Source: Branchiostoma floridae (Eukaryota; Chordata; Leptocardii; Amphioxiformes; Branchiostomatidae). Taken from it: a stretch of DNA of 64,000 bases. This document shows, piece by piece, positions 1 through 64,000 of this stretch. How positions within the stretch are numbered: the first letter of the stretch is position 1; every line of letters begins with the position of its first letter. Under the pieces are notes generated by a model. It was given only the letters and a program-made list of their open reading frames with translations. It had not been told where the DNA came from and made no database searches. The position numbers were made by a program, and so were the translations under genes. The stretch lies in contig NC_049982.1 of the NCBI RefSeq assembly GCF_000003815.2, forward strand, positions 11,560,841 to 11,624,840. The letters run 5' to 3'.

Positions 1-3000
1 AGAAAATTAGGCTGGTTCAAACCTGTAGATTGGGAGCCCGTGGTTGTGCAGTCTGCGAGGGAAGGCGAACCGTTCCTTGAACCCGCGGACATCGCACCTG
101 ACCTCTTCTCGGACGACTTTGACCCGTCCATGATGGTGGAGGAGGCGGAAGGCATGGGCAGGGACGGCGAGCCGACCGAAACGGTGGACGAAAGTATCAG
201 CAAAGAGGAGCTCGCGATGGCCGTCAGAAAGTTTCAAGAGGAGAACAACCTGACTGTGACCGGGGAGCTGGACGATGAGACCTTGAACAGAATGAACCAG
301 CCGAGATGTGGCAATCCCGACAAAACGCTGGCCAAAAACCTCACTACCCTGACCCTGGGCGAACTGTTGACAGGCTCGGCAAACAAAGGGAACACTTCGT
401 CCAACGACTCGTCTAATGCCGCAGAGGATGCGTCGGCTGGTCACGAGCGCCGCCGTCGTAGCGTCCTTGAAAAGTGGAAAGAAAGGCAGCAGCAGCACAG
501 GACTAAGGATAAGCGAGGGTATTTCCCTGGCAATGTGATCACGTGGAGACTGATGCAGGAAGGTTTTAGTATGCAGATGGAACAGGAGATGCAGCGCGTG
601 GTCATACATCAAGCCTTTCGGATGTGGAGCGAGGTCATGAAGCCAATATTCAAAGAGGACACTCACAGTTTGAGGGTGGACGACGTGGACATTGTCATTG
701 CATTTGGCAAGGGTGAGTCCTTCCTGCCGTATACTTGTACCAATTCGTTTAAGTTAATGAGCAATATACTGTGCACACCGGCGGTTAGAGTGCTTCCCCT
801 TTCCTAACCCTGGTCTAGACGAATACGTGCTTCTTTCTTTATTATGATACGCTGTATCTGCATTTGCTTTTGATTGTCAGATTCTAGTTTGTCCCAAATG
901 TCAGCACTTCCTACGACACTTTGAGCTGTAAGAAGTGCATGTAGTTCATTAAAGACTGACACGAGTATCTAATATTTCTTATTACCTTGTTCCACAGACC
1001 TATCGAACATTGCGGCGCCGAATGGTGAGTAGTTTACGTCGCCGTGTTTACGTTGGCTACTGTTCAAGTTAGATAATGGAAAGTGAATACCCATGATTAG
1101 GATTTACCTTAGAAAAATAGATCACCAATGTTCATGTAGAGATAAAGCCAAAAAATGAATTCATCGACCGCAAACAGCGTTAAATCGTTATTGTCGAGTC
1201 TTTCAACACTAACTTTTATGGACGTCAGGCTGATTTTTTGTCATTTTTCCAGAGAGACGCTTGCACTTGGGCTGCTCTCACGAGTTCCAAGGCCAGGAGT
1301 ACGCTCACGCCTTCTCAAGTCTGTTTGCGAGTGTGCACCTGAACGACGACGTCTACTTCACTCTTGACGGGCATCAAGGGATAAGCCTCCTCAGGGTGGG
1401 TATTTTTGTTACGGGAGTAGGGGAGGGGAGAGGGGATAAAGGGAGCATGTATGTACTTCAGTCTTTTACCTTCGGAAATGTACAGACTAAACATTGACGT
1501 TTGTCTTCTAAGCTAATGACGTATCTTTCCTCGTGTAGGTCATCGTACACGAGGTCGCCCATGCCCTGGGGCTGCAGCACCAGCTTAGACCTAACTCCGT
1601 CATGTTGCCCAACTACCCCACCGATAACCCCAACTTCGAGATCGGAGTGGAGGACCGGAGGGCCATGCAGGACCTCGGATATGGTAAGTTTTTGGGGACT
1701 GAGATATCCCAGCTTGCTGTCGTCGTTTAAAGTATGATTTTGAGAAGGAAAACGGCTAAGAGTCTAGATCTATGTGATGTGACATGAAATGGAGATTTTG
1801 GTCGAAGACGAAATCGTAGTGCGTGTGTTCTGGTTTGGTGAATAGGATACTAGTAACTTCTCTACTCTCAAAAGTGCCGTTTTTTACATGAATATTCATA
1901 CAACGGGTAAGACTCGCTTAATTGATAGGAAAATATGCCACATGGAGATAATTGCACTCACGTGGTACAGTTACTACAGTAGGCGCTTCTGGCGTTGTTC
2001 AGAGATGGATTTCGGACGTTTTTTTTTCTCTTGACTTCATGAAACCCTCATTCGTTTCGATTAATCGATGAACACGATAACTTTGGCGCACGTGTTGTAC
2101 GATCAGCTAACAGCCCCAAGCAAAGTACTTCGATTTTCACCAGTCAGTGATCGAGCTTTGGCGGCAGTGTTTAGATAAGAGATGAAACGGCTGTCAGGTG
2201 GTGGAAGATTACGTCATCAGAGATCGCGCGTGTGGTTCTAAAGGCCACCTCCCAGAACCTTTTGTGTCGCCGCTAAAAATGTTACCAAAAAATCAATAAT
2301 CGCTCGCTGGAAGTGATCTTTTGAAAATACGTCACGATAACGCTGCCTTCGGATCCCACACTTATTGTATTAACAACGTTTCGCCAACAGAACAGCCTGC
2401 AGCTGTTTTGTTACTGCATCTCTGGGCGTTTCAATGACGCTATATCCTGATCCCGAATGTGGCGTGAATAGCCATGGGCTGAAATCAGCACTCTTCGCTA
2501 ACTCTTGTACTCGGTTTCTTTGACACGTCACAGGCAAAAAAATGTATCACAAAAACCAAGAGGACTGGATAGATGATAGTTGGTTAGAGGGTACAGCATT
2601 ATATGTACAACTAACTGTATGTTCACTTTGAACGTGTTCCTATGGACGTCAGCAAATATTTACCATACAATAGGAAGTAAGGCACATAGCCCAGCCCATG
2701 TTATATCGGCTTACGCTTGCTTGTGTTGCAGCACGCTTATATGTTTCATATTGGGACATCAGACAACCTAAATATTTTACCTGTTTTACAGGACAATGCG
2801 AGGAGCAGTTCGACACTGTGTTCGACTGGCTGCGACCAAGGAAAGACGAGAACGGCTACACGACTGGAGTCTCGTACAACACGTACTTCTTCTTCGACGG
2901 TCGCTACTGGATGTACGAAAACTCCCAGGGGCGAACACGTTACGGGGATCCCCGTGTCATCCGCAAGGGGTGGGAGGGCATCGCGTCACGGAAGATCGAC

Positions 3001-4330
3001 GGGATCCTCCACGTCTTGAATAGGTTCTGGGACGTCCTCTTCTTCTTCTCAGGTAAGGTTTCATTTATGTAGAAACAATGGTGTTGATATGCGAACAGAC
3101 GGACGTGGAGAAATTACTGACGCATGGGCGTGGAGAAAGAGAAGATGGGCATGTGGAGAGATGTATGGACGGACAGAAAATGGGGCGGAAGGGAAATGAA
3201 GAAAGAAGATAGAATTGAAAGTTAACAACGGCACATTAAGGAAATAAAAGAGCCATAACAAATCATCCACGGAATGCCATTGTTTAAGAAACACCCGTTG
3301 ACTGCCCACCTGATTCCATGTATTGTTTGTTCTGCCCAGGTGATTCCTACTACCAGTACGACAGCGAGCGAGACCAGATCTACACACACGACGCCCACGG
3401 AAACCCCTTCCCCAACCTCATCAGCTACGGATTTCCCGGCATCCCCGACAACATCGACACCGTCTACTACAACAGAAGTGCCGGCTACACCTACTTTTTT
3501 AAGGATCATCTGGTGAGTACTCATAAAACCGTATCATTAATACAGTTATACACAGGCCTTTAGGTATATTGAATACCTACCAGCTCTATCTAGCGCTAGC
3601 TACTAGTGTGTCGTAAGAACAAACCTTCGGTTTTAAAATCTTCCACTTTATCTCGGGTAGATGCTAGTTGATACATAAAGTTGAGGTTTCATATTCTCTG
3701 AAAAAGTCATAACATCCATATGAAATGTTTTAAAACATTCAAAGTTCACTATTACAATTTGAATGTATATGGATATGTATATGAATATGAATATGTACAT
3801 GTAAATGGTTCATTAAGCTCGTATGTAAGGTTTGTATGGCTACTTTTTCACTGACAGTGGTCTAGCGAAAGAAAGCTGTCTAATTAAGGCAATTGCGTTG
3901 ACAGGAAAGTAAAGTGATCATAGCATAGTATTTCACAGTTAAAAGGTCGAAATAAAACATCAAAATACATGTTTTGTTGAACGCACATGATAGAAAATTC
4001 GGTATCAATGTCTGTCGTAGGGCTATTTTGACACAGTAACTTGGTGTGTACTTAGAATAGCATTGCTCTCCGTTCCAGGTGTACCAGTACGAGATCGAGC
4101 GGCAGAGAGTGAGCCCGGGCTTTCCCAAGGAAATCAGCGTTCTATACCCCGGAGTGCCCAACAACCTGGACGCCGCCTACTACTCCTACTACCACAAGAC
4201 CACGTTTTTCATAAAAGGGTTAGAATACTGGGGTATTTCTGGCAACAACGGACCGATAGTCGGACCGTTTACGGTCAACCAGCGGTGGAGAGACATCTGT
4301 AACGTGTGGATGTGGGATCTGGACGGGTAG
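1..4330 (+). CDS. MMP21: Matrix metalloproteinase-21-like protease, copy A (5'-partial)
   Basis: Secreted zinc endopeptidase; vertebrate MMP21 is needed for left-right axis formation. Coding exons, joined in frame: <1-712, 998-1024, 1253-1395, 1539-1683, 2792-3052, 3340-3512, 4079-4330 (stop TAG), 570 codons visible. Domains in order: prodomain with cysteine switch PRCGNPD (Cys codon 307-309); basic furin-type sites (RRRRS, then KDKRG); catalytic domain with AFRMWSEV and HLGCSHEF; zinc site HEVAHALGLQH (1548-1580) followed by the Met-turn SVMLPNY; then hemopexin-type repeats ([31 protein letters not shown]). The signal-peptide exon lies left of the window: codon 1 already reads RKLGWFKPVDW, equivalent to residues just after the exon 1 junction of copy B. 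All catalytic residues are present, so it looks functional. The HLGC...QE(Y/F)AHA motif, furin site and tyrosine-rich hemopexin blades fit MMP21 better than other MMPs. Confidence 0.93.
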
Positions 4331-6160
4331 TGAGCACTTCCGTTCTGCAGATTCGCTGCAAACGTACGTGGGAAACGTTTTGAGATCAATAGTGATATTT
4401 GTTTTCTTGAACGTTTGGAGCGTTTTTGCAGTTTTTTTGCTCAGTCTACTATCCGTAGGCTGTACAAAATGAAGGCTTTAGGGCGAAATAGTATCATTTC
4501 GGAAACACGTGCAGACAAACTACTAGACCTCTTCCTTCCATATTGTAGTTGTAGTTTGGGCTTAGGAAACTTCTCTCATGACAAAATTCAGCTGTATTCT
4601 TTATTGGCCACTACGAAAGCTTTACTACAGTTCTATCATGTTGTGCCGAAAATGAACTTCTCTTCGCTCGCATAGTTTCCGGGAGAGGCCCAGGCCAGGC
4701 GGAAATATCTCTCCTGTTCAGTCCATGTCCTAGTACGGGGCATTTTTGTGCAATACAGGTTTCACAAAGAAATCGGTCGATTTGATAGAAAACTCAGTTG
4801 TCTCAGAGACATGCAGGATATGTGTGCATGGTGAGTTGTAGTGTTTTATAACGAGTGAATAGTTTCTACACTCCAACGAGGGTCGTTACCCACAGGTATA
4901 TACGGTGTGTTTTCCTGTGTGCTATTGATAAAAAAGTATTCTACTTTTACATGTAGGTTCACGATAACATCATCCAAGCACATTGTAGTTCAGAGAACGA
5001 AGTTTTAGATAAAAAATCTTGTCACAAAATCATTTCTTTGTTGGCTAAAAATGTCAACCATAGACACACGGAGGTACTTGTGCCCCGGGCCATTGAGATG
5101 GGTCGCCTTACCCACTTTTTTGCTATCTCAGGAATACGTGTAATCATGTACGTGTAATTTATACCACATATATTTTGATAATGATGTATTTTGTATATTT
5201 AAAATATCTGCCTCCCTGTTGTGATAATGCAAGTTCAAACGAATATCATATTTATAGCCGTGGATATTGGTGAAGGGCACACGACATTTGTCATGCGTGA
5301 GTTCAAGTGAGTCTGTGGGTCATGTGTAAGACTTCTGAGACCCTAGACACCATGAGGACTCCTACAGGAGTGACAATAACACGCTGTGTGGACCCTTCTG
5401 GACCACAGGGATAGATGCACTGTTGGTGTTGAAGTGTACAATACGGGGTTATATCGGGGGAAATGATAAAGTTGTGTGTATAATTGAGAGTGGGCAAGGC
5501 TCATTCCCCCTTCTGAAGGGCTGTGTATAGATTTGTCTGTTATCGTATATGACTATGAGTGATTTACTAGTCTTTTTGTACAAAGGACACGATTATGAGC
5601 GAGAAAACCTATGTATGTACGGATGAAACAGTCTTAGACGTACCGTAAACAGTTTCAAATCTTTTACGTAAGAACCCGACAAGTGAGCGTTGGTAGTATA
5701 CCGGTTCAAAGATGCCCTGTGCAATAGTGCCTGCGGAAAGACAATCACACAGAAAATCATTCTCCAAGTTCTGTTTCTGTAGCAGAAGTCTGCAGGGCGG
5801 TGTAGGGGGCGCGGTCAAACAAGGAGCCCGCCCATATGACAACAACGACGTTTCAAGTTCATACTTTTCGACGTTAGCTTCTTTCCTTCGCTTATGGGTT
5901 CTTTTCTTATAGTTCTTATATCACAGCTTAAATTATTCTCTAAGATATTATCTAGAGAGCTTTTATTTCAAATGACAACCGACTGGTTACATGTTGTACA
6001 TGTTCAAGTTGGGCAAAGAAAACGTCTTATGTCTTTTGTTAAATAGTATTTTAAGAGTAATACTTCTATATTTCATCGATTGTACAAAGCGTCATGCAAT
6101 GTTGTGTATCGCATACTAGTATTCTAAAATAATAAAACAAGTCGAAAATATCAATACCGA
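4331..6160 (+). other. 3' untranslated region of MMP21 copy A with polyadenylation signal
   Basis: This stretch has no gene of its own. An AATAAA at 6131-6136 sits at the position equivalent to the AATAAA downstream of copy B (16746-16751). Several short segments are recognisably homologous between the two downstream regions (around 4740 and 15670; 5185 and 16130; 5966 and 16590), so the tandem duplication included the 3' flank. Transcript extent is inferred from these signals, not observed. Confidence 0.55.
5638..5859 (+). repeat. Conserved 222-bp block downstream of MMP21 copy A
   Basis: Nearly identical (about four substitutions, no indels that I can see) to 16242-16463 downstream of copy B, while flanking sequence is much more diverged. 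It lies about 270 bp before the polyadenylation signal in both copies. Function unknown: 3'UTR regulatory element, gene-conversion tract or old mobile-element copy. Confidence 0.8.
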
Positions 6161-7555
6161 CGTGTGACTCTTTTCTCTCTGATAAGATGTAGGAACACTT
6201 CACCTTTATTCCACCACGTCTTCTAGCGACACACCTGTACATTGCAATCTCGGATTTGGCCACGTAGTTGTTTCAGTCAGCATGTTCAGCATGGTAGAGG
6301 ATTAGAGGAATCAGACAGACACGGTTGTCTTAAACAAGGAGTAAAACCTTGCAATCTATTGCAAGACAAGTCATTTCGTTTATAGTCTGATAGAAACGGA
6401 CAAAGCCACAGGGACATCGTAGGCAACAATTGTTTTAGCTTTCCCCGAACGTCACACGGACGGTGGACGAGTGTTCTTTACAGCACGGGTAACAAATCAC
6501 GACACATCCCCGAGTTTCTTGTCTGTGCTGTTCATCAGCCCTGACCTTCATGAGAAAGGCTGGGTCTTACATGACGTCAACACTGGAATCAAAGGTCATT
6601 CCAGTAATTTGCATTGTACATTTCTCCGTCGGTGCGACGTTCCCTACTGAAACCTTGATCGAAATCTGCAGTTGTCTCTACGGTAGTAAGAAATATGGCG
6701 ACGGCCAAATACGCTATATAGGATTGAAAGCGCTGAGGTCTGAGAAATGATCTACGAATTCTGTGCATTTTTTTTTTCGAAGTGTTCTTGCAAAATCAGG
6801 CCCTCCCATTTACTTCACGTTAACATGTATTAAAAGCGACCTTCATATACCTCGAAAATAGATCTGCGTTTACACTTCATTCGTTGGAGTTTGGGCCATC
6901 CCCAACTTTTCAAATTTCATAAAGTATGTTATCATATTTGCACTGAGCGTGATATGTTGGAACACAAAACGCAAACCAGTAGTATACCTGGTCATACATC
7001 TTGCGCTCTAATAATATCATTTTCACTACCAACTGGGTAACATTTGCGGAACAAAGTGTAATCTATACTGCGTGCTCTGTTAATTATTCGTTCAACCCCT
7101 CATTTGTATTGTTACATCAAGTCACAGCTCCCTTACATCTTGCTGTACCATCTTTACGAAACAAGGGAGTGAAATTATTAACCCTCGTAACCCGCCACAA
7201 TCCGTACAGAAAGTCCATATCACACCTTAATTGTGAAGACAAACAAAGCCACGATTATGATACGGCTATCTTTGTTTCAAGAGGCTTGCTGAAGTATGGT
7301 CCTGTTTGTACAGAGCGGCGGGAGTGTTCGCTGTGTGAGACTATCATGACAGGGTCACGTCTGAGAGCGTGGTGGTTTATCGTGCTGTGAGTAGGCACTC
7401 AACCTTTAGCTAGTTAGCGGCTCCAAGTAGCGGCTCCAAGTAGCCTGTCTCCCTAGTTTAACCGCCTCCCGGGGAAAGGTACTGCTTATGGCGCGGTCAC
7501 ATTTGTAGCAGGTCGTCCTACGATTTCGATGCGGGAGGATTTCTAGCAGTCTGGG

Positions 7556-7655
7556 NNNNNNNNNNNNNNNNNNNNNNNNNNNNNNNNNNNNNNNNNNNNN
7601 NNNNNNNNNNNNNNNNNNNNNNNNNNNNNNNNNNNNNNNNNNNNNNNNNNNNNNN
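7556..7655. other. Assembly gap of 100 N
   Basis: Exactly 100 N, a usual placeholder for a gap of unknown size. It falls between the polyadenylation signal of MMP21 copy A and the first exon of copy B, so the true spacing and content between the two copies are not known. The flanks (6160-7555 and 7656-8120) contain no coding sequence I can support. Confidence 0.98.
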
Positions 7656-8123
7656 CGTACGATGATCGCACGGCGGACGTGATTGCTTCATTAGATACAC
7701 GACATGGACATCCCTCACAAACCTTACTCACTCAATCAATTTCATGATGGACAAGACGGACTTTTCAACATTTTCTTTTCAAATTGTGAGGCGATAACGA
7801 CAGTTAACGGTGCTGCACCCACACTCCCTGTGTGCCTTCTGTGCCTTCTGCTACTATGACTCCTTGCTGCCTACAGTAGTCCTAACTCGTTGGCTATAGC
7901 TAGGTCAGTATGTGTTTATCCATGTCTTTTAGATCCCAGTGACTAGCATATTTGTATCTTACGCATGATAAGGTACGTGTGTATAGTTTCCGTTGCTTTT
8001 AGAGTAATCAGATTCTTTCTCGATGATGCCATGCCAGCGTGTAAAGTTCATCCGTAATCATAACCGGTAGTTGTGCTCACACCTTGTCAAATGCCGAGTG
8101 CTGATTAGTCGGGAAACTTGCCA

Positions 8124-8171
8124 TATATAGACTCTGGGTCCCGCGTCACGGCAAGGGGGCCACTATTTAAG
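8124..8171 (+). promoter_or_regulatory. Possible core promoter of MMP21 copy B (two TATA-like boxes)
   Basis: TATATA at 8124-8129 and CTATTTAAG near 8162-8170 lie 210-255 bp before the ATG of copy B at 8380. Either could act as a TATA box. No transcription start data are available; the call is based only on motif and position. Confidence 0.3.
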
Positions 8172-8379
8172 AACGGTCAACACACGGCAGACGGCACAAT
8201 CTCTTGTTTTCCATTAGTCCTGGTGACACGCCGAAGTTTGGCGGAGGTTTGCGTCTGGCTCTAGGCCGAAAGAGTAGTTATCTACGTCTATTTCGACTTC
8301 GGAAAATAGACCATAATCGACGAGTCCACAGACATTTTCTGACGACCACTGTTTCCAAGTGTGAGTACCGCCATCAGAG

Positions 8380-11300
8380 ATGAACGTCTTCAGAATAACC
8401 AGGCTTACGCCGCCGAGGCCGAACTTCACGACGACAGTGGCGTGCCTGCTGCGCCATGTGTACGCCTTCGTCACTCTGCTCCTGCTGGTCTCCGAGGCCG
8501 ATCGCGTCCCCGGCGGGAGAGGCAGCGGGGTTGGCCACGCCGTTCTCGGGGCCGAGAGGGTGAACATTCCCGCCATAGTCACGGAGAGGGACGCGGCGGT
8601 ACGTACGATGACGCTCGCCTCTTAACAGATGTATGACTTCGGCTTGTTTTCTTATGTCTTAAAAGTGATATCGTTTTCGGCTCGTTTCACGCGACCTTTG
8701 TTCTCGGTTTGTACGTCTGTGCTGTGCTAGGTGTCCAGTGAAAAACAGTTGCCTATTGAAGGACGAAAAACGACGTACGAAAACAAGCCGTAGCCATACA
8801 TGCATGAAGATTATGATTGCGCCGATATCCATGAGCATGACGTCTACCTATTTTTATGACGTCTTTTTCTGTTTGTTCATGATTTCGGTTACCACTGACA
8901 ATTCTCCAGAAAGGCTTAGTATAAGCCTGTAAAAATAGCGCAAATGGTAGGCTGCTTATTGCAAGTATTTTCCATGACAGCTAGACACATTTTACAGGAA
9001 GAAGCATGATTATATAACGATCGCTAGATCCATAGATATGCATGTCTTGAAGACCTAGGATATACCGTGTTTTTGCCAATTCCATCACGTCGGTGGAGCT
9101 GCTGCAACGTAGCAACTTGTCAGCGCGCTTGGAAAGGCGGTACTTTATAGGACAGCCGAAATTTATTGATCAATAAATGTAGTTTATACGTGGTTTACCA
9201 AGACAGCAAGAACCACTGCGTAAATATCGTGTGCTCCACTTGAGGGATCGTTCATTTTAGGTAGAATTATATCTGCACCAGGATATAGACTTTAACACGA
9301 CAAACAGAGACTTTTGGTCTAATCTTAGCCCACACGAGAAGTCATTGATCACATCTGTCAATACGGACTATGAAACCTAAAAAGGCACCACACAGAGCCT
9401 GAATATGGTGACCTCGGAAAGCTGTCAACAACGCATTATAAACTCAAACTCATTTCATTTGAATGAACACTCAAGGGGGTGAAATTATGACAATGTCCGT
9501 CCAAGGAGCTTTTATCAGGATAAAAGCTCCTTGGTCCGTCCAAATATTGCATATATGTTCAGTCCTGTATGGTTCCTGTACTAATTATCGGCGATGTCGT
9601 CCTGCAGAGTTTCCTGGAGAGGCTGGGATACTTCCAGCCCGTAGACTGGGAGTCCACGCTTGATCGGTCGAGGCAGACGATATTTGAACCCGAGGACGTT
9701 GCTCCAGACATATTCTCAGACTTCGACCCTTCGGTCATGGTGGAGGAGGTGGAGGGCATGGGGAGAGACGGCGAGCCGACGATTGGCGTGGACGACGAGG
9801 AGTTCAAGGAGGCCATCAGAAAGTTTCAGCAGGCAAACAACCTAACCATTACCGGTCTCCTCGACGACGCGACCAGGAATAAAATGAACGAACCAAGATG
9901 TGGCAATCCTGATCACACGCTGGCCAAAAACGGCACGAAAACGGTGCCGCCAGATGCATCGAACATGACGAGCAACTCTTCTGACGATGCACACGCGAAG
10001 TCTAACGCGACTGTCGTGGTACAAAAACGAGCCGCAGAAGATACTTCCCAAGGGAATAGCAGAAAGCGTCAAAGTGTCCTGAAAACGTGGATGGAAAGGC
10101 AGGAGGAGAGGAGAAAAAAGCGCGGCATTTTCGTGAATAACTACGTGACTTGGAGGCTGCTGGGAGAAGGCTACAGCTCACAGCTGGACGCGGACCTCCA
10201 GCTCGCCGTGATTCAGCAAGCCTTTCGGATGTGGAGCGAGGTCATCCCGCCGCTCTTCAGACCGGACCACGTGTCGCACATCGAAGAGGTGGACGTCAAC
10301 CTTGCATTTGGCAGGGGTGAGTTTTTGTGTCTTCGCTAAGTTGTCAAATCGAGAGGGTATTTTACACTATAGTTGTACATGTACATTGACTTCTGTTATT
10401 GAGTGTATTTGGTATGGCTTATAAGCCATCTCTTGCGTTTACGTCTCTTTAAAGCGTATCATGATCCACTGTGCATGATCATATGTCGTTAGTACGTAAT
10501 TCAAAGACGCTAGTTTTTTCTCGACAGTTCATTCCAATCGACTGTGTTTACCTCTGATTGCATGTTTGATAGATCATTGATTAATTAATGACGCGTTTAA
10601 TTAAAGACGGCTTCTTCGGGGAATGTAACCAAGACTTGATGATAGGAAACGTTTTTGTGTTACATGGCCGCCATTTGTCTTCTTGCCGAATGTCCTATTT
10701 TTGGAGCCGCGGCTGATCTTTGAAACGCTCGTCGTTATGTCAAATATGGGACGAATTAGTTAAGTGCCATTGAGGACAAAGACTGTTACGAGCGTGTACC
10801 AAACAACAAAGTACTAGTATACATGCTGCATGAAGAATGATATATAACCTCGTGTTTAGGTAACCTCTAACAGTTTATCAACGACTCTTGTAGCAAATTT
10901 CAACCCCTACTTACATGTCTGACCGTTGATAACACCGACACCTCTCTCCACCTCTCTCTGCACAGTCCCCGGGATTGTGAACCTGTTACTGGCAGATCTC
11001 TGCACCCCAATGACACTTCCCTGCCTCACCTATAGCCTCATCCGTTGTCTTTTCTCCCTCCTCTCCTTCTAGGAAATAGTTCATCCATATCTGAGAGAAG
11101 ATTTTTGTAGCCTGTATTAATGTTGCATGTGTGATGGTAAGGATTTGGCTGCTGTTGGTGGTGTATTTGTGTCCAAGCTTGATATTTTGTACTTTGCCAC
11201 ACAGACGTCCATCACTCAGCCTGGGGTGGATCTACGGCCGGTAAGAGGCTTTCGCTTCTAGTCAATTAGATGCCAAAGAGGGGTTTTCAGCATTTTTGTG

Positions 11301-14300
11301 CAACCCACGAAGTTTAGGTACTAATGTGCTCTTCAGAGGGTGTAGAATGGTTTTCTGATTTGTTCAAATATCTCTGATACTTTGAGAATTCCTCACCCTG
11401 TTGACAGGGCGTGCCTGCGGATGGATGAAACTTTCCCTTCCTCCGAGACAACTAGTAGTTCCAAACCTAACTTTGCCATCTCTTAAAAATTTTCATCTTT
11501 TTTAAAATTTTCTTCCACTGCAGTGAGACACTTGGGTTGTCCTAACGAGTTCCAAGAACAAGAGTATGCACACGCGTTTGACGAGGCTGCGGAGGTTCAC
11601 ATCAACGACCAGATCCAGCCCTACACCGTCAACCGGCCGGACGGAATCAGCCTGCTCAAGGTTGTTCTTCATGGGAAAGGGCTTGCCTTAAGGGGTGGGT
11701 GGGGGCTAGGGAGGGTTCTCTTCATGGTGCCAGTTGGAGGTTGAAATATACAGCATAACTTATGCACGTATTTGTCATGGTGTACAAAATTAGTAAGTAG
11801 GTGAATTGAATGATACTGGTGCTTTACCATTCTTATCTCAAGCCTAAGCGTTTCGTTCCGTGTTTGATTGAAGCAATGCGTGGACTGATGTTTGTGCCGT
11901 TAATCTAGTAAGCTCTTGTGGCATGCATCATACGTTACTCTGTACATGTGCATACTGTTATCTTCTTGAGCATTATTTTGTTTCATGAAATTATGTACTT
12001 TTATGAACAACAGGAAAAAAGGATACAACGTAAATTACCAAGCTAGCTGTGGATGTTGGTCGCAAACTCTCGCTCAAACATGTCGTTTCGTTCCAAAGGT
12101 AGCAGTGCATGAGATCGGGCACATCCTGGGGCTCGGCCATCACGAGTGGGCCAACTCCGTCATGCAGCCCAACTACGCTCCACAGCCGTACAACTTCGAG
12201 ATCGGGGCGGAGGACAGGCGGGCGGTCCAGGAGCTCGGTTATGGTGAGTACAGGGAATCTGCTAGCCAGATTGAAAATCTCTTATAGCAGCCCGTCCAAC
12301 ATTCGCCTGCGAGGAGGAGCCAGTTACAGCCCCGGACAGCAGAATTTGTGTTAGATAGACTAGGAATCTTCCAAATTCCAAATAAATTACCATGAATCTA
12401 AGGAACTTCTGTGGAATACAGATTTTATTTAATGATTGTTAATTTGTCTGCGAATACATGCCCGGGTGCTATTCGCAAGTATATGTAGTATGGAACAATG
12501 ATGATAAGTACATTGGCATTAACAGGTGGTACATATGATAATATTCAAGTTCTTTATCTACTACTGTTGGGTCTTACTTCTTCATCGGATGCCGTGGAAG
12601 ACGAAAGTATTGATTTTTCAGTAATATGCTGGTTCCTTGGTGTCACCTGTCATGCTAGAGTCAATGCTGGGGGTCTGGTTATATGCGTCAGGAGATTCTA
12701 TATTACACAAGTCACTGCTGATGCCGATTGTGGTAGCCGATGCAAATCTATTACTGTACATGGATGTCTCAAGATCGCGGAGAACATGAAACAGGTATTC
12801 TGTTGTTAGGCACCAGGCAATCTATATTTGGTAATCCAGATCAACAAACCGAGATAACGTTATATATAGCTTTGAAAGTCTTTAGCATATCTTCCTAGTC
12901 ATGTAAAGCGGGTCCACCAACGGAAGGATTGTCGTCTTTCCTGTCACGGGGGTCATGGGACACAGGTGTGAAGCGAGATGACCTTCTCCCGAGTGGGAAA
13001 ACAGGAAAACATTTGTCCCAAACATGTCCCTCTGCTAGGCAACAACAACCACGCACGACATAACAAAACAATGTTGGTAGTAACATCGTTAACTGTTACC
13101 TGTTTGCGCACCTTTAAATGCCGTGTATAACTCCCGACCCGGTGCATCAGCGTCAGGCCTGCGTGAGTTCCCGTGTCGTCATTCCGCCGGTGTCCAAGAC
13201 CTTTCTGGATACCCCGACATGCTGGACAGGTGGATTCTTCCCCATCGTCGCTTGACCCATCACCGAGGTATCTTCGGTGCACATGTTTGTCAGGGTGGGG
13301 TCTGCTCCAGGCAACGGCCTTCCATTTTCGCCACATTAAAGGTTTTTTTCCACCAAGGAGAAGGATCGATAGTGTTTGAAGAAGGGATAAAAACGTCTGT
13401 GTCAGGTCAGGTGGTGCCGAATGACGTCATGAGGGAGCTCGGCACCACGTGTTACTCCGCCTTACTCCGGAATCTTTGCGTACGTGACGGCATTGGACAA
13501 TGTTTTACTGGATCCATGAGTCACTTTGGTGCATATCCGTTTGTCTATCGGGAGCGTTTAATTTCTGTTGACAAACGAAACGACGTCATATCATATGTAT
13601 ATTTTCTATTACGGAAGGTTTACTTTTGGTTGTTAGTTTCTGAATAACGTCACCAGGTTTGTAGACATGTCTCCGGAGACAGGTTGCGTCAGCATTCACA
13701 GGGTAAGGTAGGAGGACGAGCTTCATGATTGCCTCGAGTCCCTTTACTCAAGTTCGTATAATCAAATACACTGAAACGGTGGACTATTTTCATGGTAGAC
13801 TATAAAAGACTATGGAGTATGGAAATTCTAATATTTACTGCTTTATTTTGCATGTTCTGTTTATGTTTACCTCAGAATATTTGTATTCTCTTTGTCTTGT
13901 CAGCAGCACTAGCCCTTTTTAATAGCTACATGCTACTTGAGCAGCCGTGGCCGTGGCAAGAAATTTAAAAAAATGGTTACCTTTTCCATTGTCCAATGCT
14001 CTCTAGTGTTGGCAAAACGCCAAATCCAAAAGACTAAAAGCCCAAAGCTGATTGTTTCTCTCTTGCCTGTTTTACCAGGAAAATGCGAGGAGAGGTTCGA
14101 CACCGTGTTCGACTGGGTCCGACCGAATCGAGACGAGAACGGCTACATGACGGGAGTCATCTACAACACCTTCTTCTTTGCCGACGGTCGCTACTGGATG
14201 TACGAAAACTCCAAGGGACGAACACGTTACGGGGACCCCCTCCTGATCCGCGGGGGGTGGCAGGGCATCGCGTCACGGCATATCGACGGGATCCTCCACG

Positions 14301-15539
14301 TCTGGTCAAGGACCTGGGACGTCCTCTTCTTCTTCGCAGGTACGTCTGTAATGTTCAATAACAACAAATGAGAACGAAATGAAACACCAACATGTACTCC
14401 TAGAGTATTGTACATTCTAGGTCACGATTAGTCACATGGGATTATCATTTTTCTCCCTTCTATTTGTTTAAAACAAATACAAGACGTAAATGTGAATATG
14501 ACATGTCTGTTGGGAGTTTGATTTAGATTTGGATAATGATTTTGTAACAGGCCATATGAAGAGGGAGACAATCGGTAAAAATGCCATTTAAAATGATAGG
14601 TAGTCCCGTTGCCCTTTCGACGGGCAATGCGTTGTTAATGTGTCTAGGGAACGGTATTGGAAGGCGGAGCCCATCCCTCTAAGTCCACCGCCTTTTACCT
14701 ACCCAGCTTTCGTCAGGTACTAGTACCCGTTTGACACCAAGGTGGGATAGGTGGGATAAGGAAAGTCGTGTCATGTGACTTTACCAAGGACACAACGTCT
14801 AGCTAGGAATCAAACCCGTGACATCTCAATCTCGTGTTCACTAGCATAGCCATTTGGGAATTTGAAGCCACAAGAGAATTGGCGAGGGGTGGAAATAGAT
14901 TCTCTGCAGCAAATCTCCGGTGCAAATCGTACTTGATATGTAAAAGATGTACATAAAGTCAACCTGATCTCAATCGCTTCTCTGTTCAGGTGATTCCTAT
15001 TGGGAGTACGACAGCGAGCGGGAACAGATCTACACACACGACGCCAACGGAAACCCCTTCCCCAACCTCATCAGCTACGGATTTCCCGGCATCCCCGACA
15101 ACATCGACACCGTCTACTACAACAGAAGTGCCGGCTACACCTACTTTTTTAAGGATCATCTGGTGAGTGAAGAAATATCATTTGTTTCAGGATAAAAAGC
15201 CTTTCGGTGTCAAGGAATCATAGAAGTGGAATTTTGCTGTAAACTACCAACCATTAGATATCTAAGGCACCACCTCCGTTCCAGGTATACCAATACGAAG
15301 TTGAGCGGCAGAGAGTGAGCCCGGGCTTCCCCAAGGAAATCGCTGAGGTGTTCCCAGGCGTGCCCAACAACCTGGACGCCGCCTACTACTCCTACACCCA
15401 CCAGACCACGTTTTTCTTGAAGGGGTTCGACTACTGGAGTATAAGCATCTCGACCGGAGCGATAGATGGGCCGTTTACGGTCAACGAACTGTGGCAGGAC
15501 ATCTGCAAGGTGTGGATGTGGGAGCTGGACGGGTCGTAG
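8380..15539 (+). CDS. MMP21: Matrix metalloproteinase-21-like protease, copy B (complete)
   Basis: Second, complete MMP21-type gene. Exons: 8380-8598, 9608-10316, 11205-11240, 11524-11660, 12099-12243, 14079-14339, 14990-15162, 15285-15539; phases agree throughout, giving 644 aa. A hydrophobic segment at residues ~19-40 ([12 protein letters not shown]) is a likely signal peptide. Prodomain with cysteine switch PRCGNPD (Cys171); furin-type site RRKKRG; catalytic domain with [16 protein letters not shown] and zinc site [11 protein letters not shown] (residues 371-381) plus Met-turn SVMQPNY; then hemopexin repeats ([27 protein letters not shown]). Longer than human MMP21 (569 aa, from memory), mainly in the prodomain. 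The donor after SLLK (GTTGTT) is weak, but that boundary matches copy A. Prodomain and microexon have diverged strongly from copy A, whereas hemopexin exons are similar and one is partly identical. Intron 12244-14078 holds nothing I can identify. Confidence 0.94.
9496..9543. repeat. Perfect 16-bp-arm palindrome flanked by a 10-bp direct repeat
   Basis: Arms 9501-9516 and 9519-9534 are exact reverse complements with a 2-bp centre. The 10-mer GTCCGTCCAA occurs on both sides (9496-9505 and 9534-9543), like a target duplication or a templated repair event. It lies about 65 bp before exon 2 of MMP21 copy B. Confidence 0.8.
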
Positions 15540-16770
15540 AGAACACTTTTCTTGCCTCTGCACATCACGCGGAAAAAAACTTCACAGAAGCTTTCTTGAC
15601 CCTCTTGTCGCTTCAACCGTTTAGCGGATCTATGCAGCCCCCCTCCCCACGAGTGGCCCCTGTTACGGCATAGGGCGATTTTGTGCAATACGAGTTCCAT
15701 GAAAGACCATGTAGGCTTGTCTCCGTTCTGGGGAAGTAGATGTCTAAGAGACATGTAGTTGGACTTGTAGGTTATGTCTTCACATAAGATGTACTATTTG
15801 TGTCAACTGAACAGAGGAAATTGTTAACGATAGCCGTCTCTACCGAGGCCTTTAGCTATATGATGTATGTTGTCAATTCTTGGGCGCCTTTGGATAATAC
15901 GTAAAACGTTACTTCAACCTCGGCTACTGTTTTCTATCTAAAACATTTTATAATTATTTCGAAGAGCATTGAGAGCAAATTTCTGCTCGGAGACAACCCT
16001 GCTGCAAGTGTTCCAAGTGAAGGAAAAGTCGTCAACAGATTGATTCGCGGAGGCGCCTTTGCTATCTCAGGAACTCCTGTCTAATCATGTTTTTGTCATT
16101 TATACTAAAAACATTATTTCAATGATGAAATTTTGTATATTTAAGATATTTGCCCCATTGTAAAGTCACGTGTTGTGAGAAAGTTAGTATTTATGCCCAT
16201 AGTTGTTGGTGAAGAATGTGCCTTATGAATGTGTGGATGAGCCGTACCGTAAACAGTTTCAAATCGTTTACGTAAGAACCCGCCAAGTGAGCGTTGGTAG
16301 TGTACCGGTTCAAAGATGCCCTGTGCAATAGTGCCTGCGGAAAGACAATCACACAGAAAATCATTCTCCAAGTTCTGATTCTGTAGCAGAAGTCTGCAGG
16401 GCGGTGTAGGGGGCGCGGTCAAACAAGGAGCCCGCCCATATGACAACAACGACGTTTCAAGTTTAGTTCAAACTTTTCGACGTTAGCTTTTTTCCTCGCT
16501 GGTGATATATGTTATTTCTTAAGTTTTGTTATGCCGCAGCTTAAATTATTCTTTAAAGTTATATTCAGTCAGCTTTTATCTACAAAACGACAACCGACTG
16601 GCTACATGTTGCACATGTACATGTTGGGCAAGGATATCAGTAGTATGTCTTTTCTTAAACACCATGTTCAGAGAGTATATAATACCTGCAGTTTGTCGTC
16701 TGTATGAAGTGTCATGCAGTTCCATGTACCACACGTTCTAACCAGAATAAAACAGTTCAACGTGACACAA
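15540..16770 (+). other. 3' untranslated region of MMP21 copy B with polyadenylation signal
   Basis: Runs from the TAG at 15537-15539 to AATAAA at 16746-16751, collinear with the 3' region of copy A. It has no coding content that I can support. Transcript extent is inferred. Confidence 0.55.
16242..16463 (+). repeat. Conserved 222-bp block downstream of MMP21 copy B
   Basis: Partner of 5638-5859, with the same order and orientation and about 283 bp before the polyadenylation signal. It is about 98% identical by eye, with sharp loss of identity on either side. Confidence 0.8.
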
Positions 16771-19700
16771 CTTTTGTCGGAACTTTGTTATCTATGATTA
16801 TAGTGTAGTATCTAGTTCAATGTATTATGATGTAAAAGAAAGAAAAAAAAGTGTTCGAAAAAAGTTCCATATTCAGAATATGCGAAACATCCCCTAGAAA
16901 CATACGACATGGGAGAATAGGGAGTGGGGGTGGTTCATGTTTGTTACCTTACTGAGCTCAAGTCCGTATGAGATTTGTAAGGGAATTCTTAGTCTAGGTC
17001 GCTGGAAAAATTATGGATACTGGACAAATATAACCAGATGAAATGCCAGTGGAGTTACCTGGTCACAATCCATACTCCTGGGACAGCTATATGTGTCCAA
17101 TCACTACTGTTTTTCTAGCGACCTGTGGAACCTGGTAAAGGCGGAGACTTCAATACGGACCTCATACGGACTTGTCTTGAACATATATACGACGTGTGAG
17201 CCAACCTTATGTGTTTTCAGGTGGATTTATGACTTTTCCTCGATACATCTGCAGGCTTTGTTGTGCCGCTAGATGTGCTCATTTGTATAAATGGCGACGT
17301 GGATGTTTTATTGCTTCTTCTGTTCACAAGTCGCCATCCTTTGGACAAACATTTGGTGTAGCCTGTGCCGATACAGGTGTATGGGAGACGGGTGACCGTG
17401 TTTTTAGGACATTGTTGCTGACGCCAGAGCTGACACGTAGCGTTACCACCAGCCTGCTCCAGCCCTTATCACTCGGCTGTGAGCACTTTTGAATCACCTG
17501 CAGCAGCCTGGCACCTGCCCCTCTATTTGCTCCTTATCTTCAAAAGCACGCTTTGGACCAAGCCTTGTTTTCTGATGGCACATGCTTTCTGGCCCTTTCT
17601 TCCATTGTTTCATCGGTGGCTATCAGCTCACAGGACACTTTATAAGCCGGGCATGTTTGTGCATTCTCGCGCATCTACGCAACGGAGCCTTTGATAATTG
17701 AAGCACTCCACCATCCGCAGGGACAAAAGCCACAGTCCTTTATGGCTGTATGAGGTTTAAGTGGAATTAAAAGAGCTCCCACCGTGATAAGTCGACTTGT
17801 TTAAAAGTCATTAAAACCTGGATGCAGATTAAGATATGTCCCTTTAAAAGCCATTAGTGGCAGGCGGGTAAACAACAAACTTCCTTGACGGTGAGCCCGT
17901 AGTTTGGGACAAAGTTGCGCAACACTTTTGAGAGAGTAGTAGACAATTCCATCTCCCGAAGGTACGGTGTAAAGGTAATCGGAAACTATCATGTATGAGC
18001 AAAATTCATCAGCCAACAGATCATCATCATCGCATGAAACCGCCTTCAAATGCAGGACCTTCTGATCGGACGAGAGAGATTGGTCTCAAGGCCCTCTCGA
18101 CTTGTTTTTCGGACGCTGCCGGACGGCTGTGTCCCCGCCCTAAGGCCATCATGCTATCGGTCATGATCCACAACGACCGCAAAGTTAGCCCGGCCCCTGT
18201 AATTTATTACCGTATTTTTAATGCGGTCTTTAGCTACTTCAGGATACAATTCTTGATGTACTCTACATCTGGTCTTCAGCGCACCTGCGTTGTAACAAAG
18301 GGCGAGCTAGCTGGATCCATAAAGGCGTCACATGTCCACCAACTGCGCCTGAACGTCCGTGTGCTCATTTCGTGTTATTGGGTTTGCGAGGCAGAATCCA
18401 ACATTCATTACAAGCGATCCCGTCATGTGATATTGCCCTACCGCAAACACCGAGCATACTTTGTAACATTGAAGTGTACAGAAACAATGGAAGTGGCGCA
18501 CCGGTGCACATACCTGTAATACCAGAGCCGTTTGCACTGGACGTGCCATAGACAGGACAAAAACTGGGGACAAATTTTCAGCATGTTTTTATTTGAGAAG
18601 CTTTTGCCCCCGCTACTTAAATGGGTTTTTACGTTTGGGATTTAGGTCAGCCGACAAGGTAAGACGACATTTATGCGGCTAAGAATGGGCGCTGTCAGGG
18701 AGTGAGCGACACTTGGTAAACGGCAGCGTGACAGTGATTAAATCAATACTTTAATTCTCCAAGTACAGTATGTTTGTCGCTCGCTCGGTCTCCTGTACAG
18801 GTTACCCCGTTAACAGCGGAGCGCCAAGGCCCCTACAGAAAGTTCAACTGTGGAGAGGAGCAGTGCAAAAACATTCTCTCAAAGAGACTGGAAGAGATGA
18901 TAGTAATAAACTGACGGTTCAACGGTTCAAGCGAGCCAATGTTCAACGTGAAGATACTAGAAGGGTTGTCCATAGTGGCACTGAAGGTATTGAAATGACT
19001 TTGGTGCCAATGAAATTAGATAGCGCAGTGTCTCAGTCGTAATGTAGATTTGCTGGCTCCTAGCTACAGGTGGCATGTAGGGAAGAGGTACTAATTTAGT
19101 TTCAATGTTTCTGTGTAGAGCTGCAATGAACGGACCTGCAAACAAGGATTCATTCTGTTAGTGTTGCTTGTCCCTAGGCTTTGGCCCAATGCCATACGCC
19201 CACTGTCTATCTTTAACTTTATGACAGCGGTAACTACAGCAGCGGCTCAGTGGTGCGTGCAATATGGCTTACGGTGCCGCAACTCAAGTGCACTTCAACT
19301 GGTGTGGGTACGGACCTGGCAAACACCATTCACGGTAATAATGGCAAGCGAGGCTGTACTCAGCCTCTTTTATCTCTCCGATAGCTAAGGCAATACGAAA
19401 ACACATATACGTGACATTTAACTTAGGCTAAGCTAAGGTCTCCACTGGAATGTGAAAAACACCCTGCAAGCTTACACGACATAGTCGATTTTCTTGACCG
19501 ACCATAGTGCTAAGGTTCAAAATCCACATGTTTAGAATTCTTTCTATTGTGGAAAAGGTTATCAAAGTGATTGTAAATCTGTGATAGGTATTTGCGGGTC
19601 GATAATTGGGTGCCCCGACTATTAAAACAGCGTTATATCGCTATTAAAGCCGCACGGACGCGAGGCTATCAAGGCATTAGCGGAGTCTATGGCACGGGTT

Positions 19701-20611
19701 TAGTTCACTCACTCCACGAAATCTAAACTTTGCAATGCAATAAAAAGTAAAGACCTCATATGTCATAGAATGTCTGTCTTTACTCTTTACAACCTCTCAA
19801 CGTACACTTGAATAGTAAATTATTACGTGGATACTAATTAAATTTGAAATGATCTTACATATACAATGATTTAGCAGATTGTAATTCTTGTCAAAGCCGT
19901 GGAACTGGTAAAAACATGTGCCTTTCCCTTACATCAGTTAATTCTATTAGCGCTTTTTAACCACAGCAGCTGTCTCGTAAAAAAATGTGATTGGTTCAGC
20001 TTTTATTTTTAAAAGAGAGTCTTTTTCAATTACCTCCTTCGTAATTCCTCGTATTGTACAGCAACTATCTTTGTTTGTGAGAAGGAAACGGTTCGATGTA
20101 CCACGTACCAGGCATGTATTGAACCCAAGTGTCAAGTCACTTTATATATTGAGTGACTCAGCGTCATCAAGCGGCAGGTTGGTAACACGAGTCTTCGTCA
20201 CAGTGCAAAGTTCGGCTCTCCCCCTTCACCAAACGTGTAGAATGTTATAGCAATTGCTGCGTCCTTCGACCTTGATTTTACAGATAAGTGACATTTTCAT
20301 ACGATCATATTAACTACGATTTGAATTAGTAACTTTGAGAATGCCCAAAAATGGGTAGCGACGGAATGAAAGGCTATGGAAGAGCATAAAGGAAATACTG
20401 CTGTGTTGTTGACAGCAACCTTTAAGATAAACAAATGCAACTTATCTGGCCAAGAAAACGTTCTAAAAAGAAAGTTCTTCAGTCTTTCTCGTACTCCTAT
20501 TTATTGCACTGTCTGTATTAGAAAGTGCTCGAAGTTTTTATATACAAATGTATCTTTTTTATATCGTTGTTCTTTCCAATCTAGTACATCAGAAAATAGA
20601 CTTAATTTACT

Positions 20612-20668
20612 GGACATAGGAGGTTTCTTTTACACAACCTGGTTGTGTAAAAGAAAACTCTTATGTCC
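20612..20668. repeat. Near-perfect 57-bp palindrome
   Basis: Arms 20612-20639 and 20641-20668 (28 bp each) are reverse complements with two mismatches around a single central base. With so short a centre it is a DNA palindrome, or a foldback remnant, rather than a typical microRNA precursor. Confidence 0.85.
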
Positions 20669-21558
20669 TATGATCTACCAACCTGATGAAATTATTTTCG
20701 AGACATAATTTACTAATGCGACGCTCTCGTTACAAACAAACAGTCCGAGTGGACGTTTTTTTGCGACGACCGACTTTCATGTTGTTGTGGAGGGATCAAA
20801 CATTAGAGGAGGCATAGCGACACAAACAGGTCGGATACAATGTGGAAGTTATCGCGCGTTTTCACCAACAGCTATCAGAACTGGTAAACAGGCTATCAGT
20901 CATTCCATCTCATACTGACGTGCTTGAGTCAGAAAAATTGGATTGTATAATGTATCCACAAACAAAATAACTTCTGGCTCATGCGGTGAGAAAGTTTTGA
21001 AAGAGACCATTCCACAAGCCTGACTCATACCGGACCAAACGTTTGGTTTCCACCCAGAAACCGCCGTTTTTTCTGATAAACACGGTTAAACAACGCTCCT
21101 CTCCATGGTAAATACGCCCAGTGCGATCAAAGGCCGGAATTCCTGTCTTTCTTCTTTAGCAGAAAAACACGGACCACGTACTCCCTACTCCCCCTCCACG
21201 TGATGATCTTATTTTGCAAGTTCTCCGTGCGCGATAACGTCTGTATGGACGTGTTTGTGTAGCTTGGTTCGTGCAATGTTTAAAAGAGGATTATGTCACA
21301 TCACCACATTCTAACTACTAAGGGTAATAGCACTAGACATCCAAGTCAACGAGAAAGTACATGTATGAGGAACAGTCGACATGAGACAGAAACATTCCTA
21401 TACACAAACTCATACGGTAACGATTTGGCTTAACTTGGGATGTATACTTGTCTTTTTCATTCAGTTGGCACATTCCAAGAACCAATCCCGTATGTCTATG
21501 GTTACGTCTATCCCATGATACTCTGGAGCGTTCTCCAGGGCAGAGGACCGTGCGACGT

Positions 21559-21930
21559 TTTCTCGACAAGGAGTCAAGGACTATTCCTTAAAATCAACTT
21601 TTGAGAAGGATTGTATAGGAAAGAGTGGGGAGGCAGAGTAAAAGAAAAACGCCAATGCAATTAAAAATAAGCTGCTAGGGGGCCGAGACAAATAACTTCT
21701 TCCTGACATAAAAAACTATCAGCTATTTGTAATTTGAGTCAGATCGCGTCCGTTCTCTCGGATAAGGACTATTCCTTAAAATCAAGAATTGAGAAGAATT
21801 GTATCGGAAAGAGTGGTGTGACAGAGTAAAAGAAAAACGTCAATTCAATTTCAGAACAAGCTGCTAGGGGTTCCAAACAACCAAACCTACACCACTGCTT
21901 CCTGACATCAAAAACTATCTGGGACCAAGG
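21559..21930. repeat. Imperfect direct duplication, unit about 160-180 bp
   Basis: The segment from about 21559 to 21720 is repeated from about 21752 to 21930. Shared landmarks, in order: GGACTATTCCTTAAAATCAA, GGAAAGAGTGG, CAGAGTAAAAGAAAAACG, AAGCTGCTAGGGG, CTTCCTGACAT and AAAAACTATC. Spacing is about 186 bp and identity roughly 80% by eye. No coding content. Confidence 0.8.
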
Positions 21931-23876
21931 AGCTTTCATCAACTTATTTCTTGCTGGGACCAAAAAAAGGAAGAAAAAAAACATAAGATACGAAAGCCTA
22001 AAGTTCTGCTGCAGTACCAAGGAAAGCTACATGATGGCCTATTACCGGCTTTTGTCTTGCCATAATCTACTAAATAAAACAAATTCCAATACAAAATTCA
22101 CACACACAAACACACTGGGCAACAACAACTAGTATCAGAAATTAAGACAGTAGAACTGAAATGGTGTTCATATACTGCATTTCTTCTTATCACCAATAGT
22201 GACATTTCCATCTGTGGCCATTGTCAGTACTGTGACTGTATAGATTTTGTAGATTAGTGTGTCTACAACAGCTTGCGATATACTGATAGTTTAAAATTAA
22301 AAGGGAAAACGTAGATATCATAAAACAAGTATTGCACTGAAAACCACCTTTGATCAGTAAGGCACTAAGATGGTCATTGTGTTTTTGAGCAAGGCCATTA
22401 TGCAGTCTGGTCGTCTACAATGTACATATGTACAGTACATACATGTACATAAACATGTCCACTATTTCCACAATTTTGAATACATCCCCAAGAAAGGTAA
22501 CCAGCATGTCTTATCTTAGTTATATTCTGAGTTATGATGATACTGAGCGAGTCCAGGCCCTTATTAGGGGTATCACATCTGTCAGAGTTACCCTCCTTAC
22601 CCAAGAGGACAGTTAACGTTACATAGCATCCAACAATGACGTTAGCCCCCCTACTGTTTAAAGGCCTCAGAGACTACTTAGCAGGATAAACTGGCACTTG
22701 AAGTCGACACATCACAAGTACCTCTGAGCTACACTGTGTCTAATTAGGCTGAGGAACAATGATTTTCCCCAGCTTTAGTCCAAGCAGTGCCGAGTCGTTA
22801 GGGTTCGTTACAGCATAGCTACATCAGCAGTGGAATATCGAATGTAGAAGATGGCACTCAGGCTATGAAATGTCTGACAACAATTTACAAGAGTCTTTAG
22901 CAGGTACATTGGGAAGTACATTGCAATGAATTGGGCATTACACACCTGATACCCAAACACAGGACACCAGAAAGTATCGTACAACTTGCAACACCCCATC
23001 ACTGAATACAGTATGGTCTCTGGTGAATCTTAATAGTTTTGCTTTAGTTTCTCTAAGATGTGGGGCTTAGGAATGCTAGGTATGCTGAAACATGACCATC
23101 AAGACCTATTACTGAAGTCTCTCTCTTTCAGCAGGTGGACAAACAAGGGCTAATTTCAATGGATCACCTGTGGCACTGCCTGCCTGGGATTGACTGTACA
23201 CAAATGTATTAGCATCAATAAGGATCGTCTAATGTACATGAACTGTCACACAGGGTGTCAATATGTCACATGTACGTTAATCATTGAACTGTCTGTTTTC
23301 AATGGCCCACATGTTTTCACACTTGCACAGTTTTTCACAATGCTGTAACATTACATCATAGAGTCCATATTCTGAAGTCTGTACTCTTCGAGCAGCAGAA
23401 AATACTATCTAAAGCTGCTTCTGTGCAGAGTATTTACAACCACTGCATTTTCTTATACTTTTTCATCTAGACATCTTTGCAACAAGTAAGAACTCAACTG
23501 GTACAATTCCCATTCTTCATCCCATCAAAGAGGTTATATGAGCAACCACCTTGAACCCATATAACAGTCTTTACAGAATCTCACAATACACATTCTTGGT
23601 CTGTTGTATTGGAAGTTGTAATTTACAAAATGATTGTACATGTATCTGTACAAAACTGACTGCACTTATTCTTAGCATGAAATGACCAATTTCAATGATC
23701 CATTCAAATACTGACTTCTGTCTACAACAAGAAGTGTACCTCAGTCATCTGTAGATTGTTCTGTAAGCCACGCATTACTGGATATTTTGTCCTCATTTAT
23801 CAGCGAGCATTAAAATTTACAGCCTCACAGTGAGGCGGACGGCACGTTGACAAGGTGTGACAAAAAGCTTGTACAG

Positions 23877-26800
23877 TCAGTGTGGTAGTAGAGCCAGTGT
23901 GTCTGCCATGTTCTGTACCCTTCTCATCAGCCCAGCGGAAGACTCTGCCATCCCTCTCAGGCACGAGGCGTACACTTTCTTGTACTGCTCAAGCTGAGAC
24001 GGCGGAAGGTGACGACTGTAAAATGAAGAGGAACATTACTCTTTGTCATGACCCAATATTCAAGACAGCTTGGACCCAATATCAGATAGCTTGGAATATC
24101 ACCTACTGTATCAGTAAGTTAAGCAGAATATCACAGGAAACCTACAAAAGTCTTTACTGAAACCAAACCTATAGTACTACTGTATCTGTCTATAGGCCTG
24201 ACCAGATGAATAGGCCTGGGATCTTGGTTGATACACAGATCAGTATGAACTGGAAAATGGTGCACTTTGCCAGAACAAGCAACTTACTTTGCCTTCCCTG
24301 CACGTCTGGGGTGGGGAGGGGGTCAGGGCAAGGGTCATACAGGTAAGGGAGACAGCACAGATGAAGAGAAAGGGAATAACATCAGACAATGTGGAATGGA
24401 CATGCAAAAAGGATGGGAAACAAATTCAATTAGGAAAGAGGTACTTTAGATACACAAAAGTGAAACTGTGGTGTGGTTTTGGTAAGGTGTGTTCTGAGAA
24501 CTTGCGTATACACATACGTACTTTGTGGCGTACATACTTTGTGGCGTCCGAGGTCAACCAACCCACAAAAAGGGAAGTTTTTCAGTCATTGTGTCAGTTA
24601 CAACAGGTCTTGTAGCCAGAACACACTAACGGTACAGCTGTTTGTTGGTCCTAAAACAGTGATCTTACCTTGGCTTTCCTCCATGATGCTTGTGAGAACT
24701 GAGGACAGTGACAGACTACAGTAAGGAGTGAGTATTTAAGAACACTGGGAGAAAGGACACTTGTGAGGAAAGAGAATAACACCAACATAGGGAAGATGCT
24801 TTGCCTGTAGGGAGGACTGGGGATGATGATGGAAAGAGGTAGAAAAAGAGGAACCATGTGCGTGTAAATATCATTTACTAGCACAAATGTGTAACCTCAC
24901 TATAAAAAAGCCTAAAGCATTTGGCACCATATGATGTACCACATTGGGATGTATACAGTGAGATGGATATGGATAAAAGTCACTGTATCAATGGCTTCTT
25001 TTTTTTGTCATAAAAAGAAAACAAAGTACAAAGAACAATGCTGGGCATTGCTGCTTCAGTCCCTCACAGGGTTTAAGTCATGTTTAAAAAAAAGGCCTGA
25101 CCTGGCTTTCCCTGATGCTGCTGTCTTGATAAGTGTGTGTAGCAGGTGTTGTAGTCTGGACTCCAGGATGTTCAGGAGTTTTTCACTTTCCTCTCTGGGC
25201 ACCAGACTCGAAAGGACCGTCTGGTTCTTGGACAAGTCATTGGATGTGGTGTTTTCCCCATCAGGTGTGGTGTCTTCTTCTGCAGGTAAAATAAAGGTAA
25301 AGATAGTCTCAAAGCACTTTTTTTAGTCATAGGTGCAGTGGGTTGTTGTTTCACTGTGTCTATTGCATGGTATTTGAAGGCAGAGCCCCTCCCTCTGTGT
25401 CCACTTCCTTTTACCTCGCAAGCTAGTCAGGGAGTTGTTTAAAGTACATTTCTCAAGAACACAACATCTAACAATATTGCTTGACACAATTTTGAGTTAA
25501 GCAGATCTAGACTACAATTACTTAGCCAGTCTGATCCAATTACCAAGTATGACTTTACAGATAAAACCAAACATGAATTTTAAGGATGATCACTTTGTGA
25601 ATAGGTATGAAGCACATTGACTGACACTGCTGGCTGTGTTACAGTGTATTCTCTGTGTTGTCAGGCTTACCGTCTGGCCCCAGCTCCTTGTATATAATGT
25701 GCATTGCTTCCCTGCACTCAGCCATGTACCCCAAGGCTGTGGACAGGGTTCGCACTTTACTCCCAGCTGTGGTTTGACCTGAAAAAACAACAGAATACTT
25801 TCTGGGAATCCAAAATTTTCATATACGTCAGGGTAGAGACTACGGTCTGGTAGAATTGGTACATTCTGCCTGTACGGATCCCAATCAGAGTTTTGGTTCA
25901 CAGAGACTGCATCAGGATTTCTAATGGTAGAATAGGCAATTTTGCTGGCAGAGATCCCGATCTGGGTCTCTTTCGACAGAAAGTCAGAAACTATACAAGC
26001 TTAACTGGGTCACACATTAGTCACACATTCTTAGAGTAATGTTAGGACATGATTCTGCTTTGCAATCAGGATGACATACCCCCCAGCTGGTATTCGCAGA
26101 GAGCCACCCTTTCCAGCTGCACTCTGGTGAGCTCGCAGGGGTGTTCCAGTTGCTGGAAGAGCCTGCAGGCCTTCCCGTAGTGGTGTTCGGCCTGTGATCG
26201 TGCTTGTTTTCTCTTCTGGTCCTCAGACTGCAGTTCAACAATGAAAGACCTGGGTGTTACTGTTGGAGACACATAATGTCAACAAGCTTTTGAAATAAGA
26301 CGATGCAACTTAACTTTGATTCCAAGACATTTATATTCAGGACTAACCCCAGCCTTAAATCGTTTTCAATCCCACTCATTGTTTTGGAACCCATGTTGTT
26401 ATTTTCATTATTAAATCTGTCATTTTAAGCTTACAAACATATATTTTCATCAATTTCATGAAGTTCAGATGTTTAGAAGTACAGATGTTTGGACGGATGG
26501 GGTGACATTTTTTTCTGGCCCAACAAGCAAATTTCCATCCTGGGATGGCAGGATTGGTCTTGAAGGCAACCAGGCTTATGATAACATTAGGTTTCTATTG
26601 AAAGAAACATGCCCATGGAATGGTGGAATGTATAATCATCAAAATAATGATTGATTAAGCTTATGGATATGCACTCTGCAGGAGAAAGGCCTATGTCACA
26701 TTTCCAAACCGGGGCCAGACTGGCCAGCTTCCTGGAACGAAAAGTATGATATAAAAGACACCAAACTACACAAGATGTTAAGACAATAGTCGTGGGCATT

Positions 26801-29800
26801 ATTTGTATATCTTTACATTTGTGCATATCTTTACATTTCTATTTTTCGTTTCCACCAACAGCAAGGCTGGGCCCTGGTTTGGAAATGTGACGTTAGCCTA
26901 ACTAGCGCTGCTCTGTATTTCTTCACCTGGTTCCTGTAGGCATTGTGAAACATGGATGCCAAGCGGTGATGGATTGTCGCAGCACGGTACTGCGCCAGTG
27001 GCTGGCGCGGGGACTCTGTCTCCGTGTCGCAATACCGTATGGACCTGGTCATCAGGTCAACGACCTCCTTTTCCACCTACATCCAACGCAAAGGGGGAAA
27101 AAGACTGTAAACCTGCAGTTATTTAGTCTTTATTCTGGGGAAAACTTAAGGTGTGAGCTGACTCAGAAGTGATAAAAGTATTGTATAGACCTGGTATTAC
27201 ACAACCTCCTTCTCCACTTACAGCCATTCCAAAGGAAAAAGAAGAACACATTTTCACACTACAGGTATTCCCTTTCACAACCAAACTGTGCTGTTACATA
27301 ACTTTTGGAGTGTACAATGACTCAAAAGCGCCATCTGGCAGCGAAAGGAGAAGATGCAATTCCAGTAGCCATCTACAATGCATTGGTTACATGTCCAATA
27401 GTTTTTTCACCTGCTCCTCGGCCTTGATGGAGAGTGGTGCGAAGTCTTGCAGAAGTGTTGCCATGGTGAAGAAAGTTGTTGACAGCTCCCACTGCACAGA
27501 GTCCCAGACCATAGGGAAGGCTGATCGATCCTTCAGGATATGAATAGCTTTCATGTAGTGGTCCCTTGCCTAATCAGAGATGTTAAAAAACATTGAATAA
27601 GTGTAAGAGGAGGTATCTGGTAGAGCATGCTATGTCATGCTGCATGGCTGTAAAAGTACTCCAGCATTAATTGAGGAAGCAAAGCAAATGTAATGAGACA
27701 TTTTCCAAACCTTGTATGCAAAACAGTTGACTTAGAAACCACATCTGACAGTGTACATGTATGTTGGTACATGTATGTCTTTCACATGCATTACACAGAA
27801 TTAATGTAGGGTTTGTCTTCAACAGCAAAATGCAGCACATCAAATGTTTGAGTTTGAACTTTGAATGAATGTACAATATTTGTGTGATTTCTAAAAGCAT
27901 TGTAATGCCATTGTAACTACTCTATCATATCTTTGAATACCTTTACAATCAGATTTCATCAATGTCATAACATTGATACAGTAATGTCTCCTTTGGCCCT
28001 CTACCAACTCTTGCCATGGCTCCTTTACCAACACTGTCCAACGCTCTGGTCAACTCAGCCAAGCACCCTAACCCTAGCCATAGCCTTAACTTCGGCTAAG
28101 TTGACCAGGGTGCTGGGCCGAGTTGACTTGGCTGAATTGTCCTGATCCCCACTTTCCCTACCTTGTTGTAGTAAACCCTCTCCTGTTGTGAGAACTCCCC
28201 CCTCTTGCCTTCCTTGTCCTGCTGTACACAGGACTGAGCCCACACCCTCATCAGCCGGCCAGTGTTGGAGTGCAGCAGAGCGATGTTAGTGGTGTCCATG
28301 GCAGTTCGAAAAGCACCGATACTGGACTCAAAGGCACACAGACTCCTCTGCAGCACCTTGTCTTGATCTGGACCTAAGATGGACACAGAAACACAAGGCA
28401 TTATTATCTTAACCAAGGGACACATTTGTTTTCACAGTTACAAACATAAAATACATTTTTAGGTACATGTAAGTTTAATCTCATGTGATCAATAAACGTG
28501 TATTGGCCACTTTACAACCATAAGATAGGCAGTTATTTAAGCAACTGGATATAATTTTGGAAATGGTCAAACAATTCGATAGCATACACTCCCTTCCACC
28601 AGTGACACTGAGGAAACAGGTTGAAGAGCAGGTTTTATACACTACCTATGAATCGATATGTAACTGTAAAATAAAATTCTCAAATCCTGAAAATTTTTGC
28701 TGGTTTACTTTTGTGATTTTTGCTGTAACCTCTCATGAAACTGTAAATACGTCTCCCTTGTCTGACTCATCGTACTACAGAATTGTTTCAACCAAAAACT
28801 AGGAACACTGCAAGAACCTCTGAAATAAATCCACTGTGAAAGTAAATGAATGCACAGTATGTTTACTGCATGCTCTTCAGCAGCCTATCATGAAGCTCAA
28901 ACACATGTCTGTGCTCACCGTGCTCCATCCCTGAAGCCCTGTTCATGAGTATCACACCCATCTCGTTCTGCACGTTGCCAAGACGCTTGTTCACGTTGAG
29001 GAACTGGTTGTGAGACTCCTTGCGGTTGGTTTTTAGGGCAGCTTCTTCGTAGCAGTGTACGCTGGTTTCCAGGCAACTCTCGATGTCGTGCATGGAGAAC
29101 TCAGTGGCCCAGTCATGTTCTGTATTGGATCACAGGCATAGATGGATGAACGTTGTTAGGCCTATATAGTCTCATCATGATACCCTTGGTTCATGATTCT
29201 ATCACACCTTGACAGGCAACAGTTTAATTCTGGACGAACACTCTAATTCTGGAAAACCTTAATAATTTCTAAATAGATTGACCAGATGAATTATTATTAA
29301 TATTTGTAGGCTATCACACCTTAACTTATCATTAATACTAATACTAGTATTATTTCATGATGATACTACAGCCTTAGAACTGGTACTGAAATGCCAACTA
29401 GTAATCTATAATGGTACTGCAGCTTTGACCTACAGACTGGAAATGGTGACAGAAAGGTGTGAAATCCCAAGATGACGAGGACGATAATAAAACAAATTTC
29501 CCTATCATGAACTATTGGTCCAATATTGCTTGATAAGCATCTCATAATTGTAGCTTTATATCAAGCTATTACTGTTACTGTTAGGAACACTTTGGGGCAA
29601 ATAGACAAGACTTGGCTTACTGCTGCAGAGAGGCTTGGTCAGCTCCTGCTTGGCGCTCCTGGAGATGACTGCATCATCTTGACTTTTGACCTCCAGCTCT
29701 GCCTCGTACACCTGGTGGTTGTCGATGTGTTTGGCCATCATGAGCTGGACGTCTCCGGCCAGGGTCAGTAAGGACGTCTGCAGGTTACGGTTCTCGTGCA

Positions 29801-32800
29801 GCAGCCCAAAGGACAGGGCCGAGAATGCATCTGTGAGGTACACCAGAGGATGGGGTAAGAACAGACAGACATGGCAACGGACAAAGCAAAGAAGAAAGCT
29901 GACATGCAAAGTGAACTTAATTTTCACATTTTCAATCTAATTAGTTACTTAAACATGCTAAAATTAAGACTGCAATCTTCAGATTTAAAGATTTGTTATC
30001 AATCTAAGAGACACCTTAATCAAAATTATTCTAAGCACTAAAGATACATGTATCTCTTACCATAGCACAGCAGGGCCAGTCTGAGGTACCTCAGGGCACA
30101 CCCGTACCTCCCCAGGGTGTTGGTAACGTCCGATAACGCGAAGTATGCTGTGGCAGCCTTCTTCAGTAGCAGGATCTTCAGCTGCCCTTCCCAGGAGTCT
30201 TTGCTGATGTTGTGGCAGGGAGTCAGAGCATGCTGGGATGGGGTGTCCTCACTTACAACTTGGTCTTCTCCCTGACAACCTGCTGCTTCTGGTTTAGAGG
30301 TGCTGTCATCTCCATTTTGGAAGAGCTTGGCATAGTGCAGGGGGATGGCTTTAGAAGGACTGGGGAAGGGAGCTGGTTTGGGAGGGGCCAGTTTGGAAGC
30401 ATAGCTGTCAATCAGCAGGAGTGCCTTGGGATGAAGTGAGAAAGTCTTGTCAATGTCACCTGTAAACAATCTATCTTCCATTTTACTCAGCACTTGAGCT
30501 TACGAACTGTGCTGGAGCATACAAATCATACACAACAAGACCATGTGATGTTTAGCAAAAAAAAGCACACAAAAACGGAAGCTCTGATGCAGTACCAGGA
30601 GACCCAAAATCAACCTTAACATTTGCATCATCCACAACTCCTACCTATATACAAAATGCTATCACAGACAGTCAGGTTTTTACTCTATTGTTCCTGATGT
30701 GCACACACACACACACAGACAGAGATAAAAACTATACCTCCATTTTTTGTGGAGTTAAATGATATAAGTTCCAGCTATGCACAATCCTCTGTACTTAGCA
30801 AAGACACTTTGAGATGCTTACCTTGGACACATAAGACAATGCTGCTCTTGCCCTCTCTTCCACTGACATGGGTTGTCTTGCTTCATGTGGAGGCTAAAAA
30901 ATATTACAAAAATATCAAGCCATTACATCAGTACAGCATACAACTGTACTAATCTCAGAATTCTAGAGTTATCTGTTAGTTAAATCAAGATGTCTGATTT
31001 GATTTGACTTACAGCATAACATTGTTGCCCCAAAACAACCATACAAATGTAGGTAGATAGGTTGGTAAAATTCTTATGGCACTTTGATATAGACTGCTTT
31101 CCATAAACTAAGGAAATCTGAGAATGAAAAAAATGGAGGTAAGCAGTACCAGTCAAAATCATATTCATCAATTTTTGCTGTATGCCATCTATTCAAGTAT
31201 CACGTGGACCTGGATGTCTTACCTTCATTGATGTAGTCTACAATCCCCTACTTACCCTGTTCCCTGATGACCTGTACTTCTCCCGCTCGTACAAGTCCTC
31301 CACTGACTTGATGACAGCAACGGCCAAGTTATCCCCGTCCTGGGACACATCATCATCATCATTGTCGTCGTAGCAACTGCTATCCCAGAATTCCTGGTCT
31401 GCCGTGTCAGAAGAGGCAGGAACGCAGGGATCCTCGTTGGGGTCATCGGGGACAAAGAGATCCGACAACAGATAGTTGGCTGACGTCACAATCTGAGGAC
31501 AGGAAAACACTTCTGAATGACTTGTCACATTTGATGTTCTTTTTGGTTTATAAAGACTTGATTTTCACTGGGCCTAAATTGCTGACAAGGCTTTATACTG
31601 TGCATCCAACATGAAATCCACAAGATAGAACAGTGTGGGTCGCTTACTATTCTCACTTATTATCATTAAGACAGAATTTTTCTCAACTGTTTTCCATCAT
31701 ACTATGGCCAATGTTATCTTTATGTTATTGTTTCCTGTTTTCTTACTACAGGATATAGAATGTAACTCTTCATCTGGTTATAGAGGTACTGTGCCCACCT
31801 CTGGATGTTTGTCCTCATCCAGCAGGTCTATACACTGTTTCAGCAGCTTCCTGACAGTAGGAAAGTCCTGCTTGTGGCAGTTACTGTCCATCAGCATGTT
31901 GCGAGCAACTCTGCAAAAGAAGAAAGCCTTACTAGATTACGTTAACCATATGTCTGTGCAAGGTCTTTTGCCATTGTAATAACACTACCAGTATCAATAG
32001 TGAGATGTTTAAAGAATTAGGTGATGACACTATTTCATCCCAAACTCAAGCAACTCAAAACACTTAGGATAACAGTTTGACCAACCAGTCATGAAATGCT
32101 CAACATGTGCTGAGATCTAAGATAACTTAAATGTGGCCCAAACAGGAGTAAAGGGTTTCAGAATGCCTGTATTGCCTACAATGCCTGTTCTTATGTTGTA
32201 CTGTGCTGTTCTTACGTTGTGTTGTACTAAAGTTTGACTTGACCATACACATCAACAATTCACATCCCAAACTCATCCCTGAAAAGTTATAAGAGATACA
32301 AATGATTTTGTTGTTAACTGTACTTGTTTTGAACAGAGAAAAACTGCAGTAGTGAATATCAGACTCCTGACCTGTACAACAGCATGGCTACAGGCACAGA
32401 GAAGGGGTTGGATGTTTTATCCTCCATGTTCTCAGAGCACAGTGTGGTCAGGTCATACAGCTTCACTACGTCATCTCCATTTCCTGTGGAAAAAATTAGC
32501 TTGTCAACCAACAGCAACTTGACAATTAAGAATATTACAGAATGAAAACAAATGCATTGCTGTATGCTCTCACCTCACCTCACTTCACCTCATCTGATCA
32601 CATCTATCCCTTAGTCTATTTTTGTGCCTGTTTGTTGATCAAGATGTCTTTTTGTACAGATATGTGTAAAACTTCATCTATGGCATGATCTACATGTTAA
32701 GTAAGACAACACAAACACTTTGCCCCTACATGTACTTTAATCTATGCAATGGCCAATCACATGTAGTTGGATGAAGTCTAGATGTAGGACATTTGTAGAA

Positions 32801-35800
32801 CTTGTTCATCAGCATCACCTTTAAGTAGCCAGTAGGTGTGACCTTCCTTGGTACAGTTGGACTTGAGGAAGGACAGGATGTTCTGAGCAATGTCCTTAAT
32901 GACCTGGGGGGAGAACCGCGAAGCATCCAGGTTGGGGATCTCCTCTGTCTTGATCAGCTCATATTGCTGGACACAAAACACAGGGGAGGTTCATTACAGT
33001 TGTCATGATGGATGTCATCTACAATCACAAGGTTTCCATTAGGGTTTCTTTCTGTAGCTTTGTCATCAACCCATTGCTGGAGGCTTTGCACATTTCTATG
33101 CCATGTACTAACAACATTGTGACATTCACGTGGATGTCACGATGATTGCAATACCATCTATAGTTTCAGTACCATGGACACAATGAAGCTTTTTTATCAG
33201 AACAACACCCATAAGACAAACTGAAACACTGTGCTGACAAAATCAGCTAGTTGTGTCTGTAATAAGATATAAAGAGAAAAATACCACTGACATAAGGACA
33301 GTCATGCCTGCACTAGTGACCACCTTTTTGTCTTTAAGATAATTCTTCCCATTGACACAAGCATTAAGTAGAATCCCATCTGTAGTGACCACCTGTTAAC
33401 ATACATGTGTAAACCAGACGTCACCAGTCGCCTGAGAAGTCTTTTAGGGCAGTTTTTACTGTGCAAATCAACACCTTGTACCAACCTGGACCACCCCCTC
33501 CAGGTGGTAACACATGACCAGTTCAGGAACATTACACATCAGGTTATCCAGCCAGTAGTCCAGACCAGTCAGCACGTTGATTGGCTTCTTCATGTCCCTG
33601 AGAAATACATGTAGGGAACCAACATGTTACTTGCTATACCTGGTACATTACTCCTGTTTCTAAGGTGTATCATCGGTAAAAGAAAATAGTTAAAAAGGTT
33701 AAGTTAAAGTCAATTTTTCTGGTTCATAAAAAGTAATGGAAGATTTTGTATTTGGAGGATCTAGAACCTAAAAAAATAATATCAAAACAGCTAACAATTG
33801 TGAAAGAAAGACCAATGATGATGATTTTTCAGAGAATTAGCAGAGCTGTATCCTATATATGAATAAATCTAAAGTTAACATGTACAGGAATGGAAAACCA
33901 CTAAGATGACTAAAAAGTTTTCCCATCTTCTAGTAAGTTGCACTTTCTAGATTGACAAGAAGTTCCATTGATTTTGAAGAATCTGTAATGTCAGGTCTCA
34001 GGTGTGACATAACCTATGGCAGATGCACAGGGCCTACCTACCTTAGTCTGAGGCTCACAGCTGGGTGAGTTCCACCTCCAAATATGGGCATGTCTGTGCC
34101 AATCAGCATGCGGATGTCTTCAAATGTCCAGATGACATTTCTCTGGAACTCACTCCGGAGGCTTGGGTCTTCAGGCTGAGCAGTGGGGAAAGGTGGTATG
34201 TGCAAAAAAGTACTGTGGATCTTATTAGTACATATCCCTCTATAAAGATTGTCACAATGAATACTCCAAACAGGACAAACTCTGTGAACTTCAAATGGCT
34301 GATCCCCTTCTTAACCATTTGGTCACAAGTAGCATTTCTCATCTCTTATTCACCTCTTACAGTCCATGTTATATTCAATACAGCTGCAGTATTCTCACCT
34401 CAGGCAGGAGGTCTCCATTGTTAAGACTCTGTCCCGGGGCCAGTCTGCGGTTAGTCTCCTCGGGACAGTTTCCTACTGCCCCTTCCTCCTCACACTCCTC
34501 ACCACACACTTCTGAGTAACTGGGCGGAGACTCGCCTTCCTTCCCATCCTCAATACTGGACACATGGGAAAAACAACATCACATCCTCTTTCTCCTAGAA
34601 ACACAGGGCTTCAACAAGACTTCTTAACTCTAAAACTTATAGACTGACATCATATGCTCATCTAAAATGAGTGTCTTGTCATGTCACCAAATCTTTTTAG
34701 TCTTTACAAATAAGATAGAAAATTAAGATGTGAAAACATACCTTCTATACAGGAACTTGGAGAACATACTCCTGTTTTGAAGGTGATCTCTTGTCTTTTT
34801 CTTCCTGGAGAAGATTTTCTCCTTCAAAAGTCAGATATGCAAGACATGATGAGTACAAATAATGATGTATAAAACTATATATTGTAACTATTATACAAGC
34901 ATTACTAAAGGCAACTGAATAAACCAAGCACCTGTGCTTGTAAAAATTCAAACATCATAAACAAGAATGTCTTGACTCTGAATTCTAAAAAAAAGTACCA
35001 TACCTTTTCCTTCACATTCTCAAGGACGTGCTCTAAGTAGAAATCTCGCAACCACCTCCAGTTTTCCCTCTGCAGGATATAGAACACGAAAGACTCTCAA
35101 CAAACCAAGTATACCCTCATAGTTATAATTAGAATAGTAGCCACTTACATGTACTAAGCTTTGGATACTAGTGGAAACTACTATATTTGTAACAGAAAGC
35201 AAGCCTAACGGAAGATCAAACAAAAGCTACAACTAAATAATATAAAAAGCCTTTTCTAGCTTATTTTGAAATATGACTTTCTATATTATCGGATCCCCAC
35301 TTGCACACTGCTATTTAACATAATGCACATTCTGGAGCTTGTATCATATACATGTAAGTTCCTGAAAATAGAGTCCTTGTAACAGCTGTCAGAGTACCAC
35401 ATACTGTAACTGACCTCAGCTCTGAGGAGACTACTGTAGATGTCAAACTCATCCAGCAGTAAGGTCCGCCCCACCCTGTGTACTGCCAGGGAAACACTGC
35501 CTTTACTGAATGGGATCTTTAACAGTTTCTTGATGTTCTGAAATGGAATATAGAGCACATTCAAAAACATACTTGTGGTCTGATTAGACATAAAGGTTAT
35601 GATATGCAATGGCAATGGTTTTATCGACTGAGTGTGGAAACTAACATTAATGCAACCTATCCATTTCTATTCTAAAGTGGTTTACACCTGATTTCCAAGC
35701 TTCATGACACAAGATTGTACTTGAGTTAACACATAGGCCACACACTATACCGGATCTACAGGATATACAACGAATACTGTCTTAATTATAAATGGCATTT

Positions 35801-36777
35801 ATTTGTGGTAAGCTTGTCTTTACCTCTGCATCTGTGATGACATCCACTTCATCTACTGTCTCCAGGAAAGTGTTGGCCATGCTCAAACTAAACAGGAAAA
35901 AAGTAGTCAGACATTTATACATATAGGACCAGGTCAAGACACAGAGGGGTGGCAAACATCTTTGCCCATGTACATCAGTTTTTATCCTTTAAGCTTTGAA
36001 TAGCTACAATAACAATAGTTTATGAGACTTACCTGAGAAAGGGCTCCCCACTGCCTGTGCCCCAGGACACGTTACTCTTGATGCCCGTCACCCCCTCCTG
36101 ACTCCGCAGCCAATTAGCCGGCGGCAGCTTCAGGTCTGTGAGCTTCTGCAGTACGGAGAACCTGACGGGACTCTCCACGGACGCGTACTTCATCACCGCT
36201 GTCGACTTCACGTCCTGGTCCTGGCTGGGGGATGGCGGACGCTCGCATGTCTGTGATGTGTTGGTTGGATAAAACAATCCCATGTTCACATGGACATTAC
36301 TATTATATGGCACAGTAACTACAAGACAGTGTACTAGTAACTGTACATGCAGAATATGTAGTGTTTCAAAGTCTATCCAAAGCTCCTCTATGGCAATAAG
36401 TCTGTTAGCGGTTCAAACACATGTGCAAGGTCAGAGGTGAAGGCCCCTAACTTGTTTTGTAACGTTACCATCTCCAGATGTATTTTCTGTATGTTTCAGT
36501 GTCTTTTATATACCTTTGACATATTGCCCACAATCAAATTGTAGCAAGACATTAATAGATTATGCGGCAAAAATTGCATACGACTTTGGATAACCAAGGA
36601 GGTTCAACCTCCTTGGGATAACTGCAGACATCTACTGATCTACAGCACTGACAAAAGTGGTATAGGCTAGGGGAGGGGGGTCACATCACAGTGACATGTA
36701 AAAGTTATCATGCCTCCAACCTTTTTCTCTGTTGACGGTATCACGGCGGCTCTGTCCGTCTCTGCATCCTCCTCCAT
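23877..36777 (-). CDS. EDRF1: Erythroid differentiation-related factor 1 homologue
   Basis: Large conserved protein; human EDRF1 was named for an effect on globin expression, and its molecular role is poorly defined. ATG at 36775-36777, stop TGA at 23877-23879. Exons 5' to 3': 36721-36777, 36033-36250, 35824-35887, 35415-35537, 35004-35069, 34742-34821, 34399-34555, 34042-34175, 33486-33597, 32819-32966, 32372-32483, 31799-31910, 31256-31492, 30822-30893, 30061-30445, 29621-29830, 28919-29119, 28162-28373, 27411-27569, 26927-27076, 26080-26227, 25671-25778, 25102-25279, 23877-24015. All phases agree: 1193 aa (human about 1238, from memory). Signature stretches: DLKLPPANWLR (exon 2), VHRVGRTLLLDE (4), KTEEIPNLDASRF and TKEGHTYWLLKG (10), YRAATIHHRLASM (20). 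An acidic run (DNDDDD) lies in exon 13; the C-terminal half is helical/TPR-like. Acceptors of exons 34742-34821 and 30061-30445 were chosen by phase and are the least certain. Confidence 0.93.
24669..24698 (-). other. Candidate 30-nt microexon of EDRF1
   Basis: Flanked by a CAG acceptor (+ strand 24699-24704) and a GTAAG donor (24664-24668). Its length is a multiple of three and its phase fits between the exons ending at 25102 and 24015, adding 10 residues (S-H-K-H-H-G-G-K-P-S). Only splice-site fit supports it. Confidence 0.3.
28049..28127. repeat. Hairpin-forming inverted repeat in an EDRF1 intron
   Basis: Arms 28049-28069 and 28107-28127 (21 bp, three mismatches) around a 37-bp centre. 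It lies just downstream (in + coordinates, before 28162) of the donor of the exon 28162-28373. Confidence 0.65.
30702..30718. repeat. (AC)n microsatellite in an EDRF1 intron
   Basis: Eight or so uninterrupted CA/AC dinucleotides followed by an AGACAGAGA tail. Simple repeat with no coding meaning. Confidence 0.9.
36593..36617. repeat. Short palindrome built on ACCAAGGAGGTT
   Basis: CCAAGGAGGTT and its exact reverse complement face each other around one C. The 12-mer ACCAAGGAGGTT recurs at 37682-37693 and 62581-62592, which is far more often than chance predicts in 64 kb, so it is probably a mobile-element end. It lies in intron 1 of EDRF1. Confidence 0.75.
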
Positions 36778-37136
36778 CACGTAGAGTCTGATCAAAAAAA
36801 TCTAACTATTCACAGAGTCGATAAATCCACAGGTGTACGTGCCATGACGTATCCGTTATGTTTATATCGTCTACTGCTTCCAGAAAACACCAGAAGTTTC
36901 CGGTCAAAGTTGAACGGGCAATACCATTATTCTGAAGGGCATTGGTATCCTACATTGACTTTAGCTGAAGATAAGTAAAAAGACACATTGTGACATCTAG
37001 AATATATTTGCTACTTGAATATTTACTAACCGGTTCGTATCTGTTCAGAGTTTTGAATGCGATGAAAATCAAATCATTTAAAAGTAACATATGCTATTAT
37101 AACACCCCCATAAAGATAATGGTCTAGTTCACCAAA
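36778..37136. promoter_or_regulatory. Shared bidirectional promoter region of EDRF1 and PRADC1
   Basis: Only 359 bp separate the two start codons, which point away from each other. It contains a CRE-like TGACGT within CCATGACGTATCC, an ETS-like TTCCGG and no clear TATA box for either gene. Head-to-head spacing of this size usually means one divergent promoter; start sites are not known. Confidence 0.6.
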
Positions 37137-41289
<4,153 letters not shown>

Positions 41290-44200
41290 CAGACCCTGGT
41301 CATTTCATCTGTGTTCTGCTCAAGGTTTTAAGTTTCCACGTAAATTATAATGAGAGAGTCAGAGGCAGACAAGCTGACAGTGAGCCATTCTGGTAGAGTA
41401 TTTCCCTTTGAACAACTATAAGAATGTAAGTCTAGAAGAAGGTGAGAAAGTGGACTGACAAGTTTTGTGTTCATCTGTTGCTGCATATTTTATTGTCCTG
41501 GAAGATTACTGGCAAAATATAGAGGGTGATGTATTCACTTATCTACATTTCATTATATCCATCTCTGTGACTGTATCTAATTTGACCCTTCTACATTGTA
41601 TGTGTACTTAAATTTTCAATCAGCCTTGTCATCTGATAGTAAATACTAGTAGCGTTCAATTTAACTGCAAAAATGTTACATTGGCATGTTGTAGGTACAT
41701 GTCTAGTCTCTACCAGACTAACTATACTAGATGTAAGGAGAATAACTTGCCAGGGCCACTGCAGGGTTTGACTAGCCAGTTACAAGTTTTATCTTCCCAT
41801 GAACTGACTCTCCTGGCCAATCATTCCCTTTTTTGCCAAATTCTATGGTCCATTCCCCCAAAGAAATTTCTGGTGGAAGCTAGTACTTGTCTATTACATA
41901 TACTAGTCAAAAATCAATGGTGATATGAGTTTCTGCTGATGTATTCAGTGCTGTACTGTGACAGGTAGACTACTGTCATGAATGCCCAATATGATGTTCT
42001 GTAAGTTAGATTGTTTTATGCCTCCTGTTATATGATACAAATTATGGCAAAGCTGGCAACTTACACTGTCAGTACATGTATGTCCCTACTAGGCATAGAC
42101 TGGGTTAATGCCCATTTGTTGTAAGATCATGTGTTACATAATCAAAGTTGTTTTTTAATTTATCACTTTTTAAAGAAAAAAGTGTCTTTATCTATTCTGT
42201 CTATAAAAGACTGATATAAAACTATTCAGATGTTTTTGTATAATTCTGTGGAACAAGAAGATAAGCTACATGTATTATGATAGAGGTCATCACAACAACA
42301 TGCACTAGCTGCTCTGATTAAACAGCAAAAAGATATGAGAATCTAGTACATGTATCACAAATTTAGACCTTGTGATTATAATGTTACATGTACCACAATA
42401 GCAATGGATCATCTTAGTAATCATAGTAATATATGTCTATGGAAATGTGAAATGCTTATGAAGGTGTGCAATGCTGAAACTTAAGCTCACATAGCTTGAA
42501 AATATCAGTTAACTTGTAAAGAGGTTATGTAAAAGATGGAGATGGAGAAATACATTGCATACAAGTCATTGCTCATGATTGCAACTGTCAATGTGTCTTC
42601 TTTCTTCTTTCTTATCACTATGCCACAACTGTCGATAACATACATAAGGCCATGTTGATTTGATTATATGGATGACATCCTCCGGGAACTCCAAAACTGA
42701 TGCGAGCGAGCGAATAAAAAAAAAAGTTTGGCCAAAAAAAAAAGTTGCCTTCAGTATGAAATCAAAGTGGCCAGGAAGGTTGAACATAGGACTAAACACA
42801 CATAGTATGGTATACCAACAGTTAGGTGTAGGGACCAGTACATCACACAGGTGCAAAACATTTTTTTCTTCTTGGACCAATCCGAAAAAAAACAGACCTG
42901 AAAAAAAACCCAGAGGAGCAGGTTTCGCCAATTACAAAATGGGCACACTATGTCGGCAGCCATTTGGGATCTAACCGGGGGGCTAAGAAGACAACAAGAG
43001 CGAAGACAAGTAGAGTTTATAGTCAATTGCACCAAGTTTCTACAGTCAAAGGTACAGAGACAGTTAGCTATATATAGCCTTTATTACATGGAGATGGGAT
43101 TTTAAAATGCAGTGGGAGTCCAATAATCCACCAAACAGATGCCTTTGTAGCAAAATTGACCAATTACCATTGTTTTGAGTATTGGCAGTTCTCAAGTTTC
43201 CATAGACAATCAGGTCCAGGTTCATGTCCGGACCTGGAAATGATCCTCTGGACCTGAATTTTCTGTACTGGTACCTCCCCCAACCAACAATAGATATTTT
43301 TTCTTTCTGTCCTTTCACATCTTATTCTTTGAGTTAAGATTCATTTTGGCATTCTGTGGCATTAGTTATCTGTTTTCTGATACTTTTTTTTTCAATCTAT
43401 GGAATATTTGTGCTCATTTTACAGCTGCTTTTCACAATTTATTGTGTGGTCGAAAACTTTTTTTTTTTTGTGGAAATGGCCGAAAATTGGTGCGAGCGCG
43501 GATGTCATCCATATGATTAAATCAACGTGGCCTAATGCCAAAAGGGCATTGTCAAGAAACAAAGCATCAGCCTTTTGTTTACAGCTCATTGGGACACTGC
43601 TGTTTCCAACTGAACATTAACGTTAGATGTTGTCATTTTCCTGTTAACTATAAAACTTACATTCATTTAGTATAATAATGGTAAAACAAGACTTAATAAG
43701 AGCATTTGATGAGCAATCAGAGAAGGTAAGTATATGGCTTGTGAGGATGGGTTTGTAAACAGATTTCGAAGTGTCCAGCAATCGATGCAATGTGCAGGCC
43801 AGGAAGAACTGCCCAGTTGTCAACAGAATCCTCATGAAGGTTTTTGAACCTGAAAATTTTTGTTTGTTTTTTCTTCTCAAATGTTTGAAAATAGAACAAG
43901 AACTCTTATTTCTTGTGGTGCCTTAAACCAAAGAGTCACCAATCACCATCACCAAATATTGCCAATAAAACTACAAATGTAACTTAACTTAACATTACAT
44001 TTGTTAATTTATCTTACTAGTTAAAACTATACATTTGTGCTGCCATGCGTCAAAATACAACACATACTGCAGTTTCGATTTTTTGTCACAAGACTCATGT
44101 CGTGGTATCTGTCATAGTGAGTTGCACGTATTAAAATACACCAATTTGAAACACAGCGAACACAACTTCACTATGCTGATGTGCAAATACAGATCAAGTC

Positions 44201-44371
44201 GCTATGTGGCGCTGCAAGTCTGCGTGATGACGCAGGGGAAAGCGTCACCAGCAGAAGTTTGTTTTGATCAGAGACTTTACCAAAGCACCCTTGATTTTAC
44301 TAAGTGTTGTTTGAAACTTGCGATCGGTCTAGCCACCATAATGAACTGAAATGTCATAGTACACCGCCAAG
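41290..44371. other. Intergenic region between PRADC1 and the coiled-coil gene; no gene supported
   Basis: The left part should hold the 3'UTR of PRADC1; I found no convincing AATAAA, only an ATTAAA at 42317-42322. The centre holds an inverted-repeat element (42646-43533). The last ~400 bp are presumably the promoter of the gene starting at 44372. Short reading frames here show no recognisable protein. Confidence 0.5.
42646..43533. mobile_element. Inverted-repeat (foldback or MITE-like) element
   Basis: About 35 bp at 42646-42680 (containing ATATGGATGACATCC) matches the reverse complement of 43500-43533 with four or so mismatches. Inside each arm come a GCGAGCG word and a poly-A or poly-T run, in mirrored order. 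The ~890-bp segment has no coding capacity, which fits a non-autonomous DNA element or an old inverted insertion pair. Confidence 0.6.
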
Positions 44372-47300
44372 ATGTTTTCGCCGGACGGAGACTTGGATAT
44401 TCTGTCCGAGGACGGAGAATTCGCCGCGACTGAGCTGTCCAGGTCCGGCCCCCCTCCCCACGGTTCTGCAGGGCAGGGTACTGATGACCAGGGTCAGTCC
44501 GCTAATTCAGGTTAATGTATGGTAAAAGTAATTATAACGTTACCAAAACACGGATTTGTGGTAGGCCTTCATACATAATTCCTCATTTTTGAATTTAGCA
44601 AAAGGGAGTATTCGTCACTTGGGCAAACAGAAGCTTGTATATAAATTTGTAATTTGACGTTTTGCAGCTGATAACGTTAGGTCTGAAAAACAACTTCATC
44701 ATCTCTGAAATTATCTTTTAAGTTTTATCTGCCAGGTTGCACATATGAAATTCGTCACTCTGAGAAACAGTGTGTTTGAGAGGTCTCTAGTAAAGCACCC
44801 CCAAGTATGCACACGTTAGATATGTAGGGTTCATAATTTGAGGGACATTGTAGTGTAACGGGGGGGATCCAATGTCCGGTTACTGTTCTAAGTGAATGCG
44901 CATGGCTTTTGTCATCGTACATTTGACTGAGAACCCATCAAAAACAAGTCAAGATCTTGTTAACAACCATATAACTGTGATTGAAGCTGTGCAGACATAC
45001 ATTTCATTTAACGGCAGCAACTACCGAACTGTAGTTTGATAGCGCGCGAAACTATTGGCAGGTTTTGACTTGCGTTTCAGTGGAACGTTCTAACACAAAA
45101 AGGGGGTCCAAACTCCGATAAGTTAACAACCAAGCCATCTCTGTATATTTTTAAGCGTCCTATGCATGCAAAATAACACTAACCTTCTGCAATACTATTT
45201 TTTGTCACAAATATATGCAATATTTTGAATTACGCTGCATATTTAAATACGTTTAGTTACAAGGTTTGCCTCTCACGGCGAAACCAACCTGTCGCCAAAA
45301 ATGAAAATGGCGGCACATTTGTTTACATCTGCCTGTGATTACACTTTTTCAATTTCGGCTTCTTAATTTCCCGCTTCAACCTCGTTTTTAACAGCAGAAA
45401 TAGTCGAAGGGCCAAGCATCGAATATTCGGTTCTACTTCCGGGGTTTTACAAAACGGCTCAGATCATATAGAACGCGTTGTTCTCTGAAGACACGGCGCA
45501 CGTCGGGGCACAGCTTGAGGCCGTTGCATGGATGTAAACAACTGTCTGTGGTGCAACAAAGAGACCTTAGACTTGCATAATGTTTATACTTTTTCATATC
45601 TACAGGATTTTTCCAGCACAACTATGTACACATTTTGCGCGTTACAAAATGACATCTGGCACTATGGCTTTTGAAACTTTAGCAATTTTTGTCTAGTCTA
45701 CTTGTCCTTATCTGTTTTACAATTCACCTAGATCCGATTATCTAATGCCACAGTGTGATAGTCCATTTCATTGCCTTTACAATGATACCAAAGTTTCCTG
45801 GTTAATTTCAGGAGCAACGCGTTTACACCAGAAAACCTGCGACAACACGTTGGGCAACCTCGTTCCACGGTAGAACGTACGGGGCGCAGCGTCTTCAACA
45901 GAGTGAACATTTTTATATGCCAGTACTATGCTAGTAACCAATAGCGTCGACAATAAATTATACATCAAATGAAAGCTAAGGTTTCCGTGAACCAACACAG
46001 AAATTTCAAGAGGGATAGAGAACTCGTCATGACTGTAACGCCGTTACAAAGTTCTACAGCTACACGATGAGATACTACGCTCCGCGGTAGAACGCACGAG
46101 GAGCCGCGTACTTTATAACGGAGTGAAAATCTTCTATTTGGGTGCTGCGCTATCAACCAATCAAGTCGACAAAATGCTATACATCAAATGAAAGGAAAGG
46201 TTTCTAGAAATCATTACACACATTTTCAAGAATATTCATGAACTCTACGTGCTTACAACACCGTGACAAATTTGACCGTCTAGTTCCGTGATTGTATGCA
46301 GAGCGACCGCGTTCCGAGTTAGAACACGCTAGGTGCCGCGTCTGTATAACGAGGTGACAATTTTCAGCGTTGCACCATTGTGCAACAAACCATTTAAAGA
46401 GACATATAGATATATATCAAGTGAAAGCTAAGTTTTTGGAGAATCATCATATCAACTTTAAGACGGATGGAGAATTTAAGGAGCTTACGATCCCGTGACA
46501 AAGATTAACATAAGTCCCGTGCTTTCTACTTGGCCGACGCGTTCCAATTGTGTTCGGAACGCGCGCGGCGCGGCGTCTTGATTTCAACAGAGTGGCCATT
46601 TTCTATTTGGGTGCTGCGCTATCAACCACTCCAGTCGACAATAAGCTATATATCAAATGAAAGGTAATGTCTCTGAAAATCAGCACACCGATTTTCAAGA
46701 ATTTTCATCAACGTTTCATGCTTGCTAAAAGCCAACAAACTTCCCGTAAAGTGTGCGATGTTCATGGAACGACTTTTCAAAGTGTAACTCAACAAACACC
46801 AATGATTTGACCATGATGAGACGCGCTGAATCCGGCCCTTTCAGCATGCCAAATCTCATGGACCTGTAGTCAACCAACTTTATGCTATGAGTACTTAAGT
46901 AAAGGCTAGTTTCACGGGAGAGGCGCGTGGCGTCGCTTTCGCTGTTTTGTAAAATAAGCGTGTTCTAGAGCATTGGCCCTTCGACTAAAATGACTACAGG
47001 ATTTCTTAAGTCGGTAGGGATAGATTTTCTTGAATGATCGGTACTCTACTGACGAGTTGACTAACTCCATCGTGTTGAGCATCGCTCGGCTTCCTTCATA
47101 GGTGATTGGCAAAGATGGCGGGGGTGACAGGGCCGTGAACATGCGGCATAATTTAGCTCCGATTATCCAACTATAAAAGCAAAGACACGGCATAGCTGTG
47201 CTTCTTTAGGAAGTCTTATAGATATCCTTCTCATCTGTGGTGGTATCTTTTCACATTTCGTATTTGACGATGAATAATTTAAGAGTTTCCCGGGCCATGT

Positions 47301-50300
47301 TTTCGATAAGTTCGCTCGTCAGCATGCTCGGAAGGCGTCAAACATGTGTACTTTTTTCAATCGTTATCTGTTGGGGATTACCAATTTGGACACACACTCT
47401 GACTTTTCAGATATTTACAACAAGGTTTAGTCCATAACAAGTTGTACTTATCATGTGCAGACACTTATGCATATCTCCGCAAAAATGATTTTAAAATCCT
47501 ACCGGAGTTTGGACCCCTACCGGACTTTGGACCCCTCCCGTTATTGGAAATCTCTGGGGATACCTTGTGGATGAACAATCTATGCAGTTACACAAGACTC
47601 ACAATCATCGCAAATCTTGTACTTCATCGCTTTTCATGCATTTTTGTCAGGGTGCTCTATATATGTGACATGACCTGGCAGAATTATGTTAGTAGACATT
47701 ACTTTAATATATAATACATGTAAACAAACACATGACATGACGTCTCTAACCCCTGCAGATGCAGAGTCTCCTCGGAGCTGGAGTTCGGTTTTGTCACCAG
47801 CGCGTGTCCGTGTGGGCGTGTCTTCCTGGTTGGAGACCGGTAAGCAGCTGAGTTCCAGGGTCCATGCCTTGGTGAAGGATACTGCTGCAGGTATGTGCAC
47901 TTAGTCTGGAGTCCAGCCTTGCTCGCTTTAGTCTGCTAACGAAGGTCACGGAGGACAGTTTGTGTCTAGAACACTAGGAGAGGATGGCAGTTCATCTTAT
48001 CAATTGGAGGAAGATATAAAGATTGTGACCTATGGAATTTCTCAGGGGTGTCAGACAAGACAGACCATTTTCAGTATGGACCAGGGCAAGTTGGACCAAC
48101 ACCTACATCTAGGTGGAGTCCTAACCCTTACCCTTACAATTGTCAATGGTGACTTGGTTTAAGTTGACAATGGTCTGACTTGTTCTGATTCCCTGTCTTG
48201 GCTCTCCCCATTGAACAACTGATTGTTTGGTACTGTATCATCTGTATTTGTTTAAATAACCTGCCCTTTGGTATAACATACCAGCTAACTGTATCCTGTC
48301 TTCCCAGTTTCCCCTGCCAGTCCAGTGAAGGTGGAGGCTGACGCTCCCCTGACAGCCGAGGACGTCCCCGTGTCACCTCAGCTCATGAAGTCTGTGGCCC
48401 TCGCCTTCCGCAGACAGGAGGAGATCAACAAGGTTCAGCTCTTCTCTCTGAGAGCCTCTGTATGATGGCTGGAAATTCATTTTTGGGAATCGCTGGACAG
48501 AAAAAAATATAATAAAGTCGTATGCCAGCAAACCCACCCTGCAAGTAGAGCAGGTAGCATCCTCCTGAATTTTTTTATCTATATGCCTCAGGAACACTGT
48601 TTCCTATGGGGCAAATTTAATGAAGTAATGCCAATGTTTTAAACAACTTGTTGATAAAGAATGGAAAAGCCTACTTTGCTGGGTGAAACCAAGGACATTT
48701 CCTTGCTTAAACGTATGTAGGGGATAAAAATCACAGCATAGGGGTCTATGGTTGACTGAACTGGCAAGAATCCAATTGCTGTTGAATATAAAGCATCTAT
48801 TGTTCCATCTTAAAGTGTCAGTACTGAGAATAGATTACTGTAGGGCATGTATTAATATTTCTTTGTGTTTGTAGGCAAATGCAAACCTCTGCAGGCTGAA
48901 CTATGCTGTGAATGTGGCCAACTATGTCAAACACAAACAAGTAGAGGTGAGTTCAGTGTGGGACAAAATTTATTTGAAAGGCTTAGTTTTAAGAGTTTCA
49001 CTATGTCGTCAAAATGTTGATGTTGAATTTGCCAGGACAGTGACAGGGGTTGTATATTGATAGCTGCATGAATGATTTCAGATTAGTTTGGGATGAGTTT
49101 AACAATGCATGCTTTCTATATGGTGTGTGATTATTGGGTGTTTCAATTATTTGCCATGATGAGGACTGCCTACATTGGGAACTACATTGATTGGTGCATC
49201 CACTATTTTCCACTGTTAGAATGTACAATCATTAAAGGAAGTACATTGATTGTTTCTGCTTGCTTGTGTTTTTCATAGCAAGCCGTAATACAGGGACAGA
49301 AGCAGCTGTGGAAACTCAACAACAGAGTTCATCATCAGACAGAGACTATAGGTAATATGAGACTTTGCAGTATGTAGACAGTCTATATAATATGTAGCTT
49401 CAACATAGGCATTTACTCACATACATGTATACCTAGACTTACCTCTTGTGTTTGACACATTAGTAAATCCAGACTGTAAGGTTTGTTCCACTCAGACTGA
49501 ATGAGACCCCTAGTAGGTTACTGCTTTAATAAGTGTGGTGAGTTCTTTTAAGTGCTCAAGGTGTGACTGTGACCTCTGGCTTTATATCCCATCCAAGAGA
49601 ACATACCTAGCTGGAGCCACATGTGTAGATACTCATTGTCACCGGAGTTTGAAAATAGGTGTTGAGGAGGTTGGGTCTCATATTTATACCATATATTTAC
49701 TACCAAAGTTGCATTGAAATGAGTATGACTTACTAAAGATATAGGTGGATTTTTTCTATCAAAATATTCAAATATCTATGTGAAATTAAGCTGTCTTGCA
49801 GGAGGCTAGCCTTACAAGAGGGGTTGACTAACTAAGATGATGATGTAACAAGCTGTGAACTGGTTCTACCATGCTGCAGGTCACCTCCAGGACGGAGTGC
49901 GTAACCTGTCCACACAGGTCCAGCTGCAGAAGGAGACAGCACAGAGGATGAAGAACAGCATCGATGCACAGCAGCAGCTGTTCAGCTCCACTATACTGGA
50001 GGTCAGTCACATTTTTTGTGTGCAAAACCTATAAATTACTTTAAAGCCATAATAATAATACATGTACTGTACTAGCTTTGTATAGTTGATACAAGCTGTG
50101 TAGGACTAGCCTGCAAGGTTTGATCCACTGTAGTGGAACCTTTAACTTGCTGGGGGGTGTTGCTGTTCTTAAACTTCAGTTTTATGTACCATCCAAGAGG
50201 ATGTCCCTATTTGGAAGCACTCATTTTCTTTTGAGTCAAGTGAGAAAGTAGATGCTAAGTACCCCAAGAGCACAACATAGGTGCCTGCTAGGGATTAGGA

Positions 50301-52059
50301 CCCAGAACTTTAAGATTCTAGGTCAAAAACCTTAGCCACATGACCATGTTGTCACTTTGTGTGTACAGAACAGGTGCTCTGAATCCCCAAAGTTTGGACA
50401 GTAGAAAGTTGCAGAATTGAGTCTTGAGAATTGTTATTTTTTTGTAAGTTAAATCCACTTGAATGATGTTTTGACCACTATTGTTGTTTGTTTTTACAGA
50501 ACCGAATGGAGCTGGAACGACAGCAGAGTCTTTTGACCAAGCAGCAGGCTGCTATGGATGTGAGTTCTGGGCACTTAGTAATTTGTTTATCATTCATGTT
50601 GCTTGTACAAATGTAAATACATTGTACTGAAAGACAGAACTTTGGATAAATGAGAGTCCAGACGTCCTTTTGAAAAGTGATGTGTATGAATCCATGTATG
50701 AAGTGTTGCATCCTAGCCTGAATTGGTACCATATTTTCTGTGTGTTTCAGCACTTGATCAGACAGAAACTCAAGCATGACTTCCTGGTAGATAGCGGGTA
50801 AGTTGAAATTACAGTAGACTTACAGTAGTTTTAGCCTGTAATTTTGTCTTTCTGAATTTTGACCAGAATTGCTTAGAGCAATTTTGTGGTTTACTAGGAC
50901 TTTGTTTGCTGTCTTCCTAAATATTACAAAATGTCATACTGTTTTTTCTCTCACCAGCAAGCTTGTTAATTTCAGATTGCATACGATAGATGATCCTGTT
51001 TTTTCCTTTCCAGACTCCTATACTTTATGGACTTTGCATTTGACAGTGTATGTAACATGTGCCATTCTGTGTTGTAGACTTCTCGTAGGGACAATGTGGT
51101 TTGTGAACAGCTTGCTGGTTGACTACCCACTGAAGACAGTCTTGGTGGTGGTGCCCAGAACCAAGCTCAGAAACTGGTGAGTTTAGGAATGGACTAAGAA
51201 CAATGATGTATGTGTGTAAGTGTATACGTAAGCATGTGTATAAGAGTCTGTATAAGCTTGTGGGAGAGTTACTGCAGGCTGACACCAGAAAAAATAACCA
51301 CACACTGCTGACATAAAAAAATGTAATCTTTATCCTTCCTTCATGGTCTGTGTCAAGTGACATTCTTTTTTTGTTTCTGTATTGTGGCCCAGTTTGAAAT
51401 TTTGCTAATGTTGGTTTCCTACATACCCATGACTGATGAATATTGGCATTATGGAAATAAAAGTGTCATCTCTTGTATTGGTTTCAGGCTCAGACAGGCC
51501 ACAAAGGCACTGCTTGTCCTTCAGATGATGGGTCTGCTGAAGTCCTGGTCTGTAAAATGTGGCCTACATAACAGGTAATACTAGTACCACAAGGGTACTG
51601 GTTTTGTTTTGTATTTTTTCATAATGACCTCTCCACCATGAATATTATGACACCTCACCTATGCATCTCTGATGTATTACTCCTGAATTCTATCAACTGC
51701 GGACCAAAAAACACAGCAAAAAACCTCCTTTCATATTTTGTAGCAAAATTATATCTCTGTATTTACAATATCCAGAAGCTTGTACTTTATATTTGGCAAT
51801 GTAACCACCTGTCTTTATCAGTATGTTACTGCTTTTTTCTGGACTATCAGGTCTGTCCCAGTGTAATGAGTACATTGTCCTGCTGTTGTTTTCCAGTGTT
51901 GGATCCCTGCTTCCCTATATACAACATGCCAGCACACTTGCAATGGGCAAACTGCAGGAACTGAGAGCTGTGAGAGTGTGGAGAAGAAGACCTGCCCTCC
52001 CACCAGACCAGGAGGATAGTGAAGACAGGCCACCTCAAACTGCCCTGAACCTCTGCTGA
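44372..52059 (+). CDS. Unrecognised coiled-coil protein with C-terminal hydrophobic segments
   Basis: Exons 44372-44492, 47759-47890, 48308-48432, 48875-48946, 49279-49351, 49880-50001, 50500-50559, 50751-50797, 51078-51176, 51488-51574, 51897-52059 (stop TGA) join with consistent phases to 366 aa. The acidic N-terminus starts MFSPDGDLDILSEDGEF. Residues ~40-120 are Ser/Pro-rich. Residues ~125-250 are Gln/Lys/Glu-rich with coiled-coil character (HLQDGVRNLSTQVQLQKE, MELERQQSLLTKQQAAMD). A hydrophobic stretch follows (LLVGTMWFVNSLLVDYPL, residues ~252-270), then TVLVVV, then a second (ATKALLVLQMMGLL), and a charged, Pro-rich tail. This architecture suggests a protein anchored in an internal membrane near its C-terminus, with a cytosolic coiled coil. 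I cannot name the family. Exon joins and length are well supported; function is not. Confidence 0.8.
45860..46695. repeat. Four-copy tandem repeat of about 215-235 bp in intron 1 of the coiled-coil gene
   Basis: Units begin near 45864, 46080, 46313 and 46541. Each runs from a GTAGAACG/GGAACGC-rich GC segment, through CAGAGTGA/CGAGGTGA and GGTGCTGCGCTATCAACCA, to TCGACAATAAGCTATA and ATCAAATGAAAGGTAAGG, then a TTTTCAAGAATTTTCATGAAC-like end. Units are diverged (roughly 65-80% by eye) and show no reading frame. It looks like a decayed satellite or minisatellite array. Confidence 0.8.
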
Positions 52060-53235
52060 TCAGAACATTGTACACTTTGTAAAAATGGATAGGTCTATTT
52101 TCTTAAATGCGAAGGTTTGGGAGGAAAAAAAATCATGTACTAAGTATTTTAGTTAACAAGTTCAAGAATTGGATTGGAATCAGTGGAGGAATGTCTGTTA
52201 TTTACCATGTGGAAAAAAATTGTAGAAAATGTTGATATTTTGCATCAGCATATTGTCTTCTTTGACCCTCTATAAAGTGCTTATAGCAGAGATGATATTT
52301 AGGTCAAAAGTTGTCGATGGTTTTAGGAGGTTTTAAGAAGAAGAAGTGATACTTGAGGTATTGGAAAGTTGAAAATGTGTGGGAGAATAGAAGGGAATCG
52401 AATCAGTTTGCCTAAGTATAGAATGTGATCACAATATTGTACAGCATGCAATATGGTTACCAGACATGGCTTGACAGACATAGAGCTCTAAGAGTTTGAG
52501 CAGAAAACTACATGCAATAGAAGATTGATGGGCACAGTGGGAAAATTCACACAAGATGGCCTCATTAAGAATATTGTGGGTGCTGCATAAACAGTTGTCT
52601 CTGGAATTGTCAAAAAGCTTTGGAATGTTTGCGGGACATGGCTATCCTTTACATGACACTCGTGTATATGCATGTATATACCTGGGATTGTTTTACCATG
52701 CGTGACATTGATATGTAATGTATACCTTTGTTTTACTTATAATCTGCCATTTATCAAGCTATTATTATTAAAAAGAATCACTTCAAATACCATGTGAAAA
52801 GTTAATAAATATAACTTAATGATGGGGAGAATTTCCCTACTGTACAATTGTAATTATGCAGGATACCTTAATTAATTCTTTACAAACATCTGTGATTGTT
52901 ATGAACGGTCCTGAGTGGTCACAAAAAAAACACTTTATATTTTTCTGCAACAGAAAATATTTTTAATCATATTTGCTGTAATGCAACAGCTATGTTTGCT
53001 GTAACAGCTACTGTTTTGGTCATATTTACATATACAATCCAGGATGCAATGAAACACCTGTTAATGAGGACATCTAGTGACCTTGTGTTAGTTTTGCAAC
53101 AACAAAATAATTTCACCTCCAATGGTTTGCAAATTGCTAGATATCACTTTATATAGCTGACACTGTCAGATGTTGAGGTCGTTGATGCTAGCTGTACTTA
53201 TTACATGGACCAATAAAGGTACTTGGACAGTTTTA
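52060..53235 (+). other. 3' untranslated region of the coiled-coil gene
   Basis: No coding sequence. An AATAAA at 53212-53217 is the best distal polyadenylation signal; an earlier one (AATAAA near 52803) could give a shorter form. The region ends about 130 bp before the probable 3' end of the convergent TACC gene. Confidence 0.5.
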
Positions 53236-53344
53236 AACAAACTGTTTTTGCTTACTCATCATCTCTACTGGAGATGCTATCACATCACTGATACTGTGAT
53301 AGTACTTAGCAGCCTAACATATACAAAAAAATAGGCACACATCA

Positions 53345-54945
53345 CTAGTAAAATTTTCAAACTTTATTAAGAAAACCAAATCATCATCTTATGTACAAAA
53401 CCTAACTCACACATACATTGTAGTTCACTGGTCATTGCTAGAGACATACACACACTACAAGCATCAGCTGGTTGACAATGTTGCTCTGCATTTCACAACA
53501 CTCAACTGTTATTGGCATCCACTGGTCAGTACAGGGATTTATTTACACATTTGTGCAAAAATAGTGGTGGCTATGACAGGCTGAAGGGATGTCACGAAGG
53601 GTTACAGTTGGGACAGTCAGACAGGGATGTGGGATTTTCAGTGAGAGCTTTGCTATTTGTTTATCACATGTATGTAGTCCTGAGAAAAATGAAGAGTAAC
53701 ATAGACAATAGCATTGTACATTTAAAGACGTTCTGGGCACTAAATAGCTTGCTTGTTAATGGCTAAGAGTTACAATGTCTTTCTATAATTAAGCAGATAA
53801 AAAGTAACTTTCTAACGAAATAGCCATCAATACAGGGGTTAGCAAAAGGTAAGGGTTGGGATATTTCAGGAGATGGGGAAAGCTTCTATGGTACAGTGCA
53901 CTGCAAAAGAACATGGAAGGCAGAATATCATATCTCAACATGGGAAGACTATCCTTGATCAAACAGTAACTATACATTGTTTCATACTTCTAAACTTTAT
54001 CAATGATCATAATTCAAGGGTACCACATCATATCTGTTGCAATCACGTCTTCTATCGTAATTCATTTTTGTAACTTTCTAATATACAGTGTCTCTTTCCT
54101 AACCAGTAGTGCGTGTGCATAGTCGGACCCTGACCTTGGCACTTCAACTCTGAATACCGACCTTCGTCTCACAGTTACATTTATCACATAGCAATGTCCT
54201 TTGTCTCTAGCAACCAAATCTGTATAGCTCTGAATGTTCCCACAGAAGATCTCCTGGATCATCTTAGTTTGCAGACGGGAACAAAAGGTAGCTTTGCGTT
54301 TCTCACTCTTAGACTTATAGTTGTCCCCCATACCCCTCACTCCCCATGCAAACGTTACATATTAGTGCAATCATTACAAAGGTCATCTGTCTTTCATATT
54401 CCTCTCGGCTACACTACTTTTTCCCATCCCAAATTACAAACTCACTGATTCAACATCATATAACCTATATCAATAAGATTCAACACTTGAGCTCCATACA
54501 TAAGCTAATTTGACAGTCTCACTGTACAGTAGAAATTGTTACAGCTACAGTGTTTATTGCATGGGAAGCAAGCTCCCTGAAATGCACAGCTTGGTACAGC
54601 TGTCCATTTGTTCAACAGTTGCTTCTCTTCCTAACATTTGCAATAAATACCAAAACAGGAGTGATGGAAGGATCTGGAAAACAGAAAGCTGTACAAAAGA
54701 TGTCAGAACATGTGCATCAAGCACCTTGGATACTTTGATACCTTTTACAAAAGTATGCCAATCAACTAAGGCGTGGCTTGTCAATCATAAATAATATTCA
54801 ATAACGTCTTTTATTGGGAACATGTCTAACCAACAAAATTTAACTTAGTAAGCACACTTTATTTGATAAATGGGTTCTGTTTTATTGAAAACAATGACCA
54901 GTTGAAATCAGACAAGTTGTACTGTATGGTTTACAGGATGGTGTT
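53345..54945 (-). other. 3' untranslated region of TACC
   Basis: Starts after the TACC stop codon (54946-54948) and has no coding content. On the - strand an AATAAA lies at 53363-53368 (TTTATT on +), and other candidates occur near 54809-54860 closer to the stop, so a short and a long 3'UTR are possible. Confidence 0.5.
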
Positions 54946-57900
54946 TCAGGATTTCCCTCCTATCTTGGCTATCAGGTCGTCACAGATGGCAGTCAGCTCT
55001 TTGTTTTCTTGAGCCTGCAAAGGAAAATGAAGTTTACTTGCATGTCTGTAACAACACCTGCAATGGTGGCCATCTTTAATGGACTGTTCCCATTGAGCGC
55101 CCTATCAAACAAATAGAACCCCCTGTTCAATTTCGAACATCCCGGTCAACAACAGCCCCAGAGAGACAGAAATAGCCAAAGCTCTGTCCTACTTCCACTG
55201 TTTCTGACCGAGATGTTCGGCTGCGTTTGCCTTGCGTTCGGCTAGAACAGTCCATTGAACATATTCTAGGGAAATTCAGTTAACACTACTCAGTAAACAC
55301 CACCAACGGTACAAGTGGACAGATCAAGTAAGTAGTAAAGTAAGTAAGTAGTAGTGTACTCAGTAAACTGTAATCAGGTGCCATGGATCCATTTACCACA
55401 TTTGCTCAACAGTAACCATACATGTACTGCACAGCCAATAGACACATTGTAATGCAGCTACAAAGGAATAAGACCCATTCTTTAGAAACACTACAGAAGC
55501 CGTACCTGCTGCTCCACTGTTCTCTCCAGACTGGCTGCCTTGGTCTCCGCTCTCTTCAGCTGAGCCTGCAGAGCCATGACCTCCGTCTGGTTCGACTTCC
55601 TCACCCTGTCAATCTCCTGGTTGGCACTGTGGCAAACAATTGCTTATCATCAGATCACAGCACAAACATATTAAATAAAAGGATACATGTAACAACAACA
55701 ATTATCTGAGACGGATCGAGCAACAAGACTGGGAGTATGGTTTAGCTGTTGTGTAGGGGAAGAACCATTCTACTGTAGGAAGTTGTCCTGTGAAGGAAAT
55801 TTGGTTGTTGGAATGGAAAAAATTTCACAGTACTGCAATTTCTGAAAACTTACTTTGGAATCTCTAAATGAAACATTAAACACAAAGGAAAATCAACAAA
55901 ATGGGCAACAAAAAATGAGTGGAACAGAAGAAAGTTTAAAGTAGTAGACAGCCCTGGTAAAGACTGATGTCTTTTTTCAAGATCTGGGGTAACCCTTGCT
56001 CAGCATTAGGCATGTAAAACAAGACAAGACCTTACCTCTCAATTTTTTCCTCAGCATGTGACTTGAGGGACTGATATCTCTGCTCCTGTTTCTTCAGTTT
56101 TGTCTGGTACTCCTGAATGCACTTCTTCATAGTTTCTTCATTCTAATGTAGGATAAGAGAAATAACACGTCCGTTAGTTTGAAATAACTAACAAACAAAA
56201 GTCAACAAGTCAAATGTTATAAGTGAGTACCATTGCTGTATTGTCATTTATTAAGTTTCTCACCTTCTTAAGCCCCTCTACAACCCCCTTCAGCTTGTCA
56301 TATCTCTTGTGTAGGTCACTGAAAGATTTCTCTACGCTGGCTAGATCCTCCAGAGCCTGTGGTGGGCAAAGACAAAGCTTGTGTTAGCAGGTCACAACCC
56401 TTAACCATTAGCATTGGAACTAATGCACATGTTTCAGCATGCCAAAGGTCAAGTTAAGAACTAGCTAAAATGTACAACACACATAGGTTGAGTTAGCCCT
56501 ATCAGTCTTGTAAAAAAAAAACTACCACCGCAGAAACTTTTAAGGACTTAAAATGAGAAATCAGTCTTTAGGCAGTTTATATATACTTTTACCAACAACA
56601 GACTGAAAAATGACTTACCTGTTCTTTTTCTCTGATGAGCTGCATTTTGTTTTCTTTTGTTAAACTTTTATCCTCTGTAGAAAAGAAAACAACATGAGGG
56701 AAACATGATGGGATGTTAACACATGTAGCAACATGTGCCTCCGCTACAGCAGCCCATGCAGCATGGCATGACTTACATGCAGAAACAAAAGCATTCAATA
56801 TTGTGTCAGCTTGCACATGCTTTTCAACTATCACAGGCAGTGGAAAAAAGGAAGGTAAAGCAAGAAAAAAGCCACAAGACATCAAATAAAATTCAACCAA
56901 AATTAAGTGAAGACAAAAAGAGAGCTTATAGAAACAAATGCAAGCATGCATTCTGGGGTGCAGGAATTAGAAGAATGTCAGAATTTTGAACAGCAGTTGC
57001 AGCAGCAGTAGCTTTGACCTGTCAATACAAGCACAAGCACATCTGACAGCAGAGAATAATATATGGTCATCTCTGTGAACAGTTCTTCAATGCCAGATAT
57101 TTTTGAGCCACCTGATGTAAAAGTGTGATGGCCACCAGCTTCTTTCGAGTATCATCTCTTGAACAGGTAAGATCATCCAAGGCCAAAAAAAATCTTTTGC
57201 ACCTTTAGGTAGGTCACAGACATTACGAAAGACTATTCAGCCTGGTAAACACAACTGTACACACTGTATCAAGACACAGCTTAATTCTAACACACTGACA
57301 CTTGCAGACACTGCTACCGCTGACGTCAGCAAAGATACTTGAACGAGCTATTCCAAGCATCACAAAGCAAATATGCACACCTGTGTACCAATGTCAGCAT
57401 GCACAGGCAAGAGCAACTTATGTTAGAGCTGTGTAAACCAGGCTACTGATGCAAATTTCCTGATTTTTGGATCATCCAGTTACCAGCTGTGCTATTGACA
57501 GATCAACAGCACATGTAAAGATGTGTACAATACTTACCAAATTCAAATTTTAACCTGTCCGCCTCAAGGTGGTCAAGTTTGTCTGAGATGTCACAAATGG
57601 AAGGAAGGAGAGAGCCAGGGACAGGAGGACAGAAGACATGAGTGGGACATCAAGGACACACCACGTGGTGCAGTGACACAAGAGGAAAAGAGAAGTCAGT
57701 AGTCTGGCAATTGCATAAGCAAGTAGTGCCTAACAGTGTAATAAGCACCTTAACTACAACAGTTTCACTTCAATGAACAACATCACTAGATGGTTCATTG
57801 AAATGAACTATGAACTTACTAATCTATGGCCACACTTTCGTATGCTATCACCCTGACTTTACTCCAAATAGACTTCGATCCAGCTTAGTCAAACATTATG

Positions 57901-60900
57901 CTGTATTTCTCCCGTATTGACCTTTCTCAATCTCCAACATCTCCCTAATTATAGAATCATTCCATATTCAATGTAGTAGTATGATAGACAGTTGTAAATC
58001 ATTATCTGTAAAAAAATTGTGTCATCTACAACTCAAACTGATGTCAAAGCTTATCATTATTTGGTAAGACATTGCAGAATACAGTGCCTACAACAATCTT
58101 GTACCACTATTACCAGCATATTTGTAATGAATCTATTGATGAATCTATTGATAGTAAATCAGTTTTACTTATAAGTCATTGACCTTAACAGGCTAGTGGA
58201 ACTTACCGATCATCTGCTGTATGGTTCTTTCAAAGCCTTCCACCACTTTCCTAAGAGACAAAAGCAAAACAGTTAATTGCCATTGTTTTTGCATGCACAA
58301 ACATGGAAGGTCACATCTATAGCAGATATCTATTGGCAGGACAATGCAGTTCCAAATGATATGAAAATATATGCTTCATAGTGGCTTATCTCTTTCACAG
58401 CTGAAACTACTTTATCTTATCAAAAAACTAATGTTAGAAAATGGCCACACATTTTTACTGGGCAGGACCACCCTGTGAGCACACAATCACTGTCCAACCT
58501 CATGTTCAGAAAAATTCTCCACCTTCTCCTAGATATAACCTTCTCCCTGATTCTATGTAACCTACTGACTTTACACATAAATAGTATGTATGAGTCCAGA
58601 AAACAAAGTAAATAAATCACGATAACTCCAATATGGTTGACTAATACTTCTTCACAGACTTATAAAGAGTGCACATTTCCATTCTTTGATTACTATGATC
58701 ATAAGATCGAGCACAAAGAACAAGCGTAAAAAGAAGAGGATGATTACTTCATCTCCTGGTTGTCTCTCAGGGCCTCCTCCTTCTGTCTGCAGACCTCCTG
58801 AAACTCCAGGTCTCGTACAGACATCTTGATTGCCCACTGTTTCACACAGGAATACAGTTAGATACCAGATTCACCCTAATCTACAACTGGAATTATCACA
58901 AATCCCGCTATCTGGTCTTGATATGACCAGCTTAGACAAACAACTGTTCATCTTCAGTTCCACCACCATACTGGCACTTAATCTTTACCAGTAAACATTT
59001 ATATAGCCCACATCATAAAAACTCTGTACAATAAACACTAAAAAACATAAAATCAATTCAGTCACAATTAACACCAACCTCTTTTTCCACCTCTTCCTTA
59101 GCCTGTTTGATAGCAGCATCCTGATCAGCTTGGGAGTACCGTAACAACTGTGAGGGGAGAGATGTTTCTTGTCATACATGTTTTCTCTGTACATACAAAC
59201 TAACAAACAAATTCCGTACTCGTGTTCAAAGTCATTATCATGATAACTGTATCCTCTGTATTTTGGGTTGTCCTAGCTAGATGTTCATGCTTATCAATCA
59301 TTGAATGCATGGCACTAGATACAGCATCATGTCCACCCAAAATCTCATCCTAACATAGTTTTCCAGAAGAAACTTACCTGTACAATGCCCTCATCTTGTT
59401 TGGATGCCTTGGGAGCGAAAGACTCGGTGGTTCGTGGTGGGGATGGTCTCGGGGACGGCTTGTCTTTGCTAGTTTCTGTATCAGGAGTCTGAAAGGGGTA
59501 AGTGTTCAAAAGTTAGACTCACACACATCAGGCGACACAGTGGATGGTGGAGATGCCTGGGATGGAATGAGAAGTGGAGACAGGGAACACTTGGACAGAA
59601 AGAGCATGCTTGTACAGCTACATGCTGTTGTGTTGTATCACATGTAAATGTGTCACCATAGAAAAACTGTCAAGCATGCTTCCATTAAAACACAGGACAA
59701 TTATTAAACATATAACACAGTTCCTCTCTGCAATGTACTTATGTACATTAGGCATTTTAGACATAGATCCAATATGCCCAATATGTGATCTTCTCTGTCA
59801 TACATCATACATACACGGAAGAACATATAATTCAACAGCATGAGTAACCACAAGTTAATGAATAACATGTAGCCACCATGTTTAAAAAACAATGCAATAC
59901 ATTGCCACAATAAACCTTTGTTCATACAGTACTGGAAGTATGTTTATCACCAAGTGTTGTGTTTCAGGTCTACAAACCTGTTGATATACCACAGAACACA
60001 AAACAAAACAACACTGTACAATTCTGGGTTAGTACAAGGTTGTGCCTTTCAGGCAGTGAGAAAACTGTTAGTAAGGTTGGTGCAATTAATGTGCATATTT
60101 TCTTTTATATAAATGTCACATGCCTTGTCCACCAGTAATAAAGCTGTATCTGAATCTGATGTGTTACTCTGTGCATCACAACTGACTTTACCACATGTAT
60201 TGTGGACCGTTGGGTACTTATCACAAATATCATAATGCATTAGGACATGTAACAAGGAACAGCAGGATGTACAATATCTGTGCAACTGCAAGTACTTATT
60301 TCTACAGTTGGCACCATTGGATACCCGTGCTCATAAAGCTTCATGCTGGTTATGACATCAGCACTCAAGACACACACCTCTACTAGTGAAACATATAACA
60401 CCAGGCAGGCTTATTTACTGTGTATCACCTTGGTTGGTGGACATGGCTGGGGTGTTTCGACTGGTTTGTTTTCCACTATAGTGGATTTTTGAGGCACTGT
60501 GGCTTTGGCTGGACCATTGGTTTCCGCAGGTATAGGTGACTATTTGAACAGGCAGATCAGACAGAAGATACAAATCCTTCAGTACAGTGGTGACTGGATA
60601 GACCTCATTAATGGACAATACAGCAAAGGAAGAGAGAAGTCATCTATCACCACATAGCATAACTGTGTGGATACAAGAGAACAAGGCCAAGGCCACAAGA
60701 CAGTTTAAGAAGCTACATGTATACCTTTGCCTCAGGCACAGCCTGCACCTCTTCCACCTCTACCTTACAGGTCTCCACAGTACCCTCATCTATGGAAGCT
60801 TCCCGAGATAGCTTTGATTTCTGCTGTGTCGGCGGACGAGGAAATGCAAGAATGAGGTGGGAAATGTAGGAGGAAAACAACACAATGGCATGGGAATAAC

Positions 60901-63900
60901 AGAGAAAACAGGAAAAAAGGGAAACTTAGTGTCTCAACAGTTAATGTTAAGAATGAATTTTATTGAAGCAAGCAACAATCTTAGCAAAACAAACAGAAGA
61001 GTGCAAAGCGAAAACCTTGAAAGTGGAGAACTTAGTGGGCAGCTGTTCCCACTGGGTTGCTAGGGTCATTATATCATTGGTTTGCTTCTTGCTTTTTGTC
61101 TAGAATCACAGACAGGGGAAGAGGGAAAGAATGCGTTGAGTCAAAGCATACTGTTATTAAACAAGACTGAAGAGTAAATGCTGGAATATTACAGCAATCA
61201 TTTAACATTTCAGACTGTAGCAGCTTCATTATGATAACCATACAAAGCCCACACACATTCCATAAGGGATGTACATGTATCACCTCAGCTAGGTTGCACT
61301 GGGACCGGGGTCTGGACTTTGGGGTGGGGGGTTCACTGGAACACTTTTTGTCTCGCTACAGAAAACCGTGGGTGAGACGTGTCAGAAAAAAACATAAGAA
61401 GGAAAGGTACAAAGAGGAAAGGAAAAGAATAAAAGTATGATTAGTCATAAAATGGTTTTGTACTATCAAGTGTTACAAGGAATTCTATCACCTCTGCTCT
61501 AGGCCTTGACTTTGGGGTTGTTGGTTCAGGTTTGTTTCTCCTGTCCCTCTGTGATAGGAAAGAAGTATTATGCCTTTGACTTTGAACTCTCATCATACAG
61601 AAAATATTGCTGAAGATGTTAGTAGGGTTGGAAGGGTTACAATCTACTGAGCAGAGGAGAATTAGTACCTCAGCATTGGAGAGGGAGCGGGGCCTTGGTT
61701 TCAATGCCGCTGAAGTGTTTTCAGCTTTTTTCTTGTGCTGATGGTTACAGAAATTGTACATGTAGTCAGTTACATCTACTGTTAACAGCTAGGCAATACA
61801 AAGGGATGGGGAATCAAAACCAACTAAAAGGGAAAAAAGTACTAGACAATTTGAATGATCAATATGTCTATGATTGTGCCTGCACCCTGACATATCATAG
61901 AGTAAAGATTGAAACTAAATGAAGTAAAGTTAAGTAGATGATTTAATGATGAGAAGGGTGGGAATAAGGGTTAGGATACCTCAGTAGTAGAGGCGGACCG
62001 GGGTCGAGTGCTGGGCGCTGGAGAAGCAGAAGTGGTCCTCTTCTTTAGAAGGGAAAAGGTAGGATAGGTTTTGAGTTGTCAAGGATGGGGAAAAAGCAAG
62101 TTAGAGAACTAAAAAAAAACAAAAACAAAATAAGAGTTAATTACAAAATAATATCTTGAGATAGTAGTCACCTCAGTAGTAGAAAGAGACCTGGGTCTGG
62201 TCTTTGGGGTAAGAGGAGCTTTGACGTCTTTTTTCTTGAAGTTATGTAAAAAGTAAGGAAGTGGTTAGAGGACCATGGTCAAGGTGTTATGCAGTTCAAC
62301 AAGACAGGGAAAGGCAGGAATCTGACAACTCTGAGTGAGAGGGAAAGTGATATTAATACCTCCATAGTAGAGAGGGATCTGGGTCTGGTCTTTGGTGTTG
62401 TTGGAGCAGACGTGCCCTTTTTCTTTTTAAGTCACAATACAGCAAAGAACACAGTTAAAAGTGAATATTTGACAGGCAAGTTGCCTAATCTATTAATAAT
62501 TTGCGGGAATAAGCATAAATAAAAGGAAATGCAAGAATAAAGTAAGAGATTAGAAAAAAAGAAAAGCTGGATAAAAGAAAACCAAGGAGGTTACCTCTGT
62601 GGTGGAAAACGAGCGAGGTCTTGCCTTTGGGGTGGGGGGTGCACTTGTTTCTTTTCGCTTTAGATTAAAGTGAGTCGGGCAATATACAGGTAAGACAGGG
62701 AAAGTAATACAGTTAATACTAATAATAGGTTAATAGGAACTTAGAATTTGAAGAGGACAGAAATGGGGGATATACCTCAGTTGTGGATAGAGAGCGTGGC
62801 CTAGTCAGAGGGGTGGTGGGGGCACTCTTACTCGGGTCTTTCCGCTTGAAAAGGGCAGATTAGACTGAGATGTTAGCCAGACTGGGAGGAAACTTATCAT
62901 CAAGGCCATGACTATCAGGTACTAGTATAGTTAGACTATCAAATGATCTTTAGCGCTCTAAAGGTAGAACAATGTACCAAAGTCCTGGTACACTGGTCAC
63001 CTGGAGTCGTAAAGATCAATCAACAGTCAGCAAGTCTAGAGCAAAGCTACATCATATGTATGTTTCACACTACTTTCATTCATACATCTACATTGACCTA
63101 TGTAAGCACAAGGTAATATCACTATTACTGTCTGGACTGTATGGTACATCAAATCTGCATAGACACACTAGAGACCTTGCATGTCAAACGTCCTTCAAAC
63201 TCAAGTTGCACACCATAAGACCTGATAATTGTCTTTACTAAGTGCTCATGTTCTTGCATGATAAAAAGAGCAATCCAGGATTGATAGTCACCTCTGACAA
63301 AGCGCGAGGTCTTGTTTTAGGCGTTCCTGGCTTTGCCCTAGAAGTATCCTTAAGGTGCAAACATAACTACATATATCAGGATCAACACAATGTACTGTTC
63401 CTGTTACAGCAAATAAAATAAAATCATGCACACAGCATGCCCTCTCAATGCAACCAACACCAACTGGATCAAACAAAAGTTGGTATCTTCCCATGACTTC
63501 CAAAATCTGTTCACATCTTCAGCAGATGGTTCATTTTGAACATACGTGCATTGCACGGAAACAATATACTAGATAATTCTGTCACGAGTACAAAACCCAT
63601 GCTTATTGATCAATATAATGCATCATAAACAGCACCACATGGGCAACATGACCTTCAAACAACAAGTCAATGCCACTCAACATGATCTATCTAATGAACC
63701 CTTTAAAGCAAAAGAAATAAGAACCTCTCCACTGCCTTGTTTCTTATTTTGTAACTTGGGAGTTGTTTTGGGTGTCGCAATCTTCTTTTCCTTGTTATCC
63801 TATATGAGTAGAAGTTCACATTGAAAGAAAAATTCTTTATTTGAAAAGAATACAAAATGGTAAATAATATGACATTGGGAAGACATAAAGTAAGAAAAGA

Positions 63901-64000
63901 TCAAAAGGGAAACATGTAGGGAACAAACATAAAAGCACCTCAGTGTTCGATGCTGACATGGATCGCTGAAGAACTTTCTTGTTCTCTTTTTGTTTGCCAA
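54946..64000 (-). CDS. TACC: Transforming acidic coiled-coil protein (TACC), 3' part
   Basis: Centrosome and spindle adaptor; the TACC domain recruits XMAP215/ch-TOG-type microtubule polymerases, and Aurora A phosphorylation controls it in known members. TACC-domain exons, 5' to 3': 59378-59488, 59079-59147, 58748-58836, 58207-58250, (57538-57582 optional), 56619-56674, 56264-56356, 56036-56142, 55506-55626, 54946-55014 (stop TGA). Key stretches: [61 protein letters not shown] and the C-terminus [16 protein letters not shown], all typical of TACC1-3. Further upstream: 60725-60823 and 60429-60539 (Pro/Glu-rich), then an array of small repeat-encoding exons (61284-63348) and diverged ones at 63725-63799 and 63939 to beyond 64000. 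The N-terminal part lies outside the window. The coiled-coil domain is about 215 aa, the usual family size. Confidence 0.94.
57538..57582 (-). other. Candidate 45-nt cassette exon inside the TACC domain
   Basis: Good acceptor (CTCAG) and donor (GTAAGT), phase 1 on both sides, encoding [15 protein letters not shown]. Joining its neighbours directly gives [13 protein letters not shown], which resembles vertebrate TACC1 at this point, so inclusion would insert 15 residues (about two heptads) into the coiled coil. Confidence 0.55.
61016..61099 (-). other. Possible decayed or alternative TACC exon
   Basis: An 84-nt open segment in phase 0 with acceptor CTAG and a poor donor (GTTTTC). Its first residues (TKSKKQTND) recall the basic start of the repeat units, but the TPKxRPRS core is absent. 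It could be a degenerate repeat exon or a chance match. Confidence 0.25.
61284..63348 (-). repeat. Array of nine homologous small exons in TACC encoding a TP-K-x-R-P-R-S repeat
   Basis: Exons at 63292-63348, 62776-62844, 62595-62657, 62360-62422, 62172-62234, 61980-62042, 61669-61737, 61492-61548 and 61284-61355 (57, 69, 63, 63, 63, 63, 69, 57, 72 nt). Each starts and ends in phase 0, begins with basic residues (K/R-K) and ends with Glu just before a GT donor. Consensus: KK-(3-6)-SAPxTPKxRPRSxSTTE. Unit examples: [51 protein letters not shown]. Introns between them are about 115-430 nt. The same-phase, same-pattern exons must come from repeated exon duplication. More divergent members may lie at 63725-63799 ([10 protein letters not shown]) and 63939 onward ([10 protein letters not shown]). 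Confidence 0.88.

Follow-up and report, generated by a model that had tools for sequence, protein, structure and literature searches.

An ancient exon-per-repeat array in the TACC gene of the amphioxus Branchiostoma floridae

Our analysis of a 64-kb stretch of the Branchiostoma floridae genome (referred to here as the window) revealed a genuine, ancient, and selected array of exons, each of which encodes one copy of a short basic repeat centered on an invariant RPR tripeptide. The array belongs to a gene for TACC, a spindle- and microtubule-linked coiled-coil protein, whose 3′ part runs on the minus strand from position 64000 down to position 54946 of the window. We regard it as virtually certain that the array is real and coding. 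As an explanation of the whole, to which we give about an even chance, we propose that the array arose by tandem exon duplication, was maintained by selection, and provides multivalent docking combined with a phosphoswitch, with the number of units being set by splicing.

Gene structure and statistical support

The exons of this part of the gene are listed below in the order of transcription; the slash in the donor sequences marks the exon border.

About 63939 to 63998, minus strand: R0, partial, at the window edge; 20 aa; donor GAG/GTGCTT; without RPR
63725 to 63799, minus strand: exon U1; 25 aa; phase 0/0; GAG/GT end; without RPR
63292 to 63348, minus strand: R1; 57 nt, 19 aa; alternative start at 63366 possible
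62776 to 62844, minus strand: R2; 69 nt, 23 aa
62595 to 62657, minus strand: R3; 63 nt, 21 aa
62360 to 62422, minus strand: R4; 63 nt, 21 aa
62172 to 62234, minus strand: R5; 63 nt, 21 aa
61980 to 62042, minus strand: R6; 63 nt, 21 aa
61669 to 61731, minus strand: R7; 63 nt, 21 aa; alternative start at 61737 possible, with a CAG acceptor
61492 to 61548, minus strand: R8; 57 nt, 19 aa; short tail
61284 to 61355, minus strand: R9; 72 nt, 24 aa; second donor possible 27 nt further on
61099 to 61016, 60820 to 60725, 60539 to 60429, and 59488 to 59378, minus strand: linker exons D1 to D4; phase 0/0; unrelated to the repeat
54946 to 59147, minus strand: exons D5 to D13, encoding the TACC C-terminal coiled coil (TACC_C, TACC3 structures); stop codon at 54946 to 54948

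All nine exons R1 to R9 are of phase 0/0, have a length divisible by 3, and carry GAG/GT at their 3′ end. The 13 exons located 3′ of the array (D1 to D13) join it in frame through AG and GT borders, yielding one open reading frame that extends to the TACC C terminus. This C terminus matched the Pfam family TACC_C over the entire profile (positions 1 to 201 of 201, E value of 1e-58), and the coiled coil matched the solved TACC3 structures 5lxn and 4pky (E values of 7.2e-20 and 2.3e-8, respectively); the gene thus contains the C-terminal TACC coiled-coil domain by which membership of the family is judged, the family being characterized in addition by its binding of chTOG/XMAP215 and its control by Aurora A. 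The original prediction, made from the sequence of the window, had described nine repeat exons of 57 to 72 nt with phase 0/0 and a terminal Glu, one repeat to each exon, in a TACC gene and upstream of its coiled coil. These claims were confirmed: the nine exons lie at the predicted positions, all of them (9/9) are homologous, separate, and frame preserving, the two types of match identify the gene as TACC, and the array precedes the TACC_C match by 137 residues. However, the exons had also been called micro-exons, a label for which 57 to 72 nt is too long; the usual limit for micro-exons is about 30 nt.

For every exon from U1 to R9, an in-frame stop codon lies no more than 60 nt away on one or both sides, and therefore all these exons require splicing. 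A plain splice-score scan called only three of the nine repeat exons (R1, R8, and R9), starting R1 18 nt earlier and placing the donor of R9 27 nt further on, and the borders of the other six (R2 to R7) were set by homology. Since the chosen acceptor of R3, R4, R5, R6, and R9 is the first AG in 61 to 107 nt, the 5′ borders of these five exons are well fixed, and alternative in-frame acceptors lie 18 nt upstream for R1 and 6 nt upstream for R7.

A profile built from the nine units and run over the six frames of the window recovered exactly R1 to R9, with scores of 21.2 to 44.4 bits. The next match in the window scored 5.7 bits, and the best match among 10 dinucleotide-shuffled windows scored 9.3 bits. 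Each unit was also recovered by the profile of the other eight (10.7 to 37.8 bits), with R7 (10.7 bits, E value of 0.045) and R8 (11.6 bits, E value of 0.025) being the weakest and only a little over the shuffle maximum. Our genome-wide searches covered 513,431,437 bases in 431 contigs. The nine-unit protein produced 28 matches; the best nine were R1 to R9 (E values of 3e-7 to 0.017), while the other 19 were long, shared 23 to 40% identity (E values of 0.03 to 7.8), and look compositional. Eleven of these 19 fall within a single open frame of 1292 aa on another contig (G000:C11:514157-517465; E values of 0.4 to 7), which perhaps encodes another repetitive Ser/Thr/Pro-rich protein. An earlier genome query with two units had returned six matches, four in the array and two at E values of 3.6 and 6.3, and had missed five known units. 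The protein encoded by the array matched no Pfam family to an E value of 0.01 and no solved structure to an E value of 1. Tandem Repeats Finder did not see the array in the DNA because the copies are too diverged at this level. In the same genome, TACC_C matched at least three exons, all of them within the array-bearing gene (the counts being lower bounds), and B. floridae apparently has one TACC gene; vertebrates have three.

The predicted number of nine units was found, yet it is an undercount, as two divergent relatives extending to the window edge bring the total to 11. In a shuffle test against the nine units, the summed similarity of exon U1 was reached by 0/1000 shuffles and its best pair by 2/1000; for R0, the corresponding numbers were 2/1000 and 26/1000. 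By the same test, D1 to D3 were unremarkable and D4 was reached by 97 to 106 of 1000 shuffles. When both strands of the window were scanned for the coding pattern S.S..E/GT, which was picked after the units had been seen, seven occurrences were counted, in each case within the array including R0, compared with a mean of 0.7 and a maximum of 4 in shuffled windows. Because the nine-unit profile recovered neither exon U1 nor R0 in the 64-kb window and both are without RPR, we designate them divergent relatives.

In the 29.8 kb upstream, of which 6,537 bases are N, nothing scored higher with the profile than the best shuffled sequence, and a looser tail pattern gave one match there, without profile support. 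Seven frame-preserving exons of 57 to 78 nt, called by hand on the minus strand upstream of the window (L003:8505-6600), are not related to the repeat by profile and probably belong to the same TACC gene, whose N-terminal half seems to be built of cassette-like exons. A long upstream exon on the same strand (L003:6393 downwards) encodes at least 314 aa, with a net charge of −44 over the 314 readable residues. The basic array is therefore flanked by an acidic arm on one side and by the coiled coil on the other.

Age of the array and selection on its units

Over the 36 pairs of units, identity in the ten aligned codons that end at RPR was 0.625 at codon position 1, 0.844 at position 2, and 0.328 at position 3, and this difference between positions was reached by none of 20,000 within-codon position permutations. 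Mean pS was 0.75, which is near saturation, versus a mean pN of 0.25, and pS exceeded pN in 36/36 pairs; as the units share ancestry, neither these pairs nor the splice sites compared below are independent, and p values overstate the support. The peptide, not the DNA, was what selection kept. That the units have been under selection is, in our judgment, almost certain, and this selection may have acted on charge and disorder alone.

While 16/36 exon pairs passed the DNA similarity threshold, the intron flanks were similar in 0/36 pairs on each side and the full introns in 1/36, compared with 5/66 pairs of control introns. The closest pairs in DNA were R4-R5 (0.80) and R3-R9 (0.83). Since introns and silent sites are no longer alike, the duplications are old. 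A recent segmental duplication, sought through intron homology, was rejected, with nothing being found beyond the 1/36 pairs. One small symmetric exon of approximately 21 residues was thus duplicated repeatedly long ago, and the copies were kept by protein-level selection.

Two alternatives can be weighed against these data. In the first, copies of a harmless disordered exon built up through unequal crossing-over, and the sole constraint preserving the units was that they must not turn harmful. Although R7, R8, R0, and exon U1 have indeed drifted in parts of the motif, RPR is retained in 9/9 units despite silent sites near saturation, and neutral copies should have lost RPR or gained stop codons; we therefore consider such neutral expansion highly unlikely. 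In the second, the exons form a mutually exclusive, Dscam-like cluster from which each transcript takes one unit. The introns, however, share no sequence that could act as a common selector, as the above comparison with the controls documents, the 118- to 447-nt introns of R1 to R9 reveal no evident spacing constraint, and the exons differ in length and are all symmetric, so that several can be included without a break in the frame. This arrangement thus appears most improbable.

Motifs, splice sites, and possible use of the repeats

When the units were anchored on RPR, each of its three residues as well as the final Glu was present in 9/9. On the 5′ side, Pro occupies position −3 in 8/9 units, preceded by Thr in 7/9 and followed by Lys in 7/9; on the 3′ side, Ser directly follows RPR in 7/9, and another Ser stands two residues further on in 7/9. 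The repeat had originally been worded as SAPxTPKxRPRSxSTTE, in which RPR proved invariant, while TP occurs in only 7/9 units and RPRSxS in only 6/9. The most conserved feature, overlooked at that time, is PxxxPR around the invariant RPR, which is present in 8/9 units (all except R7); its strict form Px[PA]xPR occurs in 1/9 (R3). RxRxxS is found in 7/9 units, being absent from R8 and R9, and constitutes a predicted AGC-kinase-type site, the AGC-kinase (AKT/S6K-type) consensus being RxRxxS/T. The Aurora-like assignment proposed for RPRS had to be abandoned: the Aurora consensus calls for a basic residue at −2 of Ser, a position taken by Pro in RPRS and by Ser or Ala in RPRxxS, and the Aurora-type pattern [KR]x[ST][^P] occurs in 4/9 units, elsewhere than RPRS. 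Coming from a few copies of shared ancestry, these counts do not discriminate which motif is selected. Three further candidates, the SH3 class II, SxIP-like, and 14-3-3 mode I motifs, were rejected with 0/9 units each, as was the SH3 class I motif with 3/9. Each unit bears a net charge of +3 or +4, and the nine together reach +30 in 190 residues, in agreement with the predicted basic nature of the array.

Collectively, each unit may be viewed as a compact linear-motif module, with a proline-directed TP followed by RPR in PxxxPR and then by RxRxxS. The product would be a basic, proline-rich segment between the acidic exon and the coiled coil, basic by computed charge and presumably disordered. 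Through multivalency, the units would provide docking sites for a partner or for an acidic surface, and phosphorylation at either flank would turn the docking down. We put forward this docking and phosphoswitch tentatively, at somewhat less than an even chance.

A more specific possibility is that the PxxxPR motif is a candidate ligand of the CIN85/CD2AP type and that SH3 adaptors are recruited according to the number of repeats. PxxxPR is described as a CIN85 SH3 motif whose first Pro is required (PMC2833206), and CD2AP is bound by Px(P/A)xPR motifs in a Theileria protein that tracks microtubules (PMC6033098). The array fits the broader motif, given PxxxPR in 8/9 and RPR in 9/9 units; however, R3 is the only unit with the stricter one, and the canonical SH3 classes fared poorly, as shown above. 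Because strict Px(P/A)xPR occurs in 1/9, we do not class the array as a CIN85/CD2AP ligand, and we judge multivalent SH3 docking to be unlikely.

The splice sites of the array differ from those of the downstream exons. None of the 11 array donors has G at +5, versus 8/9 donors in D4 to D12 (p of 7e-5), and when R1 to R9 were compared with D1 to D12, the proportions were 0/9 and 8/12 (p of 0.005); the donors of D1 to D3 are also without +5G. Predicted pairing with U1 snRNA had a median of −6.6 kcal/mol in the array versus −9.6 kcal/mol in D4 to D12, with a p of 0.006 for R1 to R9 that was obtained with the weak D1 to D3 left out, after a first test against all of D1 to D12 had shown no significant difference (p of 0.087). 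AAG acceptors precede 7/9 array exons and none of the 12 exons D1 to D12. Among the seven hand-called upstream exons, 5/7 are without +5G and 3/7 have AAG acceptors. The introns of the array were not clearly enriched in Rbfox, QKI, PTB, or CELF motifs. The symmetric phase emphasized in the original prediction holds for all nine repeat exons; by itself, it is not special, because D1 to D5 and the seven upstream exons preserve the frame too.

Weak donors are compatible with regulated skipping, as tunable inclusion needs them, and from the splice-site sequences regulated skipping of these exons is plausible. We consider it somewhat more likely than not that the number of repeats is varied by splicing. 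How many units a molecule carries would then depend on the regulated inclusion of exons with weak splice sites, as the weak donors and the symmetric phase suggest. Alternatively, every exon is always spliced in, the array forms a long basic disordered spacer free of splicing control, and the exon-per-repeat structure is just a trace of the way in which the repeat multiplied. Such a constitutive linker is suited by the in-frame coding sequence of every exon and by a charge per unit that is very uniform. In contrast, the donors are consistently weak (+5G in 0/11, versus 8/9 in D4 to D12), and we find this alternative somewhat unlikely. The furthest-reaching version of splicing-set docking is that a single gene would act as a valency dial, offering from 0 to 11 or more TP/PxxxPR/RxRxxS modules through splicing and thereby docking graded by tissue; one motif would be the adaptor docking site, switched off from either side by two classes of kinase. 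To this version we assign only a small chance.

Known repeat arrays and neighboring genes

Short peptide repeats of reportedly variable copy number likewise exist in exon 4 of mouse and human TACC3. As reported, mouse TACC3 cDNAs contain a 24-aa repeat in variable copy number, exon 4 of human TACC3 contains two 12-aa repeats with an insertion/deletion polymorphism, and the variation is ascribed to such polymorphism, with no firm evidence for alternative splicing (PMC1175095). The TACC3 repeats thus lie together in one exon, whereas in amphioxus each repeat has its own exon. The nearest architectural precedents are titin PEVK and cortactin, and the exon-per-repeat design is thus already known. 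In titin, an exon array encodes the repetitive PEVK segment, the length of which is set by alternative splicing (PMC6469411). PEVK is a spring, in contrast to the amphioxus TACC units, which carry a conserved basic docking-like motif with predicted phosphosites. Cortactin and HS1 contain exon-encoded repeats, and splice variants without repeats alter F-actin binding (PMC554100). Cortactin resembles the TACC array by architecture, as a cytoskeletal protein with exon-encoded repeats; its repeats, however, bind actin, are 37 residues long, and are fewer, HS1 having three and a half and cortactin six and a half (PMC554100). No TACC repeat-exon array in amphioxus or Branchiostoma was found in the open-licence literature among the matches listed.

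If the units are skipped in a graded fashion, the array would provide a natural series relating motif number to the strength of a microtubule/centrosome scaffold, and this series would be available in an animal with an apparently single TACC gene (a lower bound). It would also mean that TACC repeat number, whose variation in mammals has been reported as a DNA polymorphism inside a single exon (PMC1175095), can fall under splicing control.

Several other genes were observed in the window. A coiled-coil-like gene occupies approximately 48300 to 50600 on the plus strand, opposite and downstream of TACC; pieces of it read by eye gave an ADIP match (0.0096) that was below the cut-off. An open reading frame with DUF6451 (39821 to 40390, plus strand, E value of 2.6e-13) presumably represents the end of a non-LTR retrotransposon open reading frame, and a PA-domain exon (40418 to 40632, plus strand, E value of 2.4e-6) resembles PRADC1-type proteins. 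Matrix-metalloproteinase-like segments extend from 2674 to 14371 on the plus strand (PG_binding_1, E value of 3.1e-10), with Peptidase_M10 and Hemopexin matches below the cut-offs. Within them, the open reading frames at 2674 to 3072 (without a Pfam match) and 13913 to 14371 look closely alike by eye, which suggests tandem copies. An EDRF1 gene lies at 26927 to 34281 on the minus strand (EDRF1_N, E value of 7.7e-73; TPR_EDRF1, E value of 2.2e-55). Human TACC2, EDRF1, and MMP21 are all located at 10q26.
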